A program made the translations under genes and the position numbers. 64,000 nucleotides of DNA from Acidobacteria bacterium Ga0077551 (GTDB lineage: Bacteria > Pseudomonadota > Alphaproteobacteria > Caulobacterales > Hyphomonadaceae): contig LNFC01000014.1 in assembly GCA_001464545.1 (NCBI GenBank), positions 310,001-374,000 on the forward strand. Direction: 5' to 3'. The first letter of the stretch is position 1; each line of letters starts with the position of its first letter. Below are positions 1 through 64,000 of the stretch, one piece after another. The notes beneath the pieces were generated by a model. That model had not been told where the DNA came from, searched no databases, and saw nothing but the letters and a program-made list of their open reading frames with translations.

Positions 1-2338
1 TCAGCCCGCCTTCAGCCGTCTTGAAGTCCCATAGTCCGTGCCCGGCCTTTTCGCGGTAGAGTGTCTGGCGCATGTCGGACACATCCACCGGAATCTGCTT
101 GCGGCGCGCACTTCGCGCGCGGGCGCAGATCGCATCGGCTGCGATCTGGTGCACCGCCTGCCCCAGAGAGTCGTCACCGCAGATGAACCGCAGGCGGGTC
201 AGCGCCATATGCTCCCAGGTCCAGGCCTCAACATTCTGGTAGTGGCGAAAGGCATCAAGACGCACGGCAACCGGACCCGCGCGGCCGGAGGGACGCAGGC
301 GCATGTCGACTTCGTACAGCTCTCCTTCCGCTGTCGGCGCCGTGAGGCCGGTAATCAGGCGCTGCGTCAGCCGCGTGAACCAGTTCTGCGCATTGTCCGA
401 ACCGGAATCGTAGATCACAATCAGATCCAGATCCGATCCCGCCGTCATTTCCTCGCCGCCGAGCTTGCCCATGCCGAACACCGCCCAGCGGCCCGGCACT
501 TCGCCATACCGGCGGGTCGTCTCCTGTTCGCCTACGGCGGCCATGTACCGGATGGTGTCATCGGCGAGGCGCGTCCAGACCTGCGCAGCTTCGTCCGACG
601 CAATCAGCCCGTGCAGCAGACGGTGCCCCGTCAGGAAACTTTGTTCGCGGTGATACCGGCGCCAGTTGTCAAGCGCCGCATCGAAGGTCACCGCTCCGGA
701 GACATTGGGCGCCTTCGGAATGGCATTCGAGACAAGCGCCTCCAGCAGGTCCGGGCGGCGCGCGATGATGCGCGCAAGGCGCGGCGCGAGCGCGAGTGTT
801 GCGACGAGATCAGACAAGAGGTCAGGCCGCGCGAGCAACATCGATAGCGTTTGTACGCCCGACGAGAGGCCTTCGAAGAAACGTGAGTACCAGAGGAAGG
901 CCTGATCCGGTTCGCCCGTCTCGCCCATGGCCTGCAGCATCCCGGGGAGGATGGCGGTGAGCAATTCTCGTCCGCGCGGCGTGCGCGTCGCGGGTACACG
1001 CCCCCGGTGCCAGTTTCGGATCGTATCGATCGCCGAGGACGGATTGGAGAAGCCGAGGCCCGACAAGGTTTTGACCGTACCCGGATCATCGTCTACGCCG
1101 GTGAATACGAGGTTGCCGAGGCTGTGCGTCTCGGCGGCGCGGTCTTCTTTCGCGAACAAGGCATCGTAGGCTGCCTGCACCTGCCGGCGCGTGTCCAGCA
1201 GGTCGCGGTCAAATTCGGACAGAGCGCTATAACCGCAAAGGAAAGCGAGGCTTTCGCGCTCCGCGTCGTCGGCGGGAACCGTATGGGTCTGCTCGTCCTG
1301 GCGCATCTGGATGCGATGTTCGACATTCCGCAGCGCCTTGTACGCCGCCGTCAGCGTTGTCGCGGTGGATGGGGAGACGACGCCGGCATCCGTCAGCGCC
1401 GCAAGCGCGCCGAGCGTGGTGTTGTCGCGCAGGGCAATGTCTCGCCCGCCAAGAATGAGTTGCTGCGTCTGGACGAAGAACTCGATCTCGCGAATTCCGC
1501 CCGGCGCGAGCTTCACATCCGGCGAGCGGGCATCGAAATCGTTGGCGCCGACCTTCGTATTGATCATCCGCTTGATCGCCTGGATATCGCCGATCGCCCA
1601 ATAGTCGAGATTGCGGCGCCAGATGTATGGCTCCATCCGTGCAAGGAACTTTGTGGCCGCGGCGTGATCCCCGGCGGCGGGCCTGCCCTTGATCCATACC
1701 ATCCGTTCCCAGTTCTGGCCCACGCTCTCGTAATAGAGTTCCGCCATCTCGGTGGAGACAGCGACAGGCGTTGAGCTTGGGTCGGGGCGCAGTCGCAGAT
1801 CGGTGCGGAACACGTATCCGCCCGCCGTGATCTCATCCATGATCTTCACGACCTCGCGGACGACGCGCTGCGCCGCTTCGCCGGGGTCGCGGTCGCCGCC
1901 GTCAAACCGGTCCCGCTCGTAGAAGGCGGCAATGTCGATATCGCTCGAATAGTTGAGCTCGAACGCGCCCATCTTTCCCAGCGCGATGGCAAACAGGCCG
2001 TCGCCCTTGAGTCCCCGGCTGGCTAGGGCCACCCGGAAAGCCGCCTCCAGGCAATCGACGGCAAACCCGGTCAGGCAGTGCGTGACGTCCAAGACGCGTC
2101 GCCGGCCCGACAAGTCATCGCCTGCGAGAGCAAGATGCACAGAAAGTTTGGCCGCGCGAAGCGCCGCCATAGCCTCGGCAATCGGGGTCTCTGCCGGGAG
2201 GTTTCGGACAGCGGACAGCGCCGCGGGAAAGTCGGCCGGAACTCCCCGTTCGCGCAAGCGGCGGAGATACGGCGCGTGCGGCTCGGCCGCCGCGAGGGCT
2301 GTGTCGGAATCAGAGGCGATGGGGCGGATATCAAGCAT
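1..2338 (-). CDS. glnE: Glutamine synthetase adenylyltransferase/deadenylyltransferase, C-terminus cut by window
   Basis: GlnE attaches or removes AMP on glutamine synthetase in response to PII and glutamine, so it sets nitrogen assimilation activity in the cytosol. About 779 residues are visible. Two nucleotidyltransferase halves are recognisable: the first has GKMGAFELNYSSDIDI near residues 120-135 followed by GGIREIEFFVQ, and the second has GKLGGEEMTAGSDLDLIV near residues 622-640. The reading frame runs off the left edge just after WDFKTAEGGL, which is the start of the second GG(I/L)xDIEF signature, so roughly the last 150 residues are missing compared with the usual length of about 940. 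The ATG at 2338 is the only good start, because an in-frame stop lies four codons upstream. The gene is divergent from ccmH. Confidence 0.93.
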   Translation of the reverse strand, partial: MLDIRPIASDSDTALAAAEPHAPYLRRLRERGVPADFPAALSAVRNLPAETPIAEAMAALRAAKLSVHLALAGDDLSGRRRVLDVTHCLTGFAVDCLEAAFRVALASRGLKGDGLFAIALGKMGAFELNYSSDIDIAAFYERDRFDGGDRDPGEAAQRVVREVVKIMDEITAGGYVFRTDLRLRPDPSSTPVAVSTEMAELYYESVGQNWERMVWIKGRPAAGDHAAATKFLARMEPYIWRRNLDYWAIGDIQAIKRMINTKVGANDFDARSPDVKLAPGGIREIEFFVQTQQLILGGRDIALRDNTTLGALAALTDAGVVSPSTATTLTAAYKALRNVEHRIQMRQDEQTHTVPADDAERESLAFLCGYSALSEFDRDLLDTRRQVQAAYDALFAKEDRAAETHSLGNLVFTGVDDDPGTVKTLSGLGFSNPSSAIDTIRNWHRGRVPATRTPRGRELLTAILPGMLQAMGETGEPDQAFLWYSRFFEGLSSGVQTLSMLLARPDLLSDLVATLALAPRLARIIARRPDLLEALVSNAIPKAPNVSGAVTFDAALDNWRRYHREQSFLTGHRLLHGLIASDEAAQVWTRLADDTIRYMAAVGEQETTRRYGEVPGRWAVFGMGKLGGEEMTAGSDLDLIVIYDSGSDNAQNWFTRLTQRLITGLTAPTAEGELYEVDMRLRPSGRAGPVAVRLDAFRHYQNVEAWTWEHMALTRLRFICGDDSLGQAVHQIAADAICARARSARRKQIPVDVSDMRQTLYREKAGHGLWDFKTAEGGL

Positions 2339-2446
2339 GTGGAAGGCTTAGCCGACACTGCCGCGAGGGACAAATCCCGCACCGCGCGCCCGCCTGAGGC
2401 ACCAAAGCCGGTTTCAGCGGCGCGCAGGGTTTGCTATCGGAAAGGC

Positions 2447-2845
2447 ATGAAAACCCTCTTTGCCGCCGCCCTCATCGCCCTGCTCGCCGAAACGCCGCTG
2501 GCGGACCCGGATGCCGAGGCCCGCGCCCAGGACCTGATGCGCGAGATTCGCTGCGTCGCCTGCGAGAATGAACCGGTGTCGCAATCCTCCGCCGCGATAG
2601 CCGAGGACATGCGGGTGCAGATCCGGGATATGGTAAACGAGGGGGCCACGGACACCGAGGTACGCGACTGGTTCGTCAGCCGGTATGGCGACTTCGTGCT
2701 TTTCCGCCCGCCTGCCCGGGATGCGTCCGGCTGGCTGCTCTGGGGCCTGCCCTTTGCGCTGCTCGCCGCCGGGGTCACCACCGGCCTTCTGATGGCCCGG
2801 AAAGCGCGGGCCAAGGCGCCCAGCATCGAGTCAGAAAACGTCTGA
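2447..2845 (+). CDS. ccmH: Cytochrome c-type biogenesis protein CcmH (CycL)
   Basis: CcmH is the periplasmic thioredoxin-like thiol reductase of System I cytochrome c maturation; it keeps the apocytochrome CXXCH cysteines reduced for haem ligation by CcmF. The 132-residue product has a cleavable-looking signal (MKTLFAAALIALLAETPLA), the redox pair RCVAC at Cys36/Cys39 (family consensus LRCxxCQ, here followed by Glu), the three-helix ENEPVSQSSA region, and a C-terminal membrane anchor near residues 94-115. The reading frame is open further upstream, but the ATG at 2447 opens directly into the signal peptide. The gene stands apart from ccmF-ccmE-ccmI, which are on the other strand 4 kb away, and it is upstream of degP in the same orientation. 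Confidence 0.9.
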   Translation: MKTLFAAALIALLAETPLADPDAEARAQDLMREIRCVACENEPVSQSSAAIAEDMRVQIRDMVNEGATDTEVRDWFVSRYGDFVLFRPPARDASGWLLWGLPFALLAAGVTTGLLMARKARAKAPSIESENV

Positions 2846-2989
2846 ACGCGGACATCACGTTCTGCTGAGAGCCGTTCACATCCTGCGGAAATCACCTAAC
2901 TGTCTTTTAATGACCACATTACCTGTGGCATGTTTATGTTCTGTCTCGTCGCCGGAAATGGCGGCATTTTCAATTCTCTGGAGAGATTG

Positions 2990-4531
2990 ATGAATAAATT
3001 TGGCGTTTCGGCCCAGACGCTCGTAGCGGCTGCCTTCGGTGCCGCGATCATGGGATCCGCGTTCGCCGTTCCAAAGCTGCTCGCCCCCGAAGCCGGGGCC
3101 CAGCCAATTGCCATCCAGGCACCGCCCGGGGCACCGCTCAGCTTTGCAGACCTGATCGAAAAGGTCGAACCGGCCGTCGTGTCGGTCAACGTCGTCTCGA
3201 CGCAGGACATGAGCGAGCTTGGCGACATGGACCAGTTCTTCGAACAGTTCCGCGGCATGCCGGGTCTTGAGGATTTCTTCGAGCAGCGCCGCGAGCAGCA
3301 GGAACAGGAAACGCCGCGCACCCGCGAGGCGCGCTCCCTCGGTTCCGGCTTCTTCATTTCGCAGGACGGCCTTGTCGTCACCAACAACCATGTCGTGGAA
3401 CGCGCAACGCAGATTCAGATCGTGATGAGCGACGGCCGCGAGATCGATGCCGAACTCGTCGGCGCCGATCCGCTGACGGACCTCGCCGTTGTCCGCGTCA
3501 AGGAGCCGGGTCCGTATCCTTACGTGAAATTCGGCACCTCGAAGGACATCCGCAAGGGTGACTGGGTTGTTGCCCTGGGCAACCCGTTCGGCCTTGGCGG
3601 CTCCGCCAGCGCCGGCATCCTGTCGGCCGATGGCCGCGAACTTGGCGCCGGAAGCCCCTACACCGACTTCCTGCAGATCGATGCACCAATAAACCGGGGC
3701 AACTCGGGCGGTCCGACCTTTGACCTTAAGGGCAACGTGATCGGCGTGAACTCGCAGATCCTGTCGCCCACCGGCGGCTCGGTCGGCATCGGCTTCGCCA
3801 TTCCCGCGGAACTCGCGAAGGAAGTGACCGATACCCTGATCCAGAACGGCCGCGTCTCGCGCGGCTGGCTCGGCGTCCAGATCGGCGACCTGACACCTGA
3901 ATTTGCGGAAGCCCTTGGCATCGAGGATGTAAAAGGCGCCCTGATCGCCGACGTGACGACCGGCAGCCCCGCTGAACGCGCTGGCCTGAAGCGCAACGAC
4001 ATCATCCTGTCGGTCAACGGCCAGAAGGTCACCGACTCGACATCGACCACGCGCCTCGTCGCCAAGCTGATCGCAAACACGCAGAACAAGTTCGATATCC
4101 TGCGCGACGGAAAGGCCCAGTCGATCAACGTCACGGTCGGCGAGCGTCCGGCTGATCCGAACGCCATCAGCCCGGTTCCTGACGGCGCCAATCCGGCCGA
4201 ACCTGGCACCCCGTCGGCGGTCCCTGGCAAAATGCTGCCGGACTTCGGCGTGCGCCTCTCCCCGATGGATGACGCGACCCGCATCGCCCTCGGGCTTCGC
4301 ACCGGCGACACCGGCCTCGCGATCACCGAAGTGACAAAAGACGGCCCGTTCGAGGAAGCGGGTTTTGAACCCGGCATCATCATCCTCGAAGCCAACGGAC
4401 GCCCTGTGCCGTCGGTGGACGCTTTCGAGCGCGCCATCGCGGAAGCCAAGGCGGCCAACCGCTCGAAAGTCCTGCTCGCACTCCGCGTCGGACAGATCAC
4501 CAACTACCGCACGATCGATATTCCCAAGTAA
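2990..4531 (+). CDS. degP: DegP/HtrA (Do-like) periplasmic serine protease
   Basis: This is an HtrA family protease-chaperone that degrades or refolds misfolded envelope proteins. The 513-residue product has an N-terminal export signal or anchor (residues about 8-27), a trypsin-like domain with the triad His134 (TNNHVV), Asp164 (TDLAVVRV) and Ser239 (RGNSGGP), and two PDZ domains at about 300-390 and 415-505. A Gln/Glu-rich loop precedes the catalytic domain. The ATG at 2990 has a GGAGAGA ribosome-binding site at 2980-2986; an in-frame ATG at 2930 would only add residues before the signal. The two-component pair follows with 24 bases to the regulator start, as in rhizobial degP loci. Confidence 0.95.
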   Translation: MNKFGVSAQTLVAAAFGAAIMGSAFAVPKLLAPEAGAQPIAIQAPPGAPLSFADLIEKVEPAVVSVNVVSTQDMSELGDMDQFFEQFRGMPGLEDFFEQRREQQEQETPRTREARSLGSGFFISQDGLVVTNNHVVERATQIQIVMSDGREIDAELVGADPLTDLAVVRVKEPGPYPYVKFGTSKDIRKGDWVVALGNPFGLGGSASAGILSADGRELGAGSPYTDFLQIDAPINRGNSGGPTFDLKGNVIGVNSQILSPTGGSVGIGFAIPAELAKEVTDTLIQNGRVSRGWLGVQIGDLTPEFAEALGIEDVKGALIADVTTGSPAERAGLKRNDIILSVNGQKVTDSTSTTRLVAKLIANTQNKFDILRDGKAQSINVTVGERPADPNAISPVPDGANPAEPGTPSAVPGKMLPDFGVRLSPMDDATRIALGLRTGDTGLAITEVTKDGPFEEAGFEPGIIILEANGRPVPSVDAFERAIAEAKAANRSKVLLALRVGQITNYRTIDIPK

Positions 4532-4555
4532 CCCCCAGCGTTTATGGAGCCCCGG

Positions 4556-5254
4556 ATGGCGGATACACTTCACCATCGTTCCCTCAAGGTCCTTGTGATC
4601 GAAGATGATAGCGAGATGGCCACGTTCATCGAGAAGGTCCTCGGCGATGCGGGGCATGACGTTGAATGCGCCCGCGACGGCGCTGCGGGTCTCGCCCGGG
4701 CGCGCGCCGAAGACTTCGACGCGCTAGTGGTGGACCGGATGCTGCCGGAGAAGGACGGGTTGACGCTGATCAAGGAATTCCGGGATGCGGGTGGCACCAC
4801 CCCGGCCCTCTTCCTGTCCGCACTCGGCGATGTTCAGAACAAGGTGCAGGGGCTCAAGGCTGGTGCCGAGGACTATCTTGGCAAGCCGTTCGTCCCTGCT
4901 GAGCTCGCGGCCCGCGTAGAGGCCCTCGGCCGCCGGACGACGACCGAACCGCAGGTCACCACGCTGAAGGCGGGCGATCTCGAGATGAACCTCCTGACCC
5001 GCAAGGTCACGCGTTCCGGCAAGAAGATCGATCTCCAGCCACGCGAATTTCGCCTGCTGGAATACCTGATGCGCCATGCCGGACAGGTCGTGACCCGCAC
5101 GATGCTGCTTGAAAAGGTCTGGGATTATAACTTCGACCCCCAGACCAACGTCATCGACGTGCACGTCTCGCGCCTGCGCGCCAAGATCGACAAGGACTTC
5201 CCGGAACCGCTGCTGCAGACGGTTCGCGGCGCGGGTTACCGCCTCCAGGGCTAG
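4556..5254 (+). CDS. OmpR-family response regulator
   Basis: This is a DNA-binding response regulator, presumably phosphorylated by the kinase encoded next. The receiver domain (residues about 8-125) has the acidic pair in VIEDDSE, the phosphoacceptor Asp60 in VVDRMLPEKDG and the conserved Lys in GKPFVP. The C-terminal winged-helix domain ends in the typical VRGAGYRLQG. I chose the ATG at 4556 because GGAG at 4546-4549 is well spaced for it; an ATG at 4544 would add four residues. The gene belongs to the ccmH-degP-regulator-kinase series, so its targets may concern envelope stress, but nothing in the sequence proves this. Confidence 0.93.
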   Translation: MADTLHHRSLKVLVIEDDSEMATFIEKVLGDAGHDVECARDGAAGLARARAEDFDALVVDRMLPEKDGLTLIKEFRDAGGTTPALFLSALGDVQNKVQGLKAGAEDYLGKPFVPAELAARVEALGRRTTTEPQVTTLKAGDLEMNLLTRKVTRSGKKIDLQPREFRLLEYLMRHAGQVVTRTMLLEKVWDYNFDPQTNVIDVHVSRLRAKIDKDFPEPLLQTVRGAGYRLQG

Positions 5255-5287
5255 ACGGGGAACAGGGGGGCTGGCACCTAGGCGCCC

Positions 5288-6811
5288 ATGAAGCTGCCAC
5301 CCCACTGGCCAGCCTGGCTCACCTATGAGCGATTGGCGAAACTGCCCGCGAAATTCGCCGGGCAGTTTCCGCGTTTGCCCGAAGACATCCGCTTGCCGAT
5401 CCCCGAACGGGTGCGCAAGGCGATGCCCGTATTCGTGCGCACCACCACGTTCAAGCTGGCCCTGCTCTACTCCCTGATGATCGCCGCCTTCTCCGGCGCC
5501 CTGCTCGCCTATCTCTACTACTCCACGGTCTATTACATCCGGGTGGAATCGGAGCGGCGGATCACGGTGGAGTTCGAGCAGCTGGCGAACGCCTACTATA
5601 CCGGTGGCATGGAACGCCTCAGCCAGTCCGTGTTCGAACGGATGACGCTCTCGGGCTCACCCTTCTACTACTATCTCGAAGATACCTCCGGCCGGAAAAT
5701 CGCCGGGCACTTCCCACGCTTGCCGGATGATCCGCCGGAATCCGGCATGAAGACCGTGTATTTCGACTTTGAACTTCCGCAATCCGACGGCTCCAAAACG
5801 CTGCGGCCCGCTGCCGGCCGGATCGTCCGCCTGCGCGACAATGGCGGCGCGTTGATGGTCGCGTTCGATACGGCGCAGCAAACCGTCATCGTGGACCGAA
5901 TCCAGAGCGCGATCCTGGTGGCGGCGCCGGTCGCGCTCATCCTGTCGCTGTTTGGCGGCGTCCTGATCACCCGGGGTGCGGCGCGCCGGGCAGAAGAACT
6001 CGCGAAAACGGCGGAAGCCGTCATCGGCGGCGAGCTCAGCCGGCGCGTCCCGGTGCGCGGCACGGGTGACGAGTTCGACCGCCTCGCCCAGCGCATCAAC
6101 GCCATGCTCGACCAGATCGGCAAGCTGGTCGAAGCCTCGCAGAACACCGGCAACGCGATTGCCCACGACCTGCGCTCGCCGCTGACGCGCCTACGCAACC
6201 GGCTTGAGATCGCCCTCGCCAAACCGATGACCGAAGAGGCCGCAAGCACGACGCTCGGCGAAACAGTCGAAGAGGTGGACCGCGTGCTCGACACGTTCAA
6301 CGCAATCCTTCGCCTGGCCCGGCTTGATGCGGGTACGGAAGGCCTGCGCGTCCGGATGGACCTCAGTGAAGTGGCCGAGGAACTCGCCGAACTGTTTGAT
6401 CCGGCCTGTGAGGAAGGCGGGCTCAGCTTCCGCAGCCAGATCACGCGCAACCAGCTTGTGCTGGGTGACCGCGAACTGATCGGCCAGGCCATTTCGAACC
6501 TGATCGACAATGCCATCAAGTACACGCCGCAAGGCGGCTCGATCTCCCTCAGCGTGACGCGTGGCCCCGAGGCGATGATCGACCTGACGGTCCTGGATAC
6601 CGGCCCTGGCATTCCGGAAGTCGAACGGCCCAAGGTGATCGAAAGGTTTCACCGGCTCGATTCGGCGCGCACGCAGCCGGGTTCAGGCCTCGGGCTGTCG
6701 CTCGTCCAGTCCGTTGCGGAACTGCACGGCGGCGAACTGGTCCTGGCAGATGGCAACGGGCCGAAAAACTGCCCCGGGCTGAAGGCAACCCTCAGGCTTC
6801 CGCGGGCTTAG
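5288..6811 (+). CDS. Sensor histidine kinase, HAMP type
   Basis: This is the inner-membrane sensor kinase partner of the preceding regulator. Features in order over 507 residues: a proline-rich cytoplasmic N-terminus, TM1 at about 55-78, a periplasmic sensor of about 125 residues, TM2 at about 205-228, HAMP, a HisKA domain with His293 in IAHDLRSPLTRLRNR, and a HATPase_c domain with NLIDNAIKY, LDTGPGIP and GSGLGLSLV. It starts 33 bases after the regulator. The 3-prime end overlaps the end of ccmF, encoded on the opposite strand, by 20 bases, so the last codons of both genes constrain each other. The signal sensed is unknown. Confidence 0.93.
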   Translation: MKLPPHWPAWLTYERLAKLPAKFAGQFPRLPEDIRLPIPERVRKAMPVFVRTTTFKLALLYSLMIAAFSGALLAYLYYSTVYYIRVESERRITVEFEQLANAYYTGGMERLSQSVFERMTLSGSPFYYYLEDTSGRKIAGHFPRLPDDPPESGMKTVYFDFELPQSDGSKTLRPAAGRIVRLRDNGGALMVAFDTAQQTVIVDRIQSAILVAAPVALILSLFGGVLITRGAARRAEELAKTAEAVIGGELSRRVPVRGTGDEFDRLAQRINAMLDQIGKLVEASQNTGNAIAHDLRSPLTRLRNRLEIALAKPMTEEAASTTLGETVEEVDRVLDTFNAILRLARLDAGTEGLRVRMDLSEVAEELAELFDPACEEGGLSFRSQITRNQLVLGDRELIGQAISNLIDNAIKYTPQGGSISLSVTRGPEAMIDLTVLDTGPGIPEVERPKVIERFHRLDSARTQPGSGLGLSLVQSVAELHGGELVLADGNGPKNCPGLKATLRLPRA

Positions 6812-8693
6812 CGCCGCGTCTCGAAGGCCAGAGCCCGATCAATCCGGCAAGGCCGATCAGCGTGACGCCCGCAAAGAGCAGGTCCACAAGCGGATTGTAG
6901 TAGATGCGGAACACCCAGCGCGCTTCGCCGTCCACATCGCGTTGTTCGCCCAGCGCGGCATAGAGGTCGCCCGTGCCGGTCTTGTGGATCGCGGTTTCGG
7001 TCGTCGGCATGGACGCGGCGGGATAGAAGCGCTTCATCGGTGTCAGCGTGGCTGTCTGGTTGGCATTTCGCGCCGTCAGCACGGCACGGTCGGCATACCA
7101 GTTCGGCCCTTCGATTGAACGGACCTCATCCAGCGTGATGGTCCAGCCGGCCACTTCGCCCGAGCCGCCTTCCGGCAGCGCCAGTGTCGCTTCATAGCGG
7201 CCGGTCGTTTCGATCACAGCTCCGAGCACGAACAATCCGAGGCCGACATGCGCCAGCGTCATCGACCAGACCCGCAGCGGCAGTTTGAACACGCGGCCCG
7301 GCGTGATCGCCCGGCGCTTCAGTTCCCACAGCGCGCCGCCGACCAGCCAGACCCCGACGGCCAGCCCGAACGCGGCGCCCGCCGGAATGTCGAGTGGGCC
7401 TACGCCCAGCAGCACGAACATCAGCACAAGCGCTGCCCCGCCAACTGCCCAGCGCAGCCATCCCTTCAGGTCCGCCTTGCCCCACGCCCAGGCCTGCACG
7501 ACCGGCAGCAAAATCAGGATCAGCGCCATGATCGGTACAAAGGTCAGATTGAAGTACGGCTCGCCGACGGAAATTGTCCGGCCGAAAGCTTCCGCGATCA
7601 GCGGGAACAACGTGCCGAGAAGCACGGTCAGCGTCGCGACAATGAGAACAACATTGTTCGCCATCAACGCGCCTTCGCGGCTAAGCAGTGTCCAAGCTTT
7701 CCCGCCCTCCAGCTTCGGCGCCCTCAGGGCAAACAAACCCAGCGCAAAGCCGCCATAAACGAGCAGCCCTATCAGCAGTAGCGTGCCGCGTTCCGGATCC
7801 ACCGCGAACGCATGCACGGAGGTGAGTACGCCCGACCGCACGAGGAAGGCGCCGAGGATCGAGAAAAGGAAGGCCAGCACCGCAAGCAGCGCCGTCCACG
7901 CCGCAAAGCCTTCGCGCTTCTCGGTCACAACAATTGAGTGCAGCAGGGCCGCGCCGATCAGCCACGGCATCAGCGAGGCATTCTCGACCGGGTCCCAGAA
8001 CCACCAGCCGCCCCAGCCGAGTTCGTAATAGGCCCAGTAGGAGCCGAGTGCGATGCCGAACGTCAATGGCGCAAACGCGGCGAGCGACCAGACGCGCGCT
8101 TCCTTCGCCCACACGCGGTCGATGCGGCCTTCCATCAGGCCGGCTGCAGCGAGCGCGAAAACGAAGGAATAGCCGACATAACCGAGGTAGAGCATCGGCG
8201 GATGGATCGCCAGCGCAGGGTCTTGCAACAGGGGGTTCAGCCCGGCGCCCTGGAACGGCGCGGGGTCGAGCCGGAGATAGGGCGACGAGGCCAGCAGCAG
8301 ATAGGCCAGCGCGCCCGTTGAAAGCAGTCCCTGCACGCCGAGCGCGCGCGCTTCGAACAGGTTGCGCCCTGTGCGCATCATCGCGGCCCCGGCAGCGCCG
8401 AAACCGATTGTCACCAGGCACCACATCGCCATGGAGCCCTCATGGTTCCCCCAGGCGCCGGCGATCTTGTAGACCATCGGTTTCAGCGTGTGCGAATTGT
8501 TGGCGACCAGCGCGACCGAGAAATCCGAGGTCACAAACGCATTGACGATGGTCAGGAAAGACAGCGCCATCAGCCCGAAGGCGGCCACGGCGAGCAGGCC
8601 CGCCGTCCGGCGTTCTCCCCTCAGCCCGAGCACACCCTGCGCGAGGGACAGAGCGAGCGCGAGGAAGGCCGCGAAATGGCCGGCTTCGATCAT
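6792..8693 (-). CDS. ccmF: Cytochrome c haem lyase subunit CcmF (CycK)
   Basis: CcmF is the large inner-membrane core of the haem lyase that takes haem from holo-CcmE and joins it to reduced apocytochrome c. The 633-residue polytopic protein has the tryptophan-rich WWD domain (GGWWFWDPVENASLMPWL region, around residues 230-250), the conserved HPPMLYLGYVG segment, and many hydrophobic helices. It has normal family length and looks intact. Its ATG overlaps the ccmE stop codon by four bases, so the two are translationally coupled. Downstream it runs tail-to-tail into the HAMP histidine kinase with a 20-base overlap instead of leading into ccmH, its usual neighbour. Confidence 0.95.
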   Translation of the reverse strand: MIEAGHFAAFLALALSLAQGVLGLRGERRTAGLLAVAAFGLMALSFLTIVNAFVTSDFSVALVANNSHTLKPMVYKIAGAWGNHEGSMAMWCLVTIGFGAAGAAMMRTGRNLFEARALGVQGLLSTGALAYLLLASSPYLRLDPAPFQGAGLNPLLQDPALAIHPPMLYLGYVGYSFVFALAAAGLMEGRIDRVWAKEARVWSLAAFAPLTFGIALGSYWAYYELGWGGWWFWDPVENASLMPWLIGAALLHSIVVTEKREGFAAWTALLAVLAFLFSILGAFLVRSGVLTSVHAFAVDPERGTLLLIGLLVYGGFALGLFALRAPKLEGGKAWTLLSREGALMANNVVLIVATLTVLLGTLFPLIAEAFGRTISVGEPYFNLTFVPIMALILILLPVVQAWAWGKADLKGWLRWAVGGAALVLMFVLLGVGPLDIPAGAAFGLAVGVWLVGGALWELKRRAITPGRVFKLPLRVWSMTLAHVGLGLFVLGAVIETTGRYEATLALPEGGSGEVAGWTITLDEVRSIEGPNWYADRAVLTARNANQTATLTPMKRFYPAASMPTTETAIHKTGTGDLYAALGEQRDVDGEARWVFRIYYNPLVDLLFAGVTLIGLAGLIGLWPSRRGAKPAEA

Positions 8694-9115
8694 CCGCCTG
8701 CCTCGAGCGGTTTCAACTCGCGCGGCTGGTAGTTCTCGTCATGCTTCGCGAGCAGTTGCTTGGCGGTAAACGTGCCACTTTGGTCAAAAGAACCGGTGGC
8801 GACGACGCCTTGCCCCTCGCGGAACAGGTCCGGTGCGACGCCCGTAAACCGTACGGTGATGGTGCTGGGGCTGTTGTCGATCACGATGAACTGCATGGTT
8901 GTTCCGCCATCGGCATAGGTCAGCGTGCCCGGCTCGACCCAGCCGCCGACCTTCACTTCCCGCCCTGCCTCAGGCAGGCCTTTTTCAGCCAGCACTTCGG
9001 GCGTGTAGAAGAGGTTGGCGTTCTCGCGCAGCGCGAAGAAGGCCAGCACCGCTGCGCCCAGCACGAGGAGTGCGGCAATGCCAAAGGTGTAAAGGCGTCG
9101 GGTTCGGGCTCGCAT
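8690..9115 (-). CDS. ccmE: Haem chaperone CcmE (CycJ)
   Basis: CcmE covalently binds haem in the periplasm and passes it to CcmF. The 141-residue product has an N-terminal membrane anchor (RRLYTFGIAALLVLGAAVLA region) and an OB-fold with the haem-binding His125 in AKHDENY near the C-terminus, as in the family. I start it at the ATG at 9115 (MRARTRRLYT), the usual beginning for the family; the frame is open to a TTG at 9160, which would add a poorly conserved leader. The gene lies between the ccmI-like gene and ccmF, overlapping ccmF by four bases. Confidence 0.93.
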   Translation of the reverse strand: MRARTRRLYTFGIAALLVLGAAVLAFFALRENANLFYTPEVLAEKGLPEAGREVKVGGWVEPGTLTYADGGTTMQFIVIDNSPSTITVRFTGVAPDLFREGQGVVATGSFDQSGTFTAKQLLAKHDENYQPRELKPLEAGG

Positions 9116-9169
9116 GGAGAAAGGTATAGGGTGCACCGCCCGGTTTGGGGAGTGCGGCAATGCGACGGG

Positions 9170-9784
9170 TTAGTCAGGGGGCGCGGTTGCCCCTTCTTCG
9201 CCAATCGCCTCGATCATGGCCCGGAAACGCTCGCGGCGGGGGTCGTCCTTAGGCAATCGCGCGTAGATATAGCGCATGGCCTGCTCGGCCTTCTCCTGAT
9301 CGCCGGCCTGCGCCGCGCCCATGGCCGCAAACATGCCCGCGCGGACCTGGGTTTCGTCCAGCTCATAGGCGCGCGCATAGAGCCGCGTCGCATCCGGACC
9401 GACCGTGCCGCCGCTGAGTTCCACCAGCACATCCGACAGCGCCACCAGCGCCGGGACATAATCGGAATTCCGGCGCAGCGCCGACTGGTAAGCCCGCAGC
9501 GCATCCTGGGGCCTGCCTTGCGCGCGCAACATCTCTCCGATGAAGAAGTGCGGCTCGGGGGCGTCCGGCTGATCCTTGACCGCCTGCTCGAGGCGCGAGA
9601 GCAGCTCGGCCGGCGACAGGGATTGCGGATCGGTCGCGACCTTCTCCGCCAGCGCGGCCTGCCGCTGGCTCATCGGCTGGTCGCCCGCGCCGGGCGTGCC
9701 CACCAGGATATACCCGGCCACGCCCACGGCGAGGCAGGCGCCGAGGATGGCGAGGTTGGTTCGGGACATTGGCAAGGACGTCAT
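9170..9784 (-). CDS. ccmI: Short CcmI/CycH-like TPR protein of cytochrome c maturation
   Basis: CcmI presents apocytochrome c to the haem lyase. This 204-residue protein has one membrane helix (about residues 9-28) and then a periplasmic TPR domain (SPAELLSRLEQAVKDQPDAPEP, then ALRAYQSALRRNSDYVPAL). It resembles the C-terminal, TPR-bearing half of CcmI; the usual two-helix N-terminal half is not present, so the protein is about half the family length. The assignment rests mainly on position directly upstream of ccmE. The ATG at 9784 overlaps the stop codon of the upstream sensor kinase by four bases, an unusual coupling between a kinase and a cytochrome maturation gene. Confidence 0.75.
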   Translation of the reverse strand: MTSLPMSRTNLAILGACLAVGVAGYILVGTPGAGDQPMSQRQAALAEKVATDPQSLSPAELLSRLEQAVKDQPDAPEPHFFIGEMLRAQGRPQDALRAYQSALRRNSDYVPALVALSDVLVELSGGTVGPDATRLYARAYELDETQVRAGMFAAMGAAQAGDQEKAEQAMRYIYARLPKDDPRRERFRAMIEAIGEEGATAPPD

Positions 9785-11211
9785 GGGCGCGGGAACCTGA
9801 GAACGGCGCTGAGGCCGCCCAATGCGGCCACGCCCAGTTCAAGCTGTCCCTTATGCAGTTCGGCGAGTTCCTTGACAATCGACAGGCCCAGACCGGTGCC
9901 CGGAGTGGTCTCGTCGAGACGCACGCCGCGCTTCATCGCGGCTTCGCGTTCTTCCATGCTGAGGCCTTTACCGTCATCCTGGACTTCAATCGTGAGCCCC
10001 TGCGGGGTGTCGGCGACTACTACCTTAACCTCGCTCGCCGCCCATTTGCAGGCGTTTTCCATCAGGTTCCCGATCATCTCCTCGAAATCCTGCTGCTCGC
10101 CGCGGAAAATGGCGGAGGCGCTGCCTTCGACCGTGACTTCGATCCCCTTGGCATCGAACAACCGGTTCAGCAGCCGCGCGAGGCCGTCGATCACCGGGCG
10201 AACGTCCGTCCGTGCACCAATCGTCTCGGCCCGCGCCGCCATCCGGGCCCGCTTCAGGTAATGCTCGACGTTCGTCTGCATGGCGTCCGCCTGCCGGCGC
10301 ACGACGTCATCCAGCTGCGTCTGCCCGGCTGCCTCATTCTTGAGCACGGCGAGCGGTGTCTTGAGCGCATGTGCCAGGTTGCCAACATGGGTGCGCGCGC
10401 GCTCCACCACGTCGCGGTTGTGCTCGATCAGCTTGTTCAGCTCCTCCGTCAGCGGACGAACCTCGGCCGGATAGTCTCCGCCCAGTTTCTGTGCGTCACC
10501 TTCGCGCACGCGGGCAATGTCGGCCTGCAGCTTCGCCAGCGGATTGAGCGAATAGCGGATGCCCAGCAACATGGCGGCAAACACGCCGCCGAACAGCGCG
10601 ATCATCGTACCCAGCAGCAGGTTTCGAAACGCGGTGGCCGACGCATCGTTGGGCGAGCGGTCGGCAGCCGCCATCAGGATCAGCGGTGTCGGGCGGTTCT
10701 CGATCAAGATGGCCTGCGCCGCCACGCGGGAGCGCTGGTCCGCAGGGCCGGCATAGTTTCCAAATTGGGTGATGCCGGGCGCGGCGACGGCGCGCGTGAT
10801 GAGTTCCGGCGTGATCGGCACGTCCTCATCCCAAAGGCTTTTCGAGCGGAAATCGCCGGCAATGGTGCCATCCGGGTTGATCCCGACGACGGCCCAGTAC
10901 TGCCCGGAATACTGCGTCTGGAAGCGCACATCTCTGGGGAAGAAGTCCCGGTCGGTGTTGGTGATCCGCCCGTCCACCATGAATGCATCCTCCCGGATCA
11001 GTTCTCGCGACAGCGTCACCAGGGTCTCCTGCAGGTCGCGCTCCAGCAATGCGAGTGTCTGCGCGCGGTAGACCGCAGAGAGCGCCACAGCGCCGCCGAT
11101 CAGCACGAGCAGGCCCCACAGGGCCGCCGCAATGGTGATGCGGCGCGCCAGTGACACATTCGACCAACGGTCGATCAGGCTTTTCTGGGGGGTCGCACCG
11201 GCCTCGCTCAT
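9781..11211 (-). CDS. Sensor histidine kinase, FeuQ/PhoQ-like
   Basis: This is a membrane sensor kinase of 476 residues with TM1 at about 24-47, a periplasmic sensor of about 140 residues, TM2 at about 195-218, HAMP, a phosphoacceptor His281 in NLAHALKTPLAVL, and a HATPase_c domain with NLMENACKW, VQDDGKGL and GTGLGLSIV. The HALKTPL box is typical of the PhoQ/FeuQ subgroup. It follows its regulator by 25 bases and overlaps the ccmI-like gene by four bases, so sensor and cytochrome maturation genes are probably co-transcribed. FeuQ homology is an inference from the motif and from the PepSY-regulator-kinase order. Confidence 0.92.
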   Translation of the reverse strand: MSEAGATPQKSLIDRWSNVSLARRITIAAALWGLLVLIGGAVALSAVYRAQTLALLERDLQETLVTLSRELIREDAFMVDGRITNTDRDFFPRDVRFQTQYSGQYWAVVGINPDGTIAGDFRSKSLWDEDVPITPELITRAVAAPGITQFGNYAGPADQRSRVAAQAILIENRPTPLILMAAADRSPNDASATAFRNLLLGTMIALFGGVFAAMLLGIRYSLNPLAKLQADIARVREGDAQKLGGDYPAEVRPLTEELNKLIEHNRDVVERARTHVGNLAHALKTPLAVLKNEAAGQTQLDDVVRRQADAMQTNVEHYLKRARMAARAETIGARTDVRPVIDGLARLLNRLFDAKGIEVTVEGSASAIFRGEQQDFEEMIGNLMENACKWAASEVKVVVADTPQGLTIEVQDDGKGLSMEEREAAMKRGVRLDETTPGTGLGLSIVKELAELHKGQLELGVAALGGLSAVLRFPRP

Positions 11212-11236
11212 GCAGGCGGTTTAGCCCTTATTCGCG

Positions 11237-11920
11237 TCAGCCCGCAACGCGGGCCTCTTCGTCGGGCACGATCAGGCGGTAGCCAAGGCCCCGCTCGGTC
11301 TGGATCCGGTCCTGGCCGATTTTGCGGCGCAGACGGCCGATGAAGACTTCGATCGTGTTCGAGTCGCGGTCGAAATCCTGGTCATAGATGTGCTCGACCA
11401 GCTCAGTGCGCGGCACGACCCGACCCTGATGGTGCATCAGGTAGGAGAGCACGCGGTATTCGTGGGCCGTCAGCTTGATCGGCTCGCCGTTGACGGTGGC
11501 CCTTGCGGCGCGGGTGTCGACCATCAGCCTGCCGCACTCGAGCGTGGCCGCCGAATGGCCGGTGGCCCGGCGCAGCAGCGCCCGCAGGCGGGCCAGCAGT
11601 TCTTCGGTGATGAAAGGCTTGGTCAGGTAATCATCGGCGCCGGCATCGAAGCCTGCGACCTTCTCGCTCCACTGGTCACGGGCAGTGAGGATCAGCACCG
11701 GGAAGGCCTTGCCTTCCTTCCGCCAGGCCTTGAGCACGCTGACCCCGTCGATCTTCGGCAGGCCGAGATCGAGGATCACCGCGTCATAAGGCTCGGTCTC
11801 GCCGAGGAACTGGCCGTCTTCGCCGTCCGCTGCGAGGTCTACCGCGTACCCGGCCTGGGACAGCGCATCCGCCAGTTGGCGACGCAGATCCGCATCATCT
11901 TCGACGACAAGTATTCTCAT
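11237..11920 (-). CDS. OmpR-family response regulator, FeuP/PhoP-like
   Basis: This 227-residue response regulator is presumably the partner of the adjacent kinase. The receiver domain has the VVEDD acidic pair, phosphoacceptor Asp51 in AVILDLGLPKIDG, and Lys in DDYLTKPF. The C-terminal winged helix contains LTAHEYRVLSYLMHH and ends with TERGLGYRLIV. ATG at 11920. The order is a secreted PepSY protein, regulator, kinase. This matches small-periplasmic-modulator arrangements such as FeuN-FeuP-FeuQ of Sinorhizobium, recalled from the literature; orthology is not proven. Confidence 0.92.
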   Translation of the reverse strand: MRILVVEDDADLRRQLADALSQAGYAVDLAADGEDGQFLGETEPYDAVILDLGLPKIDGVSVLKAWRKEGKAFPVLILTARDQWSEKVAGFDAGADDYLTKPFITEELLARLRALLRRATGHSAATLECGRLMVDTRAARATVNGEPIKLTAHEYRVLSYLMHHQGRVVPRTELVEHIYDQDFDRDSNTIEVFIGRLRRKIGQDRIQTERGLGYRLIVPDEEARVAG

Positions 11921-11954
11921 CTAGTATCGCCTTTTTATCATCTGTTCGCGTTTG

Positions 11955-12281
11955 TCAGCCGCCGCTTCGACTGATGATCGCACCTGTTTGCGCGTCAACT
12001 GTCACGCGAACCTTGCGGCCATCTTCGGTCAGCCAGTCAATTTCGTAAACCGCGCCGCCCGAGTCCTGCGAATATAGATCGGCGCCGAGCTGGTAACCGC
12101 CATACTCGCGCTTGAGCGACTGAAAGATCTTGCTGAGGGGAACGGTGCGCCCTTCCTTGACCGCTTCGCGCGCTTCGCCCGGCGAAAACTGGTTACCCCA
12201 GCCCTGATCCTGCCCCTGCGCGAGTGCGGCGGGGGCTTGCATCAGGCCGAGGACGGCAAGGAGAGCGAGGGTGCGTTTCAT
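11955..12281 (-). CDS. Secreted PepSY-domain protein
   Basis: This is a 108-residue exported protein with a clear signal peptide (MKRTLALLAVLGLMQAPAALA). The mature part contains a PepSY-like beta-alpha module: LSKIFQSLKREYGG, then YEIDWLTEDGRKVRVTVDAQTGAI. PepSY proteins bind or inhibit partners in the periplasm and are often encoded beside two-component systems. Here it lies 34 bases upstream of a regulator-kinase pair, in the same direction, so a role as periplasmic modulator of that kinase is plausible but inferred. Confidence 0.85.
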   Translation of the reverse strand: MKRTLALLAVLGLMQAPAALAQGQDQGWGNQFSPGEAREAVKEGRTVPLSKIFQSLKREYGGYQLGADLYSQDSGGAVYEIDWLTEDGRKVRVTVDAQTGAIISRSGG

Positions 12282-12463
12282 AAGGCTCCATATGCTGGTC
12301 AGGCTCTGAACGTTAAGTGAATGGCGCAGTTCAGCTGCAGTCAGCTTGCGGACGATCCCGGCCGCCCGCCCGCAACGCTCCAGAAACGCAGCACCACCCT
12401 GCCCCTCAAAGCCTTGAATATCATGGCTTTATACTTGCCTTCGGCGGCGCTGCAAGACAGGCG

Positions 12464-13321
12464 TCAGCGCCCTTCGGCCCACTTTTTCAGGCCCTCATCG
12501 CGCGGATCGCTGAGCACGATCTCGATGCGGACATAGAGGTCGCCCGGCGGGGTGATTTGAACGCCCTTGCCCTTGAGTCGCAGCTGCGCGCCGGTGTTGG
12601 TTCCGGCCGGCACCTTGAGCGACACGGGACCCGAGGGCGTGCGCACCTCGACCGTGCCGCCGAGCACCGCCGTGCGCAGGTCGACGCTCAACGTCATCCG
12701 CAGGTCCTTGCCGTCGCGGGTCCAGACCGCACTCGGCGCCACATCCACTTCCAGCAACGCATCGCCCGGCGCGCCGCCCGACGGGGACGCCTGTCCCTGG
12801 CTCTTGAGGCGGAGAGTCTGTCCGCTGGTGATACCGGCCGGAATGTTCACATCCAGCGCGCTGCCATCGGCCATCGCCATGCGCCGCCTCGCGCCGGTGA
12901 CCGCGTCCTCGAACGAAATCTCGACCCGGTAGCGCACGTCCCGGCCCTTTTGCGGGCCGGGATTGCGCCGCCGGGCACTGCTGCCGAACATGCCCGAGAG
13001 TATGTCCTCGAACGGATCTCCCTGCGCGCCGAAGGGGCCGGCGCCGCTTTCCCAGCGTGTGCCGCCGCCCGGATGGCCGCCAGCAAAGCCCTTGGGGTTG
13101 CCGTCGCCGTCGATCTCGCCCCGGTCGAACTTCGCGCGCTTCTCGGCGTCACCCAGGATTTCGAAGGCGCCGGATAGGCGTTTGAACTCTTCTTCCTTTG
13201 CCTTGTCGCCCGGATGCTGGTCCGGGTGCAGCGTTTTCGCCTTCGCGCGAAACGCCTTTTTGATCTCGGCCTCGTTGGCCGAGCGGGGGACACCCAGAAT
13301 GATATATGGATCGAGCGCCAA
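12464..13321 (-). CDS. DnaJ/CbpA-type J-domain co-chaperone
   Basis: This is a type II (DnaJ C-terminal, no zinc finger) J-protein that would stimulate DnaK. The N-terminal J domain (DPYIILGVPRSANEAEIKKAF) keeps the HPD motif in LHPDQHPG. A Gly-rich linker follows and then two DnaJ C-terminal substrate domains (YRVEISFEDAVTGA; GDLYVRIEIV). The frame is open to an ATG at 13393, but that would overlap the upstream small gene and add 24 residues before the J domain. A TTG at 13321 has GGAG eight bases upstream and starts exactly at the J domain, so I prefer it. About 180 bases without a gene separate it from the PepSY gene. Confidence 0.85.
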   Translation of the reverse strand: MALDPYIILGVPRSANEAEIKKAFRAKAKTLHPDQHPGDKAKEEEFKRLSGAFEILGDAEKRAKFDRGEIDGDGNPKGFAGGHPGGGTRWESGAGPFGAQGDPFEDILSGMFGSSARRRNPGPQKGRDVRYRVEISFEDAVTGARRRMAMADGSALDVNIPAGITSGQTLRLKSQGQASPSGGAPGDALLEVDVAPSAVWTRDGKDLRMTLSVDLRTAVLGGTVEVRTPSGPVSLKVPAGTNTGAQLRLKGKGVQITPPGDLYVRIEIVLSDPRDEGLKKWAEGR

Positions 13322-13356
13322 AACCGGGGCTCCCTGCCGCGAAATCTCTTGCTCCC

Positions 13357-13611
13357 TTATAGGTAAGGTGATCCGGGCCCGATTGAAAGCCATGGACCGA
13401 TGCGGCCATCCGGCCTTATCCCCGCCACACGCAGGGCGATTGTACGCGGCGGGACGGTGCAGGCCGGGGTTTCCGTCTCGATGCGGCAGCTGAAACCGTC
13501 GCCAAGATCAAACTCCACAGCATATTGCCCGCCATTCGGCGCCTCCGGGAAAGTCCAGATATCGGCGATCTCCGCGACCCGCCGGATTACAAGCTGACCG
13601 AACCGGCTCAT
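13357..13611 (-). CDS. Small hypothetical protein
   Basis: This 84-residue predicted protein is not a family I recognise. It reads MSRFGQLVIRRVAEIADIW and then a beta-rich, Gly/Pro-containing region (VEFDLGDGFSCRIET; IALRVAGIRPDG) without signal peptide or membrane helix. The ATG at 13611 has a strong GGGGAG ribosome-binding site six bases upstream, which supports real translation. It ends just upstream of the preferred TTG start of the J-protein gene and runs in the same direction, so the two may be co-transcribed. Confidence 0.55.
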   Translation of the reverse strand: MSRFGQLVIRRVAEIADIWTFPEAPNGGQYAVEFDLGDGFSCRIETETPACTVPPRTIALRVAGIRPDGRIGPWLSIGPGSPYL

Positions 13612-13772
13612 GTCTCCCCGCTGCTGTGCCGTAAGTGCGAGACCTGTCGTGACTTCAGCCCCGATTGTCCAAAAGGACAGCGGCGCCAAGACCAACTGGT
13701 CAGCTGCCGGAGAGCAGACTGACCTGCACAGCCTAAATCAGACCTCTGTGTCCCGACGTACCAGCACCTCCT

Positions 13773-13795
13773 GACCCTTCCGTCCCCGGAAGGTC
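13773..13795. terminator. Hairpin, possible terminator
   Basis: The two arms GACC(C)TTCCG and CGGAAGGTC pair over nine base pairs with a one-base bulge and a TCCC loop. There is no T-run, so intrinsic termination is only a possibility. It lies in the non-coding stretch upstream of the small gene at 13357-13611. Confidence 0.35.
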
Positions 13796-13992
13796 TAGGC
13801 CTCAACCCGGCCGCGCGCATCCATCACCGAACGCACATCCCGGAGAACGGGCTGCTGCCGGCGTCCCCCTGAAGACGCGCCGCTTCGACAAACGCATTTC
13901 TGCTCAGCAGCTATTCCGACAAGAGCGTTTCGAGGAATTCCGCTGATACCGGTTCCGGCCTGGCCGGCGCAGCAGGGAGCCCGCCGTGGCAT

Positions 13993-14019
13993 CGCGCGCC
14001 GCCCAGTTTGCGGCGCGCG
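13993..14019. repeat. Perfect 10-bp inverted repeat
   Basis: CGCGCGCCGC (13993-14002) and GCGGCGCGCG (14010-14019) form a perfect, very GC-rich stem around the seven-base loop CCAGTTT. It is inside the gene-poor stretch 13.6-14.3 kb. There is no T-tract on either side, so it could be a structured-RNA element or a protein site as easily as a terminator. Confidence 0.45.
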
Positions 14020-14325
14020 GCTTGCTCCACAGCGCCAGCGGCCAGGCCGTCTTCGCCCCGCGCGGCCTGTGTCCAAAAGGCCCGTTGCATTTGATCCGGG
14101 GTCTGCTCCCTCCGGCTGTCTCGACGGGCGTGAAGCTCACCCCGGCGAATACCCCACCCGATTGGAACGGGCTGTTTTGTAGAAACTATTTCGCGAGGCA
14201 CTGAATCGTCACGATATTTTTATTCGCGCTCTCCCAGAAATTGTAGGCACAAGTAGTTTTCTTGCGCCTGCAAATCTGCCATCACCCGCAGGCAAGAACG
14301 GACTAGACCGAAAGAGAGAAACTCC

Positions 14326-15210
14326 ATGTCGGCCCGCGTTATCTCGATTGCCAACTCCAAGGGCGGGGTCGGCAAGACCACCACCTGTGTCAGCCTTTCC
14401 GAAGCCTTCGCCGCCGCAGGCATGCGTACGCTGGTGATCGACCTCGATACCCAGGCCAACGCCTCGCTGCTGATCTTCGGCCATGCCGGCGACGAACACC
14501 TGTTCCAGGCGATCAACGACTATGCGACGATCTCTGACTGGCTGCTGGAGAATTTCTTCGCCGGCGAGCAGCGCCGCCTCTCGGAATTCATCGTCACCAA
14601 TGCCAGCGACGTCACGTTCAAGGGCAAGCCCCTGCCGCTGGACCTGATCCCCTCCTCGCCCCGCCTGCGCAAGACGGAACGGGAACTGATCTTCGAACTG
14701 ACCGCCAAGGGCTACGCCATGGAGGCCCTGCAGAACCAGGTCGGCAAGCGCCTGCGCGACGACCTGAACCTGCTGAAGGCCGAATACGACGTCATCCTGT
14801 TCGACTGCCCGCCCGGCATCTCGGTGATGACCGAAACCGTCCTCGCCGCCAGCCACCTGATCATCGTGCCCACCATCCCGGATTTCATGTCGACGCTCGG
14901 CCTCGACCTGTTCACGGGTGACATCATGAAGAATCTGCGCAACCGGGATATCGCCACGCTGCCCGTCGTGCTCGCCACGCGCTTCGACAACACGCCCCAC
15001 CAGCAGGTTGTCCTCGGCGCGATGCGGGATGCGTCGAACGCCAAGGAAACCGAGTTCGCGATGTTCAAGACCATCATCCCGCTGAAGTCCGGTTTCGCCT
15101 CGAACCCGATCGAGCTTGGCCCGGATCCGACCCTGCAGGCCAAATGGCCGGGCGACGCGCTGAACATCATCGAAAGCCTGCTCGTCGAAGTCCGGGAGAA
15201 GCTCGCATGA
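14326..15210 (+). CDS. ParA/MinD-family ATPase (orphan, no ParB next to it)
   Basis: This is a Walker-type ATPase that positions a cargo (DNA, protein cluster or organelle) by forming nucleotide-dependent gradients. The 294-residue product has the deviant Walker A KGGVGKTT at residues 12-19, the A-prime segment LVIDLDTQANASL, and Walker B in VILFDCPPGI. It lacks the N-terminal DNA-binding extension of plasmid ParA proteins. ATG at 14326 with an AGAGAGAAA ribosome-binding site. It is followed by a small partner gene with a four-base overlap. No ParB gene lies beside it and I recognised no parS-like site, so chromosome segregation is unlikely; cargo positioning is more likely. Confidence 0.88.
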   Translation: MSARVISIANSKGGVGKTTTCVSLSEAFAAAGMRTLVIDLDTQANASLLIFGHAGDEHLFQAINDYATISDWLLENFFAGEQRRLSEFIVTNASDVTFKGKPLPLDLIPSSPRLRKTERELIFELTAKGYAMEALQNQVGKRLRDDLNLLKAEYDVILFDCPPGISVMTETVLAASHLIIVPTIPDFMSTLGLDLFTGDIMKNLRNRDIATLPVVLATRFDNTPHQQVVLGAMRDASNAKETEFAMFKTIIPLKSGFASNPIELGPDPTLQAKWPGDALNIIESLLVEVREKLA

Positions 15211-15695
15211 GCTTTGGCGGCGGTCCCTCCGGATTCAATGCCATCAAGGCGCTGGTCGATTCCTCGGCGGACTTTCGCGCCGTCGCTGATAAGGACTGGG
15301 CAGCGGCCGCCGGCCTCATCGTCAAGAAGCTCATGATCGCCGCGGGCCAGACCGGCCAAAGCCTGATCGCCCTGCGCGCCGCTGTCGGTGACGAAATCTT
15401 CGAAGCCCAACTGAAGTCCCTGTCGCATCATCAGGCGAAACTGCTGGCCAAGCGCCTCGACAAGTCGGTGGCGGACCTCGAAGTCTCCACCGCCCGCGCC
15501 GCCATCGGCCATATCCGCTCGCTGCTGGTGCCTGCGCCGGTCGTGGAAGAGAAGGCCAATGAGCCAGAGGCCGAGGCCGCCGCTACTGATCCGGTTACGG
15601 ACGAAACCGAAACCGTCACGGAACCGCCGACGGACGACACGCCCCCCGCGAGTCCAAATCCTTACTTCGGCCGGAAGTCATTCCGCACGGGCTGA
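15207..15695 (+). CDS. Small partner protein of the ParA-like ATPase, unknown family
   Basis: I do not recognise this 162-residue protein. Residues 1-110 look helical (FNAIKALVDSSADFRAVADKDWAAAAGL; a long region around the LSHHQAKLLAKRLDKSV segment). Residues 115-150 are acidic and rich in Pro, Thr and Glu, so probably disordered, and the protein ends with basic/aromatic NPYFGRKSFRTG. The ATG overlaps the ATPase stop as ATGA, so the two proteins are made together. Small partners of orphan ParA ATPases usually carry a short basic peptide that stimulates the ATPase and a part that binds the cargo; by analogy the basic tail here may be that peptide. This is an inference. Confidence 0.8.
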   Translation: MSFGGGPSGFNAIKALVDSSADFRAVADKDWAAAAGLIVKKLMIAAGQTGQSLIALRAAVGDEIFEAQLKSLSHHQAKLLAKRLDKSVADLEVSTARAAIGHIRSLLVPAPVVEEKANEPEAEAAATDPVTDETETVTEPPTDDTPPASPNPYFGRKSFRTG

Positions 15696-15716
15696 TCAGA
15701 ACGCGAATGCCGAGCT

Positions 15717-16280
15717 ATGACCACGCCGATTGCTCTTGATGACGCTCCGGCTCGGCTGGCAGACGCGTCCCGAATTCTTGTGATCGGCTGCTCTGGCAGC
15801 GGCAAGAGCACGCTCGCGCGCGCCCTTTCGTGTCGATACAGCTTGCGCCACATCTCACTCGACCGCGACGTGTTCTGGATGCCCGGTTGGACCGAGCGTC
15901 CAAAGGAAGAAGCCTATGCCCGGATCGAGGCGCTGGTGCAGGAAGAGCGATGGGTCATGGACGGCACCAGCCCGGGCTCACTCAACCTGCGTCTTCCGCG
16001 TACGGATCTCGTCATCTGGTTGCGACCTCCGCGCTGGACGTCACTGCGCGGTGCCATAGGCCGATGGCTGCGCTATGCCGGGCGAACACGGCCGGAGATG
16101 GCGCCCGGCTGTCCCGAAAAGATTGATTTCGAGTTTCTGCATTACATCTGGACGTTTGAACGTCTGAGTAGTCCGCGCGTCGTGCAAAATCTTCAGCGCT
16201 TCGGCGAAGGCATTCCCCTGCTCACCCTGAATTCCCGCGCAGACATGAACCGCCTGCTTGAAATGGCAGGCGCGGCCTGA
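15717..16280 (+). CDS. P-loop adenylate-kinase-like protein (FlaR/AAA-like)
   Basis: This is a 187-residue small P-loop NTPase with Walker A GCSGSGKST at residues 24-32, then HISLDRDVFWMPGW (a loop typical of the DNA topology modulation FlaR-like group), WVMDGTSPGSL, and a Walker-B-like DLVIWLRPPR. Proteins of this type resemble adenylate kinases but their substrates are unknown. It starts 21 bases after the ParA partner gene and could be in the same transcript. It is convergent with the next gene, with only three bases between stop codons. Confidence 0.8.
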   Translation: MTTPIALDDAPARLADASRILVIGCSGSGKSTLARALSCRYSLRHISLDRDVFWMPGWTERPKEEAYARIEALVQEERWVMDGTSPGSLNLRLPRTDLVIWLRPPRWTSLRGAIGRWLRYAGRTRPEMAPGCPEKIDFEFLHYIWTFERLSSPRVVQNLQRFGEGIPLLTLNSRADMNRLLEMAGAA

Positions 16281-16283
16281 GCC

Positions 16284-16823
16284 TCAGGCGCGGGCTACCT
16301 GCAGTCGCTCGGCAAGCCCGGCATCATTCGCCGGTGCCTCGGCCACATTCCATAGTGCGCGGAACGCCATTCCGGACATCTGCGCCAGGTCCGAGCCTGC
16401 ACCCGTCATCGACAGCTTGCCGTCCTCGAACGCGGCCGACGTCCAGGCTTTCAGCGGCTTGCCTGTCCACACGGCCACGCGGCCGAAGTTCACCTGCTCG
16501 GCAATCTCACCCTGCTCCGGCACGCTGACCACGCGCACGGTCTGGCGCGCCGTCTCGGCGCCGTAAACCTCGGCCACCGCCGCCAGCACATCCGTGCCGC
16601 TCAATTTCGTGAAAATCGCTTCAAAGCCAACGCCCTGCGCCTCGAACTCGGGAAGGCGCGCCAGCATCTCGCGGGCCACTTTCGTGTCAGGGCTGCGCGC
16701 AATCAGCTGCACTTTCAGCGCGTCCGGGTGCTGAGTCGCCCCGGCACTGCGCCCGATCTGGCCAATCACATCCGGGACGGAAGGAACTGCATCAGCTGCG
16801 GCGGATTTGTGCTGGGTCATCAT
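16284..16823 (-). CDS. Hypothetical protein
   Basis: I do not recognise this 179-residue protein. It is soluble-looking with no signal peptide. The middle part is alpha/beta-like (VKVQ-type strands in ALKVQLIARSPDTKVAREML; TVRVVSVPEQGEIAEQV) and it has a single WTGKPLKAW segment. The start at 16823 has a GAGGCAGAC ribosome-binding region. It is the last gene of the minus-strand series headed by the penicillin-binding-protein gene, 89 bases after the membrane-protein gene, and may share a role with them. Confidence 0.65.
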   Translation of the reverse strand: MMTQHKSAAADAVPSVPDVIGQIGRSAGATQHPDALKVQLIARSPDTKVAREMLARLPEFEAQGVGFEAIFTKLSGTDVLAAVAEVYGAETARQTVRVVSVPEQGEIAEQVNFGRVAVWTGKPLKAWTSAAFEDGKLSMTGAGSDLAQMSGMAFRALWNVAEAPANDAGLAERLQVARA

Positions 16824-16912
16824 GTCTGCCTCGCGTCATCCGGGCAGCCCAAGCCTTCTGCGGCCGCCAGCGGTTCACCCCTGACCTTCGGCAGAATCCG
16901 TAAAGAACCTGT

Positions 16913-18841
16913 TTACGAAGTCGCGCCCGGCTCGATGCGCGGCGCGTCAGGTTCTTCCGCCGCCCCCGGCATGTCCGGCACCATCGCCTGCAGCACCATC
17001 TGCTCGAACGCCCCCGGCAGGAACCGGTAAGCCACGAAATTCGAACGGGATTTCGGGAAGTTCAGCGGCAGGGGCGAGGCCGCGACCGGCTCGCGGTCCT
17101 CCTCATACGGCAGCTCAGCTGCTGCGTCAGAGTCCTTCAGCCGCCCGATCAGCGGGCTGCCAACAGCGCCCAGCTGCCGCTCGATGGTCGACGATGACAC
17201 GCTCGCCCGCTTGATGATCTTGCCCGCCTGCCAGGCAATCCGCAGCGTATTGAGGATTTGAGTATCGGCCTCCTTCGCCAGTTCCCCGCTCACCGGCAAG
17301 GCGAGGTAGACCTCATCAAAATGCGTGAACACATAAGGCCGCAGGAAGTTGAAATCCGGATTCTCCTGAATCTCGTGCGCGCCAGTGACCAGCGCGAGTG
17401 GCCGCTCTTTCTCCCCGCGCAGGTCACGCATCATCCGTGAGAAGGCCGCGAACTTTTCCCCCGGCTGGCTCCACAGCGCCGAGAGAAACAGCAGCGCGTC
17501 GATGACGATGGCGAGCCCCAGCGGCAGGGTGTCCTGCCGCCTCAATCCTTGCTGAGCCTCTACCAGCTCCTTGACATCCGTACTCGAAAGATTCTCGCTG
17601 TCTGTCTCTTCCGTACGCGTACCGAGCGCTTCGCGTATCGCATCACGGCGCACCGCCTCTTCGCGCTCAGTTTCGGTCTGCGTCTGCGGCCCGTCGACCA
17701 GACCGCGAACGGGCGTGGCCAGCGTGAACCAGAACCGGTCCAGCGCCTCGCGCGTCGCCTGTGCGCCGGCATAGCTTTCCAGCTGCGAAATCGGCAGCAC
17801 CGGCAGCGCCGCAAGGTCCGCCGCCACGCCATTCAGCTGGCTGGCAATCGTCGTGTTGTAGCACTTGAACTGGGCACCGGTGCCCTCCTCCACGCGCGTC
17901 AGAGAGGGGTTCGCGTACTCGCCCGCCCAAGTGCGCAGATCACCGATATAGTTCTGCACGCTCTGGCTGGTCGCCAGCGCTTCCAGTGTTGCACCTGCCT
18001 TGTTCGCCGCGCCGGCGGCGCTGCGGAACACCTGCTCGCGCTGCGCCGGCGTCACTTCGCTCGCGCCTTTCGCGCCGATCTCGCGCACGTTCTCGATGGA
18101 TGTACGCACAAGATCGGCCTCGCTGCGCACACTTGCGATCTGCGGCGTCAGCGCCATCACCAGCGCGTTGATCTCGCCCGCCCGCGCCGCCAGGTGGCGC
18201 GTGCGCGGCCCGTCGCCGCCGCCGGACACCTCGCCGCACTGATTGCCGCTGCTGCGCTCGATCTCCGACAGCGAGGTGAAGTTGGTGTTCAGTGTCGTCA
18301 GCGTCGCCAGCGTGCCCGCCAGCTGCGTATCCGCGACGGTGATCTCCCGGTCAAACACGGTGAGATAGCGCTCGGCATCGCCCACCGCCTGCGAGCGCGC
18401 TTCCAGCTGCGTCCAGTAAAACGCGAATCCGAAGCTCACCGAGATCAGCAGCGTCACCACATAGGTCAGAACCAGTGACATGCGCGGCCAGAAATTCCTC
18501 CCGGAACGGAACATCTCGCTGACCGAGTAGGCCATGATGATCGTCGTGGCGAAGATGAACAGGAACACGCCCAGCACGCCGAAGAAGCCGAAGCTGTTGT
18601 CGCCGGACTGCAGCACCTGCAGCATGCCCGTATAAGTGCCGATGAACGAGATGGTCACGAACACGGCGAGGCAGAACATCGGGATGGACGCGAAGATCGG
18701 CAGCGCTTTCGCCGCCGCCGCCATCCGGCCCATCTGCCGCGCGGTTGCGTCAATCGCGGCGCCTGCCTGCGAGGCGGCGCTGGGTCCTCCCCCACTGGAT
18801 GAACTGTCTTCGGTGCCGCTGCGTTGCCAGGGAAACTTCAA
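16913..18841 (-). CDS. Four-TM membrane protein coupled to a penicillin-binding protein, unknown family
   Basis: This 642-residue protein has three membrane helices near the N-terminus (about 47-70, 85-110 and 121-146), a long mainly helical segment of about 290 residues with coiled-coil character (DRE, LATLTTLNTNFTSL, VRTSIENVREIG) and two cysteines, a fourth helix at about 440-458 (LPLGLAIVIDALLFLSALW), and a cytosolic C-terminal domain of about 180 residues. The start is a TTG at 18841. It is supported by GGAGG about eight bases upstream and by the TTGA overlap with the upstream gene stop. That tight coupling suggests a complex with the penicillin-binding protein, perhaps as a regulator or scaffold. 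I cannot assign a family. Confidence 0.8.
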   Translation of the reverse strand: MKFPWQRSGTEDSSSSGGGPSAASQAGAAIDATARQMGRMAAAAKALPIFASIPMFCLAVFVTISFIGTYTGMLQVLQSGDNSFGFFGVLGVFLFIFATTIIMAYSVSEMFRSGRNFWPRMSLVLTYVVTLLISVSFGFAFYWTQLEARSQAVGDAERYLTVFDREITVADTQLAGTLATLTTLNTNFTSLSEIERSSGNQCGEVSGGGDGPRTRHLAARAGEINALVMALTPQIASVRSEADLVRTSIENVREIGAKGASEVTPAQREQVFRSAAGAANKAGATLEALATSQSVQNYIGDLRTWAGEYANPSLTRVEEGTGAQFKCYNTTIASQLNGVAADLAALPVLPISQLESYAGAQATREALDRFWFTLATPVRGLVDGPQTQTETEREEAVRRDAIREALGTRTEETDSENLSSTDVKELVEAQQGLRRQDTLPLGLAIVIDALLFLSALWSQPGEKFAAFSRMMRDLRGEKERPLALVTGAHEIQENPDFNFLRPYVFTHFDEVYLALPVSGELAKEADTQILNTLRIAWQAGKIIKRASVSSSTIERQLGAVGSPLIGRLKDSDAAAELPYEEDREPVAASPLPLNFPKSRSNFVAYRFLPGAFEQMVLQAMVPDMPGAAEEPDAPRIEPGATS

Positions 18842-21312
18842 GGTGCATCCTCCAGGAGATCACGTAGCAACACATCGGCGAGCGGCGCCAGAACGCCCCC
18901 GCCCATATCCTTGGTGAAGGCGCCGCGCGGCGAACCGGCGCCCAGCGAGATCACATAGGAATAGGCGCGCCCGTCCGCAAATTCGATCCCGCCCGCGATC
19001 CACAGGTCAGACTCGTCAAACGTGCCCCCTGCCGGACCGGACGAGACAGACCCAGTCTTGGCCACATGCACCGCCACTTCCTTGCGCGCCGCCGCGCACC
19101 AGCTCGACAGCCTCCGCAGCGTGCCATCCCGGGTGTCGCAGATCGGCTGGCTGAGCACCGCGCGCAGGAACTGCGCCTGCGCTTCGCCGATGCCCTCCTT
19201 CAGCGCCAGCGTGGTCCGCGCCGGCGTCTCCAGCCGGAAGGTAAAGTCGCCGCCCGCAACCGGCTCGATCAGCCGGTAGCGCTCCACGAAAAACGGCTGC
19301 GTCACCGCGCGCGTCTCGCCCCGCGCCGCCTGCAGCGTTGCTGCTGCCAGCCAGTGCACCGCGCGCGGCCGCCCGGCAAACCGCCCGAGCGCCAGGTTCG
19401 TCGCCATCGGCGTCTGCCGGTGGCGCTCCGGCAGGTAAAATCCCAGAGTGTCCATCAACTCGATCGTCCGCGCGAGCGTCGTGCCCTCGCCCAGCGCACG
19501 CACAACCGCCGGATTCAGCGACGATCCGAACGCCCGGCTCAGCGTCACCCGCGCCGGTGTCGCGCCCACGTCCGGTGTGGAGCACCGCTGCTGCAGCCCC
19601 GGCATGCACGCATTGCTCACCGTCCGGCCCGCATCGCTCGCCCCGCCTTCTGCCAGCAGCAAAGCCGCCGCCAGCTTTGCCACGGAGCCGACGGAGCGCG
19701 TCTCGAAACTTCGGTCATACGCCCCGCGCCCGAACCCCCGGATCATCGGGCGCGTTTCTCCGTACCCGGAATAGGCCGTCATCGCCGAAGTATTGTAATA
19801 CCGCACGATCCGCCCGTTCTCGTCCGCCGCCGCGATAACCAGCGCCGTGTCGCCTTCCTTGATGCTCAGGCTGCCAAGATCACTGACTACACGCTGCGGC
19901 AGCGCGCCTTTCCGGTAGCGCCCCGTCTTCTCGAGGTCCTCGCCAAGTGTCATCGCCGCCTCGCGGGCCCGCGCGCGGAACTCGGAATTCTTCGCCACGT
20001 CCAGCGTGACTTCCACCTCGCGCACCCTGCCGCGCCAGGGATGCGTGCCCTGCAGGCGCGTCGGTTGGCCCTTCACGGGCGGCGCTTCAACCGCCTTCGT
20101 CGCCTGCGCCGTCGCCAGCGGCGCCAGAAGATCCGTCAGTTCCGCCACCACTTCGCTCTGCAGGTTCGGTGCAAGCTCCTTCGCCAGCCGCATCGGCGCC
20201 AGCAACGGCGCCTCCGCCGTCATGCCATCCCGCCGCAGGATCTCCAGAAACGCTGCGTCCGTATGGCCTACATTCGCCGGCACGCGCAGCTCCGCCAGCC
20301 GCGCCTGCGTGGCCAGCCGCACGCGCTTGTCCTCGATCACGCGTGTCCCGTCCGCGAGGCGTGCCTCATCGCTCGCACACAGCAAAGCGCGCCGCTTGTC
20401 CTCTTCCACGCCGATCAAATCGTACAGGATTTCCGCGCGCCGCTCCTCGCTCGCCGGCCAGGCAATCGGCCGGCGCACCGCCGCCGCCAGCACCAGCTGC
20501 TCCGCCGGGTCCAGCTCCTCGGCGCGCTTTCCGAACAGGAACTGCCCCGCCGCGTAGACGCCGTAGATACTGCCCTGCTCGTCGCCCCCGCCCTGCACCA
20601 GCGGAATGTGCTGCGAGAACCAGCGCTCCAGCCCGCGCGTATCGCCGTCCTTCACGAGGTAGCGGTTGAGCACCGGCGCCTCGCTCAGCTCGTGCAGCTT
20701 GCGCCACATCGGATTGGAATTGCGCGAGTGCATTTTCCACATCGACCGCGCCAGCTGCATCTCGATGGTCGAGCCGCCGCGCTGGCTGACCGGCAGCCGC
20801 GCCAGATGCCCCACATCCACGCCGTAGCGGTTGCGCCACTCGCCCCGGTGGCGATCCTCCGTATACACCACGCAGCGCCAGAAGTACGGCGGCGCCTCCG
20901 CCACCGGCACGGCCTTGTGGTCCGGAGAGGCGCCGAACGGCGTCAGGTCCGTGCGCTCGAACTCGCCGAGGTGATCATTCTCCGTCTCCGGATGCACGAT
21001 GCCGAAATACCGCCCCTCGCTGTCATAGAGCGCCACGGCCTTCGCCCGTTGGTCGGCGAACTGGAACGCGTTCCACCGCGCCTTGCCATTGATCAGAAGG
21101 ACGCCGTTGAGCCAGCCGAACCAGAATAGCGCTCCGAAATACAGCCCGAACGCGATCAGCAGGAACACGCCCACGGTGCGGCGCTGGCCGCCTTTTACAG
21201 CAACAGCCGGCCCCCGCGTCGTCCACCGCGCGAGCCCGATGCCCACCTCGCGCACCGATTCGAAAATCCTCACGAGGAATCGCAACGGCGTCCGCTTTCC
21301 TTCTGGCAGCAA
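18838..21312 (-). CDS. Divergent bifunctional (class A) penicillin-binding protein
   Basis: This is a peptidoglycan glycosyltransferase/transpeptidase of 824 residues. One TM helix lies at about 47-70. The GT51 domain has its first motif degenerate (TEDRHRGEWRNRYGVD, Glu152 kept but without the normal EDxxFxxHxGxD spacing) and the second intact (RGGSTIEMQLARSMW, about 178-192). The transpeptidase domain has Ser543-V-A-Lys546, Ser598-L-Asn600 and Lys752-T-Gly754, so acylation should be possible. Two insertions rich in Ala/Leu separate the domains. The apparent start is a TTG with a weak ribosome-binding site. It is not one of the housekeeping class A proteins I would expect in a standard locus; its neighbours are accessory genes. 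Confidence 0.85.
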   Translation of the reverse strand: MLPEGKRTPLRFLVRIFESVREVGIGLARWTTRGPAVAVKGGQRRTVGVFLLIAFGLYFGALFWFGWLNGVLLINGKARWNAFQFADQRAKAVALYDSEGRYFGIVHPETENDHLGEFERTDLTPFGASPDHKAVPVAEAPPYFWRCVVYTEDRHRGEWRNRYGVDVGHLARLPVSQRGGSTIEMQLARSMWKMHSRNSNPMWRKLHELSEAPVLNRYLVKDGDTRGLERWFSQHIPLVQGGGDEQGSIYGVYAAGQFLFGKRAEELDPAEQLVLAAAVRRPIAWPASEERRAEILYDLIGVEEDKRRALLCASDEARLADGTRVIEDKRVRLATQARLAELRVPANVGHTDAAFLEILRRDGMTAEAPLLAPMRLAKELAPNLQSEVVAELTDLLAPLATAQATKAVEAPPVKGQPTRLQGTHPWRGRVREVEVTLDVAKNSEFRARAREAAMTLGEDLEKTGRYRKGALPQRVVSDLGSLSIKEGDTALVIAAADENGRIVRYYNTSAMTAYSGYGETRPMIRGFGRGAYDRSFETRSVGSVAKLAAALLLAEGGASDAGRTVSNACMPGLQQRCSTPDVGATPARVTLSRAFGSSLNPAVVRALGEGTTLARTIELMDTLGFYLPERHRQTPMATNLALGRFAGRPRAVHWLAAATLQAARGETRAVTQPFFVERYRLIEPVAGGDFTFRLETPARTTLALKEGIGEAQAQFLRAVLSQPICDTRDGTLRRLSSWCAAARKEVAVHVAKTGSVSSGPAGGTFDESDLWIAGGIEFADGRAYSYVISLGAGSPRGAFTKDMGGGVLAPLADVLLRDLLEDAP

Positions 21313-21375
21313 CCCGAAGGGAAACCTTAACGGAGATGAACAGCCTGTGAAGGCGCCGGACGCAGGCCGTAGGCT

Positions 21376-22164
21376 CTAGCGCTCTATCAGCTTCGTCCGC
21401 AGGTCGGCCTGTAGCGCGCTGTCGACCTTCAGCACGTCCACAAGATACCCGTCCAGCGACCCCGCCTTTGCGTTGATCGCACCAAACGCCCGGTCGAGAT
21501 ACTTCAGGTGCACGCCCATGAAAGGGCGGTAGACTTCGGCGGGAAGGTCCTTGCCGATCATCTGGTTGAAATGGGCCGCCGCTTCCGGCAGCCGCTGGTT
21601 CACGCCGACGGCCTCGTTGGTCAGGTCATAGTCCGCCCGCATATCGGCTTCGGACACGCCCAGAATGTGGTGCGTCAGCGCGCACAGGATGCCCGTGCGG
21701 TCCTTGCCCGCTGCGCAGTTCACCAGCCCCGCAGCCTCGCCCGGGGCTTCGGCCAGCTGCACGAACCAGTCACGGAACAGCGCCTGATGGTGCGCCTTGA
21801 AGGGCGCCTTCTCGTAATACTCGGCCATCCACTCGTCGGCGGCTTCTGCGTCGACGGTGACCTGCGTCAGGAACCGCATGTGCGGCGCCTCGCTCTCGCG
21901 CCCGCCATCATGGGTGATCACCACCGGCGGATTGAACCGGCTTTTCTGCTTGTCGCGCTCATCGGGGCGCCGCAGGTCCGCCTGCACATGGATGCCGAGC
22001 GCGTCCATCTTGGCGAGCTCGTCCTCGCTCGCCTCGGCATGGTGGCCTGACCGGTACAGCCGCCCCATCCGCACCCGGCCGCCGAACTGGCTTTCATAGC
22101 CGCCAAAGTCGCGGAAATTGCGGATCGTTTCAAAGGCGAGCAGGCGCGGGCGTTTGTTTGTCAT
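21376..22164 (-). CDS. Tyrosine phosphatase family protein (MptpB/Y_phosphatase3-like)
   Basis: This 262-residue phosphatase has the active-site loop NCAAGKDRTG, with Cys150 and Arg156, and the N-terminal signature NFRDFGGY common to the MptpB-like group that dephosphorylates phosphotyrosine or phosphoinositides. The general-acid region is EYYEKAPF. I start it at the ATG at 22164; an upstream in-frame start would add 21 residues without clear homology. It lies 63 bases upstream of the penicillin-binding-protein gene on the same strand and is divergent from the RyR-domain gene. It could reverse a phosphorylation signal within the island; no kinase gene is nearby. Confidence 0.88.
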   Translation of the reverse strand: MTNKRPRLLAFETIRNFRDFGGYESQFGGRVRMGRLYRSGHHAEASEDELAKMDALGIHVQADLRRPDERDKQKSRFNPPVVITHDGGRESEAPHMRFLTQVTVDAEAADEWMAEYYEKAPFKAHHQALFRDWFVQLAEAPGEAAGLVNCAAGKDRTGILCALTHHILGVSEADMRADYDLTNEAVGVNQRLPEAAAHFNQMIGKDLPAEVYRPFMGVHLKYLDRAFGAINAKAGSLDGYLVDVLKVDSALQADLRTKLIER

Positions 22165-22277
22165 GCCCCGGAGGTAAATCGCACCCGCCCCGCCGTCCAG
22201 TGACAATCCGGTGTCACGCCGGGGCAAGCAGCACCCGCCCCCTTGCCCCCCGCGCGCAATCCCCCGAAACTCTCCCC

Positions 22278-22631
22278 ATGCCTCTTCCGACCGACCATCT
22301 CGACGCTGTCGCCCGCACCGTCCACGAAGCCCTGCGCGGCTGGGCCGCCGCGCACGGCCAGCACGACATCCCCGCCTGGGACGAGGCGCCGGACTGGATG
22401 CACGCCTCCACCCGCGAGAGCGTCCGCCACGCCCTCGAACACCATGCCCCGAACGGGCGTACGCAGCACGACCAGTGGCTCGCCCAGAAGGTCCGCGATG
22501 GCTGGACCTACGGCCCCGTCAAGGACGCCGCCGCCAAGACCCATCCGCTGATGGTGCCTTACGATGATCTCCCCGAATGGGAACGCCGCAAGGACGCCCT
22601 GATCAACGCCCTCGCCCACGCGCTTGCCTGA
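22278..22631 (+). CDS. RyR-domain protein
   Basis: This 117-residue free-standing protein has a C-terminal RyR domain (residues about 62-103): HDQWLAQKVRDGWTYGPVKD, then KTHPLMVPYDDLPEWERRKD. This matches the W...K..DGW.YG...D...K.HP.L.PYD.L pattern seen in ryanodine receptors and in many bacterial conflict genes. RyR domains are proposed to bind nucleotide-derived signals; this is a prediction from comparative genomics. The ATG at 22278 begins the conserved part; the frame is open upstream to 22158. It sits on plus inside a minus-strand island, nine bases from the end of the convergent DUF1353 gene. Confidence 0.85.
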   Translation: MPLPTDHLDAVARTVHEALRGWAAAHGQHDIPAWDEAPDWMHASTRESVRHALEHHAPNGRTQHDQWLAQKVRDGWTYGPVKDAAAKTHPLMVPYDDLPEWERRKDALINALAHALA

Positions 22632-22640
22632 AGCCGTGCC

Positions 22641-23237
22641 TCAGGGGGCCGCCTTCTTCCCGCGCTTCGGCTTGGGCGGTGCCCAGGTGATATCGCCATT
22701 GCCATAGGGCGCCTCGACCGGATCGCCGGATTCTGTGTCGACGAACTTCCAGTCATCCTTCAGCCCATAGCCGCCGCCGCCGAACAGGCGCACCATCCGG
22801 TACATCAGCGAACGCCGGAATCCCGGCACGCCTGCATCCTTCATGGCGTTGAGGAACAGCCGGTCAGCCAGCCGCCGCGCCCTCTTCTGGCCGATCGCAT
22901 AGAGATAGTCATGCAGCACCGCCGCCGGCGCATGCCGCCCGAACGGCTGCACGATGAAATGGAAGATCGACGGGATCGACGCAAAGTCCGTCACGAAGCC
23001 GAGCGGCACTTCCACCGTGACCTCAATCCCGTGGACCGGGTGCACATAGGCATAGGGCCGCGTCACCACCGCCAGCGTGCGCCCCTGCTTCTCCATGTCG
23101 GACAGGATCGCCACCGCAATCAAATGCCGGCGCACCTCGCCCCGCCCCACATGCGTTGCAGCGCGCTTCGCCTGCACGGACTCCAGGCCCGAGGACTCAA
23201 GGTCCGTCACGCGCGGCGACATATCCACGAAAGGCAT
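22641..23237 (-). CDS. DUF1353 protein
   Basis: This 198-residue protein has the DUF1353 pattern: VTVEVPLGFVTDFASIP, then AAVLHDYLYAIGQ, then ADRLFLNAMKDAGVP and a VRLFGGGGYG end. DUF1353 proteins are common in tailed phages and conflict loci; the HD and D residues suggest a small metal-dependent or structural fold, but no activity is established. The ATG at 23237 has a GGGGAG ribosome-binding site. It follows the protease gene by 23 bases, so it is likely in the same transcript as the TIR, muramidase and protease genes. Confidence 0.82.
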   Translation of the reverse strand: MPFVDMSPRVTDLESSGLESVQAKRAATHVGRGEVRRHLIAVAILSDMEKQGRTLAVVTRPYAYVHPVHGIEVTVEVPLGFVTDFASIPSIFHFIVQPFGRHAPAAVLHDYLYAIGQKRARRLADRLFLNAMKDAGVPGFRRSLMYRMVRLFGGGGYGLKDDWKFVDTESGDPVEAPYGNGDITWAPPKPKRGKKAAP

Positions 23238-23260
23238 CGATCACTCCCCTTCAGCGACGC

Positions 23261-25048
23261 CTAAGGCGTGCTCAATCCCTTGGCCAGCCGGAACGCGTTG
23301 AACAGCGGCCGCAGCCAGAGGCCCTGGTTGGCATGATACTGCCCCGGCTGGCCGTTCAACCTCGGCCTTAATCCGCCCGCATGGTGCAGCCCGATCAGCT
23401 CCATCGTCCGGCTGTTGAACACCGGGCTGCCGGAGTTTCCGGGCTCGGTCGGCGCCAGGTAATGCAGGCGCCTCGGCTCGGGACCAGGCACCGTCCCGAC
23501 ACGGACATTTTCGTAGTCCAGCAGCTGGTTGTCGCTCAGGGAAATCGAAAGCTCCCGCCCCAGCGGATACCCGATGACATACACCGTGGTCGGCTTCTCG
23601 ACATACTGGCGCTGCCCGGTCTTGCTCTCCACCTCTTCGCGCTGCTTGAGCTTTGGCAAACCCTCAGCCAGCTTCAGCATGCCGCCAAGGTTGCGCAGAT
23701 CCGGATAGCGCGGGGTATTCTGCCGTATGCGGAATATGGACACATCATGCTCGGTCTTTGGCGAGCTCCACAGAATTTCGTCCAGCGGAAACTCGTCTGT
23801 GAAGTTCGCCGCATCGAACCGCACCCGGCCATCCCCCGGCGCCATCGCTGCCCGGTCCGCAGGATCCGGGGAGACGACATGGGCATTGGTCAGGAACAGG
23901 ACCTCTCCTTTCAAGGAGTCATGCACGCTTTCGCCATTCAGCAGGAAGCCGGTGCCGAACGTCGCATCGCGCGATTGCACCGTGTCCATCATCACCCGCC
24001 CAACCGTGCGGGAGTATTCGATGATCTGTTGCAGGCGCCGGATGCCGTAGGGGCCTTCCTTGCCGAACACTTTCTCGTACTGACCCTGCGCGCCGGCAGC
24101 CGCCTGCGTTCCCACGACATCGGCCGCTTCGACGCTTTCAGGCGGCGCCAGCAACTCACGCGCCTGCACATTGCTCAGCCGGATGGCGCCCTGGTCTGAC
24201 GCCATCAGCGCATAGCGCAGCAGGTTGGTGATCTCCGCCTTGTCCGCGTCGCCCGGCGTGATGCCCCAAACCTGTTCGAACTGACGCAGCGTGCCGTTGA
24301 TCGCAAACGCATCCCCTTGCGCGAGTTCCAGATAGCGCCGGATCTTCTCCTTCGCCTCTTCCCAGCGCCCGAGATGCGCATAGGCCTCCGCCGCCGAGGC
24401 GACGTGCCAGTAGTCCGACTTATTGTCCGGATCCAGACTATTGATGATCTCGTTGGCGATATCGTTCGGCGGCACCGCCAGTGGCAGGAAATACTGCCCG
24501 CGCTGCGCCATCGCCGACAACGCCAGAAGGTTGCCGCCCGGGAAGTAGGCGCCCGCCGAACCCCGCAGCCGCGCAAACGCAAAACCGTAGGCCGCGGCCG
24601 ACTTCTTCAGGAATCCCTCGCACACATCCCGCGCTGCCGGCGGCCGGCGCTGCGAGGCAATCACGTAGAGCTGCTTGTAGACGCGGCCCTCAAGGCTCCA
24701 GCAGTCCGCCTCCGTCACGGCGTCCGCCTCTTCCTGCGCGGCCTTGCGCGCTTCCAGCACCAGCGCCGCCGCCGGGATCAGCGCATTGCGCTCCACCAGT
24801 GCCTGCGCATGGAACTGCAGCAGCCAGCCGCGCCGCACACCGACCGCTTCGAGAAACTGCGTCGCCAGTTCAAGCGCCGTATGCGCCCGCATCGTCCGCA
24901 GCGCCTTCAGCCCCGCACGCAGCTCTTTTGATCCGCCATCCTGCGAGGCGATCACCGCGTCGGCCAGCGCGGCCGCCTTCGCCGCCAGTTCGGCCTCATT
25001 GCCAAGCGCCGCCGCCTGAAGATCACCAAGAGCCTGCGCCAGGGTCAT
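23261..25048 (-). CDS. Trypsin-like protease with N-terminal TRAF-binding-like (TPR-S/DUF4071-type) helical domain
   Basis: This 595-residue protein has two parts. Residues about 1-290 are helical repeats containing CWSLEGRVYKQLYVIAS, an AYFPGGN segment and SDYWHVASAAEAYAHLG. These are the landmarks I associate with the MAP3K TRAF-binding (TPR-S) domain found in bacterial conflict proteins. Residues about 345-560 are a trypsin-like domain with the complete triad His390 (LTNAHVV), Asp435 (EHDVSIFRI) and Ser539 (EPGNSGSP). There is no signal peptide, so it should act in the cytosol. It starts nine bases after the muramidase-fusion gene. It may be a signal-activated effector or processing protease of the island; this is inferred from domain logic. 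Confidence 0.87.
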   Translation of the reverse strand: MTLAQALGDLQAAALGNEAELAAKAAALADAVIASQDGGSKELRAGLKALRTMRAHTALELATQFLEAVGVRRGWLLQFHAQALVERNALIPAAALVLEARKAAQEEADAVTEADCWSLEGRVYKQLYVIASQRRPPAARDVCEGFLKKSAAAYGFAFARLRGSAGAYFPGGNLLALSAMAQRGQYFLPLAVPPNDIANEIINSLDPDNKSDYWHVASAAEAYAHLGRWEEAKEKIRRYLELAQGDAFAINGTLRQFEQVWGITPGDADKAEITNLLRYALMASDQGAIRLSNVQARELLAPPESVEAADVVGTQAAAGAQGQYEKVFGKEGPYGIRRLQQIIEYSRTVGRVMMDTVQSRDATFGTGFLLNGESVHDSLKGEVLFLTNAHVVSPDPADRAAMAPGDGRVRFDAANFTDEFPLDEILWSSPKTEHDVSIFRIRQNTPRYPDLRNLGGMLKLAEGLPKLKQREEVESKTGQRQYVEKPTTVYVIGYPLGRELSISLSDNQLLDYENVRVGTVPGPEPRRLHYLAPTEPGNSGSPVFNSRTMELIGLHHAGGLRPRLNGQPGQYHANQGLWLRPLFNAFRLAKGLSTP

Positions 25049-25057
25049 GTCCCGCTC

Positions 25058-26932
25058 CTAATCCACATAGCCCGCAAAGGGCGAATTTTCGGGCGTGATC
25101 TCTGCCGGCACGGTTTCGAAATCACTGTGCGTCCCGCCTTCGCCTGTCGCTTTTTCCAGATCCGTCACCCGGTTCAGCCAGCCCTTCAGGAACACGCCCT
25201 GGCTCGCATCCCTGGCGACGATCCGGTGGAACAGAGCCCGCCGCTCCACAAGATACTGCGCCGCCAGCGCCTTCGTCTCGTACCGCGCGATCGCCGCAAA
25301 CGTCTGCCCGCCAATCGCGCCGTCTACCTTCAGCGTCTCGCCCAGCGCATTCAGCGCGCGTTGCAGCAGCTTGGCCGCGCCGCCCGGCCCATGGTTCACG
25401 CTGGCATCGAACATCAGGAGGTCCAGCTGCCGCTTCAACCGGTCACACCGCGCCGCCAGCCAGTAGTCCGACCAGTAGATCGCCCGCACCTCGTCATGCG
25501 TGATCTCCTTAACCGGCCGCAGCGGCTCGCCCCGTGAGTCCAGCCATTCATGGAACACCTTCTCGGTGACGCCATAGTTCGTCCTGCCGCCCCGGTCGCT
25601 CGCATGGTCGCTATAGCCGCCTTCCCACTTGAAGCAGAACTGCAGCGCCGTATCGAACCGGTCTGCCGGAGGTGGCGAAGGCGCCGCGGGCACTACGGGC
25701 GGCGCATCCGCTTGTGGCGCCGTCTCGGCTGGCACTAAAGGCTTGGCCGTCTTCGCTGTCTCCGTCTTGCCGCTCATCGTCTTGCGGATCGCGCCCGGCA
25801 AACCGTCCAGCGCGCCGGAATTCCAGGCATCCTTCAGTGTACGGAAGGCCAACCTTGCCAGCGGGCTTTCCAGCACGGACTCGTGATCGCCTGCGCCCTT
25901 CGCCGCCAGGTAAGGCCGCACCGATTCCACCATCTCCGCCGCCTGCTGCTGCAGCCGTTGCCGGTCCGCACGGATCAGGTAGGGCGAAAGCGCCACCACC
26001 CGGCGGAACGCATTCAGCGCCTCGTCCGGTTGCCCGCCGCTCTCCAGAACCCGCTGCAGCGACACCCAGGCATCGCCTACCGCAGGCACGTCCTCGATAT
26101 TCTGATGGCGCTCGGTCGCCGTCACCCGGATCACCGCATAGTCCCGTCCGCGGACGGACTTGCCCTTGATCCGCAGTAGCGGCACGAGCCGTCCGCCGCC
26201 GAAGTCGAGCTCGACCTCGCCATTGGCCTGTCCGTCCGGCAGCATCACATAGTAGCCGGGCTCCAGTTTCAGGCTCGCGGACACCGGCACCCGCAACCGC
26301 GTCGTGTAGGTGCCATCCTGCGCCTTCAGGATTCGCGCGATTTCCACGGCAGCGGTGTAGCCGATCTTCTTCACGAAGGTGCTGGCCAGCTTGCCGGTGA
26401 TGGCGCCCGCCGCCGTCGCGATGAGGCTCTCATGCCCCTCGCCGTCGTCTTCCTCCGGCTCGCCCGGCGGCGGCTGGCCGCCCATCTTCGGCAGCGAAGC
26501 CGACAGCCGGTCGTTGAGGTCCAGTAAGGTCGCCAGCAGCGCTTCCGAGCGCAGCGCCAGCACCACGAATTCCCCGTCGATTCCGCCCTGCCAGGGCATC
26601 TGCGCGCAGATTGAGGTGACCCCCAGGTCCTGGTTGCCGGCATTCTTGGTCTCAATGCCGTCGCGCACCTTGCGCGGGTCGATGAGCGCGCTCTGGCGCA
26701 GCTTCGTCTGCACCTGGGTCGCCACCGACAGGTCCGACAGGAACAGCGCGTGATACTTGCTGGTCAACAGGCCGGGCCGGGCAAGGCCCAGGTCAATCAG
26801 GTCGAGGCTGACATAGGCCGCATCCGACTCGATCGCACCCGCCGGCGCCTCTGCGCCGCTGATCGCCGCCTTGACCCAGCGCGTCGACCGTTTCGGCGCC
26901 CCGAACAAGCCCCCCGTCTTGTTGTCCGCCAT
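25058..26932 (-). CDS. Unknown N-terminal region fused to a GH108 phage-type muramidase with PG-binding domain
   Basis: This 624-residue fusion has an N-terminal part of about 410 residues that I do not recognise (beta-rich; contains VSLDLIDLGLARPGLLTSKY and a Gly-rich stretch LPKMGGQPPPGEPEEDDG). A Pro/Ala linker leads to a C-terminal domain (from about residue 426) typical of glycosyl hydrolase 108: FKWEGGYSDHASDRGGRTNYGVT, with the likely catalytic Glu437 in WEGG. It ends with a PG_binding_3-like segment (LKVDGAIGGQTFAAI). No signal peptide is visible. The ATG at 26932 has GGAG eight bases upstream; a GTG at 26941 is the alternative. It sits between the TIR-WD40 and protease genes in the same direction. 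Confidence 0.85.
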   Translation of the reverse strand: MADNKTGGLFGAPKRSTRWVKAAISGAEAPAGAIESDAAYVSLDLIDLGLARPGLLTSKYHALFLSDLSVATQVQTKLRQSALIDPRKVRDGIETKNAGNQDLGVTSICAQMPWQGGIDGEFVVLALRSEALLATLLDLNDRLSASLPKMGGQPPPGEPEEDDGEGHESLIATAAGAITGKLASTFVKKIGYTAAVEIARILKAQDGTYTTRLRVPVSASLKLEPGYYVMLPDGQANGEVELDFGGGRLVPLLRIKGKSVRGRDYAVIRVTATERHQNIEDVPAVGDAWVSLQRVLESGGQPDEALNAFRRVVALSPYLIRADRQRLQQQAAEMVESVRPYLAAKGAGDHESVLESPLARLAFRTLKDAWNSGALDGLPGAIRKTMSGKTETAKTAKPLVPAETAPQADAPPVVPAAPSPPPADRFDTALQFCFKWEGGYSDHASDRGGRTNYGVTEKVFHEWLDSRGEPLRPVKEITHDEVRAIYWSDYWLAARCDRLKRQLDLLMFDASVNHGPGGAAKLLQRALNALGETLKVDGAIGGQTFAAIARYETKALAAQYLVERRALFHRIVARDASQGVFLKGWLNRVTDLEKATGEGGTHSDFETVPAEITPENSPFAGYVD

Positions 26933-27038
26933 GGCTCCCACTCCGGCTCAATGTACGAGTAAACGTTATGTTAAACAGGAATTTATGGGAAGCGGGGGAA
27001 GTGTGTCGGCCCTGCGACAGCGCCCATCACGGACCCGT

Positions 27039-30000
27039 TCACCGGAACGCCCAGCCAAACACCGCCCCCGCCGCCGTCTCCCACCACGCCGCCGGCGGCG
27101 GTATACAAACATCCCCCCCCTCCCGCCCCCGCAGGATCGGCGCGCGGAACACGCCGGTTGCATCCAGCGTCCGCACAAACGCCGCACCCTCGGGCCCGGG
27201 ACTGCCCGTGCCGCGCAGCTTCGATGCACAAGCAGCCGCAATCCGCTCCGGTGAAGCGTCCGTCTCGGAGGCAAACCCTGTATCCCAGACCCTCACCTCG
27301 CCATCGTGGCTGTGCGACAGCACCTGCGCTCCATCCGCCGTCCAGAAATGTCCCGGCGCCGTATTCGAAAGCTCCCAACGCGCCACAAGGTCTCCCGTCA
27401 CCGTATCCAGAATACGGAACGTGCCCATTGCCTCGGCGGCGAGCAGCCGGCGCCCGTCGGCGGAAAACTGGACCTCCTGATCGAGGATTCCGATCTCGGC
27501 CGGATTGCCGATGCGCCGCCCCGTGGCGGTGTTCCAGAGGTGCATCTGCCCGTCATCCCCCCAGGTCACGGCCAGTCGTCCGTCTGCGGACAGGCTGCCC
27601 GAGCGGGCTTCCGTCCCGCTCGCAAATTCCGGCCCGGCCGGCTCGCCGTTCGCCGTGTCGTAGACGCGCGAGAAGCCCAGATAAATCGCCAGTGCCCGCG
27701 ACCCATCTGCCGAGATCGCCGCCGAGTAAGGGCCGCCGCCATCCACCACAGGCCCCGCCAGCAACCCGCCCGACTGACCATCCCAGATACGCAGCTCATC
27801 GCTGGACCAGGTTACAAGCCTCGTTGCGTCCGCTGAGAACGCGGCGCCACTCAAAGCAGGGTCTTCCTGGTCCGGATCATTGATGAGCGCATGAGTCATT
27901 TCGCCGGATACCGTTTGCCCGGTTGCCAGATCGACCAATTCGGCGGTCAGCCCGCGCCAAACCAGCATCCGCGCTCCATCCGGGCTCACCGGCGGAATCC
28001 TGCTGGTCTCGAACAGGCGCGGGGCGCCCACCGCCTCACCGGTCGCCGGATCCCACACCTGCACACCTTGATCCGTATCCTGAGTGACGAACCGCGTTCC
28101 GGCAGAATTGAACATCGCATCCCGCACCGGAACACCGGCATCGATCAGCCCCTCTTCCGCCTCGCCAGTCTCGAGGTTGATCATCTGCACGGACGCTTCA
28201 TACCAGATCGCCATCCGCTTGCCGCTCGGGTCGAACGCAAGACCGGACTTGTGAAACTCCCCCATCAGGATTTCGCGGCCATAAACATCGCCAGTCCGGG
28301 CACGCCTCAGCTCCGCCCGCCCCGACGCACTGACCGCCACCTGATACCCGCCGCCCGGCGACAGGTACGAGCGCGCGACCGGTGTGCCGTCCACCAGCGT
28401 CCGCGCTCCGGCAACACCATGGTCCCGCGCCGTCCATATCCACGCGCGGTCTTCATGCGCGGTCAGAATCTTTGTGCCGTCCTCGGAATATCCCGTGCCC
28501 GCGCCGATCAGCATCGCTGGCCAGGGTCCACCAATCGGATAGCCCGTAAGCATATCCCACTGCCGAACCTGCGCTTCCGATGAATATGTCAGGAAGGACC
28601 TGCCATCCGGGCTCACCACCACGTCTTGAATGAAGCCTGGGTGCTCGTCGAGAAACTGCACCGGATCGCCGCCGCTGCCGTCAGCCGGGACCGACAGGAT
28701 CCTGCGCCCATCCCAGGCTATCAGGAAATTGCTTCCCGGCACGAACCGGACACCATCATACGCCGTCGCCTCTCCGTCAGCATCGGCAGCGGCAGGGCCG
28801 GTCATCTGGGCGCCGGTTTCGAGGCTCCAGGCCGCCACCCCTCCAAGGTATGAGCGCGTCAGGAACAAGCCAGATTCCGCCGACACGTGTTCCGGCGACA
28901 ACCGGTCGGCAGTCTTCACCGGCGCGCCAATCCTTTCAAAGCTGGTCGCCGCGTAGAGATGGAGGTTTCCGGCCGAGTCCCAGAACAAAATCCGGTCACG
29001 GGTCGGAACGAAGACAGCCGCACTCAGATAGTCCGTATGCCCCGTCAATTCGGCCATTAGCGCGCCGGTCGTCATGTCGAACACCTGCGCCATGCCCGGC
29101 TCTGCATCCGCAATGACAAAGCGCCCATCCGGCGACAGGTGCACTGCATCCTGCGTACTCGCCGCTTCGGGATCGACGAGGTCGGTCAGGCTTTGCGCGG
29201 CTGCGCCGCCGGCCCCGCTCCACAGCCTGTAAGTGCGTGCCTCCCGCGTCGAAATCACCGCGCCGCCCAGCTCAAACCGGGCTCCCCGAACCGGCGTTTC
29301 TGCCTCCAGCGTGAAGCGCCGCTCGCCGCTGGCTGTATCGTAAACGCTGATTGTCTGCTCCGCCGCGTCGCGCAGCAGGATCGCCCCGCCATCCGGCGAA
29401 ATGTCCGCAATACTCAATCCCGCCGGCAGCCCTTCGGCCGGGCGCGCAACCTCGCGCGCGGTCCCTTCGGCCGCATCGATCAGATAGGCCATGCTGGACC
29501 AGACCACGAGCGCCCGCTGCCGACCGGCATCCACGTGGATCCCCGGCGGACTCCAGACGCCCGCATCAATCGGCGCCACCAGCTGCGCGCCGTCCACAGC
29601 GTCCCAGAGCGAGACGCGGCCATAATGGTCCAGCACCAGCAGCCGCGTATCCTCTGCCAGCGGTACCAGGCCCGCAATCATCGCAGGTGTTCCGTTCGGT
29701 TGCGTCACGATGTCGATCGCCGACACGAGCCGCAGCGCCTGCGCGGCCTTCGCAAACGCTGCCTTGGCCTCGTCCGAAGTTGGCGACAGGAAACTGCTTC
29801 GTGAGGCGAGGATCGCCATCTGCAAGGCGCGCAAGTGATCGCCTTCGTTGGAAAACTGGTCCGACGTCCGCGCCAGCATCAAGCTCTCGCTCCGCCCAAG
29901 GTTCCGCTGCCCGTTGATCACGAACCAGGCTCCGGCCATCGTCGCCACCAAGGTCGTCAGCACAAAGACGGCTGTCACCCGCCGCCAGAAAGCGCGCACC

Positions 30001-30674
30001 GAAGCATCGCGCCTGATCTGCGCGCGCGAGGCTGCGATCCAGGCCAGGAACAGCTCGCCCGGTTCCGGCTCGCCCCTTGGCCGCATCACGGCCCAGCGCT
30101 CGGCCTCTTCCACGGCGCCCTCGCGCAGCAGCCGGCTCTTCGGTCGCCCGGCCGTATCCCACTCCTGCACCCGCGCAAAATACTTGCGCCCGTCCCGGTG
30201 CCAGCCGACATTCGCTTCCAGCGCGGACACCAGCCCGGCGAGCGCCGCCTCAAACCCCGGACCACTGTCCGAAAAATCGATCCGTACATTCAGCGCCGAA
30301 AGCCTTGGCGGCGCCTTTGCAAAATCCACCGGCCGCGCGAGGACCGCAATGATCCGCTTGCCCAGCGCGCGGGCGTAGGCGATTTCCTCGTCGCACACGG
30401 CGCTCTGGGCTGAATCCGGCGAGACCAGGAACACCATCACGTCGGCCGACGCGATCATCTCCTGCAGCCGTTTCCACCACTCGTCCTCGGCTGAAATTCC
30501 CGCGCTGACATTCCCGGGGTCGTGGGCCGCCTGGTCAAAGTCGGCGAGGAACCCCGCCGTCATCAACCCGTCCGCCACGCGCTGCACCTGCGCCGCGTCC
30601 TTGCGCGAATAGCTCAGAAAGACGCGCGTGCGCGCATCTTCCGTCCCGGGCTGACTGTCCACCTGTCCCACCAC
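27039..30674 (-). CDS. TIR-TM-WD40 protein
   Basis: This 1211-residue protein begins with a TIR domain (residues about 16-150): VFLSYSRKD, DEWWKRLQEMIASADVMVFLVSP, and CDEEIAYA, where the acidic pair Glu96/97 is positioned like the catalytic Glu of NAD-cleaving TIR domains. One TM helix at about 232-253 follows. The rest (about 330-1190) is beta-propeller repeats with many LSPDGRF/VSPDGR/FSADGRRLL strands, enough for about two propellers. The start is a GTG at 30674 with GGAGGAG just upstream. Such membrane-anchored TIR-WD40 proteins are likely sensors whose TIR domain makes a signal or depletes NAD. It heads the minus-strand series of the island. Confidence 0.9.
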   Translation of the reverse strand: MVGQVDSQPGTEDARTRVFLSYSRKDAAQVQRVADGLMTAGFLADFDQAAHDPGNVSAGISAEDEWWKRLQEMIASADVMVFLVSPDSAQSAVCDEEIAYARALGKRIIAVLARPVDFAKAPPRLSALNVRIDFSDSGPGFEAALAGLVSALEANVGWHRDGRKYFARVQEWDTAGRPKSRLLREGAVEEAERWAVMRPRGEPEPGELFLAWIAASRAQIRRDASVRAFWRRVTAVFVLTTLVATMAGAWFVINGQRNLGRSESLMLARTSDQFSNEGDHLRALQMAILASRSSFLSPTSDEAKAAFAKAAQALRLVSAIDIVTQPNGTPAMIAGLVPLAEDTRLLVLDHYGRVSLWDAVDGAQLVAPIDAGVWSPPGIHVDAGRQRALVVWSSMAYLIDAAEGTAREVARPAEGLPAGLSIADISPDGGAILLRDAAEQTISVYDTASGERRFTLEAETPVRGARFELGGAVISTREARTYRLWSGAGGAAAQSLTDLVDPEAASTQDAVHLSPDGRFVIADAEPGMAQVFDMTTGALMAELTGHTDYLSAAVFVPTRDRILFWDSAGNLHLYAATSFERIGAPVKTADRLSPEHVSAESGLFLTRSYLGGVAAWSLETGAQMTGPAAADADGEATAYDGVRFVPGSNFLIAWDGRRILSVPADGSGGDPVQFLDEHPGFIQDVVVSPDGRSFLTYSSEAQVRQWDMLTGYPIGGPWPAMLIGAGTGYSEDGTKILTAHEDRAWIWTARDHGVAGARTLVDGTPVARSYLSPGGGYQVAVSASGRAELRRARTGDVYGREILMGEFHKSGLAFDPSGKRMAIWYEASVQMINLETGEAEEGLIDAGVPVRDAMFNSAGTRFVTQDTDQGVQVWDPATGEAVGAPRLFETSRIPPVSPDGARMLVWRGLTAELVDLATGQTVSGEMTHALINDPDQEDPALSGAAFSADATRLVTWSSDELRIWDGQSGGLLAGPVVDGGGPYSAAISADGSRALAIYLGFSRVYDTANGEPAGPEFASGTEARSGSLSADGRLAVTWGDDGQMHLWNTATGRRIGNPAEIGILDQEVQFSADGRRLLAAEAMGTFRILDTVTGDLVARWELSNTAPGHFWTADGAQVLSHSHDGEVRVWDTGFASETDASPERIAAACASKLRGTGSPGPEGAAFVRTLDATGVFRAPILRGREGGDVCIPPPAAWWETAAGAVFGWAFR

Positions 30675-30731
30675 CGGCTCCTCCCGCCGAAGAACTCAGG
30701 TCACCTGAAAACGGCACCGCTGGCAAGTCGC

Positions 30732-31508
30732 TCAATCCACCACCCGCAGGCCGTTGGTCTCGGCGCCGAAGGTCACCAGCACCAGGGAGCAGGCATCTTC
30801 GGACAGGACCAGCTCGAACGGGCGGGCCGTTGCGAAGAAACGTGTTTCGCTCTCGGGGAAGAATTCCATGTCCTCGAACTGGCCCGGAATCGTCGCCAGC
30901 AACCGGCCTGCCTCCGCCTCCAGAATGAAGGTCAGTGGCGTCTTGGTATCCAGTTCATATGTGCCCGCATACAGGTTCAGAACGTCGCCTGGCACTTCCC
31001 TTCGGACCTTCACCGGATACTCCCGCTTGATCCGGTCGGTCGTCTGCGCCGCCACCATCCGCCATTGACCGTCGGCCTCCTTGCGCCAGATCACGGAGTA
31101 GCGCGTCGAGCCCGGCCTGGGCAGTCCGCCATAGTAGGACGTCACCGCATCTGTCCGCCCCCGGAACATCACGACATTCGGCGCAAGCACGATGGACTCG
31201 TCTTCGCTTGGCGTCTCCGAAAGGACCGCGCGCTTGTCCTGTTCCCGGCGCGCCAGGATCTCCGCCTTGCCGATCCGGTTTCCGGACAGGTCGACATACG
31301 CATAGTCTTCGGAGAGGAAATTCGCGAATGCCTCTAAGTCTCCTGCGCTCTGCGCCCGCATCGCCGCGACGTCCGCGGCTTCGGCCTCGGCGATTATGGC
31401 AACGGGGTCGACTTCCATACTCCGTGCGCCCACAGTCGTGCAGGATGCGAGCAGGCTTGCGGCGGCAATCAGGCCTGCGACTTGCTTGGGGGAGACTTTC
31501 GTTTTCAT
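30732..31508 (-). CDS. Lipoprotein with SnoaL/DUF4440-like domain
   Basis: This 258-residue exported lipoprotein has the lipobox ASLLASC near residue 22. The part IAEAEAADVAAMRAQSAGDLEAFANFLSEDY resembles the nuclear-transport-factor-2/SnoaL fold of DUF4440 proteins, and the C-terminal half (YAGTYELDTKTPLTFILEAEAGRLLA) resembles a DUF3471-type beta-barrel. I start it at the ATG at 31508 because the signal peptide begins there. The frame is open to 32174, but the upstream part has no plausible product and overlaps another gene on the opposite strand. Its role is unknown. It lies 57 bases downstream of the TIR-WD40 gene's start region, transcribed toward it. Confidence 0.78.
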   Translation of the reverse strand: MKTKVSPKQVAGLIAAASLLASCTTVGARSMEVDPVAIIAEAEAADVAAMRAQSAGDLEAFANFLSEDYAYVDLSGNRIGKAEILARREQDKRAVLSETPSEDESIVLAPNVVMFRGRTDAVTSYYGGLPRPGSTRYSVIWRKEADGQWRMVAAQTTDRIKREYPVKVRREVPGDVLNLYAGTYELDTKTPLTFILEAEAGRLLATIPGQFEDMEFFPESETRFFATARPFELVLSEDACSLVLVTFGAETNGLRVVD

Positions 31509-31661
31509 CCGTCTACAGCATCCCGATTTCGCTCCTTTGCGCAAGTGCAAGTGCGCCGCAAAAGCAAGCGCGCATGGAAAACTACGTATCGACGCGGACC
31601 CTCGATTGCTTATGTCCATCAAGGCGTCCTCCCCGCTTGAGTCTTCAGAATCGAGATCACC

Positions 31662-32273
31662 ATGATGAATGTCATGAACCGCGTTCGCCTGTATCACGCG
31701 CTGCTTGCTGTCCTTGCCATCGCCGCCTACCTGACCGGCGAGATCAACCCTTATCATGCCTGGCTCGGCTATGGGGTCGCTGGTGTGATCGTCCTGCGCC
31801 TCCTGTGGGCCTTGGGCGGTGAACGACAGGCCGGCCTGATGCGCTTCTATCCGAAATTCGAAGGCCTGAAACTCAAGGGCCTGGCCACCCATCCCGCGAT
31901 CAGCCATCTGCTGATGCTCGGCATCGCGCTCAGCCTGCTGACGGTTGTAGGAACCGGCATAGCCATGGATCAGGGCCGCGCGTTCGGCCTTGGGGCCCCG
32001 CGGGCGGAGAGCGCCGCCCCTGCGCAGGGCGCCGAAGGCAGAATACGCTACCGCGACGCTGAACATCGCGAAGACGACGAGGAGGGTGACAGGAAGAAAC
32101 ACGGAGAAGACGGCCCACTGTCCGAAGTCCACGAAATCGCGGGCACCCTTCTGCTCGTCTTCGTCGGCCTGCACGTGACTTATCTGCTGCTGTTCAAACG
32201 CCCGCTGGCGAAATTCATGCTGTTTCTGCCGCGCACCGGCAAGAAAAAACCGGTGCCGCCTACTTCAACTTGA
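31662..32273 (+). CDS. Cytochrome b561-type membrane protein
   Basis: This 203-residue protein has four predicted helices (RLYHALLAVLAIAAYLTGE; YGVAGVIVLRLLWAL; ISHLLMLGIALSLLTVVGTG; IAGTLLLVFVGLHVTYLL). His residues at the helix ends (YHALL, PYHAW, SHLLM, LHVTY) fit b-type haem ligation as in Ni/Fe-hydrogenase-type cytochrome b subunits. Between helices three and four is an unusual charged insert of about 45 residues (RIRYRDAEHREDDEEGDRKK). It probably moves electrons between the quinone pool and a periplasmic partner. Its end overlaps the cytidine deaminase gene end on the other strand by 14 bases. Confidence 0.82.
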   Translation: MMNVMNRVRLYHALLAVLAIAAYLTGEINPYHAWLGYGVAGVIVLRLLWALGGERQAGLMRFYPKFEGLKLKGLATHPAISHLLMLGIALSLLTVVGTGIAMDQGRAFGLGAPRAESAAPAQGAEGRIRYRDAEHREDDEEGDRKKHGEDGPLSEVHEIAGTLLLVFVGLHVTYLLLFKRPLAKFMLFLPRTGKKKPVPPTST

Positions 32274-32652
32274 AGGCATGTGGCAGAAGCTCGCTCAGCC
32301 GGTAACGTGCCTCCGCACCTTCCGCCGTGAAGCACAAAACGTCGAGGTCGCTGCCGAATTCCGCCAGCACCTGACGGCAGATGCCGCAGGGGGTGCCGGG
32401 GTCTGCGCCGTTGGTCACTACGGCGATCGCCCGGAACTCCGTGTACCCCTGCGCGACGGCGGCGAACACGGCGTTGCGTTCGGCGCAGCAGGTCGCCCCG
32501 TAGGTGGCATTCTCGACATTGCATCCGGCGATAATCTCGCCGCCCACCGTCAGCAGCGCGGCCCCGACCCTGTAGCTGGAGTACGGAACATAGGCGCGGG
32601 CCTGTACGTCCAGTGCGGCAGCTTTAAGAGCGGGCCAGTCGACCGCGCTCAC
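32260..32652 (-). CDS. cdd: Cytidine deaminase
   Basis: This enzyme deaminates cytidine and deoxycytidine to uridine forms in pyrimidine salvage. The 130-residue product is of standard length for the tetrameric class with Cys56-A-Glu58 (CCAERNA) and Cys89/Cys92 (PCGICRQ) forming the zinc site and catalytic glutamate. Its ATG overlaps the AMP nucleosidase stop codon by four bases, so purine and pyrimidine salvage genes are coupled here. It is convergent with the cytochrome b gene. Confidence 0.95.
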   Translation of the reverse strand: MSAVDWPALKAAALDVQARAYVPYSSYRVGAALLTVGGEIIAGCNVENATYGATCCAERNAVFAAVAQGYTEFRAIAVVTNGADPGTPCGICRQVLAEFGSDLDVLCFTAEGAEARYRLSELLPHAFKLK

Positions 32653-34109
32653 CGGAACGGTGGCTCGTCAAACGCGCGCAGCTTGCGGCTGTGGAGGCTG
32701 GCGCCGCCGTCTACCGACAGCCGCTCCAGCGTTTCGATCCCGATACGGATGTGTTCGCTGATGGCGCGTTCGTAAAAGCGGTTCGCCGCGCCGGGCAGCT
32801 TGATCTCGCCGTGCAGCGGCTTGTCGGATACGCATAGCAGCGTGCCGTAGGGCACGCGCAGGCGGAAGCCGTTGGCGGCGATGGTCGCGCTTTCCATGTC
32901 GATCGCGACTGCCCGGCTCTTGTTGAACCGGCGGGCCGAGGCGGTGAAGCGCAGCTCCCAGTTGCGGTCGTCGGTGGTGACCACCGTGCCGGTACGCAGG
33001 CGTTTCTTCAGGGCGTCGCCCTGCTCGCCGGTCACGGCGGCTGCGGCGGCCGCGAGTGCCACCTGGACCTCTGCAATCGGCGGCACCGGAATTTCCGGCG
33101 GCAAGACAGAGTCGAGTACATGGTCTTCGCGCAGGTAGGCGTGGGCGAGCACATAGTCGCCGATCTGCTGCGAGTGGCGAAGGCCGCCGCAATGGCCGAC
33201 CATCAGCCAGACCTGCGGGCGCAGGACGGCGAGGTGGTCGGTGATAGTTTTCGCGTTCGACGGGCCTACGCCGATGTTCACCAGTGTGATGCCGGCGCCG
33301 TCCTTGGCGCGCAGGTGGTAGGCCGGCATCTGGAACCGCCGCCAGGGCGAAGCCTCGATGGCGGCGCGGCTGTCGACTTCCGGCTTCGCAATTTCGAGCC
33401 CTCCGGGTACGGACAGGGATTCGTAGCGCGTATGGCCGCCGAGCTGGGTCAGCGCCCAGTCACAGAACGCGTCGACATAGCGGTGATAGTTCGTGAACAG
33501 CACATAGTGCTGGAAATGCTCGACCGGCGTGCCGGTATAGTGCTGCAGGCGCTTCAGCGAGAAGTCCACGCGCTGGGCATCGAACAGCGCCAGCGGGCGC
33601 TCGTCGAAGGGCTCGAACAGTTCGCCGTCGGCAATCTCGTCGCCGATCTGCGTCAGTTTCGGCGAGGGGAACCAGCGCACGAGTTCGGCCGGGGCGATCT
33701 CCTCGAGACCGGCGGCCTGGGAGGGATCCCAGACATATGCATAGGGGATTTCGGACTTCGAGCGTTCGACGTAAACGTCCACGTCATAGTCGCGCAGCAG
33801 CGGCGTCAGCTGCTCGATCAGGTAGGCCCGGAAGAATTCCGGCCGTGTGACGGTCGTCACATAAACGCCCGCCTCGCTCATCTTCCCGAAAGCGCGGGAA
33901 ATCGGCGGCGGGGGACCATCCGGATCGTAGACGAGGCGGATCTGCGGATAGCAGAACGCACCGCCTGCGCGGGCTTCGCCGTCCGGCGGGGTGCCGTCGT
34001 GGAGGAACCGGTTGAGAGCTTCGGAAAGGGCGGAAACGGCTTCGGCGTAGAGCGCTTCCAGCGCATCCACGATAGCCTTCGGTGAGGTATGTTTTGACAT
34101 GGCACCCAT
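32649..34109 (-). CDS. amn: AMP nucleosidase
   Basis: AMP nucleosidase splits AMP into adenine and ribose 5-phosphate, which regulates adenylate pools. The 486-residue protein has an N-terminal regulatory domain (GGAFCYPQIRLVYDPD) and a C-terminal purine-nucleoside-phosphorylase-fold catalytic domain (LVNIGVGPSNAKTITDHLAVLRP; RAVAIDMESATIAANGFRLRVPYGTLL), with the conserved DMES motif. Length is normal. The alternative ATG three codons downstream (34100) cannot be excluded. It is the first gene of the pair with cdd. Confidence 0.95.
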   Translation of the reverse strand: MGAMSKHTSPKAIVDALEALYAEAVSALSEALNRFLHDGTPPDGEARAGGAFCYPQIRLVYDPDGPPPPISRAFGKMSEAGVYVTTVTRPEFFRAYLIEQLTPLLRDYDVDVYVERSKSEIPYAYVWDPSQAAGLEEIAPAELVRWFPSPKLTQIGDEIADGELFEPFDERPLALFDAQRVDFSLKRLQHYTGTPVEHFQHYVLFTNYHRYVDAFCDWALTQLGGHTRYESLSVPGGLEIAKPEVDSRAAIEASPWRRFQMPAYHLRAKDGAGITLVNIGVGPSNAKTITDHLAVLRPQVWLMVGHCGGLRHSQQIGDYVLAHAYLREDHVLDSVLPPEIPVPPIAEVQVALAAAAAAVTGEQGDALKKRLRTGTVVTTDDRNWELRFTASARRFNKSRAVAIDMESATIAANGFRLRVPYGTLLCVSDKPLHGEIKLPGAANRFYERAISEHIRIGIETLERLSVDGGASLHSRKLRAFDEPPFR

Positions 34110-34503
34110 TGGCGCGGGTTTGGGGGGAAGTCAATTGGGGGGCATTCTTCTCCCCTCTCCCGCCTGCGGAAGAAGGGTTCCAGGTCAGATTATCACCCTG
34201 ACCCCCGGCCCACTCCTACCACCATCAGGGCCCATACCGCTCAGACGAGGGCGCGTTCGCTGTTTGAGGAGGAGACGCGGCGGGGTTCGGAGGTCATGTC
34301 AGGTGTTTTCATGGGCGCGAGCATAACGCCGCCGCGTATCCAGCCGGATTCGCATGGCGATTTCCCCGGTGGAGACTGGGAACCCTGTAGGCACAAGGGC
34401 GCTTCTACGCGCAGGGACGCGCACACAGCTGAACTGTCGTTAACTTGACAGAATTTGCCGGCACACCGTGTTCTCTGGAAATCGGACCACACAGGGGAAT
34501 GCC
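34110..34503. other. About 0.4 kb between divergent genes, no convincing gene
   Basis: This region separates amn (minus) from the lipoprotein pair (plus). The only small frame of note is minus-strand 34241-34324 (27 codons, MLAPMKTPDMTSEPRR), which has no clear ribosome-binding site and no known match, so I do not call it. I see no strong inverted repeat. Promoters for both sides must lie here. Confidence 0.5.
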
Positions 34504-35031
34504 ATGACCAGACCAAGTTTCGCGCTCGCGGCAGCGGCGTCCGTCCTCGTGCTGGTGGGGTGCCAGAGCGCGCCAGGGGAAACCGCAAGCGCTGCGGCCC
34601 CGGCCGCGTCGGAGGCGCCCGTGCAGGTGACGGCGGGAGAGACCGTCCGTGTTGAAACCGTTGTTCAGGAGGCCGCGCCCGTGGCGGAACCGGAGGCCTG
34701 CGCCGTGGTGGAAAGCCGGGACTGGGCGGCCTGGATCAACAAGATGCCGGGGCCGGCCGCGGTGGCGACGATCCATGTGACCGGCAAGGTCGATGTGCGC
34801 TCGGGCGGATATACGTTCACCTGGGAAGAAGGGCCGATGGACCGCTCGGCGGTGCCGGCGCTGCGGCTGAAACTGGTGCCGAAGGCGCCGGACGGGATGG
34901 CGACGATGGCGATCACGACCGAGGCGGTGGCATATCAGGCGCCGGCGCTGTCGAGCGGGTACAGCCGGGTAGTGATCGGGTGCGGCGGCACGACGCTCGG
35001 CGAGATCACCGAGATCATGGACGTGTACTGA
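34504..35031 (+). CDS. Lipoprotein, unknown function
   Basis: This is a 175-residue exported lipoprotein with a signal peptide ending at the lipobox VLVGC. An Ala/Pro/Glu-rich spacer comes next, then a compact domain with two Cys (ACAVVESRDW; VVIGCGG) that could form a disulfide. The segment DWAAWINKMPGPA is distinctive, but I do not recognise the family. ATG at 34504 with AGGGGA upstream. Its stop overlaps the next gene's ATG by one base, so the two lipoproteins are made together. Confidence 0.75.
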   Translation: MTRPSFALAAAASVLVLVGCQSAPGETASAAAPAASEAPVQVTAGETVRVETVVQEAAPVAEPEACAVVESRDWAAWINKMPGPAAVATIHVTGKVDVRSGGYTFTWEEGPMDRSAVPALRLKLVPKAPDGMATMAITTEAVAYQAPALSSGYSRVVIGCGGTTLGEITEIMDVY

Positions 35032-35777
35032 TGCGGATGATGCGGCTTTTGGCGGGCGTGGGCGTGATGGCGCTGGCGGCGTGTAAGCCGGCGGCGGAGG
35101 CCCCCGCCCCGGCGGCGGCGCCCGTGGCCGAAGCGGTGGAGACGCCGTTTGGTCCGGGGCCGGAGCAAACGGACGGCGAGGCGTTTGATGCGACCGTCAG
35201 CGGCGCGGCAACCTGGAGCGGGATCGACGTGCCGGAGACGGCGCGGCTGATCATCGAGGTGCGCGATGTGACGCGGACGGACGAGAGCGCGAACATGGTG
35301 CTGAAGGAGGAGTTTCCGGTTGCCGGCGGCCCGCCTGCCGCGTTCTCGGGGACGGTTTCGAAGTTTGACCTGATCCCTGGCGGCAATCTCGTGCTGCGGG
35401 CGCGGGTGCAGGAGGGCAATGCGATCCTGCTCGCCTCGGACGGCGATATCGACATTGCGGATACGGGCGAGACGGACGGGCTGCAGGTGCCGCTGTTCAA
35501 TCCGGAAGACCTGGTGCGCGGGACGCCTCGCACGATGATCACGCCGGAGGGCACGGCCTATACGTGCGGCGGCGAGGCGCTGACCATCGCGCTCGAGGCC
35601 GGCGCGGCCTATGTGATCTTCGCAGATGGCACCGCTGTAAAGCTCGACAAGCTGAGCGAAGTCGTGGGAGGGGCGGCGCAGTTCTCGAACGGGCGGTTCG
35701 TGGTCGAGCAATCAGGAAGCGGCATCCGGTTTGGACGCGGGCGGGCCATGCCGATGGCCTGCATTGCCGTAGACTGA
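35031..35777 (+). CDS. Lipoprotein combining a YbaY/YscW-like and an MliC-like lysozyme-inhibitor domain
   Basis: This 248-residue lipoprotein (lipobox MALAAC) has residues about 50-150 resembling the YbaY/YscW beta-sandwich (VSGAATWSGIDVPETARLIIEV; FDLIPGGNLVLRARVQ). Residues about 175-248 match MliC, the membrane-bound inhibitor of c-type lysozyme: YTCGGEALTIALEAGAAYVIF, VKLDKL, and a final Cys in MPMACI pairing with the first. It would protect peptidoglycan from lysozyme. TGATG overlap couples it to the preceding lipoprotein gene. The two-domain combination is unusual in my experience. Confidence 0.8.
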   Translation: MRMMRLLAGVGVMALAACKPAAEAPAPAAAPVAEAVETPFGPGPEQTDGEAFDATVSGAATWSGIDVPETARLIIEVRDVTRTDESANMVLKEEFPVAGGPPAAFSGTVSKFDLIPGGNLVLRARVQEGNAILLASDGDIDIADTGETDGLQVPLFNPEDLVRGTPRTMITPEGTAYTCGGEALTIALEAGAAYVIFADGTAVKLDKLSEVVGGAAQFSNGRFVVEQSGSGIRFGRGRAMPMACIAVD

Positions 35778-35782
35778 TCCCT

Positions 35783-36413
35783 ATGGAGCGTTACTTCCGT
35801 GTACTGATCGCTCTGGCGGCCTGGGCAGGGCTAGGTATCCAGCTCTGGATCCTGCTGACCGGCGGCGCCGGCGCGGGCGGTGTGGCGGTTCCTCGCCTTC
35901 TTTACCATCCTGACGAACCTGATGGTTGCGGTTGTCTCGACTGTTTCGGCGCTGGCGCCGGGCAGCGCGTTCGGCCGGTTCGTGGACGGCGCGAATATGC
36001 GCGCCGCAGTGCTACTTTATATCGGCACGGTGGGCATCACCTACCATCTTCTCCTCGCGGGGCCGTGGAATCCGCAAGGCTGGCAGTTCGTGGCGGACAA
36101 GCTGCTGCACACCGCGACGCCGGTGCTGGTGGCGCTCGGCTGGCTGCTGTTCGACGCGAAGGGCGGTCTGAGCTTCAAAGCCCTGCCACTCTACCTGAAT
36201 TACCCGGTCGGCTATACGCTCTACGCGCTGGCGCGCGGCGCCGGGGACGGGTTTTATCCCTACCCGTTCATTGATGTGGGCGAGATCGGCGATGCCCGCG
36301 CCTTGCAGAACATTGCCGGACTGACGGCAGCGTTCGTGATCGGCGCGGGCGGGATCATCCTGCTCGGCAAATTCCTCTCCGGCCTCGGCGTCAGAACTTC
36401 GCCCGCAGCGTGA
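35783..36413 (+). pseudogene. Pr6Pr-family membrane protein, frameshifted
   Basis: The first 32 or so codons (MERYFRVLIALAAWAGLGIQ) from the ATG at 35783 encode the first helix of a Pr6Pr/FAR-17a-like membrane protein. The rest (WRFLAFFTILTNLMVAVV onward: six-helix protein with YLNYPVGYTLYALARG) is in the +1 frame, from about 35880. The junction lies in a GGC/GCG repeat. The first frame runs on out of register to 36274. A full protein of about 209 residues would result if one base were restored, so this is either a real frameshift mutation or a sequencing error in a GC-rich repeat. The GTG at 35880 would be a weak internal start for the shorter product. Confidence 0.75.
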
Positions 36414-36545
36414 CGCCGCAAGGGCGGGGGCGAGTCAACAGGCGCATTGACCACGCACGCGCGCGCACCAAGTCTATTGATCTGGTCGCGTAGAGAAGAG
36501 AGTGTTCGGATTTGCGGGAGCGGACAGCCTTCGCAAGGAGTCGGC

Positions 36546-36986
36546 ATGATTTCGCAAAAATCCAAATACGCCTTGCGCGCCCTTCTGGCCCTCGCTGCGC
36601 GGCCGGGCGGCGAGCCGATGCAGATCAGCGAGATTGCCGAGCAGGAAGTGATCCCGCGCAAGTTCCTGGAGCAGATCCTGCTGGACCTGAAGCGGGCGGG
36701 CCTGGTCGCCAGTCGGCGCGGCAAGGCAGGCGGATACCTTCTGCTGCGGCGCGCCGAGACGGTGACCTTCGGCGAAGTGCTGCGCCTGATCGACGGGCCG
36801 CTCGCGCCCCTGCCCTGCCTCTCCAAGATGGCCTACCGGCGCTGCGGCGACTGCGCCAACGAGAATGCCTGCAAGCTGCGCAAGGTGTTTGCGCGGGTGG
36901 CCGATGCGACGCGCGACATCCTGGATACGACAACGCTGGCAGATGTACTGCAGGACGGCGTGAAAAGCCTGCCGGTGGAGATCTGA
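36546..36986 (+). CDS. Rrf2-family transcriptional regulator
   Basis: This 146-residue regulator has the Rrf2 winged helix (QKSKYALRALLALAARP; IPRKFLEQILLDLKRAGLV; GKAGGYLL). It has four cysteines, Cys91, Cys100, Cys103 and Cys109, spaced unlike classical IscR but able to hold an Fe-S cluster, so redox or iron-sulphur sensing is plausible. ATG at 36546 with AAGGAG upstream. Divergence or convergence with the Crp/Fnr gene (stops 10 bases apart) places two probable redox regulators side by side. Targets are unknown. Confidence 0.9.
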   Translation: MISQKSKYALRALLALAARPGGEPMQISEIAEQEVIPRKFLEQILLDLKRAGLVASRRGKAGGYLLLRRAETVTFGEVLRLIDGPLAPLPCLSKMAYRRCGDCANENACKLRKVFARVADATRDILDTTTLADVLQDGVKSLPVEI

Positions 36987-36996
36987 CGGCGGACGG

Positions 36997-37740
36997 CTAG
37001 TTGGCCGGCGCGGTTTCTGCGATTGCCGGTTCGGTCAGGATGAAGCCGTCTTCGCCGTAGACGGCGAGCTGGGTGAGGCGCGGCAGGTCCAGCACGACGA
37101 TACGGCTGCGGCCGCGGGTGATCAGGCCGGCTTTCTCGAGGTGTTGCAGCAGGCGGTTGGTCCACTGGCGCGAGGCCATGATGGAGAGGGCGAGCTGGTC
37201 CTGCGTGATCGGCGAAATGGTGCGTGTGATGACCCGTTCGCCCTGCGCATTCGAGGCGAGGTCCACCAACCGCCGGGCGAGGCGCTGCAGCGGCGTGAAG
37301 GCGAGGTGTTCGATCATGTGCGAGTAGACCGCGCGCAGGGTCGCGATTTCCGGCGCGACCATGTGCGAGAGGGCGTCCACGTCGTTCATGAAGATGCGGC
37401 GCACGGCGGCAAGCGGCAGGTGGAGCACTTCGCAGGGCTGGCTGGCGACGACGTTGAAGGTATAGTTCTGGCCATCGAGACAGGCGAGGAAACCGATCCA
37501 GTTCCCCGGGCGGTGGACGCCGACGAGGATGTCCAGCCCCGCCAGCGTGGTGCCGACGACCTGGGCTTCGCCGCTGACGATTCCGAAGATGCCGGTGGGG
37601 AGATCGCCCTGGCGGAACAGGTGCTTGCCGCGCTTCAGCTTGAGGCGGACGCAGCTGCGCAGCACTTCGTCCTGCAGCCGCTCCGGCAGGCCGGCAAACC
37701 ACAGGCCGCGCGTGTGATCGAAGTGTTCTTTTATTCGCAT
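36997..37740 (-). CDS. Crp/Fnr-family transcriptional regulator
   Basis: This 247-residue regulator has an N-terminal cNMP-binding-fold domain (LFRQGDLPTGIFGIVSGEAQV; NWIGFLACLDG) and a C-terminal HTH (ITQDQLALSIMASRQWTNRLLQHLEKAGLI). It lacks the N-terminal cysteine cluster of FNR proteins and lacks the full cAMP-binding motif, so its ligand is unclear. The gene ends next to the Rrf2 gene and reads in the opposite direction. Its upstream region (37741-37930) is shared with the META-domain gene. Confidence 0.9.
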   Translation of the reverse strand: MRIKEHFDHTRGLWFAGLPERLQDEVLRSCVRLKLKRGKHLFRQGDLPTGIFGIVSGEAQVVGTTLAGLDILVGVHRPGNWIGFLACLDGQNYTFNVVASQPCEVLHLPLAAVRRIFMNDVDALSHMVAPEIATLRAVYSHMIEHLAFTPLQRLARRLVDLASNAQGERVITRTISPITQDQLALSIMASRQWTNRLLQHLEKAGLITRGRSRIVVLDLPRLTQLAVYGEDGFILTEPAIAETAPAN

Positions 37741-37930
37741 GGCCGGCGCCCTCCCCGGCAGCGTTTCTAGCCCCGAAAACTAGCTGCTGGATAGTCTCTG
37801 TCAATCACACGACACACTTGTTTGCGCTTGAAAGTTAAAAGTGCGGCGGGGCACCCGGCGCGCCGGGGCGCTGGTATGGGTATTTGTAACCCGGCCGCGC
37901 AGCCTCTAGACAGAGGGGAAGGCCGGGAAA

Positions 37931-39139
37931 ATGAGGAACCAGAGAATGACCGCCTCCATCGTTCGCAGGAACTTCATTTTCCCGCTCTTTTCGCTGGGCG
38001 CCCTGATGGCGGCATGGGCGTGCACGTTACCAGGTGAGCCCGCACCGGCTGAGCCCGCGCCGATGGCGGAAGGCGCAGCGGAACCGGGCCTCGACCGTAT
38101 ACGGATAAACTCGCCCCTGGCTGGGCGTGACTGGATCATCGCGTCCATCGGCGGCGTGGCCGTGACGGGCAAGCCGCCGGTGATCCGGTTCGGCGAAGAT
38201 GGCCGCGTCAGTGGGTATGGCGGGTGCAACCAGTTCAACGGCGGCTACACGCTGGACGGGGAGACGGTGACCTTTACGCCGATCATGATGACGATGATGG
38301 CGTGCGCGGCGGCGAACCGCAACCAGATGGAAAACGCGCTCGGCGCTGCGCTGCAGGGGGATGCGACCTTTGTGGTGGACGGCGACGGGATGCTGACGCT
38401 GACCGGCGCGAACGGGACGGAGATCACGGCGATGCGGGCGCCCGCGCTGAAATTGGCGGGGACAGCCTGGCGCGTGGAGGGGATCGGCGGGGTCGCGGTC
38501 GTCTCCGGCAGCGAGCCGGAAATCACGTTCACGGACGATGGAAAGATCAACGGCACCACGGGGTGCAACCGATTCTTTGGCGGCTATGCGCAGGACAGCG
38601 GGGCGGTGACCTTTACCGGCACGGGGATGACCAAGATGGCATGCCTGGGCGACGGCCTCATGGCGCAGGAATCGGCGTTCGCGGGCATCCTTTCGGGCGC
38701 CGCGACGGCCAGCGTCGACGGGCTCGGCAGGCTGACGATCATGGGTGCGGACGGCGTCGGCTTTGTCGCGGCGCCGGCACTGTCTGCGAAGGCGGCGCTG
38801 GACCCGGCCGTGCTGCTCGGCGCGGAATGGGTGGTGCAGGATATCAACCGGGGCGGCGTGACCGACAATTCGCGACTGACGCTGATGTTCGGCGAGGACG
38901 GCCGCGTGAGCGGCTCGACGAACTGCAACCGGCTGAGCGGGCTGTATGCCGCGGACGGCGGCACGATCACCTTCACGCCCCTGGCGACGACGCGGCGCGC
39001 TTGCCTCGGCGAAGGGCTGATGATGCAGGAGCGCAAGTACATGAGCGCGCTCGGCGGCGAGATGGCGTGGACCATCACCGCCGATGGCGCGCTGGAGCTG
39101 ACGGGCGATGAAGGGCGGCGGGTGTTGCTCAGGCGGTAG
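37931..39139 (+). CDS. Lipoprotein with three tandem META domains
   Basis: This exported protein of 402 residues has a probable lipobox (LMAAWAC) and three copies of the META (HslJ-like) domain. The repeats start around residues 60, 170 and 290, each with a W(x)v, vtf..dG...G..GCNRF.G.Y, and a Cys in MACxx or RACLG. Three repeats in one chain is more than the usual one or two. META proteins are linked to stress and novobiocin resistance, but their function is unknown. The ATG at 37931 opens the frame; an ATG at 37946 preceded by AGGA is equally plausible. The last Cys of each repeat could pair within the domain. Confidence 0.85.
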   Translation: MRNQRMTASIVRRNFIFPLFSLGALMAAWACTLPGEPAPAEPAPMAEGAAEPGLDRIRINSPLAGRDWIIASIGGVAVTGKPPVIRFGEDGRVSGYGGCNQFNGGYTLDGETVTFTPIMMTMMACAAANRNQMENALGAALQGDATFVVDGDGMLTLTGANGTEITAMRAPALKLAGTAWRVEGIGGVAVVSGSEPEITFTDDGKINGTTGCNRFFGGYAQDSGAVTFTGTGMTKMACLGDGLMAQESAFAGILSGAATASVDGLGRLTIMGADGVGFVAAPALSAKAALDPAVLLGAEWVVQDINRGGVTDNSRLTLMFGEDGRVSGSTNCNRLSGLYAADGGTITFTPLATTRRACLGEGLMMQERKYMSALGGEMAWTITADGALELTGDEGRRVLLRR

Positions 39140-39162
39140 GAGTTGCTTTGGGCGGTGAGGGC

Positions 39163-41094
39163 TTAGCCCCCGATGACGCCGCCATCGATCCGTGTAATGA
39201 CCATGACGCTCGGACGTGGGGGTGAGGCATCCGAGAAGTCAGGCCAGCGGGTGGTGGGGGATTCGAAATTGGCGCCTTCGCCGTCGCCGGGGTGCTGGAC
39301 AGCGAGGAAGAGGGTTTCGCCGTCCGGCGTGAAGCGGGGGCCGCAGAGTTCGGCGCCGATGGGGCAGCGGAAGAAGTGGCGGCCGGTGCCGCGGCGCTGG
39401 CCGTCGGTCTCGAGAGCCCAGAAGCCGTCGGCGGCGCCGGTATCGTCATTGCCGTCGGTGGAGACCCAGAGGCGGCCCTGGGCATCGATGGCGCAATTGT
39501 CAGGGCTGGCGAGCCAGCCGTTTTCGGTGGTCAAGGGATTCCAGGTGGCGCCGACTTCGGCGATGGACGGGTCGCCGCAGCGCACGAGGATTTCCCAGGT
39601 CGAGGTTTCGGAGGCGAAGTCGCCCCCGGGTTCGGTGATCTCGATGATATGGCCGAAGCGGTTGGAATGGCGGGGGTTGGCCGCGTTTTCCTCGCCGGGC
39701 TTGCGGCGGTCGTTGTTGGTGAGCATGACATAGACACGGCCGGTTTTCGGGTCGGGCTCGACGTCTTCCGGGCGGTCCATGGGCGTGGCGCCGAGGAGAT
39801 CACCGGCGCGGCGGGCCTCGATGACAACGTCCGCCTGCGAACTGAATCCGTTGGCGGGGGTGAGAGGCCCTGTGCCGAAGACGAGGGGGAGCCAGGTGAC
39901 CGTGCCGTCGTCGTTGAAGCGGGCGACGTAGAGCGTGCCGTCATCGAGCAGGTTGGAGTTGGCATTGGTTTCGCCGGGGACGTAGCGGCCCGCCGTGACG
40001 AACTTGTAGACATAGTCGAAACGCTGGTCGTCGCCGCAGTAGACGACGACGCGGCCATCGGGGGCGACGACGCTTTCGGCACCTTCGTGCTTGAAGCGGC
40101 CGAGGGCGGTGCGTTTCTTGGGGGTTGAGGCGGGATCCTGCGGGTCGACCTCGACGATCCAGCCGAAGCGGTTGGGTTCGTTCGGCTGTTTCGAAACATC
40201 GAACCGGTCGATGAACTTGCCCCAGCCATACCAGCCGCCGGGGACGCCCATGCGCTTGTGATTGTCCGTCTCCGGATGACCTTCCGGGAGCGCGCCGAGG
40301 AAGTTGCCGTTGATGTTCTCCTCCGCCATCAGGTAGGTGCCCCAGGGCGTGATGCCACCAGCGCAGTTGTTCATGGTGCCGAGGACGTTTCGGCCGGCGG
40401 GATCCTCGCCGGTGACGAGGCGCGCATCGCCGGCGGCGGGGCCCGTGATCTGCATCGGCGTGTCAGCCGTGAGGCGGCGGTTGAAGGGCGAGCCGATGAC
40501 GGGCTTCCAGCCCTCCGCCGAGCGGCGGATCTCAACGACCGTGCCGCCATGCGCAGCGATTTCGGTGAGCGCGATCTCGCGGGTGATGCCGGCGGGATCG
40601 TCTTCGCGGATGCCGGGAAACATAAGTTGGGTGGAGGTGTATTCGTGGTTGACGCAGAGCAGGCTGCGCGGGGCGCCGTCCGTATCCGGATCAAGCGTGA
40701 CGAAGCCGACATAGTCGCAATTGTAGCCGAACTGGCGGCGCTGGGCTTCGGCAGACTGGTTCAACGGATCGAAGGCGGGGCTGTCGGCCCAGAGCGGGTC
40801 GCCCCAGCGCAGCAGGATGTCGGCGCGGTAGCCTTCGGCGACATGGTGGGTCTGGTCGAGGCCGCGCGCGATTTCCGGGAAGCTGAACGCGGGCGCTGGG
40901 CGCTTCATTTCATGCGCGGCCGCAGCCGCAGCATCGACTGGGCGGCCTGCGCAGGCGGCGAGCGCGAGGCCGGAGACGGCGGTGAGCCCGCCAAGGAAGC
41001 CGCGCCGGGAAAGGCGGCGTTCGATGATGTCGGAAATGGTTTCGGCGCCGGCCGCGATGCGGGGGTTTGCCGTCGTGTTTTCTGACTGGTCCAT
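39163..41094 (-). CDS. phoX: PhoX-family alkaline phosphatase (Tat-exported)
   Basis: PhoX is a periplasmic Ca/Fe-dependent alkaline phosphatase that releases phosphate from organic esters. The 643-residue protein has a twin-arginine signal (LSRRGFLGGLTA), then the DUF839/PhoX propeller with conserved CVNHEYT, NNCAGGITPWGTYL, EHR-type pocket segments, VEPDPKTGRVYVMLTNN and GEVTWNPLTTENGWLASPDN-like loops. Length fits the family. A candidate Pho box lies 51-68 bases upstream of the start, which fits induction under phosphate starvation. The gene downstream on the same strand is at 37 kb, so it is probably a single-gene unit. Confidence 0.92.
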   Translation of the reverse strand: MDQSENTTANPRIAAGAETISDIIERRLSRRGFLGGLTAVSGLALAACAGRPVDAAAAAAHEMKRPAPAFSFPEIARGLDQTHHVAEGYRADILLRWGDPLWADSPAFDPLNQSAEAQRRQFGYNCDYVGFVTLDPDTDGAPRSLLCVNHEYTSTQLMFPGIREDDPAGITREIALTEIAAHGGTVVEIRRSAEGWKPVIGSPFNRRLTADTPMQITGPAAGDARLVTGEDPAGRNVLGTMNNCAGGITPWGTYLMAEENINGNFLGALPEGHPETDNHKRMGVPGGWYGWGKFIDRFDVSKQPNEPNRFGWIVEVDPQDPASTPKKRTALGRFKHEGAESVVAPDGRVVVYCGDDQRFDYVYKFVTAGRYVPGETNANSNLLDDGTLYVARFNDDGTVTWLPLVFGTGPLTPANGFSSQADVVIEARRAGDLLGATPMDRPEDVEPDPKTGRVYVMLTNNDRRKPGEENAANPRHSNRFGHIIEITEPGGDFASETSTWEILVRCGDPSIAEVGATWNPLTTENGWLASPDNCAIDAQGRLWVSTDGNDDTGAADGFWALETDGQRRGTGRHFFRCPIGAELCGPRFTPDGETLFLAVQHPGDGEGANFESPTTRWPDFSDASPPRPSVMVITRIDGGVIGG

Positions 41095-41144
41095 GGCGAA
41101 GGCTCCTGCCGGGTGTTGAGGCTAGACCTTAGTTGCATCGCTAC

Positions 41145-41162
41145 GTGACAGAACGATGAAAC
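41145..41162 (-). promoter_or_regulatory. Candidate Pho box upstream of phoX
   Basis: On the minus strand this reads GTTTCAT-CGTT-CTGTCAC, two seven-base repeats spaced by four bases. The second matches the PhoB consensus CTGTCAY exactly and the first matches five of seven positions. It lies 51-68 bases upstream of the phoX ATG, where a PhoB-dependent promoter is expected, with TAAGGT downstream as a possible -10 element. The Pho regulon assignment of phoX elsewhere supports it. Confidence 0.55.
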
Positions 41163-41169
41163 CGCGGCG

Positions 41170-41859
41170 TCAGGGAATGGGATAGGGTTCGAGTTCGGCG
41201 AGGTCGATCGAATAGGCGGCGTCGCCCGTATCGTTCAGGAACTTGCCCCGCCCGAAGGTGCCTTCGACATAATAGGGCACCCAGATGTCGTCGATCTTCA
41301 CGCCCTTGTCCGCACGTACGAAAATGATCTGGTTCGGCGGCGGCGGAGGCGTGTGGATGCAGGCGCCCATGTAGGGCACGAACAGGAACTCTGTGTGCGT
41401 CTTTTTCGGATTGAAGTCGAACGGGACAACATATCCCGGGATGCGCACGCGCATGCCGTCGAAATCCTCCACCGTGTCGAAGGTGCCGAACTGGGGCATG
41501 TAATCCATCTCTGACCCTTCCGCGATCGTGCCGAAGGGGTCGGCTTCATAGAGGCTGGTGGCACTTTCCTGGTAGCGCTGTTCCAGCATGGCGTAGAATT
41601 CGGCCTGCTGGCGGGCAAGTTCCTCCTCGGCGCCGGCAGGCAGAAGGTCGCCCCAGATGATCGGCAGGGCCTCGCCGGGCTCAAGGCCCCAGTATTCGGA
41701 CGCGGGACGCTGCGGCGCCGCGGGATCGGCCGCAGCCTCGAAATCGGCTGTCTTGGCGCCTTCCGGCAGCGGCGGGGGCTGTGTGACGGGCGCCTCTGCA
41801 GGCTTACCGCAGGCCGCGAGCAGGAAAGCGGTAAGGACAAGCAGGCGACGCGCGGACAT
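41170..41859 (-). CDS. DUF3299 lipoprotein
   Basis: This is a 229-residue lipoprotein with a signal ending at lipobox FLLAAC. Its DUF3299 domain has [34 protein letters not shown], and CxH-type residues in MGACIHTP that could bind a metal. The start at 41859 has GGAG nine bases upstream; an upstream in-frame ATG at 41904 would only add sequence before the signal. DUF3299 genes occur beside zinc-limitation transporters in other proteobacteria (PA4066 of Pseudomonas, from memory). The divergent COG0523 gene and the Zur box between them fit a role in zinc or other metal handling. Confidence 0.87.
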
Positions 41860-41909
41860 CAGGCGGCTCCAGCAAGGCTTGACGGAAAGGATCATGGGCG
41901 GCATCTAAC

Positions 41910-41926
41910 GTTACAGTATAACATTT
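41910..41926. promoter_or_regulatory. Candidate Zur box
   Basis: The sequence GTTACAGTATAACATTT agrees at 16 of 17 bases with the alphaproteobacterial Zur site GTTATANTATAACATTT as I remember it. It is centred between the divergent starts of the DUF3299 gene (41859) and the COG0523 GTPase gene (41953), close to both probable promoters. Zur represses such genes when zinc is sufficient. The match is high and the neighbour is a known type of Zur target, so this is probably a genuine operator. Confidence 0.75.
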
Positions 41927-41952
41927 TCAACCCGGATTGTGAGCTTTCTGCC

Positions 41953-43170
41953 ATGACACAAGCAACCCTGCCCGTGACCGTTCTGTCAGGTTTTCTCGGC
42001 GCCGGGAAAACAACCCTGCTGAACCACATCCTGAACAACCGCGAAGGCCGGCGGGTTGCCGTGATCGTCAACGACATGAGCGAGGTGAACATCGACGCCG
42101 ACCTGATCCGGGACGGCGCGGGGCTGTCGCGGACGGACGAGACACTGGTGGAGATGTCCAACGGATGTATCTGCTGCACGCTGCGGGATGACCTTCTGAA
42201 AGAGGTGAGCCGCCTCGCGAGGCAGGGACGGTTCGATTATCTTGTAATCGAGTCGACCGGCATTTCCGAGCCCCTGCCTGTCGCCGCAACCTTCGACTTC
42301 CGGGACGAGGCCGGCTTTTCCCTGGGCGACCTCGCGCGGATCGACACGATGTTGACCGTGGTGGACGCCGCGAACCTGCTGAAGGACTATTCCAGCGCCG
42401 ATTTTCTGATTGACCGCGGCGAGAGCCTTGGCGAAGGCGACCAGCGGCCGCTGGTGCAGCTGCTGGTGGACCAGATCGAGTTTTCGGATGTCATCGTGCT
42501 GAACAAGACGGATGCCGTGGCGCCGGGCGAGCTGGAAACGGTGCGCAAGCTGGTGCGGGCGCTCAATCCGGATGCGGACATTGTCGAGAGCAGCTTCTCG
42601 CGTGTGCCGCTGGACCGCGTGATGGGGACCGGCCGGTTCGATTTCGAGAAGGCCGAGGAGCATCCACTCTGGGCGAAGGAGCTGTACGGCTTTGCGAACC
42701 ATGCTCCTGAGACCGACACTTACGGGATCGAGAGTTTTGTCTACCGGTCGCGGCGGCCGTTCGATCCTGACAAGATCCTCGCCTTTTTCAATGAGGCCTG
42801 GCCGAACGTCGTGCGGGCGAAAGGGTTCTTCTGGGTCGCGACGCGGCCAGACTGGATCGGCGAAGTGAGCCAGGCCGGCGCCCTGGTGCGCCATCAGGGC
42901 ATGGGACGGTGGTGGGCGGTGACGCCGCGCGAGCGCTGGCCGGACAGCGAGTCTTTCAAGGCATACATGGCGGGCATCTGGGACCGCGACGTAGGCGACC
43001 GGCGTCAGGAAATCGTGTTCATCGGCATCGGCATGGACGAGGCGGCCTTGCGCAAAAGGCTGGACGAGTGCCTTACCGATATCCGCCATGGGAGCACGCC
43101 GGACCGGATGCGGGCGCGCACTGACCTGCAAGACCCCTTCCCGGCCTGGGGCCAAACAAAGGCGGCCTAG
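41953..43170 (+). CDS. COG0523 GTPase, probable zinc metallochaperone (ZigA/YciC-like)
   Basis: This is a CobW/CobP47K-type GTPase of 405 residues. P-loop GFLGAGKTT at residues 13-21, metal-binding CICC in [16 protein letters not shown] guanine motif ([10 protein letters not shown]), and a C-terminal CobW_C domain ([32 protein letters not shown]). Zn-responsive members supply zinc to proteins under limitation. The Zur box 26 bases upstream of the ATG supports that assignment over cobalt, nickel or nitrile hydratase roles. The divergent DUF3299 gene is likely in the same regulon. Confidence 0.92.
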
Positions 43171-43208
43171 CCAGCCCCCTCTTGGAGCCGGTTACGGGAC
43201 CCGTTAAG

Positions 43209-43234
43209 GCTTTCAGTCTCCTCCCGCTGAAAGC
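43209..43234. repeat. Inverted repeat upstream of hscC
   Basis: GCTTTCAG (43209-43216) and CTGAAAGC (43227-43234) form a perfect eight-base stem with a 10-base loop, 13 bases before the hscC ATG. It could end the COG0523 transcript or act as a regulatory structure in the hscC leader. No T-tract follows. Confidence 0.4.
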
Positions 43235-43246
43235 TGTGCCTCCCCC

Positions 43247-44962
43247 ATGACTGACCCTTCCCGGACGCTGATCGGCATTGACCTTGGCACGACGAACTCG
43301 CTGGTGGCGGTGTTCACCGATGCGGGGCCGCAGCTGATTCCCAACAGCCTGGGCGAGCTGCTGACGCCGTCGGCCGTGGGCTACGGCGATGACGGGGCGC
43401 TGCTGGTGGGGCGGGCGGCCAAGGACCGGCTGCTGACGCATCCGGCGCTGACGGCGGCGCGGTTCAAGCGCTACATGGGCACCAACCATGAGATGACGCT
43501 GGGCAAGAAGGCTTTCCGGGCGGAGGAGTTGTCTTCGTTCGTGCTCCGGGCGTTGCGGGCGGATGCGGAGGCGTTTCTGGGTAACGCGGTGGACGAGGCG
43601 GTGATTTCGGTGCCGGCGTATTTCAATGACATCCAGAGGAAGGCGACGATCACCGCGGCAGAGTTTGCAGGCCTGAAGGTGAACCGGCTGATCAACGAGC
43701 CGACGGCGGCTGCGCTGGCCTACGGCCTGCAGGACCGGCAGGGCGAATCGACTTTCCTCGTGGTGGACCTTGGCGGGGGGACATTTGACGTCTCGATCCT
43801 CGAGATGTTCTCAGGCGTGATGGAAGTGCGCGCTTCAGCGGGGGATGCTTTTCTCGGGGGCGAAGATTTTACCGATGCGCTGGCGCTGGAGCTTGGGCGG
43901 CAGCTGGGCGTGAAGCCGGACGGTGTGAGCCGCGAGGACGGGGCGCGGCTGCGGGCGTTGGCCGACCGGATGAAGGTACAGCTGACGGAGGCGGCGGAGG
44001 CGAGCGCGGACTTTGCGCTGAAGGGCGAGGCGCGGCGCGTGACGATCACGCGGGAGAAATTCGACGAGATTACCGACCCGATCCTGAAGCGGCTGCGCCT
44101 GCCGATCCAGCGGGCGATTTCGGATGCGAGCCTCCGGGCGGACGACCTGCACCGGATCATCACGGTGGGCGGGGCGACACGCATGGCGAGCGTGCGGGCG
44201 CTGGTGACGCGGCTGTTCAAGCGGTTTCCGGAATATTCGATCGACCCGGACCATGTGGTGGCCCTGGGCGCGGCGGTGCAGGCGGGGCTGGCGGCGCGGC
44301 ATTCGGCGCTGGACGATGTGGTGATGACGGACGTGTGCCCGTTCACGCTGGGCTTCGAGACATCGATCCAGGTGGGCGAGGGAAAGTACGAGCACGGACA
44401 ATTCTCGCCGATGATCGAGCGCAATACGGTGGTGCCGGTGTCGAAATCGGACATCATCTCGCCGCTGCATCCCGGCCAGCACGAGATCGTGCTGAAGATT
44501 TTCCAGGGCGAGAGCCCGTTCGTGAAGGACAATATCCTGATCGGCACGCTGCACATTCCGCTGCGCGGCGGGGCGAAGGAGGACAAGTCGGTGGAGCTGC
44601 GCTACACCTATGACACCTCCGGCGTGCTGGAAGTCGAGGCGACGCCGCTGGCGACGAAGAAGATGGAGCGCCTCGTGATCGAGGGCAATCCGGGCAGCCT
44701 GCCGCGCGCCGAGATCGAGAAGCGTCTGAAGGCGCTGAGCGCGATCAAGATCCATCCGCGCGAGCAGCAGGAGAATGCGGCGCTGATTGCACGGATGCGG
44801 GCGGCGTACGAGAACCTGCTGGGCGACAAGCGCCAGTCCGTGGGCCGGTTGATCGCGGAGTTCGAAGGCGTTCTGTCTCGCCAGGATGCGCGCGAGATCA
44901 ACGAAGCGCGGCGCAACATCGAAGCCATCCTCGGGAATTTCGAACGCGACGATGTCTTCTGA
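43247..44962 (+). CDS. hscC: Hsp70-family chaperone HscC
   Basis: This is an HscC-type short DnaK paralogue of 571 residues (DnaK is about 640). The nucleotide-binding domain has IGIDLGTTNSLVAVF, RFKRYMG, VISVPAYFNDIQRKAT and VVDLGGGTFDVSILE; the substrate domain has VTDVCPFTLGFET and KIFQGESPFVKDNILIGTLHIP. The lid is shortened, as in HscC. The next gene starts within the last codons (44952, overlap 11 bases), so chaperone and J-like partner are co-translated. The pairing resembles hscC with djlB/djlC of E. coli. Confidence 0.92.
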   Translation: MTDPSRTLIGIDLGTTNSLVAVFTDAGPQLIPNSLGELLTPSAVGYGDDGALLVGRAAKDRLLTHPALTAARFKRYMGTNHEMTLGKKAFRAEELSSFVLRALRADAEAFLGNAVDEAVISVPAYFNDIQRKATITAAEFAGLKVNRLINEPTAAALAYGLQDRQGESTFLVVDLGGGTFDVSILEMFSGVMEVRASAGDAFLGGEDFTDALALELGRQLGVKPDGVSREDGARLRALADRMKVQLTEAAEASADFALKGEARRVTITREKFDEITDPILKRLRLPIQRAISDASLRADDLHRIITVGGATRMASVRALVTRLFKRFPEYSIDPDHVVALGAAVQAGLAARHSALDDVVMTDVCPFTLGFETSIQVGEGKYEHGQFSPMIERNTVVPVSKSDIISPLHPGQHEIVLKIFQGESPFVKDNILIGTLHIPLRGGAKEDKSVELRYTYDTSGVLEVEATPLATKKMERLVIEGNPGSLPRAEIEKRLKALSAIKIHPREQQENAALIARMRAAYENLLGDKRQSVGRLIAEFEGVLSRQDAREINEARRNIEAILGNFERDDVF

Positions 44963-45896
44963 TCCGTTTGCCCTGCTGGAACTGGACCGGGCGACGGCGA
45001 CGGACGCAGATGTGCGCCGGGCCTATGCGGCGAAGCTGAAAATCACGCGGCCGGAGGACGACCGGGCGGGATTCATGGCGCTGCGGGCGGCGTTCGAGCA
45101 GGCGCGCAATGAAATACGTTGGCGCCACGATTATGATGACTATGACGATGTGGAGCAGGACGACAGCCCGCCGGATGACGATGGTCAGTCCACGGCGCAT
45201 TCTGTCGCCGAGGACGTGAATGTAGCGGAAGCGCCGTCACATGGCCTTCTAGAAGCCGATATGGAGATCACCTGGGCGCCGCCCGAAATCGCGGTTGAAC
45301 CGGCAGCGGCGGCGAGCGCGCCCCTGCCCGAGCCAGAGCCAGAGGCCGAGGATGAACCTGACCCGGACGAGGCGGACGCTGATGCGGCGGAGGTCCAGTT
45401 CGAAGACCGGATCGGCGCGGCGATGGACCGGCTGGTCGATAAGCTGACGGCGACGGGGCGCGCGCCGGCTGTGCGCGACGTGATGGCGATCATCGACGGG
45501 GCGGACGTGGCGGGAATCGAGGAGTACCAGTCGATGCAGTGGCAGGTGCGCCAGTTCCTGTGCGATCGGACGGGGTATAATCTGGATCCGCCGGAGCTTC
45601 GCATTCCGGACTGGCTGACGCTGGAAGTGTTTGACGCGCTGGATCAGTATTATGGCTGGACACGCCAGCCGGCAGTGCAGATCTGGGTGCGTCGGCTGAA
45701 CGACTGGATGGCGCGGGTGCGGCGGGAAGCGGCGCTCGGCGAGATGCCGCCAGACGTGCGCAAGCGCGCGGTGGTGGAAGAGAGCAAGGTGGCGGCACCA
45801 CAGGAAAAAGGCAGTCAGATCTGGCTGTGGATCGGCGCGGGCATCCTGATCAGCCAGATCGTGCGGTTCATCGGCTCGGCGGGCGGGGGCGGCTGA
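44952..45896 (+). CDS. Membrane-tethered J-like partner of HscC, HPD motif degenerate
   Basis: This 314-residue protein starts with a J-domain-like module (SSDPFALLELDRATATDADVRRAYAAKLKITRPEDDRAGFMALRAAFEQAR). The invariant HPD of J proteins is replaced by RPEDD, so stimulation of ATPase by the normal mechanism is doubtful. An acidic, Pro/Ala-rich linker (about 65-165) follows, then a helical domain (FEDRIGAAMDRLVDKL; QVRQFLCDRTGYNL) and a C-terminal TM helix (IWLWIGAGILISQIVRFIG). The layout matches DjlB/DjlC-type HscC co-chaperones. It overlaps hscC by 11 bases. Confidence 0.82.
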   Translation: MSSDPFALLELDRATATDADVRRAYAAKLKITRPEDDRAGFMALRAAFEQARNEIRWRHDYDDYDDVEQDDSPPDDDGQSTAHSVAEDVNVAEAPSHGLLEADMEITWAPPEIAVEPAAAASAPLPEPEPEAEDEPDPDEADADAAEVQFEDRIGAAMDRLVDKLTATGRAPAVRDVMAIIDGADVAGIEEYQSMQWQVRQFLCDRTGYNLDPPELRIPDWLTLEVFDALDQYYGWTRQPAVQIWVRRLNDWMARVRREAALGEMPPDVRKRAVVEESKVAAPQEKGSQIWLWIGAGILISQIVRFIGSAGGGG

Positions 45897-46004
45897 CGCC
45901 GGGTCATGACTGTCGCCGAGGCGGCTTCGCGGTTAAATTCACGGCTGGATGCGGGAGACCGGCGCGACGAGACGCGGGCCCTGCCGATTTTCGGAGGAAT
46001 CCCC

Positions 46005-46544
46005 ATGGCCGATACCGGCGCGCTTGATCTTGGATTTGACCCGGCCGCGCTGAAGGCGCGCTATCTGGAGGAGCGCGACAAGCGCGTACGCAAGGATGGC
46101 AACGAGCAGTATGTGAACGTGGCCGGGCAGTTCGCACACTACCTGGAAGACCCGTATACGGAGCGTGTGGAGCGCGCGCCGGTGAAGGATCACGTGGAAG
46201 TCGCCGTGATCGGCGGTGGGTTTGGCGGGATGCTGGCGGCGGCGCGCCTGCGCAAGGCGGGGTTCAATGACATCCGCATGATCGAAACCGGCGGGGCGTT
46301 TGGCGGCACCTGGTATTGGAACCGTTATCCGGGCGCGGCGTGCGATATCGAGAGCTATATCTACCTGCCGCTGCTGGAAGAGACCGGCTTCATGCCGAAG
46401 GAGAAGTATACGAAGGCGCCGGAAATCCTCGCGCACTCGAAGCGGATCGCGGAGCGCTTCAACCTGTTCGACAGGGCGCTTCTGAGTACCGGCGTGACCG
46501 GCATGAAATGGAACGAGAAGAAGAAGGCCTGGACGATCGAGTGA
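46005..46544 (+). pseudogene. Baeyer-Villiger-type flavin monooxygenase, N-terminal half of a broken gene
   Basis: This frame encodes the first 179 residues of a class B flavoprotein monooxygenase: FAD-binding GGGFGGMLAAARLRKAG, then GGAFGGTWYWNRYPGAACDIES and KAWTIE before TGA at 46542. The next frame (46541-47764) continues with the rest of the protein. About 15 residues that normally lie between KxWTIE and GPLNRPKLPGIPG (the strand and GDxARFVVMA segment) are missing, so a short deletion has shifted the frame. ATG at 46005 has a strong GGAGG ribosome-binding site. It is probably inactive as a full enzyme. Confidence 0.8.
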
Positions 46545-47764
46545 GCAACGGGCCGCTGAACCGGCCGAAGCTGCCCGGCATTCCGGGCGTGGAAACGTTC
46601 AAGGGGCACAGCTTCCATACGAGCCGCTGGGATTATGCCTATACGGGCGGCGGGCCGGAAGGCGGGCTGACGGGCCTGAAGGACAAGGTGGTGGGCATCA
46701 TCGGCACCGGCGCGACCGCCGTGCAGTGCGTGCCGCATCTCGCGGCCGGAGCGAAGCAACTCTACGTGTTCCAGCGCACACCTTCCTCCATTGATGTGCG
46801 CAATGACCGGCAAACGGATCCGGACTGGGCGAAGAGCCTTGAGCCCGGTTGGCAGCGCCGGCGGATGGAGAATTTCAACACGCTCGTCTCGGGCGGCTAT
46901 GAGCCGGAGGACCTGGTGAATGATGGGTGGACGGATATTATCCGCAACATCCTGTTCATCGCCTCGAAAGGCGACCAGCAGGGACTTACGCCGGAGCGGC
47001 TGGCGGAGTTGGCGGAGATTGCCGACTTCAAAAAGATGGAACAGGTGCGCTCGCGCGTCGACGAGATCATCAAGGATCCGTCTGTGGCGGCGGCGCTGAA
47101 GCCCTGGTACAGGCAGTTCTGCAAGCGGCCCTGCTTCCATGACCAGTATCTCGATGCGTTCAACCGGCCGAACGTGACGCTGGTGGACACCAATGGCCAG
47201 GGCGTGGACCGGATCACCGAGGATTCGATCGTGGTGGACGGCAAGGCCTACAAGATCGACTGCCTTGTCTATGCCACCGGCTTCGAAGTGGGCACGGACT
47301 ATACGCGCCGCGCGGGCTATGATCCCGTGGGGCGCGGCGGCGTGACTATGAAGGACTACTGGGCCGACGGCATGCGCAGCCTGCACGGGCTTTCCGTGCA
47401 CGGATTTCCCAACATGTTCCTGATGGGCCCCGGGCAGGCTGGCTTTACAGCGAACTATCCGCACCTGCTGGACGAGCAGGCCGAGCAGATCGGCTATACG
47501 CTGGCGGAAGTGAAGGCGCGGCAGGCCGGAACGTTTGAAGCCTCAGCCGAGGCTGAAGCGGAGTGGGTGCAGCAGATCATCGACAAGGCCATAATGCGCC
47601 AGCAGTTCCTGGAAGAGTGCACGCCGGGCTATTACAACAACGAAGGCAAGCCGAGCGACCGGGCCGCGCAGAACAATTCCTATGGCGACGGGCCGAATGC
47701 CTATTTCCGCATCCTCAAGAAGTGGCGCGAGGACGGCGAACTGGCAGGGCTGGAGCTGAAGTAG
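46541..47764 (+). pseudogene. Baeyer-Villiger-type flavin monooxygenase, C-terminal half of a broken gene
   Basis: This frame encodes about 407 residues beginning at a GTG (46541) that overlaps the upstream stop as GTGA. It has the BVMO fingerprint FKGHSFHTSRWDY, NADPH-binding GIIGTGATAVQCVPHLA, YVFQRTPSSIDVRN and the conserved DCLVYATGFEVGTDY near the end. With the N-terminal half it covers nearly a full-length protein, apart from the missing 15 or so residues at the junction. GTGA coupling could let both fragments be made, but a functional split enzyme would need to tolerate loss of the linker strand. The two halves thus look like one recently broken gene. Confidence 0.8.
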
Positions 47765-47818
47765 TGCAATCCGAGGGTGGGGCTTGAGCGAGCGCGCGTT
47801 TGAGCTAACTATCCGCGG

Positions 47819-48664
47819 ATGGACACAGGGACGCTGCAAAGCTGGATTGGCCGCACCGAGGTGCAGATTGATACCGTGCATCCGGGGCCTGCGCGGGCGC
47901 TGGCGGCGGCGCTCGATCAGAACCCGGATGATTTTCTGCTGAAGGCCGAGTTGCCGCCGCTGTGGTTGTGGCTTTACTTTCTGCCGGTCGTGCGCGCCTC
48001 GGCGGTGGGCCCGGACGGGCACCCGCAGCGCGGCGGTTTCCTGCCGCCGATCACCCTGCCGCGGCGCATGTGGGCGGGCAGTCGCTGCCAGTTCTACGGT
48101 CCGGTGCGGATCGGCGATGAGCTGACCAAGGTGTCCTCGATTGCCAAGGTCACCTCGAAGACCGGGCGGACGGGCGAGATGGTGTTCGTGACCGTGCGCC
48201 ATTCCTATTCGCGCGGCGGCGCGGGGCTGATGGAGGAAGAGCAGGACATCGTCTACATGCCGATCCCGGATGTGTTCAGCCCGCCGGATCCGACGCCTGT
48301 GGGCACTTGTGCGTGGACGGAGCGTGTGGCCGTGGACCCCGTGCTGCTGTTCCGCTTTTCGGCGCTGACGTTCAATGGCCACCGGATCCACTATGACCGG
48401 CCCTATGCGATGGAGACGGAGAAGTATCCGGGCCTTGTGGTGCAAGGGCCGCTGCAGGCGATCCTGCTGATGGAGGCGGCGCGGCGCTGGCAACCCGGCA
48501 AGCGGCCCGCGAGCTATACGTTCCGGGGGCTCAGACCGCTGTTTGACTATGACGCCGTTTCCGTCTGCGGGCGGACGAATGAGGCGGGCGGGCTGGACCT
48601 GTTCACCGCCAACGGCGACCGCGCGGCCGGCATGCAGGCCAATCTCGGCTGGGCGGGCGGCTGA
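47819..48664 (+). CDS. meh: MaoC/HTD2-type acyl-CoA hydratase, probable 3-methylfumaryl-CoA (mesaconyl-C4-CoA) hydratase
   Basis: This 281-residue protein is of the COG3777 HTD2-like hot-dog type with MaoC-related features: RMWAGSRCQFYGPVRIGDELT and FSALTFNGHRIHYDRPYA, with conserved His/Arg/Asp for hydration, and a final YTFRGLRPLFDYDAVSV. Such enzymes hydrate 3-methylfumaryl-CoA to citramalyl-CoA in the 3-hydroxypropionate bicycle. The adjacent mct-like CoA transferase supports this role over a general acyl-CoA hydratase. The start has only a weak ribosome-binding site. Symbol assignment is by context and is moderately certain. Confidence 0.75.
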   Translation: MDTGTLQSWIGRTEVQIDTVHPGPARALAAALDQNPDDFLLKAELPPLWLWLYFLPVVRASAVGPDGHPQRGGFLPPITLPRRMWAGSRCQFYGPVRIGDELTKVSSIAKVTSKTGRTGEMVFVTVRHSYSRGGAGLMEEEQDIVYMPIPDVFSPPDPTPVGTCAWTERVAVDPVLLFRFSALTFNGHRIHYDRPYAMETEKYPGLVVQGPLQAILLMEAARRWQPGKRPASYTFRGLRPLFDYDAVSVCGRTNEAGGLDLFTANGDRAAGMQANLGWAGG

Positions 48665-48717
48665 CGCGGCCTAGATGACTCCCCATGAGGCCGGAAACCG
48701 GCCCGTGGGAGGACAAG

Positions 48718-49932
48718 ATGGTCAAGATTCTGGAGGGGCTGCGGATTGTCGAAGGCTCTGCCTTTGTGGCGGCGCCGCTGGCGGGCATGACACTGGCACA
48801 GATGGGCGCGGACGTGATCCGCTTCGACCGGATACGCGGCGGGCTGGACAATGGCCGCTGGCCGGTGACCAACAAGGGGCGGAGCTTGTTCTGGGCCGGG
48901 CTGAACAAGGGCAAGCGCAGTCTCGCTGTGGACATGACGACACCGCGCGGACAGGAGATCGTGACGCGGCTGATCTGCGAGCCGGGCGAAGGCAAGGGCA
49001 TTTTCCTGACCAATCTGCGTGTACGCGGATGGATGGACTATCCGGCATTGAAACAGCACCGGCCGGACCTGATCATGATGTCGGTGACCGGGGACCGCAG
49101 CGGCGGGCCGCAGGTGGACTATACGGTGAACCCGGCGGTGGGCTTTCCGATGGCGACGGGGCCGGAGGGATCGACCGAGCCGGTGGGGCATGTGCTGCCG
49201 GCCTGGGACTGTATCACCGGGCAGCAGGCGGCGCTGGGCATCCTTGCGGCAGAGCGGCACCGGCGGCTGACGGGGAACGGGCAACTCGTCGAACTGGCGC
49301 TGAAGGATATGGCGCTGGCGATGCTCGGCAATCTGGGGATCATCGGCGAGGTGACCGTCAACGGCTATGACAGGCCGAAGATGGGCAATTCCCTGTACGG
49401 AGCTTATGCGCAGGATTTCGTGTGCAAGGGCGGCCGGCGCGTGGTTGTCGTCGCGCTGACGCAGCGCCAGTGGGACAACCTGAAGGCAGCGACGCATACA
49501 CAGGTGGCGTTCGAGGAACTGGCGGTGAAGCTGGGCGTGAACCTGAACCTTGAAGGCATGCGGTTCCAGCACCGGCACGCGATCACCGCTGTGCTGAAGC
49601 CGTTCTTCGATACACGCGCGGTGGAGGAATTCGAGGCGGCGTTCACCGAACGCAGCGTGACCTGGGCGCGCTACCGGACGTTTGCGCAGGCGGTGCGCGA
49701 AGACCCCGATATTTCAATAGACAATCCCATGTTTTCAATGCTGGAGCATCCGGGCATCGGGACCTACCTGACGCCGGGAAATCCGATTGCTTTTTCAGAC
49801 GCCGAGCGGATTGCGCCGGTGCGGGCGCCGAGCCTCGGCGAGAATACCGACGAGATACTGTCCGGGATCGGATATTCGGATGGGGAGATTGCGAACCTGC
49901 ACGATGATCTGATCGTGGCGGGGCCGAGATAG
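48718..49932 (+). CDS. mct: CaiB/BaiF CoA-transferase, probable mesaconyl-CoA C1-C4 CoA transferase (2-methylfumaryl-CoA isomerase)
   Basis: This 404-residue family III CoA-transferase moves CoA from C1 to C4 of mesaconyl-CoA. Conserved features include LRIVEGSAFVAAPLAGMTLAQMGADVIRFD, KGKRSLAVDM, VGFPMATGPEG and the catalytic Asp in LPAWDCITGQQAALGIL. The family consensus for Mct as I recall it is close throughout. The ATG at 48718 has GGGAGGA upstream; the frame is open to 48685, which would only add residues. It follows meh and may form a short mesaconyl-CoA rearrangement module with it. The malyl-CoA lyase step is not in this window. Confidence 0.8.
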   Translation: MVKILEGLRIVEGSAFVAAPLAGMTLAQMGADVIRFDRIRGGLDNGRWPVTNKGRSLFWAGLNKGKRSLAVDMTTPRGQEIVTRLICEPGEGKGIFLTNLRVRGWMDYPALKQHRPDLIMMSVTGDRSGGPQVDYTVNPAVGFPMATGPEGSTEPVGHVLPAWDCITGQQAALGILAAERHRRLTGNGQLVELALKDMALAMLGNLGIIGEVTVNGYDRPKMGNSLYGAYAQDFVCKGGRRVVVVALTQRQWDNLKAATHTQVAFEELAVKLGVNLNLEGMRFQHRHAITAVLKPFFDTRAVEEFEAAFTERSVTWARYRTFAQAVREDPDISIDNPMFSMLEHPGIGTYLTPGNPIAFSDAERIAPVRAPSLGENTDEILSGIGYSDGEIANLHDDLIVAGPR

Positions 49933-49933
49933 T

Positions 49934-51835
49934 CTACTCTTCAACCAGCATCACCAGCACATCGCCGTCGGCGACCTGCTGGCCTGCGCTGGCGTGGACG
50001 GCTTCGACCACGCCGTCGCGGGGCGCAGTCAGAGCGTGCTCCATTTTCATGGCTTCGAGGACGGCGAGGGTTTCGCCGCGGGTGACGGCGGCGCCGGCTT
50101 TGGCCAAAACACTGAGCACCTTGCCGGGCATCGGGGCTTTCACGACGTTGCCGCCGAGGGCAGCGTCGGCATCGGCGCTGAATTCTGGGATGGTGACGAG
50201 GAAGGTGTCGCCGCCGGTGGTGACGGCGAAGCGGCGGGGCGAGAGGTCGGTGATCAGCGGGAACGGGGTGTCGTCGCTGAGAGGGGCGTCCGGATCGACG
50301 AGTTCGGCGGCGCCGTCGGCGGCGAGGAGGACATCGCGGCGGGGGACAGAGTTCAGGCGGAAGCCGTCGTGCAGGTCCCAGGGGGAGACAGCGCCTTCAT
50401 CGTCGAGCAGGAGTGTTGCGACGGCGGAGAGGGAGGCGGCGCGGTGCGCCTCGGGCACACCCGCGAGCGCGTCCAGGTTTTCGCCGATCCAGTTGACGTG
50501 GTGGGTGCCGGACGCGAATTCGTCAGAGAGCGCACAGCGGCGGAGGAAGCCGGCATTGGACGGTACGCCGCAGAGCTGGGTGTGGGCGAGGACGTCGGTG
50601 AGGCGTTCGAGCGCAGCGTCCCGGGTTTCTCCGTATACGATCAGTTTGGCGATCAAGGAGTCGTAATTGGACGGGACGCGGTCGCCGGACTCGAAGCCAG
50701 CGTCCCAGCGCAGGGAATCGCCGTCCGGTTCTTCGAGGAGGCCGAATTCGAGGATGAGGCCGGCGCCGGGGCGGAAATTGTCGGCGGGGTCTTCGGCGCA
50801 GATGCGGGCCTCGAAGGCGTGGCCGGTCAGCTTGATGTCTTTCTGTTTCAGCGGGAGCTTGCCGCCGGCGGCGACGATCAGCTGCCATTCGACAAGATCG
50901 GTGCCTGTGATGGCTTCGGTGACCGGGTGCTCGACCTGCAAGCGGGTGTTCATCTCGAGGAACCAGAAAGTGTCCAGCGCGAGCGGCCTTGATCCGTCCA
51001 CGATGAATTCGACCGTGCCGGCGCCCTGGTAGCCGACGGTTTTGGCGAGTTTCACGGCAGCGTCCGTCATCGCCTTGCGGACGGGTTCCGGCATGCCAGG
51101 TGCGGGGGCTTCCTCGATGACTTTCTGGCGGCGGCGCTGGAGGGAGCAATCGCGCTCGAACAGGTGGACGACATTGCCGTGCTGGTCACCGAAGACCTGG
51201 ACTTCGATATGGCGTGGGCGCTCGACGAGTTTTTCGAGCATGACACGGCCGTCGCCGAAACTGGATTCGGCTTCGCGCACGGCGCTGGTCAGTTCGGCCT
51301 GCAGGTCAGCGGCGCGCGAGACCTGGCGGATGCCCCTGCCCCCACCGCCGGCGACGGCCTTGATGAGAAGCGGATAGCCGACCTTTTCGGCGGCTTTCGT
51401 CAGCGTGCTGATGTCCTGCGCTTCGCCTCGATAGCCGGGGAGGACGGGGACGCCGGCCTCTTCGGCGATGCGCTTGGCTTCGTCCTTCGGGCCCATGGAG
51501 CGAATGGCGGCGGGCGGCGGGCCGACCCAGGCGAGCCCGGCGGCGAGAACGGCTTCGGCGAAGGCGGCGTTCTCGGACAGGAAGCCATAGCCGGGGTGAA
51601 TGGCGTTGGCGCCCGTCGCCGCGGCGGCGGCGAGAATCGTCTCGACGCGCAAGTAGCTTTCGGCGGCGGGGGCGGCGCCGATATGGACGGCTTCATCCGC
51701 CTCGCGCACGTGCATCGCGGCGCGGTCGGCATCCGAGTAGACGGCAACGGTTTCTATGCCGAGGCGGCGGCAGGTGCGGAAGATCCGGACGGCGATCTCA
51801 CCCCGGTTCGCGACGAGGAGTTTGGTGATTTTCAC
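49934..51835 (-). CDS. liuD: 3-methylcrotonyl-CoA carboxylase alpha (biotin carboxylase/BCCP) subunit
   Basis: This is the ATP-grasp biotin carboxylase and biotin carrier subunit that carboxylates 3-methylcrotonyl-CoA in leucine catabolism together with the beta subunit at 54.7 kb. The 633-residue protein has the BC domain (LLVANRGEIAVRIFRTCRRLGI; AVAGGGGRGIRQV; IEVQVFGDQHGN), the BT domain and a C-terminal biotinyl domain with EAMKMEH. The layout matches MCCA rather than the propionyl-CoA carboxylase form. It overlaps the end of the DUF817 gene by 38 bases, in the same direction. Nearby liu genes support the substrate. Confidence 0.88.
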   Translation of the reverse strand: MKITKLLVANRGEIAVRIFRTCRRLGIETVAVYSDADRAAMHVREADEAVHIGAAPAAESYLRVETILAAAAATGANAIHPGYGFLSENAAFAEAVLAAGLAWVGPPPAAIRSMGPKDEAKRIAEEAGVPVLPGYRGEAQDISTLTKAAEKVGYPLLIKAVAGGGGRGIRQVSRAADLQAELTSAVREAESSFGDGRVMLEKLVERPRHIEVQVFGDQHGNVVHLFERDCSLQRRRQKVIEEAPAPGMPEPVRKAMTDAAVKLAKTVGYQGAGTVEFIVDGSRPLALDTFWFLEMNTRLQVEHPVTEAITGTDLVEWQLIVAAGGKLPLKQKDIKLTGHAFEARICAEDPADNFRPGAGLILEFGLLEEPDGDSLRWDAGFESGDRVPSNYDSLIAKLIVYGETRDAALERLTDVLAHTQLCGVPSNAGFLRRCALSDEFASGTHHVNWIGENLDALAGVPEAHRAASLSAVATLLLDDEGAVSPWDLHDGFRLNSVPRRDVLLAADGAAELVDPDAPLSDDTPFPLITDLSPRRFAVTTGGDTFLVTIPEFSADADAALGGNVVKAPMPGKVLSVLAKAGAAVTRGETLAVLEAMKMEHALTAPRDGVVEAVHASAGQQVADGDVLVMLVEE

Positions 51836-52697
51836 GGGCGGCCTCTCCCCTGCCCCGGTGCACGGTGGCGACCAGGACGAAACTGATGATCATCAGCAGA
51901 TACCATGATCCGAGCTTGGATAAAGACACCATCTCCCAGCCGGCCTCCTGGCCGGGATAGGACCAGGCGCGGGCGAAGGTGCCGAGGTTTTCGGCGAACC
52001 AGATGAAAATGGCGACTAGAAAGAAGCCGACCAGCAGTGGCATGGGGCGGTGGACCTCGTCCGGGCGGAACCAGACAACGGTGCGCAGGTAGAGCACGGC
52101 GGTAGCAGCGAACAGGCCGAGGCGGATGTCGGGCAGCCAGTGGTGGGCGAAGAAGTTGATGTAGATGGCGACGGCGAGCAGGCCTTGCAGCCAGAGCGGC
52201 GGGAACCGGTCGAACCGGAACTCGAAGATGCGCCAGACGCGGGCGAGGTAGGAGCCGACGGCGGCATACATGAAGCCGGAGAAGAGCGGGACCGCGCCGA
52301 TGCGGAGGTAGCTGTCCTCCGGGTAGATCCAGCTGCCATGGGCGGTCTTGAAGAGCTCCATGATGGTGCCGACCACGTGGAAGACGAGGATGACGCGCGC
52401 CTCCTCCCAGGTTTCGAGACCGGAGAGGATGAGCAGGACCTGCAGGGCGAGCGCGGCGAGGACGAGGAAATCGTAGCGCGAGAGAGCAGCGCCGTCCGGA
52501 TAGAAGAAGTGGGTCAGCAGGAGCAGCGCGAGCATGACGCCGCCGAACAGGCAGGCCCAGGCCTGCTTGATGCCGAAGCTGATGAACTCGAACAGGCCGA
52601 GGCTCCACGGGCCCTTCACCCAGCGGGCGCGGAGAGCTTCGCGTTCGGCGTGAAGGCGGGCGCGCAAGCGCGTGGAAGCAGGCACCGGATTTGTCAT
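51798..52697 (-). CDS. DUF817 membrane protein
   Basis: This 299-residue integral membrane protein matches DUF817 in layout: about seven or eight helices, with YEFISFGIKQAW-like start (LFEFISFGIKQAWACLF), TAHGSWIYPEDSYLR in the middle and WFRPDEVHRPMPLLVGFFLVAIFIWFAENLGTF late. The function is unknown. Its last 38 bases overlap the start of the methylcrotonyl-CoA carboxylase alpha gene, which suggests co-transcription. The ATG at 52697 has no strong ribosome-binding site. Confidence 0.87.
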   Translation of the reverse strand: MTNPVPASTRLRARLHAEREALRARWVKGPWSLGLFEFISFGIKQAWACLFGGVMLALLLLTHFFYPDGAALSRYDFLVLAALALQVLLILSGLETWEEARVILVFHVVGTIMELFKTAHGSWIYPEDSYLRIGAVPLFSGFMYAAVGSYLARVWRIFEFRFDRFPPLWLQGLLAVAIYINFFAHHWLPDIRLGLFAATAVLYLRTVVWFRPDEVHRPMPLLVGFFLVAIFIWFAENLGTFARAWSYPGQEAGWEMVSLSKLGSWYLLMIISFVLVATVHRGRGEAARENHQTPRREPG

Positions 52698-52829
52698 CGC
52701 CGACGGGAATGGCCGGGTTTCCGGGCCGAAACAAGGCCGGAGCCGGCGCCGCCCGCCGGTGATTTTGAGGCTTTGTCAGGCCCGCCGGATGGCGTAAGCA
52801 TGAGGCGTGACCATGCAACGGGGGATCCG

Positions 52830-53159
52830 ATGGCTTACAATTCAGGCGTTCAACTGGCCGGCATAGCCGGTATCGTCGGCGGCGGACTTGGCGCCTATTT
52901 CGGCTACAATTACGCCATCGTGGAGGGCATGCCGCCAATCCAGGGCGCGCTGATTCTCGGCGCGATCGGCATGATCGCGTTCAGCGCGGGCGCGTTCGTG
53001 CTGAAATCGGTGCTGCAGTTCATCGTGTACGTGATCATGCTGGGGCTGGTCGTGTACATTTTCCGGGAGCCCATAGAGGGGCTGACCGGGATCAACCCGG
53101 TCGAGGCCATCCACACGACGCTGACCGGCTGGGGCCTGCCGCTGCCGCCGCTGGAATAG
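52830..53159 (+). CDS. Small membrane protein, hypothetical
   Basis: This 109-residue protein has three hydrophobic segments (GIAGIVGGGLGAYFGYNYAI; GALILGAIGMIAFSAGAFVL; LQFIVYVIMLGLVVYIF). No known family is recognised. ATG at 52830 with GGGGA upstream; the frame is open to 52050, but the upstream part is antisense to the DUF817 gene and looks like an artefact. It ends one base before the stop of the convergent enoyl-CoA hydratase gene. Confidence 0.72.
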   Translation: MAYNSGVQLAGIAGIVGGGLGAYFGYNYAIVEGMPPIQGALILGAIGMIAFSAGAFVLKSVLQFIVYVIMLGLVVYIFREPIEGLTGINPVEAIHTTLTGWGLPLPPLE

Positions 53160-53160
53160 C

Positions 53161-53961
53161 CTACGCCTTCCAGCTGGGCGGGCGTTTCTCGAGGAAGGCG
53201 GCGATGCCTTCCTTTCCTTCCGCAGAGGCCCGGCGAGCCGCGATGCGCCTCGCGGTCTTGTGCGCGAGCTCACGGTCTATGGGGCGGCCGGCAACATCCC
53301 GCACGAGTTTCTTCGAATCCGCGATGGCACCGGGGGCGGCGGCGAAGACAAGCTTGGCGATGTTCTCTTCCATCTCCGCCATTTCATCCGACGTCTGAGC
53401 AACATATTGCACAAGGCCGATGCGCTCTGCGTAGGCGGCGTCAAACGATTCCGCAGTGACGAACAGGGCGCGGGCCCAGCGGGGGCCGATGGCATCGATC
53501 ACGAAGGGGCTGATCGTGGCCGGCGTCAGGCCGAGGCGGACCTCGGAGAAACGGAAGGACGTGCTGGCCATCGCGATGGCAACATCGCAGGCCGCGACGA
53601 GCCCTGCCCCGCCGCCCATCGCAATGCCCTGCACGAGGGCGAGCGTCATCTGCGGCATCTCGTAGAGACGCTGCAACATCTCGGCGAGACGCTCGGCGTC
53701 CTCTTCGTTTTCCTCGCGCGTGTGCGTGGCGGCGCGCTTCATCCAGGCGAGGTCTGCGCCGGCCGAGAAGGACGGGCCTTCACCGCGCAGGATCATCATC
53801 CGGATGGAGGATTGGCCCGCGATCATCGTGAACACGTCCGTCAGCTCGGCGATCAGTTCGGCGTTGAAGGCGTTATGAACATCCGGCCGGTTCAGCGTGA
53901 CGATGGCGACGCCGGCGCGGGTCGCATCAAACTTGATCAGGTCATATTCGGAATCGCGCAT
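53161..53961 (-). CDS. liuC: 3-methylglutaconyl-CoA hydratase (enoyl-CoA hydratase family)
   Basis: This is a crotonase-fold enzyme of 266 residues with IVTLNRPDVHNAFNAELIAEL, GEGPSFSAGADLAWMKRAA and the oxyanion-hole/active loop VQGIAMGGGAGLVAACD, then FRFSEVRLGLTPATISPFV. LAWMK and the SAGADL motif are typical of methylglutaconyl-CoA hydratase, step four of leucine degradation. The ATG at 53961 has AGAGGAAAC upstream; the frame is open to 54054. It is on the same strand as liuD and liuB but separated from them. Confidence 0.83.
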   Translation of the reverse strand: MRDSEYDLIKFDATRAGVAIVTLNRPDVHNAFNAELIAELTDVFTMIAGQSSIRMMILRGEGPSFSAGADLAWMKRAATHTREENEEDAERLAEMLQRLYEMPQMTLALVQGIAMGGGAGLVAACDVAIAMASTSFRFSEVRLGLTPATISPFVIDAIGPRWARALFVTAESFDAAYAERIGLVQYVAQTSDEMAEMEENIAKLVFAAAPGAIADSKKLVRDVAGRPIDRELAHKTARRIAARRASAEGKEGIAAFLEKRPPSWKA

Positions 53962-54122
53962 GGCAGTGTTTCCTCTGGGTGGTCTCTTGTGGCGCCATCT
54001 TGCGGTAGCCGCCGGGCCTGCGCAAGGCAGGCAGAACGGCGCAGGCATGACCACGATTTAAGTCAGCCACGAGGGAACGGCTTGGGATGCAGGGCGTTCA
54101 ATGGGGAGAAAAGGAGACCCCC

Positions 54123-54617
54123 ATGGCTGACCTCAAGAAGTTTGACGAAAATCCGCAGCACCAGCTGCTCGAAGAGATCAAGGGTGCGCGCTGCGTGATG
54201 CTCGGCTCGCCGGACCATGACAAGCATATGCAGCCGATGTCCCCGCAAGTGGATGTCGATGCTGGCGTGATCTATTTCTTCTCGGACAATACTGGCGAAC
54301 TGGGCAGCACGATCCTGGCGCGGCCGTCGTCCGTCCACATGTGCCACATCGATAAGGACTACCAAGCCTGCGTGAAAGGCATGCTGTCGCCGCACAATGA
54401 CTCCGCGACGATCGACAAGTTCTGGAACCCGATGGTCGAAGCCTGGTATCCGGGCGGCAAGACGGACCAGAAGATGCTGATGCTGAAATTCGAACCGCAT
54501 GATGCGGCGGTCTGGGCGTCGGACAAATCGTCGATCGGATTCCTGTTCGAAGTCGCGAAAGCCAAAATCAAGGGCGAGATGCCGAACATGGGCAAATCGA
54601 AAGAGATCCAGCTCTAA
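54123..54617 (+). CDS. Pyridoxamine 5'-phosphate-oxidase-like (general stress protein 26 type) protein
   Basis: This 164-residue split-barrel flavin-binding-fold protein has ARCVMLGSPDHDKHMQPMSP, IYFFSDNTGELGS and the C-terminal FKFEPHDAAVWASDKSS-like segment (LMLKFEPHDAAVW). Members resemble PNPOx but usually act as FMN-binding reductases or stress proteins, not pyridoxine oxidase. The ATG at 54123 has AAGGAG upstream. The stop is 62 bases from the stop of the convergent liuB gene, with a strong terminator hairpin between them. Confidence 0.85.
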   Translation: MADLKKFDENPQHQLLEEIKGARCVMLGSPDHDKHMQPMSPQVDVDAGVIYFFSDNTGELGSTILARPSSVHMCHIDKDYQACVKGMLSPHNDSATIDKFWNPMVEAWYPGGKTDQKMLMLKFEPHDAAVWASDKSSIGFLFEVAKAKIKGEMPNMGKSKEIQL

Positions 54618-54646
54618 TCGCGATCCTCCCGGAACCGATACCTTAT

Positions 54647-54677
54647 CACCCCCGGCGCCAACTGCACCGGGGGTGAA
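54647..54677. terminator. Bidirectional intrinsic terminator-like hairpin
   Basis: TCACCCCCGG (54647-54656) and CCGGGGGTGA (54668-54677) form a perfect ten-base stem with an 11-base loop, followed by AATTTA. It lies between the stop codons of two convergent genes and would serve both. Confidence 0.75.
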
Positions 54678-54678
54678 T

Positions 54679-56286
<1,608 letters not shown>

Positions 56287-56375
56287 GCGATCTTCCTTAA
56301 CACTTCCGCCGAGGATTAGCCCCCGCTCACTGGACTGTCACCGGTTCGGTAACGGATTTATGGTAAACAGGGAGC

Positions 56376-58187
56376 ATGGACGGCTTTCAAACCACAGTCA
56401 GAACGCGCAAGAAACGGGTCATGCAGATCCCTCCCAATCCTGATCTGAAAGTGATTCCCTTGCTGAAGGATGTCTCGCAGCGCGCGATGCGCTCGGCGGG
56501 CAAGGAAGCGCGTTGGTTCTCGCTGCCGGCAGGCCAACCCCTTTTCCTGGCCGGGGAACTGGCCGATTCGATCTTTTTCGTCGTGTCGGGAACCCTCGGT
56601 GCCTTTGGATCCAACAACGAGTTCGTGGGCCATATCCGGCCGGGCGAGCCGGTGGGCGAGATGGCGTTGTTCCTGGGCGGCGTCGACCTCAACGGCGACG
56701 GCGTGGCGGAGGACAAGCCGCATACGGGCTCGGTCTACGCACTGCGCGATTCCGAAGTGGTTGCCCTGTCGCGGGCTGGCTGGAACCGGTTGGTGAAGGC
56801 AGAGCCGGAACTGCTGGAAGGCATGATCCGGATCATCCTGCGCCGGCTCGGCCGGACCGGGCAGCGCAATGTAGCGACGGTGCCGAAGGTCTACACGCTG
56901 GTTGCCACCTCGCCGACGATCGACCTGCGCCTGCGGGCCCGGGCATTGCGTGACGCGCTGATGAAGTTCGGCCAGAAGGTGGCCATCATTGACGAGATAC
57001 AGGGCGACGAGAAGCCGGCAGCTTTCTTCGACGAACTGGAGCAGAACAACGACACGGTGATCCTGATCACGCCGATTGGCGACACGTCCTGGTTCAGGCT
57101 GGCGACGCGGCAGGCGGACCGGATCTGGGTGCTGGCGCGCGGGGACGCTCGGCCGTCCGTGCCGCTGATGCCGGAAGACAGCTCGCCGGCACAGCGGCTG
57201 AAACTGGTCGATGTGCTGCTGATCCATCCGGGCACGGAGCGCCGGGCTGCTCGGCCGCAGGAATGGCTGGACGCAGCCGGCGCAAACCGATTGTTCCACT
57301 GGTACGGTGACAGCCAGGGCGACGCCATGCGGCTCGCCCGCGTGATGACGGGCCGGTCGGTCGGTATTGTGCTGTCCGGAGGCGGGGCGCGCGCCTACAG
57401 CCATATCGGCGCTGTCCGGGCGATCCGAGAGGCGGGCATACCGATCGACTTTGCCGGCGGCGCGTCAATGGGCGCAGTCGTCGCGGCCTGCGTGGCGATG
57501 GGCTGGAGCGATACCGAGATCGACTGGCGCATCCGCAAGGCGTTCGTGGAGTCCAATCCTCTGGGTGACTACACCCTGCCCGTCGTGGGGATGGTGCGGG
57601 GCAAGCGCGTCAATGCGCGTCTCGAGGAGCATTTCGGCGAAACCGACATCAGCGATCTGCAGATCCCGTTTTACGCGCTGTCGACCAACCTGACCTCTGG
57701 CCGTGTGCATGTGCACCGCAGCGGACATCTGCGCACCGCGCTGCGGGCGACGATTTCGCTGCCCGGCATCCTGCCGCCGGTCGTGGACGGCGAAAACATT
57801 CTGGTTGACGGCGCCGTGCTCAACAATTTCCCTGTCGAGATCATGCGCGAGCTGCATCAGGGCTTCGTGATCGGATCGGACGTGTCTGGACAACCGGAAG
57901 GGCTCAACCGCGAGGAGTTTGTCCGCCCCCTGAACTTCTGGCAATGGGTCGCGCGGAACGGTTTTTCATCGCCGCCGCCGATTGCAGGCCTGCTGATGCG
58001 GGCAGCCACGGTGCGCAACGATCCGGCCTATGGGCGGGATATGACCGATGTGATGATCCTGCCGGAATTGCCGGGCATCGAACTGCGCGACTGGTCCGCC
58101 TATGATGCTGCCGTCGAAGCCGGTTATGTGGCTGCCAAGGCGGCTCTGGAGTCCAGCGAAATCCCGAAACTCTGCTGCCCGGCCTGA
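56376..58187 (+). CDS. Patatin-like esterase with N-terminal cyclic-nucleotide-binding domain
   Basis: This 603-residue neuropathy-target-esterase-like protein has a cNMP-binding domain at about 40-170 (FSLPAGQPLFLAGELADSIFFVVSG; HIRPGEPVGEMALF) and a patatin phospholipase domain (GIVLSGGGARAYSHIGAVRAI, GASMG with Ser364, catalytic Asp478 in DGA). A charged central segment links them. It probably hydrolyses lysophospholipids under control of a cyclic nucleotide. It is upstream of the PAS hybrid kinase gene in the same direction, 89 bases apart. Confidence 0.9.
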   Translation: MDGFQTTVRTRKKRVMQIPPNPDLKVIPLLKDVSQRAMRSAGKEARWFSLPAGQPLFLAGELADSIFFVVSGTLGAFGSNNEFVGHIRPGEPVGEMALFLGGVDLNGDGVAEDKPHTGSVYALRDSEVVALSRAGWNRLVKAEPELLEGMIRIILRRLGRTGQRNVATVPKVYTLVATSPTIDLRLRARALRDALMKFGQKVAIIDEIQGDEKPAAFFDELEQNNDTVILITPIGDTSWFRLATRQADRIWVLARGDARPSVPLMPEDSSPAQRLKLVDVLLIHPGTERRAARPQEWLDAAGANRLFHWYGDSQGDAMRLARVMTGRSVGIVLSGGGARAYSHIGAVRAIREAGIPIDFAGGASMGAVVAACVAMGWSDTEIDWRIRKAFVESNPLGDYTLPVVGMVRGKRVNARLEEHFGETDISDLQIPFYALSTNLTSGRVHVHRSGHLRTALRATISLPGILPPVVDGENILVDGAVLNNFPVEIMRELHQGFVIGSDVSGQPEGLNREEFVRPLNFWQWVARNGFSSPPPIAGLLMRAATVRNDPAYGRDMTDVMILPELPGIELRDWSAYDAAVEAGYVAAKAALESSEIPKLCCPA

Positions 58188-58241
58188 GCCGCAACCTGTA
58201 GTCGTTTAAACAGACCCTTAAGCATGTTGGGTCAAGATTTG

Positions 58242-58254
58242 CCAAGAGTCTTGG
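58242..58254. repeat. Short palindrome upstream of hybrid kinase gene
   Basis: CCAAGAGTCTTGG is a perfect palindrome (six-base arms around G) that ends 22 bases before the ATG of the hybrid kinase gene. It could be a regulator site, but a single occurrence is weak evidence. Confidence 0.3.
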
Positions 58255-58276
58255 AATTTCCTGGAGGGCTCAGGAT

Positions 58277-60247
<1,971 letters not shown>

Positions 60248-60338
60248 CGCTGGGTGAACTCCCTGCAGACCTGATTATCCGTAGACGGTTTCGGCAATTG
60301 ATGGCACCTCCGGCGGCAGACAGCTGAAGGAGCGCGCT

Positions 60339-60827
60339 ATGGCCAAAACACCGAAAGCCCACAAGCAGGTTGGCGAGGAGTATCTCGCCACGGCGAAGCA
60401 AGCGAGCGCGGTCCACAGGTTCCCGTTTCCGCCGCATATGGTGTGGAATGCGCTGCTGGACGGGCCGGCCTGGACCGAGTGGCTGCCAATCACCAAGGTG
60501 ACCTGGACGAGCCCCAGGCCATTCGGGCCGGGCACGACGCGCACGGTGGAAGTTGGCGCTGAGGTGATCGAGGAAACGTTCTTTGCCTGGGATGAGGGCA
60601 AGCGGATGGCGTTCCGGTTCGAGCGCTCCACCCTGCCCGTCTCGGCGGCGGTGGAAGATTACCGGATCGTGCCCGTCGAAGGCGGCTGCGAGCTGCGCTG
60701 GAGCGGCAAGGCGAGCGCACCGCTTTTCCTGGGAAGCATCGTGACGGGGCAGCTGACCAAGGGGCTGGTGGACGGAATGCCGAAGCTGGAGGCACTCATT
60801 GCGAAGCAGCCCGAGCGGTTCAAATAA
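60339..60827 (+). CDS. SRPBCC/START-like protein
   Basis: This is a 162-residue SRPBCC (polyketide cyclase/ligand-binding) fold protein: ASAVHRFPFPPHMVWNALLDGPAWTEWLP, then FFAWDEGKRMAFRFERSTLP and CELRWSGKASAP. Such proteins bind hydrophobic ligands; the ligand here is unknown. ATG at 60339 with a GAAGGAG ribosome-binding site. It follows the hybrid kinase gene by 91 bases and is convergent with the isovaleryl-CoA dehydrogenase gene. Confidence 0.85.
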   Translation: MAKTPKAHKQVGEEYLATAKQASAVHRFPFPPHMVWNALLDGPAWTEWLPITKVTWTSPRPFGPGTTRTVEVGAEVIEETFFAWDEGKRMAFRFERSTLPVSAAVEDYRIVPVEGGCELRWSGKASAPLFLGSIVTGQLTKGLVDGMPKLEALIAKQPERFK

Positions 60828-60849
60828 TCAGTGAGCGGAATAACTTGGA

Positions 60850-60867
60850 TCGCGAGACGGCTCGCGA
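60850..60867. terminator. Hairpin between convergent genes
   Basis: TCGCGAG (60850-60856), loop ACGG, CTCGCGA (60861-60867) is a perfect seven-base stem between the SRPBCC and isovaleryl-CoA dehydrogenase stops. It lacks a T-tract, so its termination strength is uncertain. Confidence 0.45.
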
Positions 60868-60873
60868 GACGCC

Positions 60874-62046
60874 TTAGGCTGTCTCGTTGAACAACTCCCG
60901 GCCGATCAGCCAGCGGCGGATTTCGCTGGTGCCGGCGCCGATCTCGTAGAGCTTGGCGTCGCGCAGGAGGCGGCCGGTGGGGTATTCGTTGATATAGCCG
61001 TTGCCGCCCAGGAGCTGGATGGCGTCGAGCGCGAGCTTGGTGGCGGTTTCGGCCGCATACAGAATGGCGCCGGCCGCGTCCTTGCGGGCAGTCTCGCCCC
61101 GGTCGCAGGCTTTCGCGACAGCATAAACGTATGCCTTGGCGGCGTTCATCTGCACGTACATGTCCGCGAGCTTGCCCTGCACGAGCTGGAACTCACCGAT
61201 GGACTGGCCGAACTGCTTGCGGTCGTGGATGTAGGGGATGACGACATCCATGCAGGCCTGCATGATGCCGGTGGGGCCGGCGGAGAGCACCGAGCGCTCA
61301 TAGTCGAGGCCGCTCATCAGGATTCGCGCGCCGGCGCCGACGGGGCCCATGACGTTTTCTTGCGGCACTTCGCAATTGTCGAACACGAGTTCGCCTGTTT
61401 CCGAGCCGCGCATGCCGAGCTTGTCGAGCTTCTGCGCAACCGAGAAACCCTTGAAGCCGCGCTCGATCAGGAAGGCGGTGATGCCCTTGGAGCCAGCGTC
61501 CATATCGGTCTTGGCGTAGACGACCAGAGTGTCCGCATCCGGAGCATTGGTGATCCACATTTTCGTGCCGTTGAGCACGTAGCGGTCGCCCTTCCTGTCG
61601 GCGCGCAGTTTCATCGAGATGACATCGGAGCCGGCGCCGCTCTCGCTCATCGCGAGGGAGCCGAGGTGTTCGCCGGAGATCAGCTTCGGCAGGTAACGGG
61701 CCTTCTGGTCGTCATTGCCCCAGCGGCGCAGCTGGTTGACGCAGAGATTCGAATGGGCGCCGTAGGAGAGGCCGACCGAGGCGGAGGCGCGGGAGATTTC
61801 TTCCATCGCCACGACATGCTCGAGATAGCCGAGGCCCGTGCCGCCCCACTCCGCTTCGACCGTGATACCGAGCAGGCCGAGCTCGCCCATCTTCGGCAAG
61901 AGGTCGCGGGGGAACTTGTCCGTCCGGTCGATCTCGGCGGCGCGGGGCGCGATCTCGTTCTGGGCAAAGTTTTTCACGGTTTCGCGGATCATGTCCGCGG
62001 TTTCACCGAGATCGAAGTTCAGCGTGGGATATGTGTTCGGAATCAT
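60874..62046 (-). CDS. liuA: Isovaleryl-CoA dehydrogenase
   Basis: This flavoprotein oxidises isovaleryl-CoA to 3-methylcrotonyl-CoA, the substrate of LiuB/LiuD, in leucine degradation. The 390-residue protein has the acyl-CoA dehydrogenase motifs [61 protein letters not shown] and [13 protein letters not shown]. The [30 protein letters not shown] part is typical of IVD. It is a short distance from the liuBCD-type genes, but the order is scattered. Confidence 0.9.
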
Positions 62047-62087
62047 GGCGCTTCCCTAGCAAGGGCGCCCCGGCCTGTCACCGTTTG

Positions 62088-63290
62088 TCAGTCCTGACGC
62101 GTGAGGGCGCGGTAGAGATAATAGCTGGCGATCAGGAACAGGAAACCGCCGCCGAGGGCGAGCACGGGGCCGGCAAACGCGTCGCTCTCGCGCAGCATCG
62201 GGCGCGCCGTATGCGACAGGAAACGCTCAATACCGGCAATGAAGCCGACAAGGCCTAGGCCCGACAGCAAGGCATAGGGCACCCAGGCGCCGAGATTGTG
62301 GATCGCGGCGGTGTCGAGGTCGCCGTTCTCCTGGATGGCGCGCTCAAGGTCGCGCGGGTCGACCTGAACGATTTCGAGGTCATCAACGACCACGCCTTCG
62401 GCGAGCGGCAGCGGCGGCAGCCCTTCGTCGGACGGAGCGGCGGATAAGGGGCGCGGCATGCGGCGGCGCTCAATACCTTCCGGCGGGCCCTTGGTGCGGG
62501 AGGGCGGCGCGGCGGGCGTCAGCAGGGCGGCCGGGGGCTCGTCGCCAACAAGGGCCTTCACGGCGTCGGTAATCTCTTCAGGGGTGGGGCCGTCGCCGGG
62601 CGCGGCTGGCGGCGCAGGGGGGGCCGGCGGCTGGGGCGGCGCTTCGCCGAGGATACGGGCGATGCGCTCGCTGACAGCCCGGGCGGCGGCCTGGGTGGAG
62701 TTTTCGGGTGTGGCAGCTGCCGCGGTCTCGCTGGAGACGCGCGCGCCAATGGTGACCGAGCGGGCGCCGGGATCGGTCTCTTCGTCGTCATGGCCCTGCT
62801 GGGCAAGCGGGCGCACCAGCGCGCCTGGGATGGCGGCGCGGCCGGCGGGGTGTTCGAGGAAGTGCGCAATCTCGGCGGCGCGGCGGCGGGCCAGCGCGTC
62901 GACAACGCGCAGTTCGCCGGAAATGTTCGCGAGGCGCCAGGCCCACATGGCATTGGCCGCCAGCGCGCGGTCACCCGCGTTGAGCGCGGCCACGACATCC
63001 GAATTCGCAAAGGCTTCGCTGCCGACGTTGAAAGCAAACGAGACGAGCGCGTCGAACTCGTTCTGGCTGAGCGGGCTCAGCACCTGTTCGGCGATCTGCT
63101 GCTCGAACTGGGGCAAGTCATGGTAGCGCAGGATGAGCGCCGCGTCGCGCGGGGTGATCTGCAGGCCGGCGCGCGCGGTGGCGGTGTGGCCATAGCCGAT
63201 CAGCCAGCCGCCGCCGGGCAAACGCGCTGCCCGCGGGCGAAAGCCCTCGAAGCTCTGGATGAGCTCGATACCCTGTGCTGACGTGCGCAT
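62088..63290 (-). CDS. GH24 lysozyme-like protein with C-terminal membrane helices
   Basis: This 400-residue protein has an N-terminal phage-type lysozyme domain (IELIQSFEGFRPRAARLPGG with Glu15, WLIGYGHT, LSQNEFDALVSFAFNVG), a Pro/Ala-rich linker of about 150 residues, and two C-terminal TM helices (VPYALLSGLGLVGFIAGIE; FAGPVLALGGGFLFLIASYYL). The ATG at 63290 begins the lysozyme domain; the open frame further upstream has only a TTG. There is no N-terminal signal, so the topology puts the lysozyme domain either cytosolic or exported by another route. It may be a membrane-anchored peptidoglycan hydrolase. Confidence 0.85.
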   Translation of the reverse strand: MRTSAQGIELIQSFEGFRPRAARLPGGGWLIGYGHTATARAGLQITPRDAALILRYHDLPQFEQQIAEQVLSPLSQNEFDALVSFAFNVGSEAFANSDVVAALNAGDRALAANAMWAWRLANISGELRVVDALARRRAAEIAHFLEHPAGRAAIPGALVRPLAQQGHDDEETDPGARSVTIGARVSSETAAAATPENSTQAAARAVSERIARILGEAPPQPPAPPAPPAAPGDGPTPEEITDAVKALVGDEPPAALLTPAAPPSRTKGPPEGIERRRMPRPLSAAPSDEGLPPLPLAEGVVVDDLEIVQVDPRDLERAIQENGDLDTAAIHNLGAWVPYALLSGLGLVGFIAGIERFLSHTARPMLRESDAFAGPVLALGGGFLFLIASYYLYRALTRQD

Positions 63291-63410
63291 GGGACGGGCC
63301 AAACCCACTAGCTCCCGTTGTGGTACATCCGGCGAATTGCCTACAGGTGGACCCTGCAAAACGCGCGCCCATTCGCCTGCAACGCGAGATTCGGCCGAAA
63401 ATCCGTCTGT

Positions 63411-64000
63411 TTACAAGAGGACAATCGTGGCGAGGCCGAGAAAGCTGAAGAACGCCATGACATCGGTCAAGGTTAAGACGAAAACCGATGAGGCAACAGC
63501 GGGGTCTGCGCCGAGGCGTTTGAGGCCCAGCGGCACCAGGATTCCGGACAGGCCGGCCCACAGGAACGTGCCGAACATGGCGAAGGCGATGACGAGGCCG
63601 AGGCGCGTATCCCCGAACCAGAACAGCGCAATCAGGCCGACGCCCACGCCGATCAGCAGGCCGTTGAAGGCAGCGGCCATGAATTCCCTCAGGATCGCGC
63701 GGCGGGCCGAGGCGCCGTCCAGCTGGCGCGAGGCGATCGCGCGCACAGCCACAGCGAGGCCCTGACTGCCGGCATTGCCGCCGAGCGCCGCAACCACAGG
63801 CATGAGGATGGCGAGCGCAACGACTTCCTCGATGGCGCCTTCGAACATCGAGATGATCGCCGAGGCGATGAAGGCGGTGAACAGGTTGATCGCGAGCCAG
63901 GGAAGCCGCGCCTTGACGGTTTCAAACACGGTGTCGGAGGCGTCGGCGGAGGACACGTTCGACAGGGCCAACAGGTCTTCGGAATGCTCCGAATGCATGA
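63411..64000 (-). CDS. mgtE: Magnesium transporter MgtE, N-terminus beyond window
   Basis: The visible 196 residues are the C-terminal membrane domain of MgtE, a Mg2+/Co2+ channel. Helices and the conserved LGGNAGSQGLAVAVRAIA signature, then FGDTRLGLVIAFAMFGTFLWAGLSGILVP and LTDVMAFFSFLGLATIVLL. The reading frame continues past the right edge; the Met at 63998 is internal. The Mg-sensing N-terminal and CBS domains lie outside the window. Confidence 0.9.
   Translation of the reverse strand, partial: MHSEHSEDLLALSNVSSADASDTVFETVKARLPWLAINLFTAFIASAIISMFEGAIEEVVALAILMPVVAALGGNAGSQGLAVAVRAIASRQLDGASARRAILREFMAAAFNGLLIGVGVGLIALFWFGDTRLGLVIAFAMFGTFLWAGLSGILVPLGLKRLGADPAVASSVFVLTLTDVMAFFSFLGLATIVLL

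Follow-up and report, generated by a model that had tools for sequence, protein, structure and literature searches.

A recurrent five-gene TIR cassette in Hyphomonas, a candidate protease-gated lysis variant of TIR/TPR-S conflict systems

Introduction

In Thoeris, a TIR protein makes the signal 2'/3'cADPR and ThsA is the effector. A further class of conflict systems, in which TIR is paired with TPR-S, was reportedly predicted by Burroughs and Aravind in 2020; a first-pass annotation of the locus described here had held that no named defence family fits it, a claim that this prediction partly qualifies. Phage RyDEP is described as cleaving 2'/3'cADPR (PMC13232231), and the DUF1353 family as phospholipase A2, with H70, D71 and D85 as the catalytic residues of TtaP (PMC11525133). 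Protease-activated proenzymes have precedent in other defence systems (PMC12799240) and peptidoglycan-attacking effectors have already been suggested for NucA-trypsin systems (Kaur 2020, PMC7159879).

Results

Gene units and synteny

All nine ORFs (16284-30674) were found in place in the window, that is, the whole 64,000-nucleotide stretch analyzed (Table 1). The nine genes had been taken for one island; their presence stands, but comparison with Hyphomonas genus mates resolved three units rather than one system. Five genes (22278-30674) make up the cassette proper. They encode a TIR-TM-WD40 protein, an NTD-GH108 muramidase, a protease of TPR-S/V8-like type, DUF1353, and, convergently, an RyR protein, and in this order are spaced by 97, 9, 23, and 9 bp. 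The TIR gene lies upstream of the protease gene on the same strand, with only the RyR gene on the opposite strand to the rest. The tyrosine phosphatase gene is core, since G010, G441, G016, G031, and G011 have it but lack the cassette. A second module, lost separately from the cassette, consists of the genes for the PBP, the four-TM protein, and the 179-aa protein.

Table 1. Features of the locus (window positions)
Feature	Coordinates	Strand	Evidence and assignment
ParA-like ATPase	14326..15210	+	Core flank, other side; match in 42/42 genus genomes (G032, only a weak match listed)
179-aa protein	16284..16823	-	No family; second module
642-aa protein	16913..18841	-	Four TM segments (hydropathy scan); second module
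Class A PBP	18838..21312	-	Pfam Transgly 5.2e-16; second module
Y_phosphatase3 (tyrosine phosphatase)	21376..22227	-	Core flanking gene, not cassette
RyR-domain protein, 117 aa	22278..22631	+	Pfam 1.2e-11; convergent with operon
DUF1353, predicted phospholipase A2	22641..23237	-	Pfam 4.2e-27
TPR-S + V8/trypsin-like serine protease, 595 aa	23261..25048	-	Pfam Trypsin_2 1.8e-17
NTD (~1-410) + GH108 muramidase + PG_binding_3 (434-592)	25058..26941	-	Pfam 4.9e-25, 5.9e-16
TIR-TM-WD40 protein, 1211 aa	27039..30674	-	Pfam TIR_2 2.7e-16 + WD40
Cytidine deaminase	32260..32652		Core flank of variable spot, with AMP nucleosidase
AMP nucleosidase	32649..34109	-	Core flank of variable spot; match in 42/42 genus genomes

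The cassette is syntenic at one core locus in Hyphomonas genus mates, and the same gene set recurs in the same order in other genomes, so that chance proximity of its genes was not borne out. In a close relative (G011) the cassette is absent, the flanks are kept, and the spot is empty, while caspase genes occupy the same spot in other genomes, which favors the earlier conflict-system reading. The protease was matched in 7 of 37 genus genomes. In the second module, where the PBP and 642-aa genes overlap by 4 bp, the PBP retains a TM segment (47-65), GT51, and the SxxK (SVAK, 543), SxN (SLN, 598), and KTG (752) motifs; short 5' remnants of its gene were found in G024, G444, and G011. Near-full-length matches to the 642-aa protein occur in 4 of 61 genomes, each of which also has the cassette, and there are two further distant partial matches. 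In G021 and G014, relatives of the 179-aa protein are encoded next to the 642-aa gene; neither the 642-aa nor the 179-aa protein had a Pfam match.

Sensor and protease

The TIR-TM-WD40 protein, a predicted sensor and signal maker, comprises TIR (~18-148), one TM segment (235-253; hydropathy scan), and a large beta-propeller region. The Glu of its VCDEEIA motif, which we take to be the catalytic Glu of TIR, is conserved in all six Hyphomonas TIR-WD40s aligned. Identity to five relatives is 86-95% across TIR and only 31-37% across WD40, making the latter the hypervariable part. For the ten window proteins scanned, PADLOC returned only weak partial matches, the ThsB match (2.3e-6) covering TIR alone, and NCBIfam ThcB4 scored 24.3 bits, under its cut-off of 220. 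Three relatives have a second TIR protein inside the cassette; the one scanned is a TIR-OmpA protein.

The protease triad (H390, D435, S539) is present in all 45 aligned rows. TPR-S (PF20308) matched the window protease at 4.9e-5 and 24.3 bits, below the Pfam cut-off of 27.6, and related proteases at 35.6 (L016), 53.1 (L038), and 39 bits (L039). The AF2 model has a pLDDT of 85.5. Profile searches matched V8 proteases and ASK1 (5ulm, 1.2e-4), and Foldseek placed ASK1 (5ulm_B, 5.0e-4) at rank 4, with other TPRs (LGN) above it. L50, G121, R122, K125, Y154, N173, W214, F248, and R255 of the TPR-S region show no variation among the rows that have a residue at the position, and perhaps TPR-S binds an NAD-derived signal via the polar residues among them.

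Wall and membrane enzymes

Glyco_hydro_108 (88.3 bits) and PG_binding_3 (58.9 bits) exceed their Pfam cut-offs of 21.2 and 24.6, whereas the NCBIfam model for holin-associated N-acetylmuramidase scored 73.7 bits, under its cut-off of 240. GH108 is joined by a Pro/Ala-rich linker to an N-domain that is common to longer fusions of relatives and to L016. In G027 the N-domain, GH108, TPR-S, and protease are fused in one 1261-aa protein adjoining RyR and TIR; this fusion, and adjacency in other loci, agree with the earlier proposal that protease and muramidase belong together. Four Hyphomonas genomes have GH108 swapped, within the same polypeptide, for a domain with an HxGL..SAGC motif, read by eye, and a PG_binding_1 tail. 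The motif was compared with that of the LD-transpeptidase (YkuD) family; the domain had no YkuD family match, Pfam giving PG_binding_1 only. Matches in a PDB profile search were confined to the peptidoglycan-binding tail. No holin was identified with the cassette and hydropathy scans found no TM segment on GH108, the protease, or DUF1353; access of the muramidase to the wall is thus something that we infer.

H109, D110, and D125 of DUF1353 are invariant in all seven Hyphomonas rows and match H70, D71, and D85 of TtaP, the last spacing being 16 rather than 15. The first-pass annotation had named protease and muramidase as the effectors, missing the lipase; given the reported phospholipase A2 activity of the family, the reading shifts to a membrane-plus-wall lysis kit.

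RyR protein

RyR (PF02026) scored 45.1 bits against a cut-off of 27.4. H64, W67, H89, and D106 have the spacing (0, +3, +25, +42) of RyDEP H75, W78, H100, and D117, a likeness to the reported enzyme (PMC13232231) that favors the earlier suggestion of a nucleotide-signal binder type. These ligand residues (HWHD) occur in 50 of 53 viral RyR rows, and the cassette RyR groups beside phage RyRs.

Related protease loci

We scrutinized 47 protease loci, comprising 39 related loci outside the genus together with seven from Hyphomonas and the query seed (L085), the latter two sets being set aside for the 39-locus counts. Among the 39, GH108 was nearby in 14, an alpha/beta-hydrolase in 28, and TIR within 5 kb in 11; RyR lay within 5 kb in only two. 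Outside the genus (39 genomes, 40 loci), 15 of 24 GH108 matches adjoin the protease, against ~0.02 expected under uniform placement, and with the recurrence of the ordered set this argues for an association beyond chance. Alpha/beta-hydrolase and DUF1353 never occurred together (0/47). The TPR-S-protease also keeps other company, since eight of the 47 loci have neither lipase nor wall enzyme by the models used and 30 lack TIR within 5 kb (17 have it), although TIR lies just beyond this distance at L040 and some contigs end close by. At L094 the protease is accompanied by a patatin phospholipase and, 5 bp further on, a convergent RyR gene; its protease had no TPR-S match and no TIR was found there. 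No TIR, GH108, or RyR was found around L038 (tblastn with window genes; Pfam on five ORFs). L069 has a NucA-trypsin gene beside the related protease, and on a Sinorhizobium plasmid the TIR/GH108/protease set adjoins a DUF6531 gene.

Discussion

Gene content, order, active-site residues, recurrence, one fusion, slot swapping, and sensor hypervariability are the observed basis on which we read the five-gene cassette as a signal-gated self-lysis (abortive) conflict system, a proposal to which we give an even chance and for which we infer every biochemical step and the topology. A periplasmic WD40 propeller would detect an envelope event, e.g., phage entry, and the cytosolic TIR would convert NAD to an ADP-ribose-type signal, perhaps 2'/3'cADPR. 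Binding of this signal to the ASK1-like TPR-S, via the invariant Arg, Lys, Tyr, Asn, and Trp, would switch on the fused V8-like protease, which may then free or activate the GH108 muramidase and the DUF1353 phospholipase A2. The lipase would open the membrane and let the muramidase reach the wall, giving lysis in a manner analogous to holin plus endolysin but gated by a protease, while the RyR protein would bind or cleave the signal and so set the threshold or end the alarm. Tentatively, and with somewhat less assurance, the wider family may be a lysis kit signalled by TIR and gated by a protease, with exchangeable slots for sensor (TIR-WD40, TIR-STAND-WD40, TIR-OmpA), ASK1-like-receptor protease, lipase (DUF1353, alpha/beta-hydrolase, patatin), and wall enzyme (GH108 or another peptidoglycan-bound domain), its host encoding its own signal remover, a chromosomal relative of phage RyDEP immune-evasion enzymes.

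The RyR protein might instead be a receptor, reading the TIR signal and regulating its neighbours, with TPR-S sensing another cue or acting as scaffold. RyR can sit in effectors, as in a TrkA_N-RyR gene (a channel-like protein) convergent with TIR-WD40 (L097) and a fusion of RyR to TPR-S and a cyclase-like region (L098). Moreover, six of eight phage RyR homologues tested bound the signal and none except RyDEP degraded it (PMC13232231), so the cassette RyR need not be an enzyme. Yet it is a lone 117-aa RyDEP-type domain without a partner domain, of phage-like grouping and encoded outside the effector operon, and we consider the receptor role rather unlikely.

The class A PBP with its motifs, the nearby four-TM protein, and the second TIR protein of three relatives (TIR-OmpA in the one scanned) would suit stress-regulated remodelling of peptidoglycan and lipid by PBP, muramidase, and lipase, not immunity. 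The four-TM gene occurs in four of six genomes with the cassette at the locus and in none of 31 other genus genomes, although Fisher's p of 2e-4 overstates the association, given the relatedness of these genomes and the PBP remnant in G011, which lacks the cassette. Such maintenance is improbable in view of the patchy protease, hypervariable WD40, swapped effectors, and caspase genes that take this spot in other genomes, and of G024 and G444, which lost the PBP module and kept the cassette. Export of cargo by controlled lysis or leakage is very improbable: muramidase and DUF1353 lipase do occur together in the typhoid toxin islet (PMC11525133), and the Sinorhizobium set has its DUF6531 neighbour, but the Hyphomonas loci read show no candidate cargo gene kept alongside the cassette, and the authors found no secretion phenotype for TtaP (PMC11525133).

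If the self-lysis reading is correct, NAD-derived immune signalling would be linked to lysis of the cell through enzymes that phages otherwise use, the cassette would show what TPR-S domains may control, and RyR domains, which act for phages in PMC13232231, would gain a host-side role. A shared old nucleotide-signal ancestry of animal RyR and ASK1 would also become testable, as both domains co-occur in the cassette and are fused in L098.

Comparison with known systems

The cassette resembles Thoeris in its TIR domain, with weak ThsB-like matches, and in an RyR of the type reported to bind Thoeris signals (PMC13232231); it differs in a predicted protease-gated lysis kit in place of a ThsA-type effector, for which PADLOC, run on ten window proteins, gave no match. 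With NucA-trypsin conflict systems, as described in Kaur 2020 (PMC7159879), it would share a trypsin-like protease as activator, but Pfam found no MBL or NucA nuclease domain in the nine proteins. Hachiman/Avs nuclease-protease pairs similarly have a trypsin-like protease adjoining a possible proenzyme hydrolase, in a module reportedly picked up by different sensors, as here (PMC12799240), whereas the cassette has wall and membrane enzymes, not an MBL nuclease. RyDEP, a phage RyR-domain glycosidase/sponge (PMC13232231), has its counterpart in a full-length RyR that keeps all four ligand residues, here host-encoded within a TIR cassette rather than phage-encoded. The typhoid toxin islet likewise places a phage-type muramidase (TtsA) beside a DUF1353 phospholipase A2 (TtaP) (PMC11525133); the cassette lacks toxin subunits and adds TIR, TPR-S protease, and RyR. 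Closest are the TIR/TPR-S NAD-signal conflict systems (PF20308; ASK1 regulatory region), which share TIR beside a TPR-S-linked effector and the ASK1-like TPR. The cassette ties this effector, a protease here, to a muramidase and a predicted phospholipase, and it also has RyR and a WD40 sensor in the membrane. On these sequence grounds, the cassette is best read as a putative lysis-kit variant of the predicted TIR/TPR-S conflict systems, and thus as a member of a class that is not wholly unnamed.

Division of the nine genes

All nine ORFs described in the first-pass annotation were found in place, with concordant Pfam families for seven and no family for two; the RyR gene is on the + strand. 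The proposal that the nine form one system was rejected, as the phosphatase is kept in genomes free of the cassette (TIR-WD40, NTD-GH108, TPR-S/V8-like protease, DUF1353 and RyR) and the PBP, four-TM and 179-aa genes are kept or lost independently. Searching 61 genomes, 37 of them in the genus including the window's own, gave protease matches in eight: seven within the genus and a weak one in the order. Four genus mates (G014, G018, G021 and G024) show a conserved order of the genes for TIR, protease, DUF1353, RyR and the phosphatase, flanked by AMP nucleosidase/cytidine deaminase on one side and by ParA on the other. A degenerate cassette copy lies at a contig end in G022; there TIR-WD40 was matched over a short piece only and the effector lacks tail domains, so that this copy looks disarmed. 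The cassette is also present in G444, added after the initial genome set; G442, G443 and G445 were left out of this survey. Two contig stretches from G024 and G022 (L040, L057) are titled Candidatus Sulfopaludibacter, probably a mislabel given AMP nucleosidases 96 to 99% identical to those of Hyphomonas.

Both AMP nucleosidase and ParA were matched in 42 of 42 genus genomes, and among six linked loci read, one (G444) held the cassette and five did not. G011 (AMP nucleosidase 98%) retains both flanks and the phosphatase and is missing the cassette, while in G016 and G031 the retained phosphatase adjoins cytidine deaminase. Because it persists in these three genomes, the phosphatase is a core gene. 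Beyond it from the cassette, the PBP, 642-aa (four-TM) and 179-aa genes are a separate second module. The first two lie side by side in the window, G014, G018 and G021, and PBP is reduced to a 5' piece in G024, G444 and G011. The 642-aa gene occurred in four of six genomes with the cassette at the core locus, compared with none of 31 other genus genomes; for its relatives in G060 and G056, no neighbouring PBP relative was found. In G010 and G441 the spot is occupied by caspase-FGE, caspase-OmpA, caspase-MORN and trypsin genes, the caspases having weak PADLOC scores. The core spot is a variable site for protease-type conflict genes. In G021, a toxin-antitoxin-like HEPN and nucleotidyltransferase gene adjoins the cassette locus. 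The window had no match to Rfam families and no tRNA by scan; between 21300 and 31700, no sigma-70 promoter was found and terminator-like sites numbered 5, versus 6.4 in shuffles.

Coordinates of features in the window and in compared loci
Locus	Positions	Strand	Feature
Window	22278-30674	- (RyR +)	Five-gene cassette
Window	21376-22227		Y_phosphatase3
Window	16284-21312		Second module (PBP, 642-aa, 179-aa)
L012 (G021)	1038-2006		HEPN + nucleotidyltransferase gene
L014 (G022)	15006-19225		Degenerate cassette copy
L069	8569-13545		Trypsin-NucA protein, TPR-S-protease and TIR genes
L087 (G444)	8971-10053	-	TIR-TM-OmpA protein, second TIR of G444
L088 (G010)	3314-12699		Caspase/trypsin genes at core spot
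L089 (G441)	2942-9130		Caspase/trypsin genes at core spot
L097	7556-11872		TrkA_N-RyR channel-like gene, convergent with TIR-WD40 gene
L098	6967-13536		RyR fused to TPR-S + cyclase-like region; second RyR gene and DUF4062/NB-ARC gene close by

Predicted sensor and protease

TIR-WD40 has a single TM segment, C-terminal to the TIR domain. Since an Arg-rich stretch precedes it, the positive-inside rule places TIR probably in the cytosol and WD40 in the periplasm. Identity to five Hyphomonas relatives was 86 to 95% over the TIR domain and 31 to 37% over WD40, and G024 retains the N-domain and protease (93 to 95%) with a different WD40. A second TIR protein lies between sensor and effector in three relatives, G014, G022 and G444 (L063, L057 and L058; one cluster); that of G444, a TIR-TM-OmpA protein, may be anchored to peptidoglycan.

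The AF2 model of the protease, built from a 45-row alignment, had a pLDDT of 85.5. Profile searches matched V8-type glutamyl endopeptidases and ASK1, and Foldseek returned TPR proteins at E ~5e-4, with LGN/Gpsm2 ranked first and ASK1 fourth, at TM-scores of 0.2 to 0.5 that speak to fold class only. In the TPR half, R122, K125, Y154, N173, W214 and R255 are present in all rows ungapped at those positions (38 or more of the 45), a set unusual for plain TPR packing that we read as a putative nucleotide pocket. Thr534 and His555/556 occur in 45 of 45 rows; because they resemble the Glu-specific pocket of V8 protease, cleavage after Glu is predicted.

A wall enzyme tied to the protease

In G014, G018, G021 and G444 the effector differs, being a single protein of 1413 to 1427 aa that comprises the N-domain, TPR-S, protease, a swapped domain marked by the motif HxGL..SAGC, and PG_binding_1. 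We read this motif as LD-transpeptidase-like, an identity that Pfam and a PDB profile search did not confirm. In G027 the N-domain, GH108, TPR-S and protease are fused in a single 1261-aa protein; RyR and a TIR-TM protein adjoin it, and AMP nucleosidase is on a different contig. Both the fusion and the swapping link the wall enzyme with the protease. The AF2 model of NTD-GH108 was of too low confidence (mean pLDDT 45, eight-row alignment) for a fold search. NTD homologues are rare (2 of 385 genomes, the window's own and G412), and around that of G412 the TIR, RyR, GH108, DUF1353, protease and swapped-domain models had no match. The alpha/beta-hydrolase is not the NTD in another guise, its profile having no match in the 12 effector-set proteins.

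Nine protease rows, of which seven came from Hyphomonas, were scanned against genome_contigs (84,980 species) and gave 47 protease loci. Local HMMs placed TIR within 5 kb at 17 and matched RyR at 8, GH108 at 17, the swapped domain at 4, DUF1353 at 6 and alpha/beta-hydrolase at 28; a wall enzyme was present at 21, a lipase at 34, both at 16 and neither at 8, absences being soft as some contigs stop near the protease. When L085, which had served as a query seed, was removed together with the seven loci of Hyphomonas, the 39 remaining had GH108 at 14, TIR at 11, RyR at 2, alpha/beta-hydrolase at 28 and DUF1353 at none. Across the 39 genomes that contain 40 of these loci there were 24 GH108 matches; 15 adjoined the protease, against ~0.02 expected under uniform placement, and 12 of those 15 genomes had no other GH108. 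A related protease on a Sinorhizobium plasmid is surrounded, on one strand, by GH108, TIR-STAND and, where the hydrolase would lie, a 312-aa hypothetical protein; a further TIR gene is ~4 kb upstream. On a conjugative Agrobacterium plasmid, a 313-aa protein precedes the protease, within 6 kb of which no TIR or GH108 is annotated. At L069, a Trypsin-NucA protein directly follows the TPR-S-protease gene with a TIR gene near, joining two predicted conflict systems.

The proposed lipase slot

The DUF1353 protein TtaP is a demonstrated phospholipase A2 with residues H70, D71 and D85 (PMC11525133). In the window protein, H109, D110 and D125 are invariant in seven of seven rows. The DUF1353 profile had no match among PDB sequences; four stretches of viral_contigs fitted a pattern, none being a relative, and the 212 phage records matched by tblastn each covered no more than 80% of the query. 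DUF1353 and alpha/beta-hydrolase never occurred together at the 47 loci. At L094, a patatin phospholipase takes the place of DUF1353, in the order protease, patatin, convergent RyR; this protease lacks a TPR-S match and no TIR was found at the locus. One slot may therefore be filled by up to three unrelated lipase folds, DUF1353, patatin and alpha/beta-hydrolase, the last a presumptive lipase with a Pfam match below cut-off only.

RyR

RyDEP, a phage RyR protein, cleaves 2'/3'cADPR, and of eight homologues tested six bound the signals and none besides RyDEP cleaved them (PMC13232231). Spacing of H64, W67, H89 and D106 in the window RyR is identical to that of RyDEP H75, W78, H100 and D117. RyRs of Hyphomonas cassettes and L094 formed one group (97/77) beside phage RyRs (94/79), a modest result given 108 columns and a midpoint root; RyR matched 285 of 50,697 phage records. 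In the window and at six further genus loci, 9 to 31 bp separate the ends of the RyR gene and of the final effector gene; in L094 the distance is 5 bp. In an even draw from the class, RyR occurred in 7 of 385 genomes. The six besides the window's comprise the L094, L097 and L098 contexts and three without any of five families sought. The L097 RyR may be a TIR-signal receptor.

Comparison with known systems

Identities as Thoeris, NucA-trypsin or a nuclease-protease pair were rejected on the membership features tested. Searches of open-licence literature yielded no publication describing TPR-S, and those found on TIR, trypsin and phospholipase in phage defence do not mention a muramidase. The cassette appears to be a kit for triggered lysis and is a variant of predicted TIR/TPR-S systems; within the reach of those searches, two of its features are apparently new, a wall enzyme and lipase under a TPR-S protease, and a host RyR of the phage-evasion type within a TIR cassette.
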